Source: Stentor roeselii
Lineage: Eukaryota; Ciliophora; Heterotrichea; Heterotrichida; Stentoridae
Length of the DNA stretch: 64,000 nucleotides
NCBI GenBank assembly: GCA_006503475.1
Contig: RSEH01000095.1
Location: forward strand, 1 to 64,000
Direction: 5' to 3'
The notes below the pieces were generated by a model that worked only from the letters and a program-made list of their open reading frames with translations, was not told where the DNA came from and did no database searches. The position numbers and the translations under genes were made by a program. Each line of letters begins with the position of its first letter. Position 1 is the first letter of the stretch. Below are positions 1 to 64,000 of the stretch, one piece after another.

Positions 1-3000
1 AAAAGTGCCATCAGCAAAGAATGAAACAATTGTATCAGGCTTATAATATTCGCAAGTATATCCAATAAATACCCAAGCTTTTAGATTTATTTGGAACTCA
101 GTTGATCCAAATATTTGATTAAAATTTTTGAATAGATCGAAACTTGAGAATTCATTGAGTGAAAAAATGAGACTCGACTTTGAGAAAATTTCTCCTGGGG
201 ATTCAAAGTATATCCAAAAAGCTATTGAGTGTGTATGAGGCATCAAGATTTGTTCACTTGAAGTCATATTTATTGAGTTGGTATTAAATCCGAAGTAAAA
301 ACCACGATTGAATGAATAAATAGGGTCGAGTGATAAGGACGAATTTTGATTTTTTATTTTTGAATAGGTATTCATTGTGATATTTGAAATCGAATTGTTT
401 GAAGTAACTGATAAACTTGGAGTTGAAAAAATAAACTTCAAAGTATGAAAATCTTCCAGTACGCAATTTGAGTTATCTTTTCTGTAAAAAGTCGGGCACA
501 AATTATAACAGACATCATTTAGATTTGAAATACAATAGCAATTATCAAAAGAATATTTAGCATTATCAATACATTGACAAGGAAACTGATTTGCAACAGT
601 TAAGTTTACACAATAATGGCAACTTTGATTTAAGTATTCATATCTACTGCAAAGTTGATCAGGGAATAATTTGCATCCAACTTTATTCGAGCATCCATTT
701 CCACATTCATCCAAACACGCTTCACAACCAGTTCCATTGAAAAAACTGTGAATATCACAATCAACAAGGCAATCTCCATAACTAGAGCACATTTTGCATT
801 TAGAACTATCACAATAAGATTTAAACCCAAAGCTACTCAAAACTCCTGAATACAAGTAAAACTCGTATAAAAATCCTTTAAAATTATACCCATTATTTCC
901 TCCAATGAATAATCCTGTTTGTATTGATTGGTTATAAGCTCCTAAATTAAAAGTGCTATTCAAACTTGCTCGACCATTGACAAAGGCAGAAAGGGTCAGG
1001 GTGTTATTTTTATATGATAAAGTCCAGCCTAAGTAAAGCCAAGTATTGAATGTAAAAGGTATGTAAACAGGAATTTCACTTGAATATAAAACTGTGTAAA
1101 CAAAATAGTCTATTAAAATATTCACCTGGTCAGTTACTACTATAGCTAAAACCATGTTTGGCTCTTCAGTTAATGATTGCATATAAAATATATAAGAGGT
1201 TGGACTCTCGATTGCATATAAAAAGATTCCGAAAGAATTCGTTGTTCCGACTTTGATGTCTTGATATGATGAAGAATTTCCTATTTTTGCTATTGATGAT
1301 TCGAAGTAAAGACCTCTTTGATACATGAGCCAAGGATCTTCGGAATCATAATTAGGCCAGTATGAATCGCTGTTTCCAAGGTAAAGAGAAAATTCTCCAC
1401 TTTTGAAGATATTTGTTATTTTGTTGAATATAAAATGGAATGTAATTTGAGGGTTTGCAATACATTTTTTACCGTCAAAGTAATCGCCAAAGGCACAAGC
1501 AGGCTGACATATTCCTTCAGATGATTGAATTAAACCTTGAAAACAATTATCACATGTCAAAACCTCAACACAATCTTGACATCTCAAGTTACAAGTTTTA
1601 CAAAAAGACCCTACTTGTCTATAGTCATCATAGCACTTGCACAGAATATCATCTAAATACGCTTTTTCAGTACAACCCTCACAACCTTCTTCAGTCATCG
1701 AATTACAATTAATGCAAAGTGGATCACTACATAAAGTGCAAGAATCTTTATATCTACAACTTTTGCATTCACTTAAACACTTAACAGCTGAGCCATTCAA
1801 AATCATTTCATCAATATTGCAGTTCCAGTTGCAAATACCTAAAGATGCAGGACAAATACACTCAGAGCAGTTTCCAATAAGACTGAAAAGGTTCTGAGAA
1901 TTTGTATAACTGAAATAACTGAAAGAGTAAATAAACATCTTTGTACTTTTGTCTCCAATGGTAAAGAAAGTGTCTGAATAACTTTCTCGATGAGTGAAAT
2001 CGACTGAATAACTTTGAAGTACTTTACTGAATAAATAAAAAGTTAAAGTCATCGATTCTTTAGTTTGAATTGAGCCAAATGATAACATTAACCATTTATT
2101 CAGTAATGATGTGTCGGAAGAGACGATATATTCTTTTGTTTTCAATGATGAAAGGGTTATATTCTCAGGTTGCTCGAATAGAAGAAGGGCTATTGTAAGA
2201 TTGTTTTGAGAACTTATTGAAAGATTTAGTTCTGTTATAGATGAACTTGTCTTTGTTAATAAAGAACCTGTTTGGTTCAAACGTATCCAAAGTGATAAAG
2301 TTGAAAAGGGACTTAGAACAAATGAGTCTGATTCAGATATGGTTGAAATGAACCAACCTCTTGCATATGCTAGAACTGCTGGAGTTTCTTCAGGGGCTTG
2401 GAAATATATTAATTCAAGAGAATCAGTTATTACTGGGTCTTTTTTGTAGAAGTTATAGTCAAGTTGGGATGTGGACTGGGATATGCATGATGTATTGTTT
2501 TGGTAATGAAGAATTGGACACTCTGACACACATAACACATCGAGGATCAAATACCCTTCAGCCACGTATTGAGCGGAACAGGCCTCATAACATTTTGACT
2601 TTCCTGTAGTAAAATAAGACCCAGTTGGACAAACAGTACAATTATCAGCAAAGATCCCGTTGCAAGAAAGACAAGAGCTATGACAATCCCTACATTCTCC
2701 AACCTCCTCATCAAAGAACTGTCTAGCAAGACACCAAAAGTTGCAATTCGATCCAAAGCACTCTTGTTTTTCCACAATAGAAGCAAGACTAGATAAACTC
2801 AAACTACTCGCTCGACAATCAATTTTCGATTTCGTATCATTTAAAGGACAATAAACTGACATTTCACTGGGCATGGTAGTGAAATTGCTGTACATATAAC
2901 CTTTGATTTCATTTTCATTTCTTCGAGTAGTCCACATCCGAAGGTCTGCGACGTATCCGTTGAATCTATTTGATGAATTGCTTCCGATGTAAAAATTCTG

Positions 3001-4128
3001 ATCTATTGTTTTTTCAGTCCACTTTACATTTATATTCGAATTGTTGATGTATAGGTCTGCCCGGTTATTTTGTTGAGATACCCATGCGATGTGAACCCAA
3101 CGCTCGGGGATTGATGTGAAGTTGTAGATTTCATTGTTGTTACCGTCGTATATGCTGAGGATTTGGTCTGAATCTCGTTGTTTTACTTTTATTAGACCCC
3201 CTATTGAGAATACTTCTAAATCTGTACTCCAGGAGAATGGGTAGAGCCAAAATTCTATTGTTAAGATTCCACTGGGGTAAGCAAATTTCAAAGAAGTCCT
3301 ATCCGACAATTTCTTCAAATTAACAAAACTTCTCGAAGTAGCAAAACAACTCTCCTTACTAACCCCTCTACAAAAGCTACAAGCCTCCTTACAATTCACA
3401 CAATCCTGCCCCAAAGCAAACGCTCCAGGCTGACAAATAACCAACGACGCCGGACTCTCCTTAACCCAGACATCCTTAAAATAAAAAGTGCTAATAGCGA
3501 CAGTAGTCCCCGAAACATATTCCTTAAAACTCGATTCCGAGTCCTCATAAATCATTCTATAATACCTCTTCAAGCTCGAATGATAAGGCGTCACAAAATA
3601 ACTACTAAAATTCCTCTTTATTTCCCATTCCCCGGGAAAATACCCGACCCAAACCCTTAAGTCAAAGTAACCCCCCACATAATTCCCACCTATCTGAACC
3701 ACGTCAGGTGACTTGGAAACCGTCTCAGCTGAATTCATCTTATCTGTCAACGTCGCGTTTTTAAAGCATCGGAAAACTCTTCCATCAGAGATGTCAAAGG
3801 TAAAGGCCAGGTGTGTCCAGTAGTTCGAAGGCACTGAAGGCAACTTGCAAAACTGAGAAGAACTTTTTGATAAGACTTGAACTGAGTTCTCGTCTTTTAA
3901 GTATAGAGCTGTCCAGTCATTTTTGATTGAAATTATTGGAAATGAACCGGAATTGCCTGGGGATGAATATGGACGGAACCAGAGTTCGATTCCGTAGGAC
4001 ACGTCGGAGACTGAGCTCGAGATTGAAAGGTTCACTTGACGGCTCGTTGGGTTCGTGTCGGATGAAAAGTTGAGATATGATATGTCCACGCTTGTCGATA
4101 GAAGTGGCAAAATAATGGACCAAAACAT
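1..4128 (-). CDS. Large secreted/surface protein with LamG-like and Cys-rich repeats (3' end outside window)
   Basis: One open frame of 1376 codons runs from an ATG at 4128-4126 to the first base of the window with no stop, so the C-terminus is missing. The N-terminus (MFWSIILPLLSTSVDIS) reads as a signal peptide. Concanavalin A/laminin-G-like jelly-roll segments alternate with cysteine-rich furin/EGF-like segments. Cys-rich stretches lie near residues 245-260, 455-525, 750-880 and 1095-1215. Lectin-like segments between them carry W(V/T)H(I/L)A(W/F), IGG/IGSN and L-R-x-W motifs (for example near residues 95-200 and 340-400); a fifth begins near 1230. Secretion or surface display, and possible glycan or adhesion binding, are inferred from the architecture. 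The start is preceded by CTAATAA, as at other genes here. No frame break was seen. A specific orthologue was not recognised. Confidence 0.85.
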   Translation of the reverse strand, partial: MFWSIILPLLSTSVDISYLNFSSDTNPTSRQVNLSISSSVSDVSYGIELWFRPYSSPGNSGSFPIISIKNDWTALYLKDENSVQVLSKSSSQFCKLPSVPSNYWTHLAFTFDISDGRVFRCFKNATLTDKMNSAETVSKSPDVVQIGGNYVGGYFDLRVWVGYFPGEWEIKRNFSSYFVTPYHSSLKRYYRMIYEDSESSFKEYVSGTTVAISTFYFKDVWVKESPASLVICQPGAFALGQDCVNCKEACSFCRGVSKESCFATSRSFVNLKKLSDRTSLKFAYPSGILTIEFWLYPFSWSTDLEVFSIGGLIKVKQRDSDQILSIYDGNNNEIYNFTSIPERWVHIAWVSQQNNRADLYINNSNINVKWTEKTIDQNFYIGSNSSNRFNGYVADLRMWTTRRNENEIKGYMYSNFTTMPSEMSVYCPLNDTKSKIDCRASSLSLSSLASIVEKQECFGSNCNFWCLARQFFDEEVGECRDCHSSCLSCNGIFADNCTVCPTGSYFTTGKSKCYEACSAQYVAEGYLILDVLCVSECPILHYQNNTSCISQSTSQLDYNFYKKDPVITDSLELIYFQAPEETPAVLAYARGWFISTISESDSFVLSPFSTLSLWIRLNQTGSLLTKTSSSITELNLSISSQNNLTIALLLFEQPENITLSSLKTKEYIVSSDTSLLNKWLMLSFGSIQTKESMTLTFYLFSKVLQSYSVDFTHRESYSDTFFTIGDKSTKMFIYSFSYFSYTNSQNLFSLIGNCSECICPASLGICNWNCNIDEMILNGSAVKCLSECKSCRYKDSCTLCSDPLCINCNSMTEEGCEGCTEKAYLDDILCKCYDDYRQVGSFCKTCNLRCQDCVEVLTCDNCFQGLIQSSEGICQPACAFGDYFDGKKCIANPQITFHFIFNKITNIFKSGEFSLYLGNSDSYWPNYDSEDPWLMYQRGLYFESSIAKIGNSSSYQDIKVGTTNSFGIFLYAIESPTSYIFYMQSLTEEPNMVLAIVVTDQVNILIDYFVYTVLYSSEIPVYIPFTFNTWLYLGWTLSYKNNTLTLSAFVNGRASLNSTFNLGAYNQSIQTGLFIGGNNGYNFKGFLYEFYLYSGVLSSFGFKSYCDSSKCKMCSSYGDCLVDCDIHSFFNGTGCEACLDECGNGCSNKVGCKLFPDQLCSRYEYLNQSCHYCVNLTVANQFPCQCIDNAKYSFDNCYCISNLNDVCYNLCPTFYRKDNSNCVLEDFHTLKFIFSTPSLSVTSNNSISNITMNTYSKIKNQNSSLSLDPIYSFNRGFYFGFNTNSINMTSSEQILMPHTHSIAFWIYFESPGEIFSKSSLIFSLNEFSSFDLFKNFNQIFGSTEFQINLKAWVFIGYTCEYYKPDTIVSFFADGTF

Positions 4129-7100
4129 TTATTAGAAGAGAAATGTAAAATTTTAAGAGGTTTAAGGGATTTAATTTAGGATGATAGTTTTATTTGATTT
4201 TGGGATTTTTTTGGGATGAAGAAAATTTAAATTTTTGAGAGGGAAAGGGGATTGAAGGATGTCTTTGAAGAGTGATTGAAGGATGTCTTTGAAGAGTGAT
4301 TGAAGGATGTCTTTGAAGAGGTGATTGAAGGGAATACCACGATGAACTCATTATTAGGGTTCATGTTTATATTTATGTATTTAGTGGATATCTTAAGGAC
4401 GCCTCATTAAGCCTGATATAAAATTATTTGTTCTGATTGGGAAGATATCGAGTTAAATTTTAATAATTTAGAGTCAAAATTTAAGGTTTTACACTTTCTC
4501 AGGTATCTTTACGATAAAGACAAAATTTAGAGTGTCTAGCCATATTATAATAACTAAAAGAATTAGAAGTTAGACAAGATATGTTTAGTTATCTTTAAGA
4601 TATAGTTTATTTCTTTTAAATATCTGATGAACTATGCGTTCCAGTTCTTAGATGTGGAAAAGAAGAGCTTTTTGTTGAAGTTTTTCAAATAAGATGATAT
4701 GAAAATGAAACTCGAAGGAAATACCTTTTTTGGAATGATTAAGAAAGATTTTCGATTTATGTTGATATAGAATCTGGATTTTAACGCAAGTTTACCCTTG
4801 GAAAATTAAATAAACTGAGTTGAATTGTTTTTGAAGAAGATTTATAGTGTTCTTTTATTAGAGTCCTTATTGAAGAGAAGGAAAATATAAGGTAATTAGT
4901 GATTAGATTAAAGTTGTTACTTTGTCTATTTGATAACAATATTCTAAGGAAATAATTTTTTAGTTTTTGATATGGAATCAGGGTTTTTGAAATAATTTCA
5001 CATTTGATGAGTGTTAAATATTCATTAATATTGGTGTTATTCATGAAGAGCTTTCCTATATTGGATGGCATTCATAAAATCAATGCATGCTTGAAGTTGA
5101 TGAAAATAGTTAAAGATTCCAGGATTAATCTTAAAATAACATATAATTCGAATTGAAACCTATTGATTGAATAAGATAATTTGCCAGTTTAGTCAAATCT
5201 TACAAAGTTCAATCTATTCATCTAATTTCCAACATCACTGATATTACTACAAAACCCTTTCCTAAATTTTTCAAATTAAATATTCTGAAATTAATCAAGA
5301 CCTTTAACTTTCAGTGTATTGCTCTTTCAGTCTTGATAATAAAAAGTCAGGATCATCCTCAAGACAAATATGAACTCTGAGGATATTTTTGAGTTATTAA
5401 GCAGAGTTTAGTGTTGACCAGAAACAAATCTTAAATTTCATTAAACAACAATTTTTAAGTTTTATTCAGTCTCTACAAAAAAATCTACTTTCTCAGTTTC
5501 CTACAAACAACCTTTTAATCTAATTTTTCCGCTATTTTCTTGAAAGAATTGAAAAATCACTTTTTTGGTTGATATTCTTGATGATTAAACAAAATTTATG
5601 AACTTGATTGAAAAGATTAAATTTTCACTTTTTCTGACCAGAGAACCAAAGAAGTTCATCTCCTTTTAGTAAATTTTTGATTAATAAAGGAATAGTTCTG
5701 CTTAGATGTAAATATTGACAAGTAGGCCTCTATAATGCTAACTCTTAACAAGGGGTATAAAAAATTAGAAAGCATCTAATTTCGAATGCAAATGAAAATA
5801 TTATCTCATAAATTAAGGTCTTACTACTGAGTTATAACCAATACTCATGAATCCATATGAAAATTTTATTAATTCAATATCTAAAAGAATAAGCTTTTGT
5901 GTTTATTCGCAACTTTAGACTAGCTTTCTGATAATATTAAATTTTTCTGTCCTATGTTCATCAATAAGACATGCATCAACCCTAAGTTTTAACTTCCAGT
6001 CATTCAATCTTTAGTTTGAACATTCACTTTAGGATTTCTGTAATTTTATATAACTAAAATTTGATACTTTTTGTGTACATCTTAAGGGAATCGACTTTAT
6101 TTGCCAATTTATTCTTAGAATTTAATAAATTTTAACCCTTTCGACATAGGGTTTATATTAAAACGAATAGTTAATTAGGATTATGAAAAACCTTGAATCA
6201 TTTGTCATGTAAGTGCACCCTGCATGTAGAGAATGGTCGATAGACTTCACAGTTTCTGTTAGAAAAAAATCGAATTTCGATATTTTATTATGCCTAAGGA
6301 AAATTAGCAGGGCCCGTAATTAGGCAGAAGTAAAATTGGCAGTAAGGCCTCTAAGGGTCCAGCAAGGTAATGGATAATAGCTGAATAGTCCTATTTTTTA
6401 GATATCAAGGCCCTAGTGATGTGATTTTAGTAATTGAAAAGCGCATTCCTTCCCTTAGTATTAACTAAGAATAATCAAGTATCATCGGATAAGCAGCCGA
6501 ATTCGCACCTGCAGATTGAATTTCTATAGATATCCATAATAAAAGTAAAATAAATCAAAAATCATTAGCAATCTAATCCCACCTTTTGGACAAGTATCCC
6601 TCTTTTAAGTAGCAATTACTGAAAATTAATATAAAAACCAAATTTTGGAAAAATTAATTAAGCATCTCAATTTTACCTGAATTATCTGTTTCATGTAATA
6701 ACAACAATGATCTTACTATGATAATGCATTCTAAGTTCCACTATTATTACTTCGAGATCATCACTCTGAGTATCGAGGTAAGTACAACTGGCTGCATTCT
6801 TTTACTATGAGAGTGTCCACATCTATCAATTTCACTATTTCTTATAATTTCTTCTGATATGACTGCAAAATATGGTATTATAACAGCAATTGTGATCCGA
6901 AGGCTCAAATTAATAAACTTCATCCTTAACCACTTTTAATGGTATAAATAGCTACATACTTTATTACTAACTGCAAAGTACTCAAGCTATATATTTACCC
7001 ATTCATCGAGTAAGTACACCTGTAATTTCTTCATAATAACTTAAAAAATAGAAACTCATCTCTACTGTTCGATTAGCTGCATCTCGAAAATTGTATGAAA

Positions 7101-10100
7101 TCTTTATGAGTTTGAAATTATATTGTTTTTATAAGGATGATAGGGATTAACTTTTATAAATTTTTTTGTGTTTTTTTGAATTAGTAAATTTTTGAATTAT
7201 TTCGATATGGAAAAGAGGTTTGGTCTTGAGGCTTCCAATTTAGTCAAACTTCTTTCTAAATGCATTTATTAAGTTTTTCATCGAGGTATATTCGAATCGG
7301 AGCTTATAATTTTAAAGATGATATAGCTACCTTGAAATTTGCATTTTGAAAAGTGAGAAAATCAAAGCCTATTTAGAGATTAATTGGCAAGTCTTAAATT
7401 TTTTGAGAGGGTAGAATAATCCTGGTTAAACCTAATTTAGTTTAAACACAAATAATCTTAATCTTTTACATTATTCCTGCATATTTATGTAAGAGGACTT
7501 TATTTTACTGCAGTAAATTATTATTACTTACTAAAACTGCTAGTGTTAGATTCTAAAGATTAGATATTTAATAATGTGCTTCAAGTGGCAAGATTATCTT
7601 TATTTTTCTCTGGAATTGGGATTAGTAATAAAAAAATAAACATTAATCTATTAAACCAATTAGAAACTTTTAAGCTTTTAATTAAAGACAATCAAGACTA
7701 ATTCTAGAATCAGGAAGCTATCATAGTTCAAACAGTCATCACTTAAATTCTATTGCCAAGAAGTACTCTGCCTAATAAATTAATCATCAGATTCACAAGA
7801 AGATGCTTATTCAACCATGGATTTCTATAAAGTTCATCAAATAATGATGAATATTTTTAATATACCAACTTGGGTAAATTATTTAAAACTAGAAATTTGC
7901 AATGTACCTTGAATGTATCGATTATAAGAAGTATCAGGCACTTAATAACAACTATAATATTGGTTCTTTTTCTGGTCCTTGCTAAAAGGGATATTTGCAA
8001 ATAGAAAGAGCACAAAGATTGATAATTTGAATATGATTAGTCTCAAAAGAGAGTATAGATTTCAGAGTTTAATTTAAATCTTTAGATTAATATCCATTAT
8101 GATCAGAATTTGAGTTTAAAATTCATTGGATCTATCAAGAAATAAATATTGTTTTGAATTAGTTATGTTTGGCATTAAAATATATAATGATTAATTAAGA
8201 GCCATAATTTATAAGTTTTAATTAAATACCATAATTAAAACTCTACCTTACTGATGCATATTTCTCTTCAAGATTCTAATAAATTACGAAAAGGTAAATT
8301 AAACTCAATACCTGAAAGCTATTCATTTTCTTGATCACAATTATTATAAATTCCAAAGCCTCTATCAAACCTACAGTAAAAAGAACCTTATAATTTCTAT
8401 TTCTTTTCAAAAATATTGAAATTCTGTTACTTTAAACTAGTTTTTTATCTATAATAGTTTTTTATCTTTTACTAATAAGATAATATTTTGAATTTCCTTC
8501 GATATGGTTCATTTTAAAATAATTGAAAAGTTTATGAGCTGAACGTTTTGAATTAAAATTTTTCATTAAGAGTCTTTTAAATAATTATGTAATTTGGGCT
8601 TGTAAGATTTTTGTTAAGTTTTTATATTTTATTCTTTATTTTAAAAAATATTATTTAAATGAATCAAATTTTGACAAATTTCAGTGTTTAAACATCGCCT
8701 CTTGTAAAGAATTTCGAAGTTTTTCAACTTTTTATTTGCAGATATCGAGAATTGGAATTTTTCCTCAGAGTTATGCAAATTTTTTCATTATCTTCTGCAA
8801 ATTCAATTATAATGAAGACTATATTCCAGTTTTTTATAGATTTTCAAGAGGTTCTTTTGATTATTTAAGATTATAGATATGTTTTACTTGTCATGGTTAA
8901 ACTATAAACTTAATTTTCACAGTTTTTTTTGGTTTCTTGGATTTTTGCAGATTTTCAACTTTTTCCAATTGATCAGTGACTACTCTTCTCCTAACTTTAA
9001 AAGATTTCGCAAAGGTTATTTGTTTTGTTCATTAAACTGAAGTTTTCTTGCTAAATGATGCAAATTTTTTGATAACCTCTTGAAAAGTTTCATAAGAAAA
9101 TAATTTCTTGTCAAATACTCCTGAACTTACAGAGCATTAAAGTAAATTTTTTCTTATTCTGTTATAAATTCCTTGTTTTCTTTATTAATCTTTCTTTTTT
9201 TCATTAAAGGTAATTCGAGTTAATTTATCAGTCTTAGAATTCACGATAAATTTTTTCTTTTCCCATTAATAAGCTAAATCGAAATTATCCAAATAAACCT
9301 TTCAGTTCTAAATCACATAATTTTTTATTCTTTTTAAAATATTCTTCATCATCTTTCTTTTCAAGCAGATTTTGTAGACAATATTCGAAGACTTGTAAAA
9401 AAAGAAAGTCACATACCTCAAGATCTGAAGCAAGCCACCTTAAGTTTTCTTTAAAGGGACTATGAATTAGAGCTATTAAAAATTTACTTTGAATGAAATG
9501 GTAAAAACTTAAGCTTTTTCTCTTGAAAGACTTTCCTGCTATTTAAATGAGCTGGAAATTTAGATTTAATTAGAGACACGTGACTTTTAAGGTATAATTA
9601 TGAGGTTATGTCTCATAGAATGAGATTTTTCAGTGATTTAGATGAGACTATTAAGTTTTTCTTTGATTCTTACTAGTTGATTTCGGATTATGCTAGTTTT
9701 TCTTAGTTTCGGTTTTATTTGGATTTCGAAAGTTTAGATGCTACTTAAGTATAAAAGTTCAGAGGTTTTCATGGAAATTCAAGGCGCACTACAGCACTTT
9801 TCGCAATTTGTAAAAATTCTGGAGAGTATTTTCCTTTTTCTTTGAGCTTCTTCAATAACTTGGCCTGGAGTCCTTACCTTATTTTGATGTAGCTTTGTTC
9901 GAACACTAGTACCTCAGCCACTTTCGTTTTTGTCTAAAGTCTTAAATATAGATTCTAGAGTCCTTTCTAATTTTGCTTCATCAATTCTATAGATAAAAGT
10001 CATTTGAGGATGATAATTGGAGTAAGAAATCCTATAGAGTGAGGATATTGAAGGTAGTGAATTAAAGAATTGATTATTGATAGATACCTAAGATGAACTT

Positions 10101-10171
10101 ATCTAAGTATATAAAAAACTATTAAACAAATAATCTTTAGGTCTAATAATTATATAGTGTAAATTTTAATC
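4129..10171. other. Six-kilobase stretch without a recognisable gene
   Basis: Both strands are dense in stops; I see no long open frame, tRNA, rRNA, or spliced gene using 15-nt introns. Composition is clearly more AT-rich than the flanking genes. It contains a short 24-bp tandem repeat at 4250-4332 and a small GC-richer island near 6295-6400. The best open stretch, 4781-5071 (-), looks like chance. The left end carries the upstream region of the LamG gene and the right end that of the coiled-coil gene. Such a long empty stretch is unusual beside gaps of 0-300 bp elsewhere in the window. Confidence 0.6.
4250..4332. repeat. Tandem repeat, 24-bp unit, about 3.4 copies
   Basis: The unit GATTGAAGGATGTCTTTGAA-GAGT is repeated at 4250, 4274 and 4298 (the third has one extra G) and is followed by a partial fourth copy, GATTGAAGGG. 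It lies about 120 bp upstream of the LamG-gene start and is noncoding. The copies are nearly identical, which suggests recent expansion. Confidence 0.9.
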
Positions 10172-11254
10172 ATGGCTATAAATATGTCCTGCTCTTACGA
10201 TGGCTGTCCTCAGAATATCAAAAATTCTTGTGATGATTGTCCTGAAATTACATACTGGTGCAACGATCATTCAGATTCTCATGAAAATGAAACAGATCAC
10301 CAGACTATTCATATCAATAAGGAGAAATTGAATGAGATTACTTTGATATTTCTGAAGTCAAAAATCGACAATTATATTATTGAGATATTAAATGATACAG
10401 AAAGAGTTATCACAGCTTTGAAAAAAGCCTCAAATGATGCAATAAAAAGACTTAAAGAAACTGCAAAGAATATCAAAAACATCACTGAGCTTGAGCCATT
10501 TCGATTTTCAAAAGAAAGAATCTCTTTTCTAGTAGATGAAGTAGGACAGATCTCAAAAGATATGAAAATTAGCCCACTATGCCTAATAAATGATTTACAA
10601 AGAGAAGTTAATGATAAGGATAATCTAGTATTAAGCTTTGAAGTTGAAATAAGTGAATTAAAACAAGAGGTTTATGAAAAGGAGCAGATTCTCCAGTCAG
10701 TCCTAGATGATAGGGAAAGAGAAAGTGAATGGGAATTGGAAATATTAAAAAGAGAATTTGATTTTGATTTATACTCCGATAATATAGTAGAAAAGTTTGA
10801 ATTCTTCTGGGGGATCACTGGAGAATACTATAGGATTCATGGCTGGGTAAGAGAGGGCGTAAAAGAGAGATGTCTTCATCTTCTATTTTCCAACAATAGA
10901 AAATATTGTTTTTTCTGTATTCACTAATCAGGTAATTTCGAAAAAGATGGTAACTACGAAAAAGCTTGTAACCTGCATCGAAGACAGTAACTTAAATCAA
11001 AGTCGGTAACCTGCATCGAAGCAGCTAGCCTAGATCAAGAAGGAAATGGTAATATGCATCAAAGAATGTAAAATTAAACAAAGGGGGTAACCTAAACTTA
11101 GGTAATCGATATAGAAGCCTGTATCAGAAACTTAGTGCATGTTTGGAACTTAGTAAAGAAAGTATTCGAGCAACTTCGTCCAGGGGAGAGCAATAAGGTT
11201 TATGAGAAAAGATGGCAGCAGCTTTACCCGGAGTGCATATTCAGCATAGATTAG
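10172..11254 (+). CDS. B-box-like Cys/His and coiled-coil protein with multiply interrupted 3' part
   Basis: The first exon (10172-10916) encodes an N-terminal Cys/His cluster resembling a B-box zinc site (C7, C12, C20, C23, C30, H33, H37, H43), then a long charged coiled coil (about residues 45-215). Read straight on, it stops at 10925-10927. That stop lies inside a consensus 15-nt intron (10917-10931, GTATTCACTAATCAG). Downstream are further GT...AG units of 15 or 16 nt separated mostly by 3 nt, then an open tail from 11136 to TAG 11252-11254 containing HVWNLVKKVFEQLRP. Removing every unit leaves 912 nt, exactly 304 codons with one terminal stop. The 15-nt units after the first can also be kept in frame, so the exact exon set is uncertain. 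Without further splicing the protein would end at 10990. A decayed gene is the alternative. Function unknown. Confidence 0.6.
10932..11135 (+). repeat. Tandem array of intron-sized GT...AG units
   Basis: Units start at 10932, 10950 (15 nt), 10968, 10987, 11006, 11049, 11068 (16 nt), 11087 (15), 11102 (16) and 11121 (15). Each begins GTA and ends AG. The 16-nt units at 10968 and 11006 are identical (GTAACCTGCATCGAAG), and those at 10987, 11049 and 11068 are close variants. Spacers are 3 nt, except 27 nt at 11022-11048 and none at 11101/11102. The period is therefore 18-19 nt. Confidence 0.85.
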
Positions 11255-13819
11255 TTTAGTAATAGATTTTCATATCTTGTTTAATCTTAATATCCCACTA
11301 TTAATACTTTTACATTGAGGATCCTGAAATTTTTACTTGATTTTAATTAACATCCTAATTTCACCATTTAAGCAGGTACACAAGGACATTAAGATTTTGT
11401 CAGTAGCTGCAGTTTAGAAGCATGAATAAAAAAATAGACTGAACCGCCTAAGAACTTGAGGATCTTTAGACCTATCTTGATGAAATCTTTGATTATATTA
11501 TGAAGTGATGCTATTTCCAAAGGTTTTTACCACAACAAGGTAATTTCAGACAATATGTCCAAACTTTTTTAAGTCACTTTGTGAAGAACTCTTTTAACAG
11601 TCTCACTACGACATCGTAAAATTGCTCTCAACATGATAGGAACTCTAAGATAAAGGACACTATTACGAAAAAATAATTCTCATCATATTATCAGTCACTT
11701 CAACTAATTCAAGTCATTAAAGAAGATCTCGTCTTGTTTAACTCCATCATCGAATAACTATTTCACTAACTGAAATTCGTAGTCTTTCTAAAGTAACCTC
11801 AAGGAATATGTAAGAAAAGTAAAAAGAATTTTGCTTAAGTATTAAGTGAATCAGAAGAGTCATTGAGTTGCTTAAAATTTTAGAAATTTGATTTTCATAG
11901 ATAATTGTAGACCAGAATTGGTAGGAGACTTTTTAAAATCTTAGACTTTAAGAAGGTTATTTTTTAGGTACTCTATTTTGAGGTTATCACAATGGAATAC
12001 TTTATGGAAAGTAAGTAATTAATGGGAGGACTTGGTTTTAGGATTTTAAGAGGAGGGAAAAGAAAAGTTATCAGAAGATGGGGGCCGTATTTGATAGAAT
12101 TTTTTTTCAGTGTTTATCGTAAATATGAATATCTAGATGGATGATAATATGATGCTTGTATTATCAGAAAAGATTAAAGTGAAATTAAAATGTGTTAATT
12201 TAAGGATTTCATCAGTGTTTTCCTTCTATTTCAGTTGATGCCATGGTAATTGGGTAAGTGTGATATCAGTGGTGAAACTTAAGACCCAATTAATAATAAA
12301 GCCTTTAAATGAAAAAGCAACATATAAAATAATTAAACTGATCATTATGCAATAAAGTTATTCCTTCAAATACAGTAGATCTAGCAGATATTAATAAAAT
12401 TTAATACTTTAGTATAAATCCTTGTGCTATCTTTTTCATCTACATTACAAGATACATATAAAATGAATTTCTTGATATTACTTTGAATAGCAAGTGTAAA
12501 TATCAATTGCAGATTTCGACCAGGTTTGAGTTTATAACTAATTTAAATAAATTATCCTTGAATGAAGATATTTATCTTTTTATTCTCGATCATGAGCTTC
12601 TTTCATTTCTCATATCAAAATTACGTAAGTGATTCATATTTATTGTTTAAAAATTCATATATTCTTATCAAGATAATTTAAGGTTTGTCTGAAAAAGATT
12701 GTCCAGGCATGAAGATTGAGTTTTCTCTCAAGTTAGGTCTTCTACTTCTTTAAATTAGAATTCAAAGTTTATTGAATATTATGATTTTTATTTAGATTAC
12801 TAATGTTTTTCACTAGATTTCGATTATTAGTGGTTTTAATCTTTAATATCGCAAGGATTTATAAATATTCAAGATAATGCCAAGGTACTCGAATTAAATT
12901 GATACATAAGAATATTTTAATAATACTAATATTATAGAATCCTCTTAGGCTCACTTAAATTTATAATTCTAGAAAAATTTCTTTATTCAAATTTAAATAT
13001 TATTAATTGTTACAAACTTTTATTTTTTATATCTCAAACTGGAAATGGTGGATTGATAAAAACTTTACTTATTTCAATCTTGTGTATACTTTGGTGGAAA
13101 ATGATAAACTCAACCTTGATCCTTATATTCTTGATCTTTGCAAGCTACCAAATTTCACTCTTTATCTTGAAGTAAAAATTGAAAATCATCAAGATTTTAG
13201 CCTATTGCTTATTCCTATACTACTTAATTCCCTTTCTCTTCCAACTTAGTTCAGCATTTTTAAATTGAATGACTTTCTACTGTCTTTTAAAATGATTATT
13301 TAAAAGTTTTTTACTTTCTTTGTGGATACAAAGATTAATTCTTGTTTTTTGTAGAAAAGCTTCTGCCTTTGACGATAGGACTCGGGTTTTGATTACTTTA
13401 TTTAAGAATTAATTTATAGCTACTGCATATCATGGGAAATTTTATGAGCAAACTTTTTGTGTACTGTGAGAAACAAAGAAAAATGATTTTAAGTCTTGAT
13501 TATTTAAGTACTATTAGTGTGAGTATCTTTTTTAATTAAGTGCTTTGGTAATCTTATATCAAATTCCTAATAATATAATAAATCTTATTTGTTTAATGTG
13601 CTTACTTTTACCATTTAATTTATTTATGATGTAAGGAATATTTCAGAAATCATTTAAGTACATTTTGTTGAATTATGCTTCGGTTATATTTGGAGTTTTT
13701 ATGTTCTCTTCCTTAATCGATTTTTATAGGAAAATCAGAGATTTGAATATTTATCAAGGAATTATGATGAAACAAAAAGATCATATGCATTAAATTCTAT
13801 TAACTAATTCTAATATTGT
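11255..13819. other. No gene recognised
   Basis: About 2.6 kb of AT-rich DNA with scattered stops in all frames. A short open stretch at 13007-13249 (+) lacks a convincing ATG and has low-complexity composition, so it was not called. No RNA gene or ordered repeat was seen. Confidence 0.55.
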
Positions 13820-14797
13820 TTATAGTTCAAGTATCTTAGAAATCAATTGATATATTCCTACACCTATTATAATACTAGAAACCATTGAGCAATAACTTAA
13901 AAAAAAGTATTTAATCGAATCTCTATATTTTTCATATACAATAAGAAAAGAAAAAGGTAATAGCATTGAAAAAATACTCAAAACTGTAAAAGCTTTGAAA
14001 ATTCCCTCAAGAACATACTCTGAAATGATAAAAATAACGAAATTCATGAAAACTATATTAAAAAACCAAATTCCTGATTCAGGGTAAGACGAATTAACTA
14101 CAAAAATCAAATTTCTCCTTTTTTGATGCAGTAGATGATTACTATCCATAAAATTTTTCATAGAAATCAGTAAATAAAAATTGAAAAAGAAGTAACTTGC
14201 ACAACAAACCAGATAACCTATAAAAGGAAAAAGAATAGTCATCAAAAATAAGAAATAATCATCTCCAGTTGAAAAAATAAACAAAATTCTAGGAAACATC
14301 AGTAAACGAATATTTTGTAAAATATGATTCCAAAAGTAAATGTTAAAATAATTTACTTTGGTTAAAAGGACGTATAAAAAAATCTCAGACCACAGTACAA
14401 TAATAAAGTTTTCATTAAATTCTAATAATTCAATGCAAGAGTAATAAAAATGCAGTAGGTAAATAATCTCATTTTCGTAAAGGAATATCTGATATCCTAG
14501 CATAAAACTCAAAAAATCTAACAGGGAAAGAACTATGAAGAAAATCCAATGAGAATCAGAGTGTAAGGCAAGCCTTGCAGTGTTTATGAAATAATCATAT
14601 AGATCTACTGCCTCTAGCTCAAGAAAAGCACTGTAAAAGTTAACGATTAATGTAAAATATTTGTATATTAATACAAAAATCAAGCAAAGTGATAAAAGTT
14701 TGTATTTTGTTTTATAGACTATATCTAATGTCAAAATGCCCATGCCTATAAGGACTAGCAAGATAAAAAGACAGTGGCAGTATGTATAAACTTCCAT
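13820..14797 (-). CDS. Multi-pass membrane protein, family member 1
   Basis: A 325-residue protein that is mostly hydrophobic helices, about eight or nine membrane spans, starting MEVYTYCHCLFILLVLIG. It is clearly homologous to the next gene upstream: SCIELLEFNENFIIVLWSEI matches SLVEILKFNENFVFVIIAEV, and ISEY(V/F)L and (V/M)IYE motifs recur near the C-terminus. No known transporter or enzyme signature is visible. The gap to the upstream paralogue's stop is only 10 nt, and that gap carries TAATAA directly before ATG. The pair looks like a tandem duplication. Function unknown. Confidence 0.85.
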   Translation of the reverse strand: MEVYTYCHCLFILLVLIGMGILTLDIVYKTKYKLLSLCLIFVLIYKYFTLIVNFYSAFLELEAVDLYDYFINTARLALHSDSHWIFFIVLSLLDFLSFMLGYQIFLYENEIIYLLHFYYSCIELLEFNENFIIVLWSEIFLYVLLTKVNYFNIYFWNHILQNIRLLMFPRILFIFSTGDDYFLFLMTILFPFIGYLVCCASYFFFNFYLLISMKNFMDSNHLLHQKRRNLIFVVNSSYPESGIWFFNIVFMNFVIFIISEYVLEGIFKAFTVLSIFSMLLPFSFLIVYEKYRDSIKYFFLSYCSMVSSIIIGVGIYQLISKILEL

Positions 14798-14807
14798 TTA
14801 TTAACTA

Positions 14808-15773
14808 TTATCTTCCTAAATAACTAAAAGCATAATGCGAAACATAAATGCTCCAAATAATTGAAACAAAGTTCAACCAATAGAGAATCAATGAATCGCC
14901 AAAAGTCTCATAAATCATTAAGAAAGCCAAAGGTGAAACAAGTGAAAAAGTGCTAATCAGCGTTAAAGTAAAATATTTTCCCTTTAAAAAATATTCTGAA
15001 ATAAATAAAACAGTGCTGTTTATGCTAAGATATAAAAGTAAGTGAACTATTGTATAAGCTTTACTAGTATTTAGAAGGTAAAGCAATCTTCTTCTTTTTT
15101 GAGTATAATCAAAGTAAAAAGTTATGTCATTTTTGATATTCCAAAACAATGAGTAGTTTCCATAAATATAGCCTATTGATAAACCTGCTAAACCTAAAAA
15201 CGACGCAAATGTTGTTAATGAAAAAAAGAAAAAATCAGCTTCTCCACTAATCCAAAAAAATATTTTTATGATAATTATGAGGAAGAAAAAGGAATATAGG
15301 TCTTTAGAATGGCGATATTCAATATAATGTATTTTATGCTGGAAAGCTAGTAAAACTACTTCTGCAATTATCACAAAGACGAAATTTTCATTGAATTTTA
15401 GTATTTCCACCAAGGAATAACAAAACTGGGTTTCAATCAAGTGAAGCTTCCAATAGTAAAAAAGATCAATACCGAAACTATGTATCAAAGTATCTAGTAA
15501 TGATAATAACATAAATATTTTCCAGTGATCATCTGAAAATAATGCATTTTTTGCTAATAATAAAGATTGCTCGTAGAGAATCGGTGGGTCTAACTTCCAA
15601 AATAATTGTAAATAGTTATAATAAAATAGAATATTTGCATATAAGTAAACCAAATAAATTGATCTGGAAATAAAAGCATTTCGAGATCTCAACAGGAAAG
15701 AAGAGACTTTTGAACTAGCATAAAGTAGAACTAAAAGAATCAAAAGAGAGTAAACATAGTAATATTCTTCCAT
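14808..15773 (-). CDS. Multi-pass membrane protein, family member 2
   Basis: A 321-residue hydrophobic protein beginning MEEYYYVYSLLILLVLLYAS, with the same layout as its neighbour: an N-terminal span, a conserved ELL/EIL-x-FNENF segment about a third of the way in, a short basic loop (QKRRRLLYLLNTS) after the middle spans, and a C-terminal ISEYFLKG...LMIYE block. ATG is preceded by TTATAA. It is a tandem paralogue of the 13820-14797 gene, with sequence divergence throughout, so the duplication is not recent. No cysteine-rich or catalytic motif was seen. Function unknown. Confidence 0.85.
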   Translation of the reverse strand: MEEYYYVYSLLILLVLLYASSKVSSFLLRSRNAFISRSIYLVYLYANILFYYNYLQLFWKLDPPILYEQSLLLAKNALFSDDHWKIFMLLSLLDTLIHSFGIDLFYYWKLHLIETQFCYSLVEILKFNENFVFVIIAEVVLLAFQHKIHYIEYRHSKDLYSFFFLIIIIKIFFWISGEADFFFFSLTTFASFLGLAGLSIGYIYGNYSLFWNIKNDITFYFDYTQKRRRLLYLLNTSKAYTIVHLLLYLSINSTVLFISEYFLKGKYFTLTLISTFSLVSPLAFLMIYETFGDSLILYWLNFVSIIWSIYVSHYAFSYLGR

Positions 15774-16925
15774 TTATAATTTTCATCAACTCTAGTAAAA
15801 CATATAGAGTTAAAATTACAATAATCTTATTTTTTTTATAGTATCCAATTTCTACTTATATTTTAATATTCAAATTATGCTTTTGGAATGGAAATTTACA
15901 ATCTTTAAAATCTTCAATAAAATGATTATTGGAATAATAATTATTAATCCAGCGCTCCTAAAAATGTTGAAAATTAAGCTTTTGAAACATATCTTGTAAG
16001 AAAATCTGAAGCTAATTAAAACGAATGATCAAAGTATTTAATCAATTGAAACATAATTATATAATTTTCAATCTCCTAATCGTTTAAATTAGTTAAATAT
16101 ATCAATAACTTTATAAAGCAAGCAGAAAATATTCAAGTAAATAATTAGCTATGTCCTTGTTTAAATTACTCAAAAAATTCCCTTAAAAAATTTATCAAAA
16201 CATGCGCAAAAGAGAAATAATATCTAAGGTACTCCTATTTAGATAAATTATTCAATTAATTAATGTTTCAGGGTTTCTAAGACTCTTACTTTTGGTTTTA
16301 AGAACTTCTGTTCATCTGCTTAATTTTGAATTCAATATTTTTATTGAGTGCTTTAATCTTGACTGCTTATATCAAGATTGATCAACATATACATTAAAGA
16401 TTCAAAGAACTCCTTTTCGATCTACTCTAAGTGATTGCTGTAGTAAAAGATAAATAGAATAGTTTTAACTTCCCTTCGATGCTATTATTATGCCATTTAA
16501 GAACGATTTTTCTTCTATTTTATCCTCTGTGGGTATGTTTAGACTCTTACTACTGCAACTTCACAAAAAATTTTTTAAGCAGAAGGTTTTTAGCCTAGGA
16601 AATCTCTAAAGGAATATACTTTGATCACTTAAAATCTAAAAACTTATAATTCATAGTTTTAAACCATTTTACCTTTTGAAATCTTGCTAAATGTGATTAA
16701 ATCTCTTTATAAATGAAACCTTTACTTAAATTTATCTTATAATAATTATGAATTTCAATTTAGTTAATATCTGATAATTCTTAATATCTTCTTTTAGCTC
16801 AACAGATATTTTCTCAGGTAAATCTTTTGGGATTCTAACAGAAACGTAACACATTCTTACTTCTTGTATATTCTTAAAAAATTATTAAGATTAAACCATT
16901 TCTGATAAGTATCTTTTATAATAAA
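15774..16925. other. Intergenic, divergent genes
   Basis: 1.15 kb between the divergently transcribed membrane protein and protease genes. It is AT-rich and stop-dense in all frames. Its ends hold the two start regions (TTATAAATG on the left, TTTATAATAAAATG on the right). Nothing else recognised. Confidence 0.6.
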
Positions 16926-18020
16926 ATGTCAGCAGAGTGTATCCTATTCAAACCTCGTACCTTTAATATGACAGAAATCGTGTTTAAGAACAGCATCGGC
17001 GATTATCCTCAGGCTCAAGAATTCGATCAGATGGCAGAACTTGGAGGATACGCTATTGGAAGATTTGATGGAGGAGGGACAGGATTTATTATAAGGCTAT
17101 GCTCAGAAACCTCAAAAGTTGTCGGATTGATTTTAACAGCAGCCCATGTTTACGTGAAAGATTTTACTTTTTTTGATTCCTTCAGAAACTTTTCAATTGA
17201 TAGGGATACTTATTCAGCAGTCCCCTTGAAAAAGTCTCTTAATTGGGGTAATAAGTCATTGAGATACGAAGATCCTGTGACTGAATTGCGGATATCTGTG
17301 CCTGAGGACTGGATTATCTGCAAACTTAAAAAAATCCCTGGCCAAATCTATCTTTCCCCTTTAACTTCAATCAGTCTAGCAAAATCATCATCCCACTGCC
17401 CTCCTAACACTCCAGTCGTACTTGTTGGTTTTCCCAATCAATTTAGACCTGGAGCTCTGAATTCCGTTTGTCCTGAGGGCGCCCGTTCTGAATATCATAG
17501 AGTTGAACGAAGTATGCTGCATGGAAACAAACTTGTTAAAACTGAAGGTGTTGTCATTAAACATAAAAAAATGATAGCTGTAACATGTGTGTCATCCAGC
17601 GGGATGTCTGGGTGCCCATTATTGATTTCTGATGAAGGGCAATATAAAGTGATTGGCTTATTGTATGGAGGTCCAGCTTCTCCTATACATTATTTAGTTT
17701 ACAATCTAATCAGCCAAGCCGATAATCCTTCCAGTTCAGATTTAGACACATTGATAAAATATCTAAATGCAAAGCAAAATAATTCTACTGACAATGATTT
17801 CAACAATTTGTTACTGAGGATTATAAATTTTCTCAGTCAATTACATATATCAGTAAACTCTGGAGCCAAACTTATGGACTTCGATGTTGACATGCTTCAG
17901 ATAATTTACCGTGATGCATTATATTATGAGTATAAATCAGGAAATCAGTTAAAGCACAATTTATGCGTTCCGATCAAAAAAATTCGCTCAGAAGTTACTT
18001 CAACTTTTAGTCATTATTAG
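16926..18020 (+). CDS. Trypsin-like serine protease (S1 fold)
   Basis: A 364-residue protein with a chymotrypsin-fold catalytic triad: His74 in LTAAHV, Asp128 in PEDWIICKL and Ser228 in SSGMSGCPLL. The GMSGCP form of the GxSGxP motif resembles HtrA-like and glutamyl-endopeptidase relatives. The domain spans about residues 35-275; the last 90 residues look helical and are unassigned. No signal peptide is apparent, so an intracellular enzyme is likely. Met15 is an alternative start, but TATAATAAA directly before the first ATG supports the one used. The gene stands alone between membrane-protein genes, and nothing in the context points to a substrate. Confidence 0.8.
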   Translation: MSAECILFKPRTFNMTEIVFKNSIGDYPQAQEFDQMAELGGYAIGRFDGGGTGFIIRLCSETSKVVGLILTAAHVYVKDFTFFDSFRNFSIDRDTYSAVPLKKSLNWGNKSLRYEDPVTELRISVPEDWIICKLKKIPGQIYLSPLTSISLAKSSSHCPPNTPVVLVGFPNQFRPGALNSVCPEGARSEYHRVERSMLHGNKLVKTEGVVIKHKKMIAVTCVSSSGMSGCPLLISDEGQYKVIGLLYGGPASPIHYLVYNLISQADNPSSSDLDTLIKYLNAKQNNSTDNDFNNLLLRIINFLSQLHISVNSGAKLMDFDVDMLQIIYRDALYYEYKSGNQLKHNLCVPIKKIRSEVTSTFSHY

Positions 18021-18716
18021 CTATTCACATTATAATAGTTAACTAGTTATAAAAAAAGCCTATAATTGATTTCTACCATCCATGAAAACTTACATAAATT
18101 GAAAGACTTTCCTTAATATAAAAAATATCTACTTAACTGAAATATGAAATCAATATAATAAATATCCTATATAAAGAATTGCTAACTCTCTTAAACTAAA
18201 AATGAATACATTAGACTGTCCATTATAAGAGTATTGTTCAATCCAAGATAACAGACTGGATATATTTGCATTAAGGCCCACCTTTTTTATAACAATACCT
18301 TTATAACTATTATAAACTTTAAATGATAAAGAATAGGCTTGAATTTGCCTTAAGAATAAACAGAAAGACTATCCAACGAGAATAATTTCACAAATTTTAC
18401 AGTCTGAATTTATCAAATAATCATAAAATTTTGAAGGTTTATAAAGATGAATCTTTATTACAAATTAATAAAAGAAGTCCTTATTTATGATTAAAATCAA
18501 TTAAAAGACTTTTAGGTAGATATGAAAAAATAGGTAGAGGAAAACATAAGCAATCAATATCCTCATATAATAAAAGTTGTGCAGAATAGCAACTTCTCTC
18601 TAAAACTAGATAAATCACAGTAGTTTAACTAATTATAAAAGCAACTAGTATCCCAAATGATTAATAAAATAAACTCTACTAAAATTAAAAAAACAATTCC
18701 ATGATAAAATCCCCAT
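18021..18716. other. Intergenic between convergent genes
   Basis: About 700 bp, very AT-rich, between the protease stop and the stop of the minus-strand membrane gene. No open frame, hairpin or repeat of note was seen. Confidence 0.6.
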
Positions 18717-19754
18717 TCATAAAATTAATCGACTCGCCACATAAACAAAAACCAAAGACACAGAAATCGATACAAAATTCAGAAAAAGTTGATATTTAAA
18801 AACCTTCTCAGAATCCAAAGTCACCATCAAAGCAAAAGCAACACTTAAAACACTTAAACTAAGTCCAGAAAAGTACTCAAAATATCTAAACCTTTTGATT
18901 TCACAGTACCCAAAAGCCCCAAAACTCGCAAAAATCCAAAAAACCAGGAACCAAGTAACATGCCTCAATTTTTCATCATAAAAATAAACCTGAAGGACTT
19001 TTCTATGAACTTTTGAATGAACGTAGCTTGAAGACCCTCTAACTTTTGTCTCTAATTTAGAAAAGACATAAAAAGCAATTGAGAGACAAGCTGAACTGAT
19101 GCTGAAAGCCGGGAGAAGCTTTGAGAGGATAAAAACAAAAACTCCAAAAATCAAACATTTTGCCAAAATTGTGTAATAAATCAAGTTTTTTACAAAAATT
19201 CCAAAAGCTATAAAAAAGTAAAAAAATTGAAAAAAAAATTCAGGATAATTCAGGTCTTTTAAGAAATCGATGTGAAAACTTGTGAATATTAAAGTTATTG
19301 ATGAGATACTTAGAATTAACTTTTTTCTTTGAGATATAAAATCGAGTTTTTGAGCTATTTCTAGGAAAAGTACCTCGAATGTTATCCTGGAAAGGATGTT
19401 GGAATGTTTTAGGAGATCTAGTGAAAAATGGAGACATTGAATTATTATAAATAGTTCTGAATTTGATTTTAGTGTGTTTAGGTTTAGGTAGTGGCATGTC
19501 ACGAAAAATAGAACTATAATCGTGTAAATTTCGGTTGAGTAGATACTGGAAATCATGCAGTCTAAAAATTCTAAAGGGTTCAGTAAGCCGATTTTGTATT
19601 TTTCACCGCAAATGATTCCTTTCATAAATAAATGAGAAAAGGCAGTGAAAACAGCCATTCCCATAGCCCAATTTTCCCTCTGCACATAATAATTACTCAC
19701 CAAATGTATCAAAGGATAAATAATCCCCGCAGCCAGGCAATATTCAAAATCCAT
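18717..19754 (-). CDS. Multi-pass membrane protein, distant family member 3
   Basis: A 345-residue hydrophobic protein with roughly eight or nine spans. Its plan resembles the pair at 13820-15773: a span before a conserved SLDLLKHSNILSRITFEVLF block at the same position as ELLEFNENF in the others, a basic loop (HRKVLQVYF) in the second half, then three or four closing spans. Similarity is weak, so common descent is inference. The stop is TGA at 18719-18717, which together with TGG-only tryptophan shows TGA is not sense here. The start is preceded by TTATAA and faces the F-box/WD40 gene 27 bp away. Function unknown. Confidence 0.8.
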   Translation of the reverse strand: MDFEYCLAAGIIYPLIHLVSNYYVQRENWAMGMAVFTAFSHLFMKGIICGEKYKIGLLNPLEFLDCMISSIYSTEIYTIIVLFFVTCHYLNLNTLKSNSELFIIIQCLHFSLDLLKHSNILSRITFEVLFLEIAQKLDFISQRKKLILSISSITLIFTSFHIDFLKDLNYPEFFFQFFYFFIAFGIFVKNLIYYTILAKCLIFGVFVFILSKLLPAFSISSACLSIAFYVFSKLETKVRGSSSYVHSKVHRKVLQVYFYDEKLRHVTWFLVFWIFASFGAFGYCEIKRFRYFEYFSGLSLSVLSVAFALMVTLDSEKVFKYQLFLNFVSISVSLVFVYVASRLIL

Positions 19755-19781
19755 TTATAAGCCCCACAAAAATCATTCTAA
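19755..19781. promoter_or_regulatory. 27-bp divergent intergenic region
   Basis: The two ATGs are only 27 bp apart. A TTATAA box abuts the minus-strand start and TTCTAA abuts the plus-strand start. Both core promoters must fit here or extend into the opposite gene. Confidence 0.5.
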
Positions 19782-21107
19782 ATGCAAAGCCTGTCCAAAA
19801 ATATCTTATGTGAAATCTTCTCATTCCTTTCCCTCAAAGAACTCTGCATCATCAGCTCAACTTGTTCCTTTCTCTCAAAAGTATCAGAGTCCGACATCCT
19901 CTGGTCCCAATCAACTGATTCAGGATCAGGCGCAACAAAAAAGCGAATTTTTTGCATGCGAGGTTTGAGAACAATGCGAATTTTTTCTAATGTTTATCAA
20001 ATCTACCAACTTTCAGGGCATAAAGCCTCGATTCGGTCAATAAAAACTTCGCAAAATAAAATTCTGACAGCTTCTGAAGATGGCTCAGTTCGACTTTTTA
20101 ATACCAGGAAGTCTCGTGGAAAAGTTATTGTTGAACATTTGAACTCGGTCACTTCGGCTTTGTTTTGGGAAAGGGGAGTGGTTAGTGCTTCTGCTGATAG
20201 GATGTTGAAAGTTTGGCAGAAGGATAAGGAAGTGGTTTCTGTTAGTGCTCATAAAAGTGGAATTACTAAACTTAGGTTGTTGAATGAGACTACTGCTGTA
20301 ACTGGTGGTTATGACGGAGCAGTGAAACTCTGGTCTCTCTTAGACCCAAAGCCATCTCCACTTCTTTCATTCCAAGACTTCACAGGTGACATATCAGTTC
20401 TAGAAGCCAGCGATAACTACATCTCATGTGCCTCAAGTAACGACGACTTTATAATCCTTCACGATCTACAAAGCCCTTCATCTCAAAGAACAATCGACAG
20501 GTAAATTTTAATCAGTTCAAACGCAGGTCGTCCACTTCGTTTAATGCCAACAACAAGAACAATAAGAAGCCTTCTCCTAAACGCTCCTCTGCTTTACTCA
20601 GGCGAGACTGACTTCATCAAAGTCTGGGACCTGCGAGCGCCTGGTCCAGTTCTTCGACTTCCAAACTCTTCATTTTCTTTTGACTACCCGAACCGCAGCG
20701 GAGTTTTTAAAATGATGCTGACGGATTCTTTTAAACTGTTGGCCGCCAGTAACGGTCTTAAGGGACTCGTCGAGTACGACTTGCGTACTTTGGCAGGTAA
20801 CTACTTTCCTGTCCACGACTACCAAATCATGACTGCCTGTCAAGGAAAAGGAGTTCTAAGCAACTTGGTGATAACCTCAGGAAGTACTAAAACTTTTAAG
20901 TATGAGATCAGTGTTTATAAAACTGGGTCTTTGAATGAATTTAAAAAACTTGTACCTGGGCATAAAGGGGTTATTAATTGTGTTGATATTGGAGAAGACT
21001 CGATTGTCAGTGGAGCGAAAGATGGAAGTGTTAGAGTTTTGAATTTTAGCAAGTCGAAGGAAAGACTTAGGAAGGAGTCAAAAACTATTAGTATTTTTAC
21101 TGGGTAA
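19782..21107 (+). CDS. F-box/WD40-repeat protein
   Basis: Two exons, 19782-20500 and 20516-21107, joined over a 15-nt intron (GTAAATTTTAATCAG), give 436 residues. The N-terminal 45 residues form an F-box (LCEIFSFLSLKELC...), and seven or so WD40 blades follow (LSGHKASIRSI, TASEDGSVRLFNT, SASADRMLKVW, TGGYDGAVKLW, VPGHKGVINCV, SGAKDGSVRVLN). In SCF ubiquitin ligases the F-box binds SKP1 and the propeller binds substrate; an SKP1 gene lies at 48634-49137. The stop codon touches the stop codon of the opposing gene with no base between. The substrate cannot be told from sequence. Confidence 0.85.
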
Positions 21108-23006
21108 TTATCTTATGAATTGTGAACTTTTCTCTATCATGAAGTAGTTTTTTGGATATTTGCTTTTTAGCTTATTGACTCGACCGATTAGGGTTGGAAA
21201 TGCTTTTACGTATAGACTTAGAGTAGTGTCGAGTGAGTTGTCTTCATAAAAAATATTCAAATTTTCTTCAATAAACTGTGAACAACTTCTTAAAATCTCC
21301 AAAAGTCTCTGAGTCGGATACTTCAACGACAAATGTGCAGCAAGTCTCAAAGCAAAGCTTTTTTGCTTAGAAGTCCCCTTTTGCACTAAATCCAAAATAA
21401 AGTCCCAAGTGCAAATTAAACTCGGAATTTTCCCAACAGTAACACTTAAAAGTCTCAAAGGGTATCCCTGTGTATGGACAAGTTGAATCAACGCAGCATT
21501 TTCAATCCAATACCCATGAAGAAAGTCACAAATGACAGAATCGACCTCATCATTAAATCCCAAGTTCTAAATAAAATCTACATCAATCAATTTCTGCACA
21601 CATGCACTTTGCATAGTTAAAATGAAATTTTCCCGATATTGTAATGCAACAGGACTTTCATACTTCAATATAAGCTGCTGCCAGGCACTGAGAAGGACTT
21701 CCAAGAGACTTGTTCCAATGCTGCTTGAGACTTACTCGATATTTTTCGGTTCTAGTAAATTAAGGCAGTTGAAAACTCTTAAAGGATTGAACAAGTCTTG
21801 AGCCTGTGTAGTTCGAAGTGGCTCTAACACGTCTAAGACGCTTAAAGCGACTTTTAAAGGCTGATATGCTAAAAATTGACGAAAACGCACAAGGTCTTGC
21901 TCGGTCACTGAAGGTAAACTATGAGAAAATGCGAAAAGAAATGACTCTGGAATGTCGATTGGGTCTTCTAAACCGGAAAGACTGCAGATGAAGAACCAAG
22001 GAAGGTGCTCGTTTACTAGATGGAGAAGCTTTTCGAGGATTCCTTTTCCTGCTTGCTTTAAAGCTTTTCTTACGTCGATTTCAAATAGAAAACTGAAACC
22101 GTAGCCTTGGGATTTTACTTTTTCGTTGAATAGTAAAGAGTAAAATAGAACTCGGTAGGAATATTCGGGAGTTTTTTTAAGGATTTCTAGTAATTGTAAC
22201 TCGGAGATGTGAAGATGCAGCTTTTCGACTGATGATTCAACCAAGTTCACGAAATTCACATCAGAAGAACTCTTGAAACTGTTTAAAACAAGATCTGTTG
22301 GAACCTGCTGTCCTCCTCTATTGATATAAGCTGATAAACAACGGTCGTCCATCTCACAGACATCAAGTTTTTCCCCGTGTTTGCAGCCTAGGATTATTTT
22401 TGCAGAGTTTTCGATAAGCGACTCTGGGATTTTCAGGTCAAAACCGAAGAAATCGTTGATTTCGGAACAGATTGTTGAGTATTTACCTTCTCGGCTCTCT
22501 AGTGCGTATAACATTCGACGGCCTTCTGTGAATACTGCGAAGTTGCCTAATAAGCTTTGGAGGCAGACGATGAAGTTGTAGTTTTCATGGATTGAAAGAA
22601 GGACCATCACGGTGTAAAAGACTGTTTCTATGAGTCTCTTGTTCGGTCTTTCTAAAATCTTTTGAAGCAAGTTAAAAATCTCATAAAGATCCTCTAAAGT
22701 AAACCGAATAGCATTTCTCAAAATAAGCACAATCAAAACCTTTAAGTTAACAATAGAAACATGCGGATTTTCAGGGAACCTAAGCTGATCCAAAAAGTAT
22801 TTTCTGAGAACAGCGATACTTTCAGAGCCATCAAAAGAGCTAACTAAAATCATTTCAGACATCTTCAAAGCTTCAGCCTGCAAAAAATTCCAAATCCAAA
22901 AATTTTTGAGTTCACTGTAAAGAATCCTTGACAGGTCTTTTGAGTTCATTAAAATAAACTCAGGGCAAGTCTTTTGAGTCAACTTGAGGTAGGCCTGAAG
23001 TTCCAT
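21108..23006 (-). CDS. Helical protein of unknown function, two 15-nt introns
   Basis: Three exons, 23006-21736, 21720-21582 and 21566-21108, with introns GTAAGTCTCAAGCAG (21735-21721) and GTAGATTTTATTTAG (21581-21567), give 622 residues in one frame; without the introns the frame is broken twice. The product is leucine-rich and probably all-helical (ARM/HEAT-like), with no catalytic motif seen. Its ATG lies 2 bp from the ATG of the divergent LITAF-like gene, and its stop abuts the stop of the F-box gene. Met20 is an alternative start that would leave more room upstream. I do not recognise the family. Confidence 0.85.
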
Positions 23007-23008
23007 TT

Positions 23009-23689
23009 ATGGATAAAATGAACGAAGTAGAAAAACATTCACAATCTCCAAGTCTCACAAGCGAAACAGCATCTCGGCAAAGGACTCGCAGTCCACTAAC
23101 AGACTTCACCGCCCGAAGAAAAGGCGACAAGTTGTATATAAAACCGAAACTTTCAGCAAAGTTCAAAGCGACTTTCGAAGAAAAATGCAGTTTTGAAGGC
23201 GATGAAAAAGACGTCTTGCATCAAAGATCTGCGACAACGATCATCAACGACATCACCCAATCCTACACTTTTGCCCCAGGGTTCAAAAAGACTCAGGAAA
23301 GTCTTCCAGAAGAAGATTCAGAGAACTCTTTTGAAAGACTTTACAATGAATTAAAAGACTCAGTCATGGGGTCTACAATGGACCCGAAAAGCAGAAGACA
23401 AGAAGAGAAAAAAGACTCAGTTTTGACGATTTCTAGTTTGAGTCAAGAAAGCTTACAACCTGAAAAAAATTCTTTGATGAGACCTGTTGTTGCGTTTTGT
23501 GAGAAGTGTCAGGAAAATATTGAAACTTCAGTTGTGGAAAATGTTTATGTTGGGGGATTGTAAGGTTTAGTTAGCTGGGAAAAGTTGTTTTGCAGTTTCT
23601 GTTTTTCACAGGATAAACTGAAAGAATTCACGCATATTTGTCAGATCTGCCAATGCCAAATCTTTCAGATTAGGCTTAGGGTTGAATAG
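23009..23689 (+). CDS. LITAF-like zinc-domain protein
   Basis: Exons 23009-23559 and 23575-23689, joined over GTAAGGTTTAGTTAG, give 221 residues. The first 160 residues are polar and probably disordered. The C-terminus fits a LITAF domain: a first zinc knuckle FCEKCQENIETSVV, a middle segment with WEKLFCSFCF, then THICQICQCQIFQI as the second CxxC knuckle. The intron falls between the two halves, so the zinc site exists only in the spliced product. LITAF proteins sit on endosomal or lysosomal membranes through a hydrophobic insert; here that insert is short and only moderately hydrophobic, so membrane binding is uncertain. M4 is an alternative start. The domain call rests on motif spacing. 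Confidence 0.75.
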
Positions 23690-23743
23690 AGATAATTAAA
23701 TAATCGTGTTATTTATTAAGCTTGTAGCTAATTATTTACTTAC

Positions 23744-24127
23744 TTAATGGGACGTTGATGAAAACGACTTATCAGTATCACTAGTCCTCGAAATTTTTTC
23801 AATCAAATTAAAAGACTTATCACCAGCATTACTCGAAATAATCCTTGTCTTACCAGGTGAATGATTTTTCGAAAGTTCTTCAATCAAAATCCCTTTTTTC
23901 GACTTGGAAAATTCCTCCTTAGTTTTCTCGATTTCTCTTTCATAGAGGTTTATTCGTTCATCCAGGTTTTCAATGCACTTTATCACCGGCTCTCTAACTT
24001 CCTGACAAAAGCTGAAATTTTTCATAGACGTGTTGAATTTCAAAGAAGGTTCTGAAATAATTTCATTAGTGACAAGCATGTTGCAGTCTGAACAAGATAA
24101 AATTGAACTGTTGCAAGATTGACCCAT
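23744..24127 (-). CDS. Small protein with likely N-terminal lipidation
   Basis: 127 residues beginning MGQSCNSSILSCSDC. Gly2 followed by cysteines suggests N-myristoylation with palmitoylation, hence membrane attachment (inference). A short coiled coil (EREIEKTKEEFSKSKK) and a serine-rich tail follow. TTATAA lies just before the ATG. It is convergent with the LITAF-like gene, 54 bp away. No family recognised. Confidence 0.7.
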   Translation of the reverse strand: MGQSCNSSILSCSDCNMLVTNEIISEPSLKFNTSMKNFSFCQEVREPVIKCIENLDERINLYEREIEKTKEEFSKSKKGILIEELSKNHSPGKTRIISSNAGDKSFNLIEKISRTSDTDKSFSSTSH

Positions 24128-24294
24128 TTTTATAAATTGAATGAGAAAGATTCATTAAATGATAAGACTTTCTGTTGAACCTTCATTGAATTATTTTTTT
24201 CGTGTTGAAGATATTCTAGAATTACTTCCACTTTAAAATGATTCCAGGTCTTCTCAAAAACTGCTTTAAACGGTAAGTTAATCATCTTTCTAAT

Positions 24295-24918
24295 ATGAAA
24301 ATTTCTGTAAAACCTCTTTTAACCCTGTTCCCAACACCTCTCGTAATTTCAGGTCCTTCAGGAGTAGGAAAGTCGACATTGATTTCTTTACTTTTTTCTA
24401 CTTTTCCTGAAAATTTCCAGTTCTCAGTGTCATGCACGACTCGATCAGCAAGGCCAGGTGAAAAAGAAGGAAAAGACTATTATTTTATTTCAAAAGCTGA
24501 GTTCTTAACTCGTGCAAACAACTCAGAATTCATTGAACATTGCTCTGTTCATGGAAACTTTTATGGAACCTGCAGGTCTGAAGTTGAAAATATTTCAAAA
24601 ACTGGGAAAATTTGCTTGATGGACATTGATGTTCAAGGTGCTTTGACAATTGCTCGCAGTGGAATCAATTTTAATGGAATTTTTGTCAGACCTGCTGATG
24701 TTGGCGACTTGGAAAAAAGGCTCAGGGGAAGGAAGACTGACTCTGAAGAAGCGATTTTGAAAAGACTTGAAAATGCTAAAATGGAAATTAGGATAAGTCA
24801 AGAGAGAAATGATGTCTTTAAGTTTGTTTTGGTTAATGATGTACTTGATAAAGCCTCGAATCAGTTTTTGCATATGGTTTCGAAGATGTATCCTTTTTTG
24901 AGATCTGAGAAAATTTAG
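24295..24918 (+). CDS. Guanylate kinase
   Basis: 207 residues, the usual length for GMP kinase. The P-loop is GPSGVGKST (residues 20-28). The GMP-binding region TTRSARPGEKEGKDYYF and the FIEHCSVHGNFYGT segment are typical, and MDIDVQGA follows as the second nucleotide-binding strand; an Arg-rich lid (RLRGRKTDSEE) is present. The enzyme converts GMP and ATP to GDP and ADP, supplying the GTP pool. The next gene is a guanylyl cyclase, but they are convergent and separate, so no operon-like link is implied. The 20 residues before the P-loop are longer than minimal and could be a short leader. Confidence 0.95.
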   Translation: MKISVKPLLTLFPTPLVISGPSGVGKSTLISLLFSTFPENFQFSVSCTTRSARPGEKEGKDYYFISKAEFLTRANNSEFIEHCSVHGNFYGTCRSEVENISKTGKICLMDIDVQGALTIARSGINFNGIFVRPADVGDLEKRLRGRKTDSEEAILKRLENAKMEIRISQERNDVFKFVLVNDVLDKASNQFLHMVSKMYPFLRSEKI

Positions 24919-25399
24919 GTAGTAAGAGTTTTTTATGAGAATTTTAGGATTTTTTAGAAAATTTTAAGGTATTGATAGAGATTATTGGTTATTTGAAATA
25001 GGAATGTAGTGATTTTAGGAGAGTTTTTTAGTAGTGTTTGATTATTTGGTATTTCAAGTTCGAATTTATGATCAACTGATATGCACGTTGATATATAATT
25101 ATAAAATACTTTAAGATCCAATACTTACTATTTAAGGTAATAATAAAAAATATATATAATTTTAAATAGCCACTCGCATGATGATAAAACTTTTACTTGA
25201 TGCTAACTGAATAAATATAAAGTTTTAGTAAAAAATCCTTCAACCCTAAACCTTCCATTATAAGATAAAAATTAAAACATACACTAAAACCTCTCAAAAT
25301 AAAAGAAAACATCACCTTCAAAAAAAAAAAAAAAATTAAACCTTTTCAACATCACTAAAACCCTAAAATCTCTAAAAATAAGGAGTTATCTTAAAAAGA
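24919..25399. other. Intergenic between convergent genes, with A16 run
   Basis: About 480 bp of AT-rich DNA between the stops of guanylate kinase and the cyclase. It holds the longest homopolymer noticed, 16 adenines at 25320-25335. No gene seen. Confidence 0.6.
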
Positions 25400-28300
25400 C
25401 TAAATCTCTTGATCATCATGTAAATAAAAACATTTTCTCTTCTGATTAATAACTTTCGCAAAAATTTCCTTATTAAACTCAAACTTGAAAGCTCCAGGTT
25501 TAAACTTTTCAAGTAATTCTCTAGTAACATCACTGACATTGATTTTTCCAGCAAGTCCTCCACTTTCCATTTTATTTGCCATTAAAACATCAGGTCCATA
25601 AATATCATATCGAACAATATTCGTTCCAGTGATTCCAGCAATGATTTCGCCGACATGAATGCCAATCCTCATGTTAAGTTCGCTGCCGTTTTCCAAGTTG
25701 ATATCTTTTATGACTTGAATCATGCTCCTCGCCATGCAAACAACGTTGTAACATTCAACTGCCGGGTCTCTTTCGTCTTGAGCCATTAGTCCCATTACAA
25801 CGTAACAGTCTCCAATTGTATGGACTTTGTAAACGTGATGGTCTAAACATTTCTTGTCGAATCTTGTGAATAACTCACTTAACATTCCTACTACTTCTTT
25901 TGGAGACTTGTCCGAACTCCAGGCTGTGAAACCTACGATGTCTGCGTAGAGAAGAGGAACGTCTCGGAAGGAGTCGGTTGCTGTTTTATCATGCCTCATA
26001 TTCTCTAAAACATGAGGAGGCATCATCTGAGTTAATAATTTATCAGTTTTTGAAATTTCTTTTTCAGCAAATCCTCTTAAGTTGAAGTAAGTTCTTAAAT
26101 GATTCTCAATGGTATAAATTGCAGAAGAATTGATTACAGCGAAGACAATCACAAACGCACAATTAGCTGCATGGCCTGTAGCATCATTTGAAAACCCTCC
26201 CAAAATGCCCCAAGGTATAAAAATCAAAACAAAAGCTGGAACGACTTTAGATAGAGGTATCTGTCCAGAATGATGAACAAGCAAAATAATATACATAACC
26301 TCAAGAGCAACTGCATCACTTTCCTTTTCACTATAAATCAAATCCAATAAAATCACAATAATCATACAAACAAAAACAATCAACATGACCAAAGGAAAAA
26401 CCCTTTTCAAATAAATCTTCTTATGAAACATCACAATTAACAACAAAACAACAATAATTCCAAGTCGAGCTAAAAACGCCGGCAAAGTTTTCGGATGAAT
26501 CAAAGAAAACTCCAACAAGCTAATTAAAGTCATCAAAGAAAAAGTAACCAAGGCAATAACCGTAGTAAAAAACATCAACTTAGAGTCATTCTGTGTTTTA
26601 TCCAATCTAAACTTCGCCTGTTTTTCAGTTTCTCCACAAGAAAAGTCGAAAATCTTGACTTTCCCAAGTATTTCAGTATCATACCTTAAAAAATTCTGTT
26701 GTCCTTCTTCAATTTCAAGCATAGTCAACAATTCACTATTCCTTTTCTTCATCCTTCCATCAGTGACAGTTCTCGTAAAACTTGAATGTTGCAACATAGT
26801 ATTCATATGATTGAACCCAAGTCTATTAATACTTTCATGAGGCGATACTACTTTCGACTCACTAACAATAAAAGTATGCATCGTTCCTTTCCCCTTCGCT
26901 TCAATCGTATTCGCTACAAACTCAAGTCCACTGACATTATCAACTAAATCAAAGCATTCCTTCGAGATCTGAATAGAATTCGGTGATTCAAGTGTCGAGC
27001 ACATTCTACTAGAAGTATTAACCGTGTCACCCACAAGTGAAAATTGAGGCTTGTGATGACCAACGACTCCAGCAGTGACAGGTCCTGAATTAATCCCAAT
27101 CTTCAACTGCAACTGAAGTCCACTGTTAAGCCTAATACTTGAAGCAAGAGAAATAATTGCAAGTCCGAACTCAATCGCTCTCCGAGCATGAGAAACTTCT
27201 CGAACTGAAGGATCCAGTTCTACTTCACTGTCTTTCAACCCTGCACAGGCCATGTAGGTCTTTCCTACTGTTTCTATTTTAGTGACTCCTATTGCTGTGC
27301 TTAATTGGTCGAACTTCTGAAAGACTGTATCTAAAAATTCTACAAGTTCTTTTGGATCGTATTCTGCACATATTGAGTCGAAATCGACAATGTCACAAAA
27401 AAGTACTGTGACAGTGCCTTGATCTTCTGCGATGTATCTTACACCGTCTTTTACTCGCTTTTTTACGAAGGCGGGAAGTAAAAAACTGAGGATTCGCTGG
27501 GATTTGTCAACGTCGATTTTTTCTATGGATATTAGTTTGTACTCTAAACGTCTTGTTCGCTCTAAGTGGTAACCGAGAATCGCTGAGGTTAGGGTTATTG
27601 AAAAGTTTAGGATTAGGTAGTTTAGAGCGATTAATGTTTGGTAGCCTGGGGAATAACCTGTTGAGGAGTAGCCAAAGTAATAGGATATTGATATTGTGTA
27701 GAGACTTAGGTTCATTATGTTTAGATAAGTCACTTGTTGCCAGTCGACATTGAATAAAACGTATGTCACAGCAGGTATTATCCCAGTCGCCAACGCTCCA
27801 GGTTTCAAAAACGCGATTTCAGCAGCAAATTTCACAATAAGTCCAACCGCAATAACAACAACCGTAAGAATCAAATAATTATTCATATAAAAGTCAGTCC
27901 AAAGTACCACAACAACAACTAAAAACCCAGTACACATCAAAGTTCTGATCAAATTATAATAAATTTCCGCTCCCAACACAAAAGCTTCTAAAATTGTCCA
28001 AAGAACCAAAAGACAAAACAGCAAAAAAACCACAATTTTGTAAAACTTAATATTTTCAAAAATATAAAACTCCCGATACTGAGCTTCAATAAATCTTGAG
28101 TTAAAATGAAGACTCATTTTTTTTATTTCAAAAGCATCAGATTCCAGATTGTTTTTCGTGAAACTCGTCTCTCGATAAACTTTTGAAAGACTCGTCGAGT
28201 ACATTTCAAGTCTGTTAAACCTTTGAATAAAACCTGTATCATCTAAAGAGTAAACCTTTTCATAAAGACCAGGACGGAAAATAGCAGAATAATGAACATA

Positions 28301-31300
28301 AGCCTGGTGAATGCTTAGCAAGACCAAAGGAATCAAAAACAAAGAAATCAACATGCAAGGTGCCGCGATGATCTCTTCACCAGCTCCAAGTAAATCACCA
28401 TTTCCGATTTCAACTAAAGAAATAAGCCAGAGATAAGCCGCTAGAATGAAAACTGACAGTAAATGAGAAGCTATATACAAATAATTGTAACAAAAAGTAT
28501 CTAAAGCTATTTGAATCAACACAGCAAAAACAACGACTATATACATGCAAGTCCCAAACACTGTCTGGTCCTGACTCATCCCTTTTTCATTCAGCACAAA
28601 AAACTCATTGTAAGTAAAAAAGCACGGAATTATAATCCCATCAATAAAAGCAAGCAAAGTGTAATAAACCATCTTCCGCCAACTAAACAACGCCTGTGAA
28701 AGTCCCTGAGAATAAATCTCAGGATGTTCAAAGATCTTCTCAGCTCTTAAGTCTTCATCAAATACTCCTAAAGCAATGATCGGCAGAGAAGTGAAGCCAA
28801 TATTAAACCCGACAATTAAAGATGATTTAAAAACTGATTCACCGGAGTAGTCACTAATGAAGATGTAAGCGAAAGTCACTATGATTAGTAAGACGTTTTT
28901 ATAGATGAAGAGTAAAACTGAACGTGACATTCGGGAGTAGTTCCAGTGACCGTCGAGGAGTAAAAGGTCTTTTAAGCAGGAAAAGTGATTTACTCCGATG
29001 TCGGAGTAACTTTTAGCTTGACTTCCTTCTTTGCTCATTATGCCGATGCCCACGTCAGCTGCTTGGATCATTGGAATGTCGGCGTTGCCGTCGCCGATTG
29101 CCAAGGTCACTGGACGGAAGGAAAAGTTGTTTTTTACCAGATTTACTACTTTTGCTTTGTCCATTGGTAGAAGACCGGAAAAGAAAACTGATGAGGCACC
29201 GAAGAGAAGGATTGTTAGGAGCTTTCGGTTTTCTTCGGATTCTATTGCGAGTAAAAAACTCTCTCTGTCTATGTTTAAGATGTAACTCACCATATCAGGC
29301 ACGAATTGTCGGTCTAAAAACTGCGAAAGAGGAATATCCGGTTTAGCCAAATCTTTAAAAATCGGATGCTGTGCAAGAATAACCTCAGCATTATTCTGTT
29401 TCCCCAAGTCAATCATAGTAGTCCTTTCATTCGGGCGTTCATTAAGCTGAATACTTTCATCAGATTCAACTTTGCCCAAAAGCCCTCTCGTTTTTTTCAC
29501 ACTAACATTTCTAGAAATCGGTAAATCAGTGATTTCATGAAAAAAAAGCTGATTAATAAGCCTCATCAAAACATGTAAACACTTATTTTCCGTCTTAATT
29601 CCACAAAAGTTAACCAAAGACGACTCACTTTTCAAAAGTCCGACTTTTCTTGCAGTAGTAATCGTTGAAGACTCATTATCTCCGCTTAACACCCAGATTT
29701 TAATACCAGCTCTTTGAAGTGACTTAACCGTATCAATCGTCTCAGGCCTGACCACGTCTTCGATGCCTGCGAGGCCGATGTAAGTCGCGTCTTTTTCAAG
29801 TTCAATATAACTGTTTTCTATTCTTCCTTCTGAATTTATTGGAATGTGCTTCGCGTTTTGAAGCTTTTGTAAAAAGTCAGAAACTTGTGATTGTGAAAGC
29901 TTTTTATATGCGCAGAGAACTGTTCGAAGACCTTGCTTGCAAGCTGAGTTGTAATGACTTTCGATTTCTTCGGTTCCTGATTCGGTTATTGTTTTTACTA
30001 AACGGTCGTAACTGCCTTTTAGGTAGAGGATGTGGTCGTCACCTTTTTTTAAGAGAATTCTTGAGACTTTTGAGGAGGAGTTGAATGGACTCACGGCTAG
30101 GATTTCGTATGAATCTTGGCTACCCATGCTGTCTATTGTGACCTCATTTTCAGATCGAGCAATCAATTTGACTCCGATTTCACTAGCAGCTTCAGCCATG
30201 GCTATTTCATCTCTAGAAATCCCAGAAAAACTACCACCTTCAATTTGTACAGTATTACAAAGAGCCATGCATTTGACATACTGATAAGAAATCGAATTCT
30301 CATCACGAAATAAAGTCTGTCTAAGTTTCTGAAAAGCAGGTGAAAGTCTTTCAGTTAAAATCGAACTTCGATTAGTTTCCTGCCCATTAATCAAAAGTTT
30401 CGAGTTACTTTCCGAAAAGACTCTATTAAAAACCGGTTTTTCCTCATCAATCAAAGTTTGAGTTCTATCAGTTTCCTCTTCATACCTGCGATATTTTATA
30501 TTTTTTACAATACAAAGTTGGACTTTTAACTCATTTTCAGTAAGAGTTCCAGTTTTATCTGTGAAGATATACTCGACTTGTCCAAGGTTTTCATTGACAT
30601 CGCCAGTATTGAAATCGACGGACTTTTTATATTTCTTCGAAATGAAGAAAGTTTGAAAAATCCTGAGCATGTCCATTGTCACAAACAAGGAAATGGGAAT
30701 GATATTGTTATAAAGAATAGTAAACATTACAAATGAGTTCAAAGTATTGATTTTCTTGAAAGATGATAGGGAAAGGTACTCATGAGCCAAGACTGAAAAA
30801 ATTACAAGGAACAGTAAAAGTAAAAGTAAGTATAAAACCCATTTATTCACCTTTTTCTCTAATTTTGACACTTTTCTTGGAGGTTTGCTGATATTCAAGT
30901 AACTTTTAGTTTCTAGTCCAGTATAAACAACAACTCCGACAACCCATTGAGTACCTTTCAAGATACTCCCTCGATAAGCCAAAGAAGAGCAAAACAACTG
31001 GATGGCTTTGGGGTGTCCACTAAGCTTAAGTTTTCCTTTAAACTTAAAAAAATCATTATTCGGAGGTTCATAAGTGACAACTCCAGCAAGTTTACTAATC
31101 ACATAATCCTTTCCCAGACTTTGGAACAATCCATGAGTCTCACTGACTGCTTTTTTCGCAGTTAAGTCACTTTCCCCATTAATCCCTGAATTATCCAGTA
31201 AAAACACTCTATCTGCCCTGGTCCCAAGAACAATAATATCAGCAGGAAACTTCTGGTTCTCCTCGACCATCACAATTGTGCCGACGAGGATTTTTTCACA

Positions 31301-31669
31301 TTTGACACTCGTGAAGCTTGTTCCATCCCAAGCGGTGTAGTCCGAGTTGTTCACTTTAAAGTCTTCTCGTCCTCTGTAGTAGTCGTTGTAGGCGTCTTTT
31401 AATAGTGTCAGCCCAATCAAAATCGCCAGAGGCACGACTGTCGTCCAGGAGTCGACCGGGTTGAACTCGAAGGGAATCAGTTGGAAGATAGAGACTAGTA
31501 AGAACCAGATGTTTGCTGAACGCTGGAACTGCTCGAATAGGTTTTTTGGCAGAAGAGTTAGAAGCTTGTAACGAGTTGATTTGACTTTGTTGGAGACGAA
31601 TTGGGATTCCAGCACTGGCTGGCTTCCTGAAAGTTCTTGACTCCTCCAGTTACCTTCACTTGGTTTCAT
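25400..31669 (-). CDS. P4-type ATPase/guanylyl cyclase fusion
   Basis: A single 2089-residue frame. Residues about 1-1100 form a P4-ATPase (lipid-flippase-like): A-domain GINGESDL (163-170, replacing the usual DGET), phosphorylation motif DKTGTLTEN (Asp371), LSGDNE (661-666) and hinge GDGNAD (859-864). Two six-span blocks each precede a class III cyclase domain. C1 (around 1415-1590) has Asp1426 but Lys1470 where the second metal Asp is expected; it carries Glu1466 and Ser1544, the guanine-selecting positions, plus Asn1551 and Arg1555. C2 (around 1900-2070) keeps both metal Asps, 1910 and 1954. This swapped C1/C2 order is known from ciliate and apicomplexan guanylyl cyclases. The expected product is cGMP at a membrane. 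Whether the ATPase half pumps is unknown. Confidence 0.95.
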   Translation of the reverse strand: MKPSEGNWRSQELSGSQPVLESQFVSNKVKSTRYKLLTLLPKNLFEQFQRSANIWFLLVSIFQLIPFEFNPVDSWTTVVPLAILIGLTLLKDAYNDYYRGREDFKVNNSDYTAWDGTSFTSVKCEKILVGTIVMVEENQKFPADIIVLGTRADRVFLLDNSGINGESDLTAKKAVSETHGLFQSLGKDYVISKLAGVVTYEPPNNDFFKFKGKLKLSGHPKAIQLFCSSLAYRGSILKGTQWVVGVVVYTGLETKSYLNISKPPRKVSKLEKKVNKWVLYLLLLLLFLVIFSVLAHEYLSLSSFKKINTLNSFVMFTILYNNIIPISLFVTMDMLRIFQTFFISKKYKKSVDFNTGDVNENLGQVEYIFTDKTGTLTENELKVQLCIVKNIKYRRYEEETDRTQTLIDEEKPVFNRVFSESNSKLLINGQETNRSSILTERLSPAFQKLRQTLFRDENSISYQYVKCMALCNTVQIEGGSFSGISRDEIAMAEAASEIGVKLIARSENEVTIDSMGSQDSYEILAVSPFNSSSKVSRILLKKGDDHILYLKGSYDRLVKTITESGTEEIESHYNSACKQGLRTVLCAYKKLSQSQVSDFLQKLQNAKHIPINSEGRIENSYIELEKDATYIGLAGIEDVVRPETIDTVKSLQRAGIKIWVLSGDNESSTITTARKVGLLKSESSLVNFCGIKTENKCLHVLMRLINQLFFHEITDLPISRNVSVKKTRGLLGKVESDESIQLNERPNERTTMIDLGKQNNAEVILAQHPIFKDLAKPDIPLSQFLDRQFVPDMVSYILNIDRESFLLAIESEENRKLLTILLFGASSVFFSGLLPMDKAKVVNLVKNNFSFRPVTLAIGDGNADIPMIQAADVGIGIMSKEGSQAKSYSDIGVNHFSCLKDLLLLDGHWNYSRMSRSVLLFIYKNVLLIIVTFAYIFISDYSGESVFKSSLIVGFNIGFTSLPIIALGVFDEDLRAEKIFEHPEIYSQGLSQALFSWRKMVYYTLLAFIDGIIIPCFFTYNEFFVLNEKGMSQDQTVFGTCMYIVVVFAVLIQIALDTFCYNYLYIASHLLSVFILAAYLWLISLVEIGNGDLLGAGEEIIAAPCMLISLFLIPLVLLSIHQAYVHYSAIFRPGLYEKVYSLDDTGFIQRFNRLEMYSTSLSKVYRETSFTKNNLESDAFEIKKMSLHFNSRFIEAQYREFYIFENIKFYKIVVFLLFCLLVLWTILEAFVLGAEIYYNLIRTLMCTGFLVVVVVLWTDFYMNNYLILTVVVIAVGLIVKFAAEIAFLKPGALATGIIPAVTYVLFNVDWQQVTYLNIMNLSLYTISISYYFGYSSTGYSPGYQTLIALNYLILNFSITLTSAILGYHLERTRRLEYKLISIEKIDVDKSQRILSFLLPAFVKKRVKDGVRYIAEDQGTVTVLFCDIVDFDSICAEYDPKELVEFLDTVFQKFDQLSTAIGVTKIETVGKTYMACAGLKDSEVELDPSVREVSHARRAIEFGLAIISLASSIRLNSGLQLQLKIGINSGPVTAGVVGHHKPQFSLVGDTVNTSSRMCSTLESPNSIQISKECFDLVDNVSGLEFVANTIEAKGKGTMHTFIVSESKVVSPHESINRLGFNHMNTMLQHSSFTRTVTDGRMKKRNSELLTMLEIEEGQQNFLRYDTEILGKVKIFDFSCGETEKQAKFRLDKTQNDSKLMFFTTVIALVTFSLMTLISLLEFSLIHPKTLPAFLARLGIIVVLLLIVMFHKKIYLKRVFPLVMLIVFVCMIIVILLDLIYSEKESDAVALEVMYIILLVHHSGQIPLSKVVPAFVLIFIPWGILGGFSNDATGHAANCAFVIVFAVINSSAIYTIENHLRTYFNLRGFAEKEISKTDKLLTQMMPPHVLENMRHDKTATDSFRDVPLLYADIVGFTAWSSDKSPKEVVGMLSELFTRFDKKCLDHHVYKVHTIGDCYVVMGLMAQDERDPAVECYNVVCMARSMIQVIKDINLENGSELNMRIGIHVGEIIAGITGTNIVRYDIYGPDVLMANKMESGGLAGKINVSDVTRELLEKFKPGAFKFEFNKEIFAKVINQKRKCFYLHDDQEI

Positions 31670-31864
31670 TTAGGTTAATTATTTTGGCCATTTAAATTGA
31701 GTGAGATGGACTTGGATTATGATTGGATTCAGAGGTTTTGGGATGGGATTCAGGATTTTGTAGGGTTTGGAGGGTTTGGGGATTGGAGGGTTGGGTGGTT
31801 TACTGGTGATTTTTCACATATTCATTTCATTAAGATAAGACTTAACATTTCTTGATAATATAAA
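31670..31864. promoter_or_regulatory. Divergent promoter region with G-run cluster
   Basis: 195 bp between the cyclase and SEL1L-like starts. Plus-strand positions 31763-31795 hold five runs of three or more G separated by 2-6 nt, which fits a G-quadruplex. GATAATATAAA directly precedes the plus-strand ATG. Confidence 0.45.
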
Positions 31865-33742
31865 ATGACTCGTGGTTTTTGTTTTTTTTTCTTGATTTCG
31901 CTTTCGATTCAAGCATCAAGTGAAGATTCTCTAGCTTTAAAAACATTTTCCGAGATTTTAGACGATTTTTCTCCATACAAACCAAATTTCGACGAAATCC
32001 ATTTGAAGATTGAAGAAGAAATGAAAAATCAAGACCCTGAATTCCTTTCTCAATACGCCGAGTTCTTGCTTTTAGGTCTACCCCTAAGTTCAGAGAGTCC
32101 AATAAATGACAACAAATACGTGAAAAACAACAAATTTCTCCGAGACATCGACTCAGCAGTTTTTATCTTCAAGAAAACGATTTCAAACAGTAAAAATTCT
32201 GCATTTTTTATTCACTTTCTTCATTCAAGTTCATTTCTGATCGAAGGGCTCGACAAGTACCTGCCTTTTTCTGGTGTCACGAAAGCCACGCTAAGGTCTT
32301 TGCAGGAAAAAAGTGTTTTTAAAAGGTCATCGGCGGGGGTGGTTCATTTTTTGAATCAGTATCAGAGGTGCTTGTTGTTTGAAGTTACTCCGAGTTGTTT
32401 GAAGGATTCAAGCTTGAACTTGATTTCTCGGCCTTCTATGAATCATTGTTCTTTCTCTTGTGAGGATATCGCGTTTTTAGCCTTTTCTGCTGCTACTGAG
32501 TCCATGGAATATCGGCATAGAAGCAAAAAGGAGTATATTGAATTTCCTGCTGTTGGAAAGGAAGATGTTTGGACAGTAACTCGACTTCAAAGTACTCTAA
32601 AAATGTTCGAAAAAATATCTACCGTTTCTGAAGATATCAGCACACTTGCTGAATACTACATCCAAGGACAACGAGTTATAGGAATGCAACCAGATATTGA
32701 ATTCGGTCTATCCCTGCTTGAGAAATCTGCAGAATCAGGTAATGTGAAAGCTCATGAAGAATTAGGCAACCTTTACATGTCAGGCCGTTCAGTATCCAAA
32801 AACATGACAAAGGCAATATACCATTTAAAATCTGCAAAATCCAAAGGATCCCCATCAGCCCAATCCTTACTCGGAAAGATCTACCTTTACGGTTCCGAAG
32901 TTCCAGCCGACGAAGAACTAGGGCTAAAATTATTACAAGACTCATTAAAACAAGGAGACCATTCGAGTTACGCGATCCTAGGCGAGTACCACTTTCTAAA
33001 GAAAAACTGGGCAGAAGCTTACAAATACCTTCCAGTCTCAGCAAGTCTTGGCCACGAGGCAAGCCAATACTATTACTCAATCCTCCTGACCAACAACTAC
33101 ATGATCGAAACATGCGACATCGCCCTTGACCACTTCAAAGAACTGACACTAAAAAGTAGTTTACGAAAATACGCTGAAAACGCTTACATGATGTACAACA
33201 ATGGAGACCTCGAAGGAGCTTTTCTGAACTTCTTAGTCTCTGCAAGCCTCGGAGAAGACTACTCAAATCTAGCCCTTGCTTATATGTTTGAAAATAACCA
33301 AGTTCCTCACAAGTTCAGATGCAAAAAAGGAAAAGAATTTTGCGCTGCTTGGTTTTATTTCTTCTCAAGTAAAACAAGCAGGTCTTTATTGAAACTAGGA
33401 AAAATTATCGCTAAAGGAAATGAATTTTTTAAAGGGAACTACTCAGAAGCTAAGACTTTTTTCTTGCAATCTGAAGCGTTACCTGAAAGTCTTTATGAAC
33501 TTGCGAAAATGCATGAGTTTGGACTAGGAGTCGACATGAACCTCACGAAAGCTGAGGATTTTTTGAACTTGATTATTGAAAGGGCTGAAAAAAATAGTGT
33601 TGATAAAGATGCAAAGTACCCTGCTTATCTTGCACTTTTTAGGATTTGGGTTAAAAAAAGCAGTTTTAGTGATTTTTTAGCTGTTGTTGGTGAGTTTTTC
33701 TGGAAACATTTAAATGATTTAGCTGGGTACCTGATGTTATAA
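31865..33742 (+). CDS. SEL1L/HRD3-like ER-associated degradation protein
   Basis: 625 residues with an N-terminal signal peptide (MTRGFCFFFLISLSIQASS). Sel1-like repeats cover about residues 275-400 (LLEKSAESGNVKAHEELGNL and following units) and resume near 490-580. Between them, CDIALDHFKELTLKSS and the following EGAFLNFLVSASLGEDYSNL match the layout of SEL1L/HRD3, the luminal partner of the HRD1 ubiquitin ligase that hands misfolded glycoproteins to the ERAD channel. Known family members usually have a C-terminal membrane span; here the end is only weakly hydrophobic, so it may be fully luminal. It converges on the C2H2 gene with a 20-bp gap. Another Sel1-repeat protein is possible. Confidence 0.75.
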   Translation: MTRGFCFFFLISLSIQASSEDSLALKTFSEILDDFSPYKPNFDEIHLKIEEEMKNQDPEFLSQYAEFLLLGLPLSSESPINDNKYVKNNKFLRDIDSAVFIFKKTISNSKNSAFFIHFLHSSSFLIEGLDKYLPFSGVTKATLRSLQEKSVFKRSSAGVVHFLNQYQRCLLFEVTPSCLKDSSLNLISRPSMNHCSFSCEDIAFLAFSAATESMEYRHRSKKEYIEFPAVGKEDVWTVTRLQSTLKMFEKISTVSEDISTLAEYYIQGQRVIGMQPDIEFGLSLLEKSAESGNVKAHEELGNLYMSGRSVSKNMTKAIYHLKSAKSKGSPSAQSLLGKIYLYGSEVPADEELGLKLLQDSLKQGDHSSYAILGEYHFLKKNWAEAYKYLPVSASLGHEASQYYYSILLTNNYMIETCDIALDHFKELTLKSSLRKYAENAYMMYNNGDLEGAFLNFLVSASLGEDYSNLALAYMFENNQVPHKFRCKKGKEFCAAWFYFFSSKTSRSLLKLGKIIAKGNEFFKGNYSEAKTFFLQSEALPESLYELAKMHEFGLGVDMNLTKAEDFLNLIIERAEKNSVDKDAKYPAYLALFRIWVKKSSFSDFLAVVGEFFWKHLNDLAGYLML

Positions 33743-33762
33743 ATAATTGAGACTTAGATAGA

Positions 33763-34008
33763 TTAAATTAGTGATGAAGAAGTATCATCTGGATTTCGGT
33801 GTTTTTCCAACTTTCGCAGGTGATGGGAGAGTTTTTTTTGACTACAAAAAATCTTGTAGCATCTTTCGCAGGAGTAAATTTTTGAATTTGACAGGATTTC
33901 TGGCATTTCGGGTTCTCCTGATATGGGGCTGATTAGCTGGATTGGCACCAAATGAACGATTTGATGGTTCAAGAAATACAAGGACTGGGCATTTTGTTCG
34001 GCTTGCAT
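33763..34008 (-). CDS. Small single C2H2 zinc-finger protein
   Basis: 81 residues. Residues 46-69 form one C2H2 finger: YSCERCYKIFC, then KKLSHHLRKLEKH, giving Cys-x2-Cys and His-x5/6-His spacing. The start ATGCAAGCC is chosen because CTAATAA sits directly before it, as at several other genes. A longer overlapping frame from 34084 lacks the finger and is taken as a shadow. One finger alone is more typical of RNA or protein binding than of DNA recognition. Function unknown. Confidence 0.65.
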   Translation of the reverse strand: MQAEQNAQSLYFLNHQIVHLVPIQLISPISGEPEMPEILSNSKIYSCERCYKIFCSQKKLSHHLRKLEKHRNPDDTSSSLI

Positions 34009-34313
34009 TTATTAGATAGCCATCAATTTCTAAACCATATAGGAAAGCTCTGTAATAAATTTCAGATTTAATAAAGTTTAGCAAGTTGGAAAAGAATCTT
34101 TAATTGAATGATGATGTTTAAGATGAGCATTTTTTCTAACTTAGCCCCAAAACTTCATTAATCAAAGTCTTTAAAAAATCGATCAATTTTTCTTTCGCTT
34201 TGCTTAAATTTATCAAAACCTAATTATCTCTATTATTTTTCTCAAATTAACCAAAAAACCTAATTAACTAAATTAGACCAAATGAAGTAATTAACTAAAA
34301 ATAACGCGAATAA
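34009..34313. other. Intergenic
   Basis: 305 bp between TMEM107 and the zinc-finger gene, both on the minus strand. AT-rich with no feature beyond the CTAATAA box at the zinc-finger start. Confidence 0.5.
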
Positions 34314-34745
34314 TTAGTTCTTAGTATTCGCAAAAATCTTGAAAGTTATCAGGCAAATAACCTCAGTTGTAAAAGGAACTAAATTTGTTAACACCCAGAT
34401 TGACCAAAGGACCTGAAATCTCCAGCTTAATAAAAAAAACCATATCAGAAATACCACTCCAAGGGCGTGAAAAGAAATTGAAACAATGCTGACTAATGCT
34501 GCTTGCATCGTTACTCCGAACATTAACACAGCGAATTCAAATGCCATCACTATTATACTCAAACTTAGAGCTGCCAGTGTCGATCTTTCAGCATCTTTGT
34601 AGTCATCATCGTCTTTTGAAGCTGAGAATGGAATCCCGGCGAAAATGTTGTCATCGTTTACGAAGAAAATCACGATGATCATTGCACTATGGCCTAAAAG
34701 ACACAGAAATTTAGCTGGGAATAAGGACCTGGTGACTGACTTCAT
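34314..34745 (-). CDS. TMEM107: TMEM107, ciliary transition-zone protein
   Basis: 143 residues with four membrane spans, the size and topology of TMEM107. The N-terminal AKFLCLLGHSAMIIVIFF and DDNIFAGIPF align with the vertebrate segment RFLTLLAHLVVVITLFW followed by DSNIQACLP. Later ALSLSIIVMAFEFAVLMFGV and PFTTEVICLITF also match. TMEM107 recruits membrane proteins to the MKS module of the transition zone and helps gate the cilium, as expected in a heavily ciliated cell. ATATAAAAATG marks the start. The identification is from recalled family sequence, not a search. Confidence 0.85.
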   Translation of the reverse strand: MKSVTRSLFPAKFLCLLGHSAMIIVIFFVNDDNIFAGIPFSASKDDDDYKDAERSTLAALSLSIIVMAFEFAVLMFGVTMQAALVSIVSISFHALGVVFLIWFFLLSWRFQVLWSIWVLTNLVPFTTEVICLITFKIFANTKN

Positions 34746-35113
34746 TTTTATATTTGAAGGGTATAGGATTTTAGAAATTTTTTAGAATTTAGGGAGTTAG
34801 AATGCTGAAGAAATTGTTTATCTCTTATAACAAGGTCATAGTTTTTTTAAAGTCTATACTCCTAGAAATATCAGTTTCTTGATTACAACTCAAAAAATAA
34901 TGTTATATAATCAATTTACCTAATCATCATGATACTTTAAACTTATTATCTCAAATGAATTTAGATTAGGTGTTGAGATTAAATCATTAAGTATTGATGG
35001 ATTAATATATTTTTAAGTGAATGCAAAAGATTTTTATCTTATCATATTTCATTCATTATAGTGAGAAGCTGTAGACTTATGATTATTAGCTATAGGAAGA
35101 GAATACTTTCTTT
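34746..35113. other. Intergenic
   Basis: 368 bp of AT-rich DNA upstream of TMEM107 and downstream of the coiled-coil gene. No gene or ordered repeat seen. Confidence 0.5.
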
Positions 35114-36244
35114 TTAATTTATGTATTGAGTTAAGTTGGGTGGTATATCAAATAGATTAGGCCGGAGTAGATCCATCGACTTCTTATTTTTCATCTTGTT
35201 TCTAGTAAGAAACCAATTAGGGTTCACTACAGATTTGCGTTTAATGTGTTGTCGTTTTACTTCATTGAGCTGGTAAATATCTGCTAACTCTTCAATCCTG
35301 CTCTGAACTCTATCAACAAGTGGTTGAAATTTCAACATCTCCTGATGAGTTACCTTGCAATCATTCAAGCTAAGTTCAAATTTAAGCTTTTCATTATCCA
35401 TATCCAATTCCCTGATCTTTTTTTCAAATTCAACAATCTGATCATCCTTAACACAAATTTCATTTTTAAGCACTTGGACCTCCTCCTTAAGTTTTTGAGT
35501 GATTTCATTTGCCTTTGCACTCAAATAGCTATTTTTTTCATATTCCAACAATTTACTCTGCAACTTTTCCATATATTCATCAATCATCTCAAAGATAACC
35601 CTCCAAATCTTTTCAATCAAAATACTTTCATTTTCCTTTCCACCCTGTTTAAGTCTAACAATAACATCCCTAATAATTCCATTGCAAAACTTGAAGTTTT
35701 CATTCAAATCTCCATCAACCCTCTTGTCCTTGATAGCGATGATGTTTTCAAGCCAAGACTTTGCTTTACATTCAGACCCTTCAGAAATAACGAAAGAATT
35801 AAACTGTAATTCTTCATTCAAACTAATATGTCTAAGTTTTTTCTTGCTGTGAATGTTAAGAATCGACTGAAACGTGGAAATTTTAGAACTTTCTCCAGTT
35901 CTTTCTTTTCCATTTAGTTTTGGAAGCGATTTTTGAGCTTGGATGTTTTTCGAGCTGTTAGAATTTATCAAAAAGTTTTCCTTAATTCGGATTTCTTTTT
36001 TACTTAAACTTTTTGCTGCATTTTTTATGATTCGGCCGGATTCTTTAGTTTTTGTGAGAGTCACTGGCTTGTTGAGGGTGTAAGGCGAGTCTTTAGAGTC
36101 TTCTAATCTTTCAGTGCTCTTGGTCTTCTTCACCTCGGTTAATTGACGGATTGAGTGGTTTGAAGAGTTGAGATACGTCAGGTCTGGGATGAGGCTCATA
36201 CTTGACTTGCAGGTCGGTTGGCCGAAATCTGCTCTTGACTTCAT
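35114..36244 (-). CDS. Basic coiled-coil protein, unknown
   Basis: 376 residues. The first 140 are Ser/Lys-rich and probably disordered. Residues about 195-330 form an amphipathic coiled coil (KLQSKLLEYEKNSYLSAKAN, then LKEEVQVLKNEICVKDDQ). The tail is again basic (VKRQHIKRKSVVNPNWF). No enzymatic motif is present. Such proteins are common in ciliate cortical and basal-body structures, but nothing here assigns it. CTAATAATT lies 10-15 nt upstream of the ATG. Confidence 0.8.
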   Translation of the reverse strand: MKSRADFGQPTCKSSMSLIPDLTYLNSSNHSIRQLTEVKKTKSTERLEDSKDSPYTLNKPVTLTKTKESGRIIKNAAKSLSKKEIRIKENFLINSNSSKNIQAQKSLPKLNGKERTGESSKISTFQSILNIHSKKKLRHISLNEELQFNSFVISEGSECKAKSWLENIIAIKDKRVDGDLNENFKFCNGIIRDVIVRLKQGGKENESILIEKIWRVIFEMIDEYMEKLQSKLLEYEKNSYLSAKANEITQKLKEEVQVLKNEICVKDDQIVEFEKKIRELDMDNEKLKFELSLNDCKVTHQEMLKFQPLVDRVQSRIEELADIYQLNEVKRQHIKRKSVVNPNWFLTRNKMKNKKSMDLLRPNLFDIPPNLTQYIN

Positions 36245-36571
36245 CTTGGAATTATTAGAATTAAAGTACTCCCATTATTGACTCAAGGATTACACTTAAT
36301 AATTATCACTTTTTTCCAATCAATCCTCAAAGTAAAAAAAATGATTTCCCTAAAAATCTCTTAAAAAATTTACCAAATCATATTTCCAGAAAATTCCAGG
36401 AAATAAACTTTGAAATTTTTTAAGTTTTCATGAAATTCATCAAGATATATCCATTCTTCCTTATTAAAACATCGGCCGATATCCAATATCCTTAAAAGCT
36501 AAAGATCATTAAACCTTCAAATTTTAAAGTTTTCATGAAATTCATCAAGATATATCCATTCTTACCTATTA
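36245..36571. other. Intergenic with duplicated NUP210 3' end
   Basis: 327 bp between same-strand genes. Its left part is plain AT-rich DNA; from about 36412 onward it carries a degenerate copy of the 3' end of the neighbouring gp210 gene. Confidence 0.7.
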
Positions 36572-36616
36572 TTAAAAATTCGGCCGGTATCCAATATTCT
36601 TAAAAGCTGAAGATCC
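36412..36616 (-). repeat. Direct duplication of the gp210 gene 3' end
   Basis: Two copies of a roughly 95-100 bp unit, offset by 105-108 bp. Copy B (about 36518-36616) contains the true last codons (SSAFKNIGYRPNF and stop) plus downstream DNA. Copy A (about 36412-36508) still reads SLAFKDIGYRPMF and stop in the same strand and phase. Shared downstream words include TCATGAAATTCATCAAGATA on the plus strand. Confidence 0.85.
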
Positions 36617-39600
36617 AGGAGTTGAAGCAGGACCAGCAGGTCCCGGTCCAGGTGGTCCAGGAGTTTGCATTCGAGCACTTGTGGGTTGAGCAGGGAATCT
36701 CGGAGGCTGGTAGTTAAAGTTTCTATAAGCTGGCTGAACAGGCTGCTGCTGATTATTTTTAAAGAAGTTATAAACGACAAACAACAGCAAGCAAAGAGCA
36801 ATGAAAATAACCAGGTCATTTAAACTCATAGGACTTCCTATTTCAGCTCTAGAAGCGTCATTGTAGTAAGTTACAAGAAGTTCTTCTTTTTGACCTGTGA
36901 TCGAATCTAGGATTTCTACTCGTTTTAACTTTATTTCACTTTCCGTGTTGAGAACTGTCAGATCGATTGTGCATCTATCGGAAGTTTCTTGCTTTTTCGC
37001 GTGGATGTAAGGACTTTCGCTGTTCACTTGGAGAGAACCGCAGTTTCCGGCTAGGAGAACTGAGTGCGTTGTTGACTTTCCGTAGAGGACTATTTGTTTG
37101 TCTTGATTGGGAATTGAGAATTTTGATACGAATGGAATTTTCACCGAGGACTCGAAGGTGTAAAGAGATCGGCCTTTGGATCCGACTATTATGTTGATGA
37201 TTAGGTCTTTTGGGGCTAGGGCTGTTGTACTTGGGTTTGTATTTGGAGTCACCAAGCATCCATATCCAGGCTCATCCCCCCATCTTTCCTTATCAGCCTT
37301 ATCAATTTCACTTTCAACAAAAACAAAATCACTATGACTATTCGTATAGCACCTAACATGCAAATTCTGTTTAATATTTTTCTTCTGTTCAGATGAAAGT
37401 TTATGAATTTCTTTCATTTTATCAGAATCAGCAAAGAGTCTAATCGGTACTTTGTAAGATTCCCTGAAATTCGGATGCCTTTCATAATTCGAGATGACTG
37501 TCGGACTATTAAGTCCAAGTTCAAGAGACTTTACCTTTTGAACCGAGACAAGACTTCTCAAGTCCATCGATTTTTCCCTGTAATGAACAAAAGTGTCGCC
37601 TTCTTGAAGTGACTTGGCGAGTCCCTTGTCAGTCACTGATAAAATATTCGTGTTTTCGACTGTCCAAACACCTACAACGCCTGCTGGGGTCGAATGAGTT
37701 GTCTCGAATTGAACCTCGCCTCCTAGATGAAGAAGGACTGGTGAGACTGGCTTCATCACTGAATTTACGGAAATTTTTAGAACGTCTTTTACTTTTGGGT
37801 TCTTGTTTAGGAATACTTTTACTATTGTGTCCCCGGCGTATTGAGAGTAAATTTTTAATGTTGTGTTTCGGTTTTCGAGACTTGCTTGGAGAACTCTGGA
37901 GTTTGATACTTCTACACTGACATCAATTCCATATTCAAACCCTCTAGGAAAACTTCTAGCAATCGAATCCTGATAAATAACATCAAACTCCAACTCAGAC
38001 CCAAGAGCAATAGTTCTAGACACATACGACTTATCAACATGAATCGATTCAATATCCGCAACAATAACAGAAGCCATAAAAGTATCTCCCTTAACTCGAT
38101 TATTTTGAATAATAACACTAGCCTCCCCTTTTTGTCCACTAGAGAACAAAACGCCATTATCAGTGATTTTCAAGAAGTCTTCACGACAGTCAATACATCG
38201 AAAGTGAGTTTTTTCTTCTTTACTGACAGGAAGTTTAAAAGCTGAGTGAGTCGGCAAAAGAAAGATAAGCGAATCAAGCCACCTAGGAAATTCCGACTCA
38301 CAATTAAAAGTGATATAAGAGTGACATCTATGACTTGGACTCTGAGAAATCAATCCAGGTTCAACAGCCGCTGTGACTTTAGAAGTAAAAGTATGTTCAC
38401 GGTCACGGTACTCCTCAGGGTACTGAATATCGATGTGAAGTGTTATGTCACTTTTACCTGGTGATAACGCAAGGCCAGTCACTGCCACCTGTTTACTTAT
38501 ATCATCATTTTCTTGAAAAATCGAATAAACTGCTGGACTATTCGACTTCCATGTGAACTGCGCATTTATAGTACAATCACTGATTTCTTCTCCATTGTAA
38601 AAAATCTGAGCGATTAGTCTCGTTGCGCTATCAACTAAAACACTTCGACCAGGACCCATTCCGAGGATTCCTACAGAAGTAGCAAGTCTTACTCTGACTT
38701 TTCCGAAGGCTTGAGTAAGAACTGATTGCTTTCGAATCATTTGCAAAATAACTGAAGTGTCTCCTACTTTAAGAGCATTAAGCAGTCCTGATGATGAGTC
38801 GATTGTAGCGATTTCATTGTCTTTTGTGCTCCATACGAGTTGAATGCTGTAAAAACCGTATTTTGAAGGGTCTGGGCCGCCTTTGTAGTTTAAACTGTAT
38901 CTTGACCCTGGAAGAAGAAGGACTTCAGGAGGGATGATCTCTAAAGGAGGGAAGACATCGATTATTACTTGATTACTTCTGATGTTGAACTGATCTTCTT
39001 CTTTTAATATGCTTCTTGAACCGTATGCGAAGACTTGGAACTCTCCGACTTTTGTTCCTTTTATTTCCCAGTCTTCGAATGAACTTGAAACTGATACTGT
39101 TTGAAAGGCGTTGGTCATTGAAAGCTCGAAATTCATCCAACGAAGCTCGGATGGAGAAAAATATCGGCCTTCTGAATCTATTGCTGAGAGGGAAAGCTTT
39201 ATTGAACTGTTCACTGGAATTAAACCTCCTTCTTTTAGCTCTAGACTTCCTAACTGGGAAACTAAAATATTGCAGTATACTGGGAAAGAACCTGGAAGAC
39301 CCTGGTCATCGACTTTTATGGAAACTTTTCCGCTTTTTTTTGGGAAAATTATGATTTTTCGGTCACTGTCGTAGGTGAATTGAATTATGTCAGTTGAGTT
39401 GCAGGATACTTCGAATAGACCTGAACCGTAGAGTATGGAGATCTCTAAAGAGTTTTGCCTATGAAGATACATCGAGTACTCCTTAATACTCAAATCCACA
39501 TTTTTCACGACTTGATTATCTAAAGAGCTTGCAATTCCTGGGTTCAAAATAGTTCCATCTATCATTTTATCAATTCTCGCTTCTAAACTAACAGGTCCTT

Positions 39601-42328
39601 CATTGACACCAATCCTAACCACTCTCTGATGAGCAGGAACAGGTTGAAGTTTATTATAAGAAATAACATCAGCCTTATCAGTGATCCATTCAAGTGAAAC
39701 CGTTGAAAAGTTAAGAAATTCTCTTCCTTTAAAGTCCGCCAAAGAGACATTAACAACAAGTTCCTGTTCATTAAGTACGACCCAATACGAGTCATGAAAC
39801 TTGCTGCTGATCCTTTTCCTAAACCTATCATAAAAAGCAGGAATTGACCTCCACTGTGCAATTCTGAGTTCATCATGGTCTTCAACCCACTTCATCTGAA
39901 GACTAGCTGGAGGCTGACAAGCCAAAGTGAATTCCAAAAAAGAACTTCCAGGACTCCATAGTTTTTCAGAAGGTTCATTAAAAACAGATACTTTTACATC
40001 AATATCTCTGCCTTTAAGACTCCAAGGACATTGAACTTCAAGCATTCTCTTATCCTTCAAGTTTTTTTTTTCAATGATTTTGACCCCTTCTCCTAAAACC
40101 AGTTTTTCCTTATGAGAAGTTTGCAAGTCTTCCCACGGCCAAGGCCCTCCTGTCAGTTCCATTGAAGCTGAAGCTCCTGGAGCGAGGACTATCGAGTGCT
40201 TGTCGCTAAGATAAGTGAAAGTCTTGTTATTTTCCTTTACTTCGAAGATTTCTTGCTTCGCTGAGAGACTTAAAGGCAAAAAGACTCCAACTCGCCCTTC
40301 TTCAGAACTAAGGCGAATGTCAGGAGTTCTTGAAGATATTTCTCCTGCTGAATGAATTAAATGAGCGGATAACAAAGCTTGACCTTCTTCTTGAGTTTCA
40401 AGGGTTCTTATCTCGCAGACTCCTCTTTTTCGGCTTTCATCACTTACGAGGTTTTTGCCTCGAATTTTCAAGATGTGCTCTTTTCGTTGTCCCCAGTCAA
40501 GGAAGATCGAAGTGCAGTTGTGGAAGATTCTTTGACGACTTGCTAGGCCTTTCATTTCGATCCGTTCGGAATAGCCTCGGACTAGCTCTAAACGGTCTTG
40601 AGACCAGAGAAGCTTTTCAACTAATGAAACTTCTACCTCGATTGAGTCTTGGTTTTCTTCGTTGTTTGAGTCGACTACTGAGATTGTTGTTGTGCCGAGA
40701 CGGTGGGCGTAGATTGTTCCGCTTGGGGATACTGTTGATATTGATGGGTCTGAACTTTTCCAGGTTAACGCGAATGAACCTCCGGTTACTTTTAATCGGT
40801 ACTCTTGAGACTGATGATTTTCTCTATCAGGTGATTGCGTCAAAACAGCAAAATAAGGAAGTAGCACAGGTCTTACATCCTCAATAATCTGTACCTGCCT
40901 AATAATATTCGCCTCTTCAGTATCCGCAATATTAGAATCAAGTCGACAAATCGAGTTACTAAACCCTTCAAAGTACTCAAGCTTAGCAGAGACCTTTGTA
41001 GGATAAATATTGTTATTGAAGTCAAAAGGAAGTTCTGGTTGAACAACCAGTTCAGCTCCATTGTCAGACTTCGAAAGAACTTTCCAGAGTTTGTTGTCTG
41101 TGAATGAAATGCTGAAAAATGCGTTTTTTGGAATGTCAAGCACACGATTTCGCCAATAAAGCAAAACTTTAAGAGAATATTTGTGACCTGAGATTAAGTA
41201 CCAGTTAGATTTTGAGTCTTCTTTTGGGTTTACTAAATCGTGAAACTCTTCAGGTGTGTAGAGGTTTTTCATTGATTTTTTATCGACGAAAGGACTTACT
41301 AGGATCACTAACCTGTCTGGCTTCACCACGTTTACCTGACATTGGACTATGTTGCTGTCGATTTTGCTGTCTTTTACTATCACGTTCCAACTTCCTTCTT
41401 TCCCGAGACTTCTGAGTTCTCCATTTGGGTCGATTTCAAGGTACTGAGAAGAAGCACTCCACAAGTAATCCGAGCTAGGCAAATTAACTTCCTTGTGCAT
41501 CTTAAATTCCAAGATCTTAAACACCCTAAAATTAAACTTAGAGCAAATAGGCAAATAAGTTTCCGGAGAAGGCAACAAAGCAAAAGGTTCAGAAATACTA
41601 ATCAAAGTCCAAGTAAGTGCAATATTTTCATATCCAGGTTCCTCAATCTTCAAAGTGACATTAGCAACCCCAGTAGCCTTTCCCTCCACCAAGACCATAT
41701 CACTCTGATAATTCGAATTTTCAATATCCCTTCTAATTTCACTCAAAGTCGTAAGCGAGTCCTTCAACTTAGGCATACTAAGACTTTCAGCCCCCGAAGA
41801 AATATGCCATCTAAACCTAAGTCCTTCAAGTCCACTAAAAACATTTCCATCTTCATCAAAGGCCTGTGCATAAAGTTTCTGATGATCAAGAACTCGAAAA
41901 CTTTTCACTGTTGTTAAAATTTCAAGTCTTTTTATTCTTCCGACCTTTACCTCGCATTTCAAACTTTCACCGCGACTTGTCTGGTCTATGGCTGTGACTA
42001 AAGTGATTGGAGGGTGGTCGACTACTGCCACTGGCTCGATCAAGGCGCCCGGGTAACATTCAAGACCTTGATATTCACGCACATGGGAAGGGTTTTGACA
42101 GTCCTGGTCAAAGGAAAAGCCCTCGCTTGTTAGCGGAGTCACTGCCACTACTTTTGAATTCGCGGATGTCCATTTGTAACAACCTTCAAAGGCTTGAATT
42201 GTGTACTTCACGTGGTGCGCGTTTGGAGCGTTTAGTGTCTGGGGAAGTAACAAATAAACGTCACTTATTTTAGGCTTCGCGCCTAGCGATCCTATTGCAA
42301 GGCACAGTGTAGCTAAGAACATTGCCAT
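36572..42328 (-). CDS. NUP210: Nuclear pore membrane glycoprotein gp210 (NUP210-like)
   Basis: 1918 residues, close to the roughly 1900 of animal gp210. A signal peptide (MAMFLATLCLAIGSLG) leads into KISDVYLLLPQT and FEGCYKWTSAN, matching the start of gp210 (VLLPF..., EGCYRW). Many bacterial-Ig-like (BIG2) units follow, with recurring W-x-S-x-(D/N)-x-x-(I/V)-A/S and G-x-(T/S)-x-(I/V) patterns (FALTWKSSDPSISTVSPSG; LVWSTKDNEIATIDSSSGLL). A single span (LNDLVIFIALCLLLFVVYNF) precedes a short proline-rich cytosolic/pore tail. gp210 anchors the pore ring to the nuclear membrane with most of its mass in the lumen. The 3' end is partially duplicated downstream. Confidence 0.92.
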   Translation of the reverse strand: MAMFLATLCLAIGSLGAKPKISDVYLLLPQTLNAPNAHHVKYTIQAFEGCYKWTSANSKVVAVTPLTSEGFSFDQDCQNPSHVREYQGLECYPGALIEPVAVVDHPPITLVTAIDQTSRGESLKCEVKVGRIKRLEILTTVKSFRVLDHQKLYAQAFDEDGNVFSGLEGLRFRWHISSGAESLSMPKLKDSLTTLSEIRRDIENSNYQSDMVLVEGKATGVANVTLKIEEPGYENIALTWTLISISEPFALLPSPETYLPICSKFNFRVFKILEFKMHKEVNLPSSDYLWSASSQYLEIDPNGELRSLGKEGSWNVIVKDSKIDSNIVQCQVNVVKPDRLVILVSPFVDKKSMKNLYTPEEFHDLVNPKEDSKSNWYLISGHKYSLKVLLYWRNRVLDIPKNAFFSISFTDNKLWKVLSKSDNGAELVVQPELPFDFNNNIYPTKVSAKLEYFEGFSNSICRLDSNIADTEEANIIRQVQIIEDVRPVLLPYFAVLTQSPDRENHQSQEYRLKVTGGSFALTWKSSDPSISTVSPSGTIYAHRLGTTTISVVDSNNEENQDSIEVEVSLVEKLLWSQDRLELVRGYSERIEMKGLASRQRIFHNCTSIFLDWGQRKEHILKIRGKNLVSDESRKRGVCEIRTLETQEEGQALLSAHLIHSAGEISSRTPDIRLSSEEGRVGVFLPLSLSAKQEIFEVKENNKTFTYLSDKHSIVLAPGASASMELTGGPWPWEDLQTSHKEKLVLGEGVKIIEKKNLKDKRMLEVQCPWSLKGRDIDVKVSVFNEPSEKLWSPGSSFLEFTLACQPPASLQMKWVEDHDELRIAQWRSIPAFYDRFRKRISSKFHDSYWVVLNEQELVVNVSLADFKGREFLNFSTVSLEWITDKADVISYNKLQPVPAHQRVVRIGVNEGPVSLEARIDKMIDGTILNPGIASSLDNQVVKNVDLSIKEYSMYLHRQNSLEISILYGSGLFEVSCNSTDIIQFTYDSDRKIIIFPKKSGKVSIKVDDQGLPGSFPVYCNILVSQLGSLELKEGGLIPVNSSIKLSLSAIDSEGRYFSPSELRWMNFELSMTNAFQTVSVSSSFEDWEIKGTKVGEFQVFAYGSRSILKEEDQFNIRSNQVIIDVFPPLEIIPPEVLLLPGSRYSLNYKGGPDPSKYGFYSIQLVWSTKDNEIATIDSSSGLLNALKVGDTSVILQMIRKQSVLTQAFGKVRVRLATSVGILGMGPGRSVLVDSATRLIAQIFYNGEEISDCTINAQFTWKSNSPAVYSIFQENDDISKQVAVTGLALSPGKSDITLHIDIQYPEEYRDREHTFTSKVTAAVEPGLISQSPSHRCHSYITFNCESEFPRWLDSLIFLLPTHSAFKLPVSKEEKTHFRCIDCREDFLKITDNGVLFSSGQKGEASVIIQNNRVKGDTFMASVIVADIESIHVDKSYVSRTIALGSELEFDVIYQDSIARSFPRGFEYGIDVSVEVSNSRVLQASLENRNTTLKIYSQYAGDTIVKVFLNKNPKVKDVLKISVNSVMKPVSPVLLHLGGEVQFETTHSTPAGVVGVWTVENTNILSVTDKGLAKSLQEGDTFVHYREKSMDLRSLVSVQKVKSLELGLNSPTVISNYERHPNFRESYKVPIRLFADSDKMKEIHKLSSEQKKNIKQNLHVRCYTNSHSDFVFVESEIDKADKERWGDEPGYGCLVTPNTNPSTTALAPKDLIINIIVGSKGRSLYTFESSVKIPFVSKFSIPNQDKQIVLYGKSTTHSVLLAGNCGSLQVNSESPYIHAKKQETSDRCTIDLTVLNTESEIKLKRVEILDSITGQKEELLVTYYNDASRAEIGSPMSLNDLVIFIALCLLLFVVYNFFKNNQQQPVQPAYRNFNYQPPRFPAQPTSARMQTPGPPGPGPAGPASTPGSSAFKNIGYRPNF

Positions 42329-42517
42329 TTTTATTAATTTTTTAGAGGATTTTTTGGATTTTTTTTGGATTATCGATTTTGGTAGGGTTTTAAGGGATTT
42401 TATAGGAGTTGAATTATATTTGTGAGAGAATTAAGTTTTTTTATATGGAAAAGTAGAACTTTTTACTTTCATTTGAGAAGGGAAACTTTTGAATAAGCTA
42501 TTAAATTAATGGGAATT

Positions 42518-44002
42518 CTAAAGATATGTACTCTTGTTTCGAACGTGGTCTTTTTTGAGTAAATATGATATTTCTTTCTCCTTTAAGGACTTATTTGCTT
42601 TCTGAAGTTCTTCTCTTTTAATTTCAAGCAAATGCACTTTTTCTTCAATTCCTGAGTAATAATTTTGTATCCGTTGTCTTTCCTTACTAACATCTTCATA
42701 AAACTCTAATTTTTCTTTATGAAAATCTTGGCACTCTTCATCGAATTTTTCCTTTTCTAGTGCAAGTTGATTGATATGTGTCTGAAGTTTGACTTTTAAT
42801 TCATCATTTTCTTTTCTGACCTTTTCAACTTCCCTGTTCTGTTCTTGACTATTTTTTAAACCTTCATCTAAACTTCTAATTTTTTCATTATATTCCTCTG
42901 ACTTTTCATTGATTTCCTCAACAGTGCATTCAAGAGCTTCTTTAAGTTCACTAAGTCTATCAAATAATTTCTGTATTTCTTGAGTCGTTTCATGAAGATT
43001 CGGTAAGATTTCAGTTTGAATTTCTTCCACATCTTTCGCAGAGGCCTCTAAAGACTTCTTGGTATTAACGATATCAACGAATGACTGCTTTGATATAATA
43101 AAACTCGTTTCTTCAATTTTTGAATCACTTTGACTTGACGGTCTGCATTTTTCAGGAGACTCTGAGGCGTAAGACCTGTTGGTATCTAAGTTAAAAGCGA
43201 CACTGGAGCATCTTTTATGTCTGCTGACTTCAAGATTTCCTTTGATAAGTTCGAGGTTCAAGACTTTATTTACCATTTTTTCATTTTCAACGATTGACAT
43301 CTCAGCAAGAACCTCCTCCTTGTCCTTCATAATCAGTTCTTCCTTCATCTTTAAAATTTCTTCCTTTTCTTCAATTTCTCTGATAGTTTGCTGGATTTTC
43401 CATTCAAGTTCCTGATTTTTCATGTGACTTTTATGCACTTGGTTACGAAGATTTTCAATTTCGTTCTTTTCCTTCTCGATTTTCTCTTCTTTTTCATTTA
43501 ACACCCTGCGAGTCTCTTCAAATTCTCGATCAAGTAGAACTTTCGCTTTAATCAACTCATTTTTCTTCGTTTCAATCAGGGAAAGTTCTTCATCTTTTAA
43601 AGATTCCCAAGCTTTTCTCTCTTCATCAAGTTCCAAAGCCTTTTCTTTAAGTAGCTCTTCATATTTCACCAGATTTTTCGAAGTTCTTTTAAAAGAATCT
43701 TCTTTTGCTTGGTACTTTTCAGTTATTTCACTAGTGAAATTCTGGCATATTGACTCTATTGTAGAGGGAAGGACTTCAAGAATTCCTGATAAAGAGTCAA
43801 GTGAATAAGGAATTTCGAAGTCTGGCTGAAATTTTCGCATGATTTTACCTAAGGATAGACAAAATGAATCTACTTCTGATGAGGAGTAGCCTTGGTTGAA
43901 GTGCTGGGCAGGGGCAGGGTCGAACATCACTGCACTTGTGCAGCGTGAGTGGGAGAAAGGTTTTGGTCGTAGTTGTTGGTTGGGTGTGAATCTTTTTTGC
44001 AT
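42518..44002 (-). CDS. Long coiled-coil protein, unknown
   Basis: 494 residues. After a 90-residue head, almost the whole protein is coiled coil (about 95-250 and 300-480), rich in Glu and Lys, with a serine-rich break near 265-295 (KRCSSVAFNLD, CRPSSQSDSK). No motor, kinase or calcium-binding signature is visible. Likely structural. It is followed on the same strand by gp210, with a 189-bp gap. ATG is preceded by CCATAA. Confidence 0.8.
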   Translation of the reverse strand: MQKRFTPNQQLRPKPFSHSRCTSAVMFDPAPAQHFNQGYSSSEVDSFCLSLGKIMRKFQPDFEIPYSLDSLSGILEVLPSTIESICQNFTSEITEKYQAKEDSFKRTSKNLVKYEELLKEKALELDEERKAWESLKDEELSLIETKKNELIKAKVLLDREFEETRRVLNEKEEKIEKEKNEIENLRNQVHKSHMKNQELEWKIQQTIREIEEKEEILKMKEELIMKDKEEVLAEMSIVENEKMVNKVLNLELIKGNLEVSRHKRCSSVAFNLDTNRSYASESPEKCRPSSQSDSKIEETSFIISKQSFVDIVNTKKSLEASAKDVEEIQTEILPNLHETTQEIQKLFDRLSELKEALECTVEEINEKSEEYNEKIRSLDEGLKNSQEQNREVEKVRKENDELKVKLQTHINQLALEKEKFDEECQDFHKEKLEFYEDVSKERQRIQNYYSGIEEKVHLLEIKREELQKANKSLKEKEISYLLKKDHVRNKSTYL

Positions 44003-44124
44003 TTATGGTTTATTGATTCATTTGGGTCTATTGAATTCAGGAGAAATGTTATTTGATGAATTATTAAAGTATTCAAGTTTTTTCTTTATAGTAAACAATA
44101 TTACTAAACTACAATTAACTAAGT

Positions 44125-45615
44125 CTAAACTGAAGGAGTTTGTGAAAATTGAACTGCTGTGTTCATCCCGTCGATTTCTTCTTTAGTAAAATTATGCTTC
44201 TCAGCAAACTTCTTTAAAATAACAGTTACTTTATCCAAGCTTACTCCAAACTCAATCATAATAGTACCAAAAGAAATCAACTGACAAAAAACCAAACTTT
44301 TGCAATTTTGTTCCTGAACTTTTAAATCACTTTCAAAGTTTTTCAATTTCTGTTTCCTTATTTCATTAAAAATTCCATTATCAATGAAAATTTCCCAAAA
44401 TTTCAGATCTTTCCACAAAGAATGACCAGTAACAGCATTTAAAAGATAAACTTTTTGTCCTTCTTCTGAATTATAATAAAAAGTTTGAGTTAATAAAATC
44501 AAGTTTTTCGTAATTGCGATATCTTGGAGTTGTTCGCATTGATTCAAAACTTCAAGAATCAGTTGGCCCATGAAGATAAATCCTGAAGGCTGAATGCAAA
44601 ATTCAGTTGAATTTCTTTTTGAGTTTAAGAAAAAAAGGAAGGCTTTGCGGCCTGTTACGTTTTGCACTTGTTCGATGAAATAGTTGAACTCCTCACTGGA
44701 TATTTTACCTCCTTGCCAGGCCTTTTCGAGAAGGGTTTCGAATTCGTTTTTGCATTTTTTTTGAACGATTTCTTCGAAGGTTTCGATTACTTCTCCTCCG
44801 AGGATGGAATAGGTGGTGGGAAGAGTGAGTTGTCTTGAATTTATATATTTTTCAATGGTCACATCAGGAATGATGATATCTTCAATATTAAATTCTTGAA
44901 GCACAAGTTTAAAATTAAAAATATCTCCATTCAAATCTTGAACTAAAAGTTTCTTATCAAAAATTGAGTTTTTCAAAGTCTTCATCGCATTTCCAAAAAC
45001 TTCCAAAGAGTTCAATTCAAATTCATTAAAAACCGAAAAAGTTTTAGAAATATTTTGACGAAAAAGTTTCGTAAAAGCTGACAAATTAGACTGAGAATAT
45101 CTGTACTTTTTATGGCTTTCCCCTACTTTTTTATTAGCTTTCGCGATTTTCTTAAAGAGTTTCTTTTGTGAATGTCTTTTTTGGTTATTAAGACCTTTAG
45201 AAGTACTTTCAAAATTAGCAATAGTTTCATAGTAACTTTTCGCATCAAAATCAGCTTTGATGAACTTCGCTTCCATCATTTCCCCAACTTGCAAGGCTTT
45301 GATGAGTTCATGTTTCAGAGAAATATTAGAATCTTTTAGAAAAATTTCAAGAGTTTGAACGATACCCTTGTCGATTTCAGTGGCGAATTCTTTAGATTTT
45401 TCAGAAAGAATTCCGATGAAACTATGAAAGTTTTTTATTACTCCTAAAGAGTCTTCTTCGATTACTAGACGATTGAATAGTTTTTCCATTCCTTGAGCGT
45501 AAAGCAATTCACTGTCTCGCCATTCTTTAAGCATAGACAAGAGACCTTCCAAGAGTTTTCGCTTTGGTTTTGTTTTTTCATAGAATTCTGTGATTGTATT
45601 AGCTAGATTAAGCAT
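44125..45615 (-). CDS. F-BAR-like protein with SBF2/KIAA0513-like C-terminal domain
   Basis: 496 residues. Residues 1-230 are helical and begin like an FCH/F-BAR membrane-bending domain (LLEGLLSMLKEWRDSELLYA, QGMEKLFNRLV), with a basic middle (NQKRHSQKKLFKKIAKANKK). Residues about 285-430 resemble the SBF2 domain of myotubularin-related MTMR5/13 and KIAA0513: GFIFMGQLILEVLNQCE, then NLILLTQTFYYNSEEGQK and HSLWKDLKFWEIF. If correct, the protein couples membrane curvature sensing to a Rab/trafficking module. Both domain calls come from pattern recognition; the second is the more distinctive. TTTATAATA precedes ATG. Confidence 0.65.
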   Translation of the reverse strand: MLNLANTITEFYEKTKPKRKLLEGLLSMLKEWRDSELLYAQGMEKLFNRLVIEEDSLGVIKNFHSFIGILSEKSKEFATEIDKGIVQTLEIFLKDSNISLKHELIKALQVGEMMEAKFIKADFDAKSYYETIANFESTSKGLNNQKRHSQKKLFKKIAKANKKVGESHKKYRYSQSNLSAFTKLFRQNISKTFSVFNEFELNSLEVFGNAMKTLKNSIFDKKLLVQDLNGDIFNFKLVLQEFNIEDIIIPDVTIEKYINSRQLTLPTTYSILGGEVIETFEEIVQKKCKNEFETLLEKAWQGGKISSEEFNYFIEQVQNVTGRKAFLFFLNSKRNSTEFCIQPSGFIFMGQLILEVLNQCEQLQDIAITKNLILLTQTFYYNSEEGQKVYLLNAVTGHSLWKDLKFWEIFIDNGIFNEIRKQKLKNFESDLKVQEQNCKSLVFCQLISFGTIMIEFGVSLDKVTVILKKFAEKHNFTKEEIDGMNTAVQFSQTPSV

Positions 45616-45718
45616 TATTATAAATCTAAATTGACATAGTTGCTTGAATAAACAATATATTTGTTATCAGTGAAGAAAACAAGAAAATATCTCTAACAGT
45701 TAAATGAAAATCCTTAAA

Positions 45719-48619
45719 TTAGTTAAAAACAACATCTAGTATTTCATGAATCTTTTTTATTACTTCTGTGCTCGGATGAGCAGTGATGGACTGTTTCTGT
45801 TGTTTCCTTTTCCTCAGGACGTCAACGACTGTAGACTCTTTATACCTGGTAAAAATCCAGTCGAAATCCAACTCCTCAATCAAACTTTCCTGATTAATCT
45901 CTCCATTATCCAAATCAGTTCTAAAAAACACAAAACAAGCATTTTCACATTCTTTTCTTAAATTTTCAAAATTTGTTTTAATATTAACGATTTCAGTTCC
46001 ATTGAAGTTAGTTAAAACTTCAATTTTCGTAGGAGTATCAGAAAACAAGAAAATAGTAGAATGACGATTCACGATATTCCTTGCCACAAAATGAAGTTGA
46101 TTAAGATAATCAGAAAAAGAAGAATATTCCAAAATAAGCAGTTTTTTCGATTTAACATATTCTTTCTTTCTCCTCAACTCAATAGCAACAGCTTCAGGAA
46201 AGAAACCGGAGGACTGTATATAAGCCTGAGAGATCCTTCTCATGAAAGGTTTAATTCCTTCTTGTGGACTAATGTAAATAACTGCTGAGTTAGTACTCAA
46301 GATCTCCTCCGCAAGTTTAGAAGCAGTATGATGATTAAAAACATTCATATTTTCCGTAGTCGTCGCAATGACCACGATTTTTTCATGGACCTGACTCATT
46401 TGCTGAATGGTGAGCAGGTCATCACGACTGGGGTCTTCAATGGGCTTCCTGTTAATCAAGCTCAGTACATATCTAACGATTCCATTGATGCTTCTCACCC
46501 CTTCGTCCCAATTCACGTTGTCTTCTTCACTGGCCAAGGTGCTTTCAGAGTTCAAAGGCAGGTCAGAGACGTAATAAATGAACCTGGTGGACACGTCTTC
46601 TCGAACGATTCCAGCTTCTATCGAGTCTTTTATTGAAAGTGCGATGTACGCGCCTTCCATTTCTAAACCTACACAACCTTCGATGTGACGATAATAAAGA
46701 AGCATTTTTTTATTTTGAAGAATTGTGCCAGAGACAGTCAGCATTGGCCCGATGTGAACTTTTGTACTTGTTTCTTGCTCTAAGAGACTTTGGGATATCC
46801 CGGCTGGGTTGGCACGCATCACATTTTTTGAAACCTCGTCGAAAAACCGGGAAGCTACTAAGATGTCGTTTCTTTTACCGGTTAGTCCACCGGCTTTGCC
46901 GACTACTGTGTAGGATAAAAGAGATTTACCCAGGAGGAGGTTGATGTTTTTAATCAGGTCGTATGATTGCTTGCCGAAGGTGAAGCCGATGTATACAAGA
47001 ATATGAAGGTTTGACCTGGGGTTAAAAGAAGGGTTATACTTGCTCATCTTGGTCATATTGATAACCAAGACATTAACTCCCGTATTATGATTAATCGTAT
47101 TTGTCACAATTCCTGCTTCTCTTTCCATCGCTTCTTTTTTCTTCTTTTCTTCCGGGTGACTTTCAAAGTAGTAAAAAGCCATGGCAAGTAACTTATCTCT
47201 AGGATGTTCTAAGTCATGCGATTTAATTTTTTTATTATTCGAAACGAACCAGTCAACAATTTTTTTTTCATTAACCAATATATAAGGACTAATTTCCTTA
47301 ACAATCGAGCGAGTGCTTCCTTGCATGAAGTCAACAAGGAGTCCTTTTTCAATAGCTTCAACGACAGAGATTTCCATTTCCAAAGACTGAAGAATCGTCT
47401 TCCACAGTTGTTCAGTCCAAGATTCAATAGGACTGAGTTTTAAATGAGAGCTTGGAATATAAATGCTTATTTTGTAGTCCTCATGATGAACCATGATATT
47501 TCTTACCTGTTTCACCGTGTTTTTCCCCCAAATCTTCTTAAGTCCTTCCTTTTCTTCACATGTTAGCGGGAGGTCATCGATGTTATCGCCCCAAGGTTCA
47601 TTAGCGCCTTTGTTCTCAAGTTGAAGGTCGACTTTATTCTTATGAAGCAGATTCGAAAGCACATTGGGTCCTTTCAGCTTATACCTCAACTTTCGACTTT
47701 CAATTACATGAATACAGAGATTCGCAAGCATGTCATTGATATCACTTATAAGTTCCCTCATTATTATATAGTTCTTTCCTTGCATCAAGCAATAAATTAT
47801 CCTTTGTCTTGCAGGCGTTTTTATCTCAGAGTAAATTATTTTATCATTGTAAATATCAGGCAAGGACGTGGAGATAAAATAAACAAAAGTACTGCAAAGG
47901 TTCTCTGGAAGTCTTTGAACTGCATAGCGCCATGCAAGGATGTCTAAATCGTTTGACTTGCGCTTTGGGTGTAGAGAAGAGTCAATCGCTTTATAAGCTT
48001 TTAACAGTTTTTTCAAGTCGATTTCTCCATTTTCCACACAGTCAGCCACGTAGTTTCGGAAGGTTTCGATTGGGGAGAATATTCGAAGTTTATTCAACAA
48101 GTTGCTTCCCAGCATTGCCGTGAACTGGTCGCCAGGGTTGAGGAGTTCATTGAAGTCTTCGTAGTTGATCTTCATCACGATGCAGACCTTCGAAGCCGTG
48201 ACTACTGAATAGTTAACTTCGTCAAATAAACAAGCGTCAAGGCCGAAGCTGTTTCCTTTAATGAGCACTTCTGAGTCCTGACTTTTCCTGTCGATGACGA
48301 CGAGTTGCCCTTCAATGAGCAGGCAACAAGAGTACTTTCCATCGTCTCCTTTACTTAAAACATCTTGAGCGTCTCCTTCATATTGGTAAAAAATCGCTTT
48401 TTGCAAGAGTTTGTCTTTTTGTTTTTGTGTCAGGTAAATGAAAGGCGATTTGATGTTTAGAATTTCTCTGACTTCCTCGTGGTTGATGTATTGAATCACT
48501 TTTTGAGTTGAAGGCATCGACCCTGAGTTGAGCAGGTCAGTCTGGACCTGGATGATAGATGAGGTCATTTTTTTAAAGAGTTTCAAGAATCCAGGATTGA
48601 ATTTGGTCCTGTCCACCAT
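45719..48619 (-). CDS. Cyclic-nucleotide-binding-like/nucleoside-phosphorylase-like protein, copy 1
   Basis: 966 residues. Residues about 50-165 look like a cNMP-binding beta-roll (ILNIKSPFIYLTQKQKDKLL, LLIEGQLVVIDRK, GNSFGLDACLF, VVTASKVCIVMKI), but the phosphate-cassette Arg is not evident, so ligand binding is doubtful. Around 520-700 lies a nucleoside-phosphorylase-like fold: VVGKAGGLTGKRNDILVASR, later GLEMEGAYIA (about 653-662) and FIYYVSDLPL, matching the EMEG...SD signature of the PNP/MTA nucleosidase superfamily. A Rossmann-like C-terminal third (EKIVVIATTTENMNVFNHHT) is unassigned. It is a close paralogue of the 49514-52333 gene. The activity is inference. Confidence 0.75.
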   Translation of the reverse strand: MVDRTKFNPGFLKLFKKMTSSIIQVQTDLLNSGSMPSTQKVIQYINHEEVREILNIKSPFIYLTQKQKDKLLQKAIFYQYEGDAQDVLSKGDDGKYSCCLLIEGQLVVIDRKSQDSEVLIKGNSFGLDACLFDEVNYSVVTASKVCIVMKINYEDFNELLNPGDQFTAMLGSNLLNKLRIFSPIETFRNYVADCVENGEIDLKKLLKAYKAIDSSLHPKRKSNDLDILAWRYAVQRLPENLCSTFVYFISTSLPDIYNDKIIYSEIKTPARQRIIYCLMQGKNYIIMRELISDINDMLANLCIHVIESRKLRYKLKGPNVLSNLLHKNKVDLQLENKGANEPWGDNIDDLPLTCEEKEGLKKIWGKNTVKQVRNIMVHHEDYKISIYIPSSHLKLSPIESWTEQLWKTILQSLEMEISVVEAIEKGLLVDFMQGSTRSIVKEISPYILVNEKKIVDWFVSNNKKIKSHDLEHPRDKLLAMAFYYFESHPEEKKKKEAMEREAGIVTNTINHNTGVNVLVINMTKMSKYNPSFNPRSNLHILVYIGFTFGKQSYDLIKNINLLLGKSLLSYTVVGKAGGLTGKRNDILVASRFFDEVSKNVMRANPAGISQSLLEQETSTKVHIGPMLTVSGTILQNKKMLLYYRHIEGCVGLEMEGAYIALSIKDSIEAGIVREDVSTRFIYYVSDLPLNSESTLASEEDNVNWDEGVRSINGIVRYVLSLINRKPIEDPSRDDLLTIQQMSQVHEKIVVIATTTENMNVFNHHTASKLAEEILSTNSAVIYISPQEGIKPFMRRISQAYIQSSGFFPEAVAIELRRKKEYVKSKKLLILEYSSFSDYLNQLHFVARNIVNRHSTIFLFSDTPTKIEVLTNFNGTEIVNIKTNFENLRKECENACFVFFRTDLDNGEINQESLIEELDFDWIFTRYKESTVVDVLRKRKQQKQSITAHPSTEVIKKIHEILDVVFN

Positions 48620-48633
48620 ATTTACTAGTCTTA

Positions 48634-49137
48634 CTAAGATTCTTCAGAATCCACTTCAAGTGCCCAGTGATACTCTTGCTTCAGTCTTTCTTCTATTTCA
48701 GGGGTGAAGTCTTCTTCAATGTTATACCTTGTCTTCGCCTCGTCTATCGTCATTTCTTTGAAAGTGCACGCGTATTTCACAAGACATGCATCAAGCAGGC
48801 ATTTCATGTCCAGATAGTTACTCGCAAGAATAAGTTCTAACAAATCTTCATCTGAAAGCGAAGAAATCAAAGCCGCGTCCCATTCATCTGAAAGGTTTTC
48901 TTTTAAATCTTTTGATACGATTGGCTTTTTTGGAGGAAGAGGCGCGATAAAATCGTGATGTGCGCAGAATTCGATGATTCTTTGAAGGGTCTTGGATGAT
49001 ACGGTTTTTAAGTCGATTTCTTCATTTGGGTTGTAGTCTTGGATGATTCGCAGAATGAACCCGGATAATTGGGAGATTTTTATGGAAGTCGTGAATTTTA
49101 CACCGTCACTTGAAACGAGGACTATTTGCTCGGTCAT
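48634..49137 (-). CDS. SKP1: SKP1, SCF ubiquitin-ligase adaptor
   Basis: 167 residues with the full SKP1 plan: an N-terminal POZ fold (VLVSSDGVKFTTSIKISQLS), an acidic linker, and the F-box-binding C-terminal helices (LLELILASNYLDMKCLLDAC, then YACTFKEMTIDEAKTRYNIE and DFTPEIEERLKQEY). Proteins of this family bridge cullin-1 and F-box proteins in the cytosol and nucleus. The start sits 12 nt after the stop of the upstream gene, with CTAATAA against ATG; its own stop is 14 nt before the next start. An F-box/WD40 partner candidate lies at 19782-21107. Confidence 0.93.
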   Translation of the reverse strand: MTEQIVLVSSDGVKFTTSIKISQLSGFILRIIQDYNPNEEIDLKTVSSKTLQRIIEFCAHHDFIAPLPPKKPIVSKDLKENLSDEWDAALISSLSDEDLLELILASNYLDMKCLLDACLVKYACTFKEMTIDEAKTRYNIEEDFTPEIEERLKQEYHWALEVDSEES

Positions 49138-49149
49138 TTATTAGGTTAC

Positions 49150-49488
49150 TTAAGATATCTGGTTTTGGGAGATGAATGAAATGACTGGGAAGATGGATAA
49201 GGACAGAATAAGGATTAGAAAAGCTGTCAGGTAGTAACAGAATTGCTTTCGGGTTGAGGGTCTTAGGTGGGGAGATGATGTTGATGAAGTAGTTTGTTTG
49301 GTGTTCATAAACCTATAAAGCCATAGACCGAACCAGAGCTTTCTGTTTATTGTCCTTATTTTATGATACTCCTCTTCTAAATGCATCTTCCTTCTCTCCA
49401 GCTGCTCCTTCGGCGAGTCAAAAGGATTATTCGGGTCATCCTCTTCAATTAGGTTCTGAACAGAGTTCAGAACATTATTTTTGTCCAT
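49150..49488 (-). CDS. Small C-terminally anchored membrane protein
   Basis: 112 residues: an acidic N-terminus, a helical stretch (SPKEQLERRKMHLEEEYHKI), a short basic/Ser loop, and one strong C-terminal span (YYLTAFLILILSLSIFPVIS), so tail-anchored topology is likely. The helix recalls small trafficking proteins, but no SNARE heptad register or zero-layer residue is clear. It is packed between SKP1 (12 nt) and the CNB/phosphorylase paralogue (25 nt). No family assigned. Confidence 0.7.
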   Translation of the reverse strand: MDKNNVLNSVQNLIEEDDPNNPFDSPKEQLERRKMHLEEEYHKIRTINRKLWFGLWLYRFMNTKQTTSSTSSPHLRPSTRKQFCYYLTAFLILILSLSIFPVISFISQNQIS

Positions 49489-49513
49489 ATCTATCCTACT
49501 GATTCACAATTAT

Positions 49514-52333
49514 TTACTCAATCCCTTGAACAATCTCTAAAATTTTATCAAGGATCCCTTCATGATTTTCCGCTGAAATCTGCTGTTTAGGTCCAGCAGA
49601 AACAATATCAACCTTAGACATTCCTTTATACCTTGTGAAAATATAGTCCAAGTGAGATGAGACCAGTAGTTTATTTTGATCAACGACACCATTGTCCAGG
49701 TCAGTTCTAAAGAAGAGAAGTATTGAATTAGGACATTCGATTTTAAGTGTTTCATAACCGCTTTTCACTTTTATCAATTGTGAACCGTTTAAACTGCTGA
49801 GGACTTCTTGTGTTGCTTGGGTATCAGCGAATAAAAAAGGAATTCTTTGCTCGTCTTGAGTGGTTTCCGCGACACAATGAAGCTTATTCATGTAGTCGGA
49901 GTAAGAACTGTATTCGATTATCATCAGTTTGTTCATTTCTTTGTATTTTCTTTCTTTCTTCAGGTCTTTAGCCACTGCTTCTTCATCGAAAGGGTGACTA
50001 TTTAGGAAGGTTTGAGAAATTTTTCCCATGAAAGGTGTGATTCCGTCTTCAGGAGTCAGGTAAATGACTGTGTATTTATTTTTTAAGAGAATTTCTGATA
50101 ACTCTGAAGCTGTCTTGTGGTTTAATAAGTTGATTTTTTCTGTGGTTGTGCCTATTACTACGATTTTTTCCTGAGACATGCATAAAGTTGTGAGTTTTAC
50201 TTGCATTTCTGAGTTTATGTCTTCTGCTACTTGCTTGTTGATCAGACCGATTACGTACCTGTTGATTCCGTTTATGCACTTGGCTCCTTCGTCGTAGTTG
50301 AAACCGTCTTCATCGCCTACAAGGCTTGATTCAGGGTTTAAGGGCAGGTCAGTCACGTAATAAATAAACCTCGTTGAGACATCTTCTCTGATAATCCCAG
50401 CTTCGATTGAATGCTTAATGCAAAGTGCGATCCAAGATCCTTCCATTTCAACCCCAATACATCCTTCAATATGCTTATAATAAAGCAGCATTTTCACATT
50501 CTGCAAAATAGTCCCTGAAAGTGTTAACATTGGTCCAATTCTCACAAGTGAATCAGTTTCCTTCTGTAACAAACTCTGAGAAATCGCAGCATAATTCGCC
50601 CTAATCACATTTTTCGATACCTCATCAAAGAACCTAGTAGCAACAAGTATATCATTACGATACCCAACAAGTCCTCCAGCTTTTCCGACGACTGTATAAG
50701 AAACAATAGCTTTTCCTAGCAGATGATTGATACTCTTAATAATCTCGTAAGACTGCTTTCCGAAGGTATACCCGATATAAAGTAAAACATGCATTTTCGA
50801 CCGAGGCTTGAAATCCAAGTTTGACTTGCTAAGTTTTGAAATATTAACAACAATGACCCTAACCCCTGTATTATGAGTTTCTTCTTGAACAATGATTCCT
50901 GCTTCTCTGTCAATTTTTTCTCTTTCAGCCTTTTCCTCTGGATGAGTTTCAAAGTAATAATAAGACATTGCAATTATCTTATCTCTTGGGTCGTGAAGGT
51001 CTGTTGTTTTTAATGTGATTCCTGATGATTCGAACCATTTTAATATTTTTTTCTGGTTCTGCAGGATGTAAGGACTTATTGCGTTGAGGATGGACCTGGT
51101 GCTGCCTTGCATGAAGTCGACTATCAGCCCGTTGTCTATCGCTTCGACTACTGACAAGCTCAGGTCAAGAGCTTCTCGGATCGTCTTCCAGAGTTCCTCA
51201 GTCCAGAGCTCGATTGGGCTGAGTTTTAAGTGGGAACTTGGAATAAATATGCTGATTTTGTAGTCCTCGTGATGAACCATTATGTTTTTTACCTGCTCAG
51301 CGGCTTCTTGTCCCCAGATTTTCTTTAAACCTGATTTTTCCTCTTGTGATATTGGGAGAGTGTTTAAGTCGGTGGTTTCGAGAAGCTTTGCTAAGACTTT
51401 TGGACCTCGAAGCTTGCATCTGAGTTTTTTACTTTCAATCACATGAATGCAGAGATTGGCTAATAGGTCGTTTAGGTCACTGACCAGCTCTCTTAAAATT
51501 ATGTAGTTTTTTCCTGAGGATAGGCTGTATATCATTCTTAATCTTGCTGGGGTGTTAACTTTTTTTCTGATTGAGTCATGGTTGTACATGTCTGGAAGTG
51601 TAGTTGATATGAAATAAACATACGTAGTACAAAGGTTCTCAGGTAATCTTTGTACAGCGAATCGCCAGGCATTAATATCCAGTTCTTGATGTTTACGTTT
51701 AGGGTGTATAGAAGAGTTAATTGCCTTATAAGCTTTCAGCAAGGTCTTCATATTAATCTCTCCGCTTTCCACACAATCCGCTACATAATTCCTAAATGTT
51801 TCAATAGGAGCGAAAATTCTTTGTTTATTGAGCAAGTTACTTCCAAGCATGACAGTGAATTGTTTATCAGGTGTTAAAAGCGCTTCGAATTGTCTTCTAT
51901 GAATTTTCATGACGATGCAAACATCAGATGAAGTCACAACAGTATATTCACAATTCGAGAAGAGACAAGCGTCCATTCCAAAGCTGTCGCCGACTGAAAG
52001 AACTTCTGAGTCCTGCTTTTTTGGGTGGCCCACAATAAGGTTACCGCTGATCACCATGCAGCATGGGTAGGTCCCGTCTTGCTCTCTAGTCAACACTTCT
52101 TGCACTACACCTTCGTACTCAATGAAACGAGACTGCTGAAGAAGATTTCGCTTTTCATTCTCAGTTAGGTATATGAATGGAGATTTCACATTTAAAATCC
52201 TTTTAACTTCAGAGTCTATCTTTTCGTTGCTTAAAGTGATCTCATGCCACTTTTGGGTTTTCTCGAGCAAACCTGAGGCCATTTTTTTGAATATCTTCAG
52301 AATGCCTGGAAATGATGAGAAATTTTCAGACAT
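49514..52333 (-). CDS. Cyclic-nucleotide-binding-like/nucleoside-phosphorylase-like protein, copy 2
   Basis: 939 residues, collinear with the 45719-48619 product. The cNMP-binding-like roll contains GDSFGMDACLFS and VVTSSDVCIVMKI. TFRNYVADCVESGEINMKTL differs from copy 1 at few positions. The phosphorylase-like core has VVGKAGGLVGYRNDILVATR (about residue 549), GVEMEGSWIA (about 631) and FIYYVTDLPL, where the motif Asp is kept after Thr. The two copies flank SKP1 and a small membrane-protein gene, so the duplication was not a simple adjacent one or was later interrupted. Proposed role: nucleoside or nucleotide turnover under cyclic-nucleotide control (inference). Confidence 0.75.
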   Translation of the reverse strand: MSENFSSFPGILKIFKKMASGLLEKTQKWHEITLSNEKIDSEVKRILNVKSPFIYLTENEKRNLLQQSRFIEYEGVVQEVLTREQDGTYPCCMVISGNLIVGHPKKQDSEVLSVGDSFGMDACLFSNCEYTVVTSSDVCIVMKIHRRQFEALLTPDKQFTVMLGSNLLNKQRIFAPIETFRNYVADCVESGEINMKTLLKAYKAINSSIHPKRKHQELDINAWRFAVQRLPENLCTTYVYFISTTLPDMYNHDSIRKKVNTPARLRMIYSLSSGKNYIILRELVSDLNDLLANLCIHVIESKKLRCKLRGPKVLAKLLETTDLNTLPISQEEKSGLKKIWGQEAAEQVKNIMVHHEDYKISIFIPSSHLKLSPIELWTEELWKTIREALDLSLSVVEAIDNGLIVDFMQGSTRSILNAISPYILQNQKKILKWFESSGITLKTTDLHDPRDKIIAMSYYYFETHPEEKAEREKIDREAGIIVQEETHNTGVRVIVVNISKLSKSNLDFKPRSKMHVLLYIGYTFGKQSYEIIKSINHLLGKAIVSYTVVGKAGGLVGYRNDILVATRFFDEVSKNVIRANYAAISQSLLQKETDSLVRIGPMLTLSGTILQNVKMLLYYKHIEGCIGVEMEGSWIALCIKHSIEAGIIREDVSTRFIYYVTDLPLNPESSLVGDEDGFNYDEGAKCINGINRYVIGLINKQVAEDINSEMQVKLTTLCMSQEKIVVIGTTTEKINLLNHKTASELSEILLKNKYTVIYLTPEDGITPFMGKISQTFLNSHPFDEEAVAKDLKKERKYKEMNKLMIIEYSSYSDYMNKLHCVAETTQDEQRIPFLFADTQATQEVLSSLNGSQLIKVKSGYETLKIECPNSILLFFRTDLDNGVVDQNKLLVSSHLDYIFTRYKGMSKVDIVSAGPKQQISAENHEGILDKILEIVQGIE

Positions 52334-52428
52334 TTTTTATGATTATTAACTTAGCACTTTTAGATCTTGATTTTAATTTGAAGAATTTTTTTCCTGGTTA
52401 GTTTTTTTTGGAATTTTAATGGTCTTAA

Positions 52429-52833
52429 TTATGAAAATAACATATTTCTTGGAGATCTTATCTTGTAGTGATGTCCAATCGTTCTTTTCTCTGTTATTAG
52501 ATCTTTTCGAGGACTTTTTCTGGTCTCGTTGTGCAACTTTTGCGGGTCTTTATCGATTTCGTAGTCTTCTTGGCCTGAAAAAGATTTAAAGTAAGCACTT
52601 TGCTTTGTTGGTCTTTGAATTGGTTCTAGGATTATTGATGATGAAACTCTTGGAGGTTGAGAGACCATTCTCTGATGGCTGTGAACATTTTTCATCTCGT
52701 ATCCTAGGTCTGAGTCTTGGTAAATTTGGCAGGCTTTGATGCTTTTATTTATAGGGTGAACGAGTTCAAAGTCTTGAACTCGGCTTCTGACACTTGAGTT
52801 CAACTTATACTTAGATAAGAACTTACTCGCCAT
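52429..52833 (-). CDS. Small basic protein, unknown
   Basis: 134 residues, polar, with several S/T-P and K/R-rich stretches (HNETRKSPRKDLITEKR) and no predicted span or domain. Probably disordered. The ATG is preceded by CCATAA, with TTATAA a little further upstream, supporting a real gene. No homologue recognised. Confidence 0.6.
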   Translation of the reverse strand: MASKFLSKYKLNSSVRSRVQDFELVHPINKSIKACQIYQDSDLGYEMKNVHSHQRMVSQPPRVSSSIILEPIQRPTKQSAYFKSFSGQEDYEIDKDPQKLHNETRKSPRKDLITEKRTIGHHYKIRSPRNMLFS

Positions 52834-52882
52834 TTATGGCCCATTATAAGGCTTAGTTTACTTCATACTTAATTATTTATCT

Positions 52883-53263
52883 CTACTCATGTTCTTCTTC
52901 AACAACAGTAACAGTTTCCCTTGCTTTTCTTCGTTGAATTTTAACAACATCATATGGTAGAATCCAAGACTCATCTTCATCATTAACAGATTTGATATCT
53001 TCAATATTATAAACAATCGCTTTCCTAGTTTTTCTTCTCCAGATCCTGACAACATGCAGAGGTTTCACATAAGATTCCAAGTCTTCTCGAATTCTCATAA
53101 TTGTTTCAGCGTCATAAGTTTTGATATCTTTAGGAATTTCTTTCGCTTTTCCTATTAAACCTAATTTTCCTGACTTCTGAGAATAGTCAGCTCGAAACTG
53201 AGGTTCTAAAAAGTCAGGAGGAGCTGAGACCTTCTTTTTATCATTCCTTACAAAAGAAGACAT
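52883..53263 (-). CDS. Small protein with an internal basic repeat, unknown
   Basis: 126 residues. Two copies of a short motif occur near residues 70-82 and 106-118: VVRIWRRKTRKAIV and VVKIQRRKARETVT, about 36 residues apart and each preceded by an acidic/Pro segment (SYVKPLH, WILPYD). This suggests a duplicated small domain. The C-terminus is acidic (VVEEEHE). TTATAA lies 6-11 nt before ATG. Function unknown. Confidence 0.65.
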   Translation of the reverse strand: MSSFVRNDKKKVSAPPDFLEPQFRADYSQKSGKLGLIGKAKEIPKDIKTYDAETIMRIREDLESYVKPLHVVRIWRRKTRKAIVYNIEDIKSVNDEDESWILPYDVVKIQRRKARETVTVVEEEHE

Positions 53264-53513
53264 TCAAATTATAAGTTTAATGGTAAAAATGCACTACTAT
53301 TCAATGTTTTTTTGATTTAAACCAGTTTGAATGGAAAAGGATTCTTTCCATCTCAACGAAAACAATCTTAAAAAGTTTTAAAACATCAAGAAAAATAATA
53401 CTTTTACTAATACTCTCTTCATGATAAAGACTTTTTCAGTCATTTGATAAAACCTAAATAAAACCTTTCTAAAACATTCCATTCTCTTCAAGATATATTA
53501 TAACTGTTAATTA

Positions 53514-53774
53514 ATGACTGACATTCTTCATCTTCTCCTACCTCCTCCTAGCAAAAGGTCAAAAAATCTGACACCAAAGGCTAATTCAAAAGTTTCTCCT
53601 CTTCGTTTTTCATATATGCATCATCCCCTTCCAAAAGACCTCGACAGATCCCTAAATCTCAAACCTCTAAAAAAGAAGCCAAAAAACCTTCCCCCATTGA
53701 ATTACGAGACCTTTTTAAACCAAAACATTCAACTCAAGTATAAAGAACTTCAAGCTCTCTTTAAAAAGCCTTGA
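53514..53774 (+). CDS. Small basic protein, unknown
   Basis: 86 residues, Lys/Pro-rich (KPLKKKPKNLPPLNYETF), with no span or domain. TTATAAC lies about 13 nt before the ATG, and the gene fits between its neighbours with a 47-bp gap to eS21, so it is probably real. The stop is TGA. Low complexity limits confidence. Confidence 0.5.
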   Translation: MTDILHLLLPPPSKRSKNLTPKANSKVSPLRFSYMHHPLPKDLDRSLNLKPLKKKPKNLPPLNYETFLNQNIQLKYKELQALFKKP

Positions 53775-53821
53775 ATATAAAATAGTTAATCTAATAGTTC
53801 AAATTACGGCTATAAATAGGG

Positions 53822-54070
53822 ATGCAAAACGAAGACAGGAAAGTTGTTGACTTGTACATCCCAAGGAAGTGCTCAGCCACAAACAGAATCATTGGACCGA
53901 ATGACTATTCAAGCATCCAGCTCAACATCGCCGAGGTTGACGAGAACGGAGCGGCCACCAAAGGAGTTCTCAAGTTTTACATCTCAGGAGACGTGAGAAG
54001 ACAAGGAATGTCAGACGGCTGCCTTAACAGGTTATTCAAAGAGAAGGGATTATTGACGTTTGCTAACTAG
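53822..54070 (+). CDS. RPS21: Ribosomal protein eS21
   Basis: 82 residues, the expected length for eukaryotic small-subunit protein eS21. MQNEDRKVVDLYIPRKCSAT, NRIIGPNDYSSIQLN and IAEVDENG match the family closely, as does the DVRRQGMSDGCLNRLFKEKG end. It lies on the solvent side of the 40S subunit. Codon usage is noticeably more GC-rich than the neighbours, as expected for a highly expressed gene. CTATAAATAGGG precedes the ATG. A 12-bp hairpin lies about 80 bp after the stop. Confidence 0.96.
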   Translation: MQNEDRKVVDLYIPRKCSATNRIIGPNDYSSIQLNIAEVDENGAATKGVLKFYISGDVRRQGMSDGCLNRLFKEKGLLTFAN

Positions 54071-54150
54071 ATAAGGTTACATACAATCTTTATGAGGGAT
54101 TAGTATAGAAGAAGAAAAGCTTTTGACTGTCAAGCTTCGAATAGCATTTT

Positions 54151-54180
54151 TAATGACTCTGAAAAATCTCAGAGTTATTA
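54151..54180. other. 12-bp hairpin between eS21 and the TBC gene
   Basis: TAATGACTCTGA at 54151-54162 pairs with TCAGAGTTATTA at 54169-54180 around a 6-nt loop, with one G-T wobble. It may be a 3'-end signal of eS21 or a structured leader of the TBC gene. Confidence 0.6.
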
Positions 54181-54220
54181 ATCAAATACTTGAATTAGAT
54201 AAGCAGGACCTGATGTCTTC

Positions 54221-55414
54221 ATGTACGAAGCGAAACTCGCAATAAACATGGATCTTCATCGGAAAACTGTAAGAAAAAACTAGGCCTGGCTTGAAATGAC
54301 AGGTGCGAAGTTTTTAATGGAAGATAATCCGAACTACTACCAACACCTCAAGTCAAAAAATATAAACCTTGACACGAAATCAGTTCGTCAAATAGAAAAA
54401 GACATCGGAAGAACTTTTCCAAATGAAAAAGAATTCAGCAGACTTGAGCTTAAAGAAGTTCTAGTCGCTTATTCAATCAGAAATCCAAATGTCGGGTATT
54501 GTCAAGGACTGAACTTCATCGTCGCTATTCTGCTCATGTTCGGTTTTACCGAAGAAGAAACTTTTTGGATTTACGTGCAAATCATTGAAAAGTACCTTCC
54601 TTATGACTACTTTTCAAGCATGGCAGGGATCCTGCTAGACCAAAAAGTGTTTGACTGCTTATTTCGCCTTAAAATGGTTAACGTCAGCAAACATCTTGAT
54701 AGGCTTGGAATCGAATCCTGCATTCTCACTGTTCAGTGGTTTATTTGCTTGTTTTCTTTCACTTTTAATAGAAACATCGTCATGTGCTTGTGGGACATGA
54801 TTTTTTCCCATGGTCACTCGATTTTGTTTCAAATTGGACTTGGAACTATTTGGGTCCTTCGCAAGAAAATCCTTGGAAATAAAGACTTTGTTTCACTTTT
54901 AGAAACTTTTGAAAATTCCTGTAAAGAAATCAATGATTTTGAAGAACTTAAAAACGCGATAAATAAAAGAAAATTTAGAATAAAACCTGCGATTTTAGCT
55001 CAGTTAAATGCAGCTTTTCGGGGAGAAGTCGAGGATGAGTTTAAAGAAAGGTTTTCAGCGAATCCGAATACGAGAAGTGTTTTGGGTACTTTGCAGCAGG
55101 AGTGTTTTGATGATGATGATTGTAAACAAAAGATTTATCTTACTGGTGGGTATTTTAGTTTTATTAAAAGTGATGTGCATGTCATTGATGACTTCATCAC
55201 ACAGGGACAGTATACGAAAGTCGTTGATGCCAGCTACTTGAGGGAAATGCAGGAATCTCATTTGATTGGAAGAAAAAATCATTTATGCTCTGGAGAACAT
55301 TCTGATGAAGAACTTGATGCTGTGCAGTTCATGAGGAGGAATACAGCTCAGAGTGTTAGAAGGTCGATTTCAGTCATATCTAGTCATCTTGATTTTGGGG
55401 AACTAGAAAGTTAA
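54221..55414 (+). CDS. TBC-domain Rab GTPase-activating protein
   Basis: Exon 1 (54221-54268) and exon 2 (54284-55414), joined over GTAAGAAAAAACTAG, give 392 residues. Splicing adds the expected TBC entry HRKTAWLEMTGA, whose Arg and Trp match the family's R-x-x-x-W. The arginine finger lies in IEKDIGRTFP (Arg59) and the glutamine finger in YCQGLN (Gln90). The domain ends around residue 260; a Ser/Arg-rich tail follows. TBC proteins switch Rab GTPases off during vesicle traffic. ATG 54248 is an alternative start, and no clear A/T box precedes either, so another upstream exon is possible. The partner Rab is unknown. Confidence 0.87.
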
Positions 55415-55518
55415 TATTTAATTAGACTTTATAGATATCATAGCACCCAGTTAAGCAGATCTAAAAATAATTCAAATAACTGAATTTTCTCAAAATAAAT
55501 TCAAGTGGTAAAGTTAAT

Positions 55519-55566
55519 TACCCTTTTAGACTTATTTTCATCACCTTTCTCTTTTCTCACGTGTTC
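55519..55566 (-). repeat. Degenerate copy of the PAS-gene 3' end
   Basis: On the minus strand this stretch reads CACGTGAGAAAAGAGAAAGG then TGATGAAAATAAG, resembling the last codons of the PAS gene (CATGTGAAAAAAGTAGGAAA then GGTGATGAAAATG) at about 55650-55690. Offset is about 119 bp. Similarity is roughly three quarters, so it is older than the gp210 case. Confidence 0.6.
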
Positions 55567-55636
55567 AATTTGTTTAAAAATAAACCTATTATAAGAATAT
55601 CATTTAATAATGACTATTATTTAACTATAGAATTTA

Positions 55637-58600
55637 TTACACTTTAGGAATCATTTTCATCACCTTTCCTACTTTTTTCACATGGTCCATTTCTTGATTG
55701 ATATAAGGTAACAAGTAAAAAAGAAAAAGACAAACAAGAAAAACATAAGTGAAAGAAGTGAAAAAAATCAGATGATTTAGTTTGGAGTAGACAATATCTG
55801 CACTTCCATTATTAGCCAGGTCAGTTGTGCGAATAGTTACATTGTTGAATTCTGCAGTTATCTCATAAAGAATTTTTAAATCTTCGTATAAGTCAGCTTT
55901 TTTATTATAAATAATCAAATAAGAGTAACGGATTAATTCAGACAATCCTCGAACTGTACCAAATTGCATGAAGTCTTTTTTATCTTCAACCTTTTCAAAT
56001 AAAAGTTTTTTCAAATCATCACTCATGATGTTTTTCATTCTTTCTTTGAAAAGATTTTGACGGGCAGATGAAATGATTGAAATGATTTCATCAGCTCTTT
56101 TTGCCTGGTATTTGAAAGGATTGATGCCGAGATACAAATTAGAAGAGTTTTTAAGACTTTGCTCGTATTCGAGAATGGTAAAACAAAGCTCAGTTGTTTG
56201 AACCCGTCGCTGATTAAGGGAAATTAAGAGGACAGGGCGGGTCTTTAGTACTAAAACAATTTCATTAAAGAAGTAAAATGAACTTATCAGGAAAATCACT
56301 CCAGCGATAAAAAAGACAAATGAAAATTTTGAAAGGAAATGAATAGAGTGCCAAAATTTTATTTCTGATATTTTTTTCAGGGTTTTTTTATCAAAGTTCT
56401 CTTCAGGTATATATTCGCAGTTGTGTATTTGAATAAGTCTTTCTTGTAGAATGTCTTTCACTTCGAAGTACATTGTTTTAGCTCGACTTCTGAGGTCATT
56501 CCATAGATGATTCAAATACTTGTCTATGCTTAGCATGTAGATAGACAGTAACCCAAGTTGTATCACTAAAAGACATATTGAAATAATCAATAAGTAGTTT
56601 TTCACAATGATTAGGTCATCAACCCTAGAATATTCGCATTTCTTAAGTTCCTTCAAAGTTTTATCAATTTCCGGGATAACAACTTGAAAAGAATTGAAAA
56701 TTATGAACAAAAATCCAAGGTTATTAGGATTTTTTAGTTGGTTTAAGTCTTCAACGATTTCTCGAGCCTGCTTTTTAATTACTTTTGTCTGAAGTTCATC
56801 TGTTATCGAATATAAACTTCCAAGTTCAATCATTTTCTCCGAGTTAAACGAATAATGTTTAATAATTTTTTCTTTTACCACTTCAGAATAACTGCAGTAT
56901 TCCCATAAGTGAAAGTCAGAAAGCAGCATATCTTTGAAATGATTAATCGAATCAAGAGTTGTCCACAAGTCACTCTCATTGATCAAAGATGGCTTTTGAA
57001 TTGAAATCGTGTATTTCAAAGAATCTAGTTTCAATGCGATCTGCGAAATGTGGAATGATAAAAGACTTAAGTTTGAAAATGCTGTTAGTGAATTTGCATG
57101 ATTGATTTCAGTAGCTACGTAAATAGTGCTGGCAATGTTTGAAAAAATTGTTATTATTATCTGAATACGAATTACTGATATTGAGATCAGATACTTTGAT
57201 ATTCGCAAAGCTTTTGTGGAGTTTATTAAAGATTTGTACTCTTTCTTGCTTAGACTGTTTTTTGACGAGGAAAGACTACTGAACTTTTCTTTTTCTGGAG
57301 GATTCTCATCAAAAATCAGCTTTTCGTCGAAATCATAAAGAGCACTGTTGTTTTTTTTTTTCTTGCTATTTAAAGGAGCCTCGATTTTGAAATGATTGTG
57401 TCGGTCTTGATGCAAAAATTCTTTACCTTCAAGCTCTTCATATCTTTCACTAATATACACGATTCTAAATAACTTTTCTAGATTTTTTAGTAAAATATAA
57501 ATGCTTTTGGTTTTTCCTTTCAAATTTCTCTTAATTATCATTCTTTCTTGTAAATCTTCTAAAAGAGGATAGTCGAAAAACCAGTCAATATTCAAATTTT
57601 CCAAGCGATTCAAGCACAAATCAATAATTTTTAAAGAATTTTTTGAATGAGCAACGATTAAACCACTTTGGTCAATTACTAAAAAATCATCTTTTCTTTC
57701 ATTAACTTCTAATCGGCAAAAGAAGTTGACTGAGGACTGAAAACCAACAATTTCAGTGAACAAAAAACATTCTTTTGCGAAACCTTCACAGTCAAGTAAA
57801 AAACTTCCTTCACAATTTTTCACTTTTGTCGAATGAAAATTTTCTAAGAATTTTTTAATGGAAGACTTGTGAGGTTTTTTATTTGTTTTAGGAAGAAGAT
57901 CAAATATCGATAGTTTTTCAGCTTGATCAACAGAAAATCCAAGAAAATTAGCGAATTTTTTACTGGAAAAAATGATTTTTCCAAGATTTTTTTTGTTTCC
58001 TGAAATAATTAAGTAAGTATTTGAGTAATTTTTGTTGTTTCTTTCAGTTTTTTCAGTGACAACTTGATCTAATAATGGCTTCCCGATTTCTACTTCACCT
58101 AACAAGTCGCAAAGTAAAGTTCCATAAATTTCGTCAATTTCATCAGGATCTGGAAACTTTTCAACTAATTTACCGTATTTTTTCATTAATTTTTCTTTCA
58201 TTAAAGCTAGTTTTGTAGATTTCGCTTTTATGAGTTTTAAATTACAATCTTTACTCATTATCGCATCGAAGAAACTTAAAAAATCAAAACAAAATTGCTG
58301 GTCAAGCATTTTTGCTTTAGAAAATTCGATAAATTGTTTATGAGTTATGCTGATTGGATTAGATTCGATCATTTTTTCACAAATATTTTGACATTTTAAG
58401 ATTTGGATGTTTTTTAGTATGTTAAAGGCTGAGAATTTAACTATTGTGACTTTTGTATATGCTAGAGATGGATCTTTGAGTATATCAAGTGAAAAATAAG
58501 CTTGAAGAAGTAAGTTTTTATCATTTTTTTCTTTTTCATAATGCTTTGATAGCAGAGCCAATGTCGAAATTCCATCTATTCCTGATTTAAGTTTTGGACG

Positions 58601-59677
58601 AATCGAGAGCTCAAATTTATCAAATGAATTATTAAATGCTTGAGATGCAGATGATAATTTTGATATCCTGTATGTTAAAATATTATAGACTAGTATGATC
58701 AATGCTGGCTGCATCAGAAATGAGAAGGTTATGATAAAGTATGCTGAATTGAGCTGGTATCCAACGAAAAATGCCAAAGTGACAAAAGCACTATCAGCAT
58801 ACTGAACAAATTTTATCAGATTCATATAAAAGCTATAATAAGGCAATTCAACAAGTATAGAAAGACCAATTAAAATATACGAGAAAAACAACAAAACTAA
58901 ATATATCTGATAATTATCTTGCTGAAAGTAAAAAAATGAATAACAATTTACTATCATTAATATCCTTGACATTAAATCCGACTTGGCATTTTTTTTTGAA
59001 TATTCTAAATTATCATCAGCTGAATACCTCAGACTATGAGAAACAGCTTCATAAATAAAACTAAACCAAACATGCAAAACCAAAAAAACAATCGCGATAT
59101 ATTTTCCTGTACTTCCAAAGATGATTTCTGTAGATGTTTGCTCTAAAGAATATTCTATAATTATCTGGTCTTCTTGCCCGGAATATTTAAAAACCAGGAA
59201 AATCGTTAACAAAATAGGAATAAACGACAAGTCACAAAGAATATACATCAAAGATTGAACCACAAAAAAAACCCAAGGTTTTCCAGTTCTTTTGTAATAA
59301 TTTTCTTTTATCAAGTACCCAAAAAATACCACAAGGAAAAAATACATTCCAATGATAGCAATAACAAAGTGGTTAAATATTTGAAATTTGAATGAAAAGT
59401 AATCAATTGACGTATAATTGATCAGTTCCCAAAAAATCTTCGTCGATTTCCAGCCTTTCAAAGAGATTGACGTGTACCAAAAGAAAGGCGAATTTTGTCC
59501 AAACACAATAAATTCATGAAGAATCTGCAAGACCAGGCGAAAGATAAAAGATTTTGGTCTAAACGAATGGGTGCTAAACAACATAGCCAAACCACCAAAA
59601 ATCAATTTCATAATTATATTACTAAACCCAAGATTTTCTGTTAATAAATCCATGAATGTTATAAATAAGGATGACAT
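55637..59677 (-). CDS. Multi-pass membrane PAS-domain protein (tmcB-like)
   Basis: 1346 residues (1338 if Met9 is used). About ten spans occupy residues 15-340, a soluble helical region follows, and a PAS-like domain lies near 555-660 (NLGKIIFSSKKFANFLGFSV, EKLSIFDLLP). A second membrane part has single spans near 840, 1000, 1120 and 1320. The layout resembles the large Tiny-macrocysts/tmcB-like PAS family that is expanded in ciliates; ligand and output are unknown. TTATAACATTC precedes Met9 and lies inside the frame if the first ATG is used, so Met9 (59653) is the likelier start. Confidence 0.7.
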   Translation of the reverse strand: MSSLFITFMDLLTENLGFSNIIMKLIFGGLAMLFSTHSFRPKSFIFRLVLQILHEFIVFGQNSPFFWYTSISLKGWKSTKIFWELINYTSIDYFSFKFQIFNHFVIAIIGMYFFLVVFFGYLIKENYYKRTGKPWVFFVVQSLMYILCDLSFIPILLTIFLVFKYSGQEDQIIIEYSLEQTSTEIIFGSTGKYIAIVFLVLHVWFSFIYEAVSHSLRYSADDNLEYSKKNAKSDLMSRILMIVNCYSFFYFQQDNYQIYLVLLFFSYILIGLSILVELPYYSFYMNLIKFVQYADSAFVTLAFFVGYQLNSAYFIITFSFLMQPALIILVYNILTYRISKLSSASQAFNNSFDKFELSIRPKLKSGIDGISTLALLSKHYEKEKNDKNLLLQAYFSLDILKDPSLAYTKVTIVKFSAFNILKNIQILKCQNICEKMIESNPISITHKQFIEFSKAKMLDQQFCFDFLSFFDAIMSKDCNLKLIKAKSTKLALMKEKLMKKYGKLVEKFPDPDEIDEIYGTLLCDLLGEVEIGKPLLDQVVTEKTERNNKNYSNTYLIISGNKKNLGKIIFSSKKFANFLGFSVDQAEKLSIFDLLPKTNKKPHKSSIKKFLENFHSTKVKNCEGSFLLDCEGFAKECFLFTEIVGFQSSVNFFCRLEVNERKDDFLVIDQSGLIVAHSKNSLKIIDLCLNRLENLNIDWFFDYPLLEDLQERMIIKRNLKGKTKSIYILLKNLEKLFRIVYISERYEELEGKEFLHQDRHNHFKIEAPLNSKKKKNNSALYDFDEKLIFDENPPEKEKFSSLSSSKNSLSKKEYKSLINSTKALRISKYLISISVIRIQIIITIFSNIASTIYVATEINHANSLTAFSNLSLLSFHISQIALKLDSLKYTISIQKPSLINESDLWTTLDSINHFKDMLLSDFHLWEYCSYSEVVKEKIIKHYSFNSEKMIELGSLYSITDELQTKVIKKQAREIVEDLNQLKNPNNLGFLFIIFNSFQVVIPEIDKTLKELKKCEYSRVDDLIIVKNYLLIISICLLVIQLGLLSIYMLSIDKYLNHLWNDLRSRAKTMYFEVKDILQERLIQIHNCEYIPEENFDKKTLKKISEIKFWHSIHFLSKFSFVFFIAGVIFLISSFYFFNEIVLVLKTRPVLLISLNQRRVQTTELCFTILEYEQSLKNSSNLYLGINPFKYQAKRADEIISIISSARQNLFKERMKNIMSDDLKKLLFEKVEDKKDFMQFGTVRGLSELIRYSYLIIYNKKADLYEDLKILYEITAEFNNVTIRTTDLANNGSADIVYSKLNHLIFFTSFTYVFLVCLFLFYLLPYINQEMDHVKKVGKVMKMIPKV

Positions 59678-59738
59678 TCTAACTCCTTTTTCAATTACTA
59701 AACCACTTTAATCTCTTCAAATCCTTAATTATAGCTAA

Positions 59739-60911
59739 ATGGGAAGCAACCAGAGTTCAGACCCGAATCACAAACTAGGAGTTCCAATAGTAGGAAAAAT
59801 CGAGTCATCTTTCTCTAAAGCCTCATCAGACCGAGGAAGTGTGCAAGGTTGTTACATTCTTTACCCAGACAACACAATCTCTGACTCATTGGCAAGACTA
59901 TTCCACGTCTTGCTCGTGACTCCGAAAGCGATTGAAATGTACTGTCTACTAACAGGCGAAAGAAGGCATCCTCGTTACCTTCCAGTCTCAAACAGCACAA
60001 TAGTCGCTTCAGTCCTAAGCCGTGATTACATCTCATCTTGCCACTTGATAGTCGCCGAGTCCAGCGGGGGCTTCGCAGTGATCAACGCTTACACCCTGAT
60101 AGTCTTCAAAAGAGTCGGCCTTAGTCAGTCCCTTCCTTCTTTAAACGCATCAAAAAACGTGATCTTCACAATGATTTCAATCGCCCCAGAGATACTTTAT
60201 GTAGGTTATTTGTCTGGAGTTGTCAAAGTCTGGCATACAGAAGTAGGAAACCCGCAGTTTATCTTCGGTAAAGAATACGAACAACCCCCTGTTAGAAGTA
60301 TCGCGTTTTCACCGAAACATCGAAAAGTCATCGTCGGGTATGAAGGAACTTTTGAGAATCAACATGGAAGATTCGTGAAACTTGAACAGAATGTATTGAG
60401 GGTTTATAATCCTGACGCCAGTGGACATTCTGAAGGAGGACTTTTGGAACCGTTTCTAGGGACTTGCTTCGCTATTGGAGTTGTTGATAGACTTGACTTG
60501 GTTCTTGCGATCAGCTCTGAAGAGTCAGGACTTTATGGCTGGAATTTAATTTCGCATCAATTGGAGTTGAAGATTAATTTACCGAGAATTGATTCTCATC
60601 CTCAGGTCATTACTCAGTTGTTGGTTATTGAAAGAGGTGATTGCAATTATTTGGTTCTTGGGTCTTCTGATGGAACGGTGTTGATTTCTCAGGTTGGTTT
60701 AGAGGAAAAGAGTATTGTTTGGAAACCAGTGAAAAAATTGGTTTTGTATTTGGATGGGAATTATGCTATTGAGTACTTGAGGTATGAGGATAGGATTGAT
60801 ACTTTGGTACTGGGGAATACTTTTGCTACGGCGACTTTTATCTCGAATTTCTTTAGGACTGGACTTGGAGAGGAATTGACTGAAAAAATGGAATTAAAGA
60901 TTGATCAATAG
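59739..60911 (+). CDS. Beta-propeller protein with myristoylation-type N-terminus
   Basis: 390 residues. MGSNQSSD fits an N-myristoylation site (Gly2, Ser6). The rest is beta-rich with WD40-like blades, some degenerate: LYVGYLSGVVKVWHTE, VRSIAFSPKHRKVIVGYEG, LGSSDGTVLISQVG. It probably serves as a membrane-tethered scaffold (inference). Codon usage is GC-richer in the first third. ATTATAGCTAA precedes the ATG, which lies 61 bp from the divergent PAS gene. A noncoding tandem repeat follows the stop. Confidence 0.75.
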   Translation: MGSNQSSDPNHKLGVPIVGKIESSFSKASSDRGSVQGCYILYPDNTISDSLARLFHVLLVTPKAIEMYCLLTGERRHPRYLPVSNSTIVASVLSRDYISSCHLIVAESSGGFAVINAYTLIVFKRVGLSQSLPSLNASKNVIFTMISIAPEILYVGYLSGVVKVWHTEVGNPQFIFGKEYEQPPVRSIAFSPKHRKVIVGYEGTFENQHGRFVKLEQNVLRVYNPDASGHSEGGLLEPFLGTCFAIGVVDRLDLVLAISSEESGLYGWNLISHQLELKINLPRIDSHPQVITQLLVIERGDCNYLVLGSSDGTVLISQVGLEEKSIVWKPVKKLVLYLDGNYAIEYLRYEDRIDTLVLGNTFATATFISNFFRTGLGEELTEKMELKIDQ

Positions 60912-60953
60912 TAAGGTAGGGTTAATACTTCTGATTGTTTTGGAGTAGTTTTA

Positions 60954-61090
60954 GAATTTTATTGTTTTTGAATGGTTTTAAGAGAAATTAGAATTTTATT
61001 GTTTTTTAAGAGAAATTAGAATTTTATTGTTTTTGAATGGTTTTTTAAGAGAAATTAGAATCTATTGTTTTGAATGGTTTTAAGAGATAT
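60954..61090. repeat. Tandem repeat, four units of 28-39 bp
   Basis: Units beginning GAATTTTATTGTTTTT and ending AAGAGAAATTA start at 60954, 60991, 61019 and 61058. The second lacks the GAATGGTT segment and the last is more diverged. It fills most of the 215-bp gap between two convergent genes. Confidence 0.85.
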
Positions 61091-61126
61091 GCAATTATTA
61101 GGTATTCTAATGATTATTTAAATTTC

Positions 61127-62800
61127 TCAAAATTCTTTTTTTCCTTCTCTAGGTTTTTTTGAAGCCTTTTCCCATGGTTTTCGAGTATTTTTTTCTTCTC
61201 TGCTTTTTTTCATGATATCTGGGGACCTGATATCTTTTGAAGACTTGTCACTTGAAACAGATTTTTTATTCAATGATGACTTCTCAAATAAAAGAAAATC
61301 TTCAGTTTTAAATGAAACTTTTCGATTAGGAGATTCATCTAAAGAGCTTAAAGAAGACTTATATCGATTCCCTTGAATCATTTTTTTCCTGATTTCTTGA
61401 AGTTCAACCCTGGTCTTCTCCCGATGAGGAGACTTGGGGATCGACTCTTGACGATCTCTCATTTTTTCTATAGTTTTTGACTTATTCTCTGAAAAATATT
61501 CTGCAAGTTTTTTACAGGATTTTTGACTGAAGTCCAAAAGTTCCGGTTTTTTTACAATTTCAGGTTTTTTCACTATTTCAGATTTTTTCACTATTTCAGG
61601 TTTTTTTACTATTTCAGGTTTTTTCGAGGTTATTTGGTTGCTTCGACTTTTGGAAAGTGAGCTGGTCTGACCTTCTTTGAAAAATTTCGACTCAAAAGGG
61701 TCCCAAAAATTTTCCATTTTCCAGTCTTGAATTCTTGTTTTACCTTCTGATTTGAGGTCTGTTTGACTTGGTTCAGGACTTTTAAATTCAGTTTTAAAAG
61801 AAGACTGATTTTTTAGGGTTTGAGGCATGCTGAAAGTTTTTAAGTATTTTGTATCAAAATTTAAGTAATCTTCAGAATTTTTTAAGGATTTTTTAGTTGG
61901 GTTTATTTCAGGAAATTCTTTATTAGGAATGGTTTCTGGACTTGGAAAAATGTTTCGCTTTTGTTCAGGGATTTTTTCCATAAGATTCTCGTGTTCAGGT
62001 TTATTTTTCGCAAATCTTTTGTTAACTATTTCGAATTTCTCAATCTTTTCCTGTTCAAAGAAAGAAACTTGCTTATTGTTGGCTTTAGCAGGTGAAACAT
62101 TGATACTTTCAGTGACTAATGAAAAAACTTTGAATTCGCTCTGAACTTCTGAATCTTTCATCAAAATATTAGCTTTATTCTTTCCAATATCAAGAGGTAG
62201 TTCTTTATAAGCTGAGGTAACTGAATTCCTGCTGCAATTTCTACTCGGTTTATGAGAAATTATTTTAACTTCACTATTTTTCTCTAATCTTGAATTTCTT
62301 CCTTCATCCAGGACAGTTACAAGGGACTTTTCCGAACTTTTCTTGGAAAAGTTCGAAGTTTTTTCACTGTTTTTTAAATTTTCAATTCCATGACTTCCGA
62401 ATGAGTCAATTTCTTTTTTTATTGTAAGAAGATTGGTTTGGATAAAATTTTTGAAGTCTTCTTGAATTTCTAGCTTTTCAGGAGGAATTTGATTTATTTT
62501 GTTGTTCGAAAGAGACGCTCTTAAAGACTCGATGCCTGAATCGTTTGAATCAGAGAGGAAACTTTGAGGTTTTATTGGAGATGTCTGGAATTTCATCTCT
62601 TTCCCTGAAGGTTTTTCTATAGTTTTAAATAAAAATCCTTTTAGAGAATTTGAACTGTCAATTGATTGTTTACGTTCACTTTCAAGAAAATTGATAAAAA
62701 GCTGTTTCTGTTGGTTGGCTTTTTTCTATGTTGAAGTTACCACTTCTTCTATTTTCTCGAATAAAGAACTGCCGCTACTTGAAAAGAAAGAGTTAAGCAT
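61127..62800 (-). CDS. Disordered Lys/Ser-rich protein with KPEIVK repeats
   Basis: Exons 62800-62741 and 62725-61127, joined over GTAACTTCAACATAG, give 552 residues; the upstream exon supplies MLNSFFSSSGSSLFEKIEEV. The product is polar and low in hydrophobics throughout. Near residues 395-420 a six-residue unit, K-K-(P/S)-E-I-V, is repeated five times. The C-terminus is very basic (KKPREGKKEF). It is likely a structural or microtubule-associated protein, but no domain supports that. The exon-1 ATG is chosen because TTATAATTCTAATAAAA precedes it, while the internal Met lacks such a box. Confidence 0.75.
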
Positions 62801-62822
62801 TTTTATTAGAATTATAACTATT

Positions 62823-63593
62823 TTAATCTAGTAAAGTTACTTCACTGTAGTTATCACTGTCATTTTCATAGGATTTTGCATTTCTATACTTTTGGCAGCT
62901 TTTTAACTTTTCCAAGCTATTCGGATTTACCTTTTTTCCGATGGTGAACAGTTTTTGTCGAATGTGATGTGAGTTCAGCAAATTCGAGTTTTCTTCTTTG
63001 CTTAACCAAATCTTAAAAAATATTTCTTCCAGTTTTTCACCTGAGAACAGTTCGTTTAACAATGACTTCTTTAATGGTTCTCGTCCTCGACTGGCAGTTC
63101 GTAAGTAAATGTTAAGATCTGGATGTTTTAATGGCGTTTTTCGTCGTTCGATTTTCAAGACAGGCAACTTTTTCAATACTGGCAATTTTTCTAAGACCAG
63201 CTCGAATAAGCAGTCGAACATTTGAGAAAATTCGTCTTTTGTCATGAAATCTGGAGACTTTGACCAACTCATGAATAAAGTTGCGGCTTTTTCGTTTGTG
63301 GAGCCTTTACACAGCAGAACTGCCAGAGTTGTTAAGACTTTTAGGTTATAAGCTTCTTTCTCTTGTAAAATCGAATAAAAATAAGAAGTTTTCACCTTTG
63401 AGGCGTATGGTAACGAGAAATTTATTGCAAAATCTTTGAATGATTCTTTACGAATCATGCCTTGCACAGAAAGGGACGCAAGGCATTTAGAAATGTTTTT
63501 GATTCTATATTTTGAGTATTGTAGTTTTCTTTCACCAGCTTTAAGTACCAATTCTTCAAAAGGAATATTGAATCGACTATTTTCACACCCCAT
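62823..63593 (-). CDS. Dually lipidated-type protein, possibly EF-hand-derived
   Basis: 256 residues beginning MGCENSRF, a strong myristoylation/palmitoylation context (Gly2, Cys3, Ser6). The body is helical, and the region around residues 95-140 (AATLFMSWSKSPDFMTKDEF, SQMFDCLFELVLEKLP) has the helix-loop-helix rhythm of recoverin-like EF-hands, but calcium-ligand positions are not convincing. A small repeat LPVLKKLPVLK follows. The acidic end is DSDNYSEVTLLD. GATATAA lies directly before ATG. Family uncertain. Confidence 0.7.
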   Translation of the reverse strand: MGCENSRFNIPFEELVLKAGERKLQYSKYRIKNISKCLASLSVQGMIRKESFKDFAINFSLPYASKVKTSYFYSILQEKEAYNLKVLTTLAVLLCKGSTNEKAATLFMSWSKSPDFMTKDEFSQMFDCLFELVLEKLPVLKKLPVLKIERRKTPLKHPDLNIYLRTASRGREPLKKSLLNELFSGEKLEEIFFKIWLSKEENSNLLNSHHIRQKLFTIGKKVNPNSLEKLKSCQKYRNAKSYENDSDNYSEVTLLD

Positions 63594-63878
63594 TTATATC
63601 ACTGGTATCAGTAAGATTCATCTAACTGATAAACTTTAAAATGCCTGAGAAATAAATAATTAATCTAAGCTATTACACGTTTTTACAATAATTAGCCCGA
63701 AATAATCCTAAAAAAATTTACTGATTTCGAACAACAAGTAATTCTGGAAATTTAGTAAAATTCACAGTTCCTTAAATTTCAAGTGAATTTTATCAAACTG
63801 AATATAAACATAAATAAAATCGAGGAAATTATTTGAAAGTTAATATTCAAATCCATAAATCTAATTGAAATAATCTAA

Positions 63879-64000
63879 TTACTTAAATCCAGTTTGAAAC
63901 ATTCCTGGCATCATTCCTGGCATCATTCCAGTCATCATGGGATTCATTCCAGCCATCATAGGATTCATTCCAGTCATCATGGGGTTCATTCCAGTCATCA
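63879..64000 (-). CDS. C-terminus of a Met-rich repeat protein (5' part outside window)
   Basis: The last 39 codons of a frame open to the window edge, ending TAA at 63881-63879. It reads as seven-residue units of the form MTGMNPM (with MAGMNPM variant), closing with GMMPGMMPGMFQTGFK. The repeats are nearly identical at DNA level. Frame, strand spacing and stop context fit a real gene. Too little is visible to name it. Confidence 0.65.
   Translation of the reverse strand, partial: MTGMNPMMTGMNPMMAGMNPMMTGMMPGMMPGMFQTGFK

Follow-up and report, generated by a model that had tools for sequence, protein, structure and literature searches.

Eleven consecutive units that begin with GTA and end with AG, five of them 15 nt and six of them 16 nt long, occupy positions 10917–11135 on the forward strand of the window, by which we mean the whole 64,000-nt stretch of DNA analysed here. 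Judging from their sequence, these units may be a tandem array of Stentor-type tiny introns that is spliced now or was spliced recently, a reading to which we assign a probability of about 0.47 (this figure, like the grades given below to other readings, is a judgement and not a computed value). We rank this reading slightly above its main rival, a one-intron gene (or pseudogene) with a tandem repeat that is out of frame. The splicing interpretation offered by a preliminary description of the locus is supported in part: conservation of the splice sites and of an A at position 10 (A10) favors it, as does the composition of the downstream “tail,” but the open reading frame and the proposed duplication of an intron together with a codon do not hold up.

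Layout of the array and its gene

The window is AT-rich, with long open reading frames (ORFs) and short introns, looks like ciliate macronuclear DNA and uses the standard genetic code (stops in 21 genes: 12 TAA, 7 TAG, 2 TGA). Together with the form of the introns and a flippase–guanylate cyclase fusion elsewhere in the window, this code suggests a Stentor-like heterotrich. The eleven consecutive GTA...AG units reported in the preliminary description proved correct in coordinates, lengths and sequences (Table 1). Gaps between successive units are, in order, 0, 3, 3, 3, 3, 27, 3, 3, 0, and 3 nt, and the ten start-to-start steps comprise five of 19 nt, two of 18, two of 15 and one of 43. Single GTA...AG units are common (103 on the forward strand and 79 on the reverse; two-strand mean in shuffled sequence, 158). 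When units no more than 9 nt apart are chained on both strands of the 64-kb window, the array forms runs of six and five, and the sole other run is one pair; in 60 dinucleotide shuffles the longest run was two (50 shuffles) or one (10 shuffles). The only abutting GTA..AG pair outside the array, at 51627–51657 on the strand opposite a gene, is probably there by chance.

Table 1. Features of the array gene; u1–u11 are the GTA...AG units in order, and “required” marks units that must be removed for the frame to stay open.
Feature	Positions	Strand	Description
Exon 1	10172–10916	+	open frame, 248 codons plus one base
u1	10917–10931	+	GTATTCACTAATCAG; 15 nt, canonical-looking intron, A10, CAG end; required
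u2	10932–10946	+	15 nt, A10, AAG end; abuts u1 (AG|GT); frame-neutral
u3	10950–10964	+	15 nt, A10, AAG end; frame-neutral
u4	10968–10983	+	16 nt, A10 without A11, AAG end; required
u5	10987–11002	+	16 nt, A10, AAG end; required; contains TAA 10988–10990 (stop of the one-intron model)
u6	11006–11021	+	16 nt, same sequence as u4; required
27-nt “exon”	11022–11048	+	reads AASLDQEGN with the preceding base; contains ux
ux	11025–11039	+	CTAGCCTAGATCAAG; twelfth, non-consensus unit: G1 lost (starts CTA); T2, A3, A10, AG present
u7	11049–11064	+	16 nt, A10, AAG end; required
u8	11068–11083	+	16 nt, A10 and A11, AAG end; required
u9	11087–11101	+	15 nt, A10, TAG end; highest profile score in the array; frame-neutral
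u10	11102–11117	+	16 nt, A10, AAG end; abuts u9 (AG|GT); required
u11	11121–11135	+	15 nt, A10, TAG end; frame-neutral
Tail	11136–11254	+	two bases, then 38 codons HVWNLVKKVFEQLRPGESNKVYEKRWQQLYPECIFSID, TAG

Units u4–u8, at least, derive from one another as tandem repeats with a spacing of 19 nt in most cases, and Tandem Repeats Finder reports a small 18-nt array at 10931–10972 (one of its 15 rows in the window); our own alignment by hand places a 38-nt higher-order repeat, with indels, in part of the array among u4–u8. Several of the 16-nt units had been described as the same sequence, which is true of those at 10968 and 11006 (u4 and u6) but not of the other four. The array had further been said to grow by duplication of an intron plus the same codon, and here the sequences disagree, as the 3-nt spacers of u4–u8 are not conserved (0.20 of spacer pairs identical vs. 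0.65 in the core columns, a value as low being found in 7 of 364 triples of columns). Array GC is 0.36, i.e., gene-like. A search of the rest of the window for copies of the units with up to two mismatches returned one match (to u11; reverse strand, 30335), which lacks GTA. On the reverse strand across the array there is no ORF of at least 150 codons; in one frame, stretches of some 30 to 47 codons are open.

Exon 1 starts at an ATG (10172) that opens a 251-codon frame closed by TAA at 10925–10927; its N-terminal part is Cys/His-rich and the remainder looks helical or coiled-coil by eye. Ranked among 194 coding windows, its codon score falls at the 9th percentile, and its best-frame score (7.3) is well above those of four intergenic stretches (−4.1 to −6.4), with the unspliced array plus tail intermediate (mean −1.3). 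The tail is coding-like in composition: its GC is 0.42, compared with an intergenic mean of 0.27 (1.3% of 12674 windows are as high), and the 120 nt 3′ of its TAG have a GC of 0.23. Its codon score, 4.7 bits over 38 codons, does not separate the classes (medians over 39 codons: 7.7 for coding windows, 3.4 for open non-coding ones). The tail frame is open over 11102–11254 and holds no Met, so that the tail, if coding, must be joined to upstream sequence.

A search for relatives of the spliced tail had been proposed as a check. The spliced protein had no PDB match at E up to 10, nor had exon 1 at E up to 1. Pfam gave only matches below cut-off, namely FAM76 (E 2.3e-4) and CID (0.015) for exon 1, and FAM76 (4.4e-4) and CC2-LZ (3.5) for the spliced 303 aa; the first 65 residues had no Pfam match. 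A below-cut-off match of a 95-aa spliced C-terminal piece to DUF6961 (0.07) was treated as chance. Six peptide patterns from exon 1 gave 9 pattern matches in viral contigs and 89 in genome contigs, none confirmed, and these collections, being viral or prokaryotic, say little about ciliate relatives. Elsewhere in the window, neither exon 1 nor the tail nor the array has a convincing further copy: the best tblastn E values were 0.22 and 0.25, and at the DNA level exon 1 had no other match better than E 0.039. No Rfam family appeared at gathering score, and no tRNA.

The array gene is isolated, with no other ORF of at least 150 codons and no decoded gene in 4129–10171 and 11255–13819 (about 9.7 kb around the gene, with little coding signal); the remainder of the window is denser. 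Two adjacent reverse-strand ORFs (13820–14800 and 14808–15776; 325 and 321 aa) are membrane-like and alike by eye, have the lowest codon scores among the genes compared and were missed by the gene decoder; one of them, scanned over 14808–15773, had no Pfam match. An intron-less reverse-strand gene at 25400–31669 encodes a protein of 2089 aa in which a phospholipid flippase (P4-ATPase) is fused to two guanylate cyclase stretches, an arrangement not known outside alveolates and their kin. Also on the reverse strand, 45719–48643 and 49514–52336 encode neighbouring proteins that are alike by eye, the first of which (the only one of the pair scanned) has a DUF6909 match and a weak cyclic-nucleotide-binding match. 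Tandem repeats occur at 36404–36615 (108 nt, two copies, reaching into the end of the gene at 36572–42328) and at 63923–64000 (21 nt, 3.7 copies with 91% matches, extending past the end of the window).

Reading frame and codon scores after removal of the units

Removing all units in silico opens the frame, as the preliminary description had claimed, to 912 nt (303 codons plus TAG) with the tail at its end. Enumeration of removal subsets agrees with its further statement that the six 16-nt units must go while the later 15-nt units are frame-neutral: 16 of 2048 subsets are open, and all 16 include the unit at 10917 and every 16-nt unit. The minimal open set therefore consists of seven units (u1 and the six 16-nt ones), and retention of u2, u3, u9, and u11 lengthens the frame without bringing in a stop. 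Three of the 16-nt units lie 5′ of the 27-nt exon and three lie 3′ of it, and the frame requires that each trio be fully removed. Two AG|GT junctions do lack an exon between them, as had been noted, but zero-length exons are not required, as the minimal set has none.

The opened frame had been taken as evidence for splicing, and this it barely provides. In total the 16-nt units amount to 96 nt and the 15-nt units to 75 nt, so that exon 1 and the tail already share a genomic frame (10172–11254 is 1083 nt) and the effect of the removals is to take out stops. When all removals were shifted by 1 to 9 nt either way, the middle was stop-free in 17 of 18 displacements—i.e., displaced removals are equally open. 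A stop has hardly any room in 3-nt exons, which makes an open spliced frame weak evidence. The frame likewise stays open in 63% of trials with shuffled micro-exon letters, and we estimate that the three exon pieces (exon 1, 27-nt exon, tail) would agree in frame by chance about once in nine. If the array is not spliced, it shows how, where introns are so short, almost any frame can be “spliced” open in a drifting repeat, and annotation of such genomes needs a displacement control.

With all units removed, the linker between exon 1 and the tail has 17 codons and a codon score of 7.3 bits, a value reached by 0 of 5227 intergenic windows, 6.6% of 2450 in-frame coding windows and 0.08% of 1292 off-frame coding windows; in 2.8% of 20000 trials, shuffled micro-exon letters scored as high and kept the frame open. 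We dropped this score as evidence for splicing because displaced removals score higher: over 19 codons, displacements of −6, −5, −4, −2, and −1 beat the true linker (6.84) while remaining stop-free, and −3 does so with a stop.

The alternative that survives best is a gene with one intron (10917–10931) that stops at TAA 10988–10990 after 267 codons (...CFFCNFEKDGNYEKACNLHRRQ), or a pseudogene, in which the downstream 18–19-nt repeat would be of coding origin and have slipped out of frame, leaving the tail as a relic of the former C-terminus. We regard it as plausible, if rather doubtful. The gene decoder chose it (one intron, u1, with the stop at 10990), and it has the best fixed-model score at a prior of −11 bits per intron (19.6 bits for one intron, 16.7 for none, −16.0 for seven, −22.0 for eleven). 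Two further priors were tried, giving 24.6, 16.7, 19.0, and 33.0 bits for the same four models at −6 per intron and 27.6, 16.7, 40.0, and 66.0 at −3. As the eleven-intron model wins at −6 and −3 but not at −11, the verdict hinges on whether introns within the array are counted as independent of one another. The gene-like GC of the array and the poor quality as introns of the required units (see below) also favor the one-intron gene, while the tail, being open and coding-like in composition, speaks against it. Candidate cDNAs would be separated by the strings TTTTTTCTATGCTTACATCGCAGCTAGCC and GGAAATGAATGGGCCTTGCATG (full array spliced) and by TTTTTTCTGTAATTTCGAAAAAG running into GTAACCTGCATCGAAG (u1 removed, array kept).

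Conservation and intron-likeness of the units

Position-specific conservation, including that of A10, is a better argument for splicing than the open frame. We aligned u2–u11 and ux (11 units) from the left; the alignment and the nine-column identity given below presuppose that columns 1–11 are free of indels. The limits of ux were set by hand, its start 19 nt from that of u6 and in register with it, its end at its AG, so that this AG is not independent. T2, A3, A10, and the final AG are present in 11 of 11 units and G1 in 10, whereas the nine other interior columns have a mean pairwise identity of 0.37, near randomness. GTA and AG were selected by the search itself but A10 was not, and A10 is present in all eleven of u1–u11, compared with 29% of 68 decoys of 15 nt and 26% of 97 decoys of 16 nt.

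Neutral decay was simulated in 200000 runs on a UPGMA tree fitted to the nine interior columns (a rough tree; in 15-nt units columns 12 and −4 coincide). At the fitted divergence, 0 of 200000 runs retained all five GTA/AG columns in 10 or more of the 11 units, and at half, a third and a fifth of that divergence the fractions were 5.5e-5, 0.0019, and 0.027; for the core six units alone they were 6.9e-4 (fitted), 0.030, 0.11, and 0.30. Loss of GTA/AG at the fitted divergence argues against a repeat that decayed neutrally downstream of a one-intron gene.

Coding constraint is a different matter, as it would make columns 4, 7, and 10 the best interior ones. Under the one-intron model, the out-of-frame repeat would have a hexapeptide pattern, Gly/Cys/Ser-Asn-Leu/Phe/Tyr-x-Lys/Arg/Gln-x, and interior conservation does have a period of three, with columns 4, 7, and 10 (one codon class) highest in exactly the phase of that model. 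Such a value is reached by 1 of 84 triples, or about 0.036 when any of the three classes is allowed, and by 1 of 28 pairs if column 10 is left aside. Yet because the invariant T2 is then a third codon position, and because AG is kept although its codon phase differs between 15- and 16-nt units, coding constraint would appear to fit the GTA/A10/AG pattern less well than splicing. Nor is the repeat length divisible by three: five of the ten steps are 19 nt, and a 19-nt period shifts the frame from copy to copy, so that the units cannot have been maintained by uninterrupted coding.

How intron-like the units are can be judged against Stentor coeruleus, for which the available text of PMC9505925 gives 8806 annotated introns, all of 15 nt (92.81%) or 16 nt (7.19%), with the branch A at position 10 in 8005 of 8173 15-nt introns and at position 11 in 442 of 633 16-nt introns (191 are without it). 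Here GTA starts and AG ends are present in 11 of 11 units by construction of the search, and the lengths are those allowed, in an atypical proportion (16 nt in 6 of 11 vs. the published 7.19%). All five 15-nt units carry A10; the six 16-nt units all have A10 as well, and one of them has A11. AAG ends eight of the eleven units (including all six of 16 nt) and a pyrimidine precedes AG in three, while the accepted introns elsewhere in the window end in CAG or TAG in six of six cases, bearing out an earlier caveat that the AAG ends are unlike the rest; a pyrimidine before AG, as a criterion, comes from this window alone and is not stated in the available text of PMC9505925. Unit A+T is 0.667, compared with 0.70 for the six accepted introns and a published 0.756 for S. 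coeruleus (PMC9505925, as available).

In a profile built from the six accepted introns—a weak one, as two of the six fall inside the decoy range when left out—u4, u6, u7, and u10 are mid-range among 165 decoys, u1 also scores inside the decoy range, and only u9 stands out. Apart from u1, the units whose removal is required are the least intron-like in length, branch position and 3′ end. The accepted introns come from the seven that the decoder called besides u1, one of which (16 nt, GTG start, 1125) was dropped because an uninterrupted ORF spans it. The decoder's intron model was set by hand to favor 15 nt, GTA and an A at −6, so that such features in its introns are partly built in; the pyrimidine-AG ending is not.

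Two further readings fare worse. It is improbable that the array is a chance 18–19-nt minisatellite, with a consensus that happens to be GTAA...AAG, adjoining but unrelated to the gene: the Tandem Repeats Finder array and the relatedness of u4–u8 would suit it, but neutral simulations at the fitted divergence lose the motif, and the array begins at a decoder-called intron and ends at the coding-like tail. A single long intron (10917–11135, 219 nt) with an internal tandem repeat is more improbable still, for although its 287-codon product is open and in frame, it needs only the u1 donor and the u11 TAG acceptor, and length-capped surveys would miss such an intron (e.g., MAX_INTRON_LEN=40 in the Loxodes pipeline), it is at odds with the 15- or 16-nt length of every annotated S. 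coeruleus intron (PMC9505925, as available) and leaves the retention of GTA, A10, and AG in the internal units unexplained.

Possible splicing of the array and comparison with known systems

The spliced-array reading has a stronger form, which the sequence leads us to advance tentatively: up to eleven working 15–16-nt introns, separated by mostly single-codon or zero-length exons, would have spread by tandem duplication, and the linker would survive only because every non-triplet unit is spliced. The 15/16-nt spliceosome would take out the units one by one, each being recognised whole (GTA, a 10-nt lariat loop, and AG five or six nt on), and unspliced neighbors would act as long flanks, so that a 3-nt exon never needs recognition alone. 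Exon 1 would then be joined to the 38-codon tail via the 17-codon linker, or a longer one if frame-neutral 15-nt units were kept. The array would have grown by tandem duplication of intron-containing sequence and could still be functioning or be a remnant of recent function.

If spliced, the array would be a limit case for the spliceosome, with successive 10-nt lariats and 3-nt exons between them, and intron recognition in heterotrichs would have to proceed intron by intron, without exon definition. It would also hold a readable record of intron multiplication by tandem duplication, in a culturable kind of organism, caught at one locus and near the densest possible packing.

Among the literature matches listed (titles and abstract starts, most subscription papers lying outside the coverage), none concerned tiny introns arrayed in tandem with exons of one codon between them. 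Introners, as the available text of PMC9860276 describes them, are likewise intron-like sequences that multiply, whereas within the window the spread of the units is local and tandem, with no dispersed intron-ended copy at up to two mismatches. Stwintrons and recursive splicing, in the sources as available, share with the array abutting or nested introns excised in succession; the units here lie side by side, not nested, and mostly one codon apart.

The closest published idea that we found, in the available part of PMC10809524, is that new introns arise when tandem repeats with AGGT sites in them expand, as proposed for the dual-specific AGGT arrays of human UBC and VCX3A, which resemble our array in having splice sites inside tandem repeats. 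In UBC these sites delimit whole ubiquitin monomers and are used as alternatives (PMC10809524, as available), while the repeat here is a 15–16-nt intron-like unit plus one codon; 2 of its 10 junctions are AG|GT and 8 are not.

By form, the units would best be filed as a variant of Stentor tiny introns, a variant because the 16-nt units do not follow the branch position of their published counterparts. They share with the tiny introns of S. coeruleus (PMC9505925, as available) a length of 15–16 nt, the GTA start, the AG end, A10 (in 15-nt introns) and the standard code. They differ in that the 16-nt length accounts for six of the eleven and the AAG end for eight, and in being packed with exons of 0–3 nt and one of 27 nt. 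According to the same text, 18.14% of S. coeruleus genes have introns, mostly one each, and genes annotated with more than eight introns exist, although real splicing of all those called is uncertain. Loci like this array may thus already be present in the S. coeruleus annotation, among those intron-rich genes.
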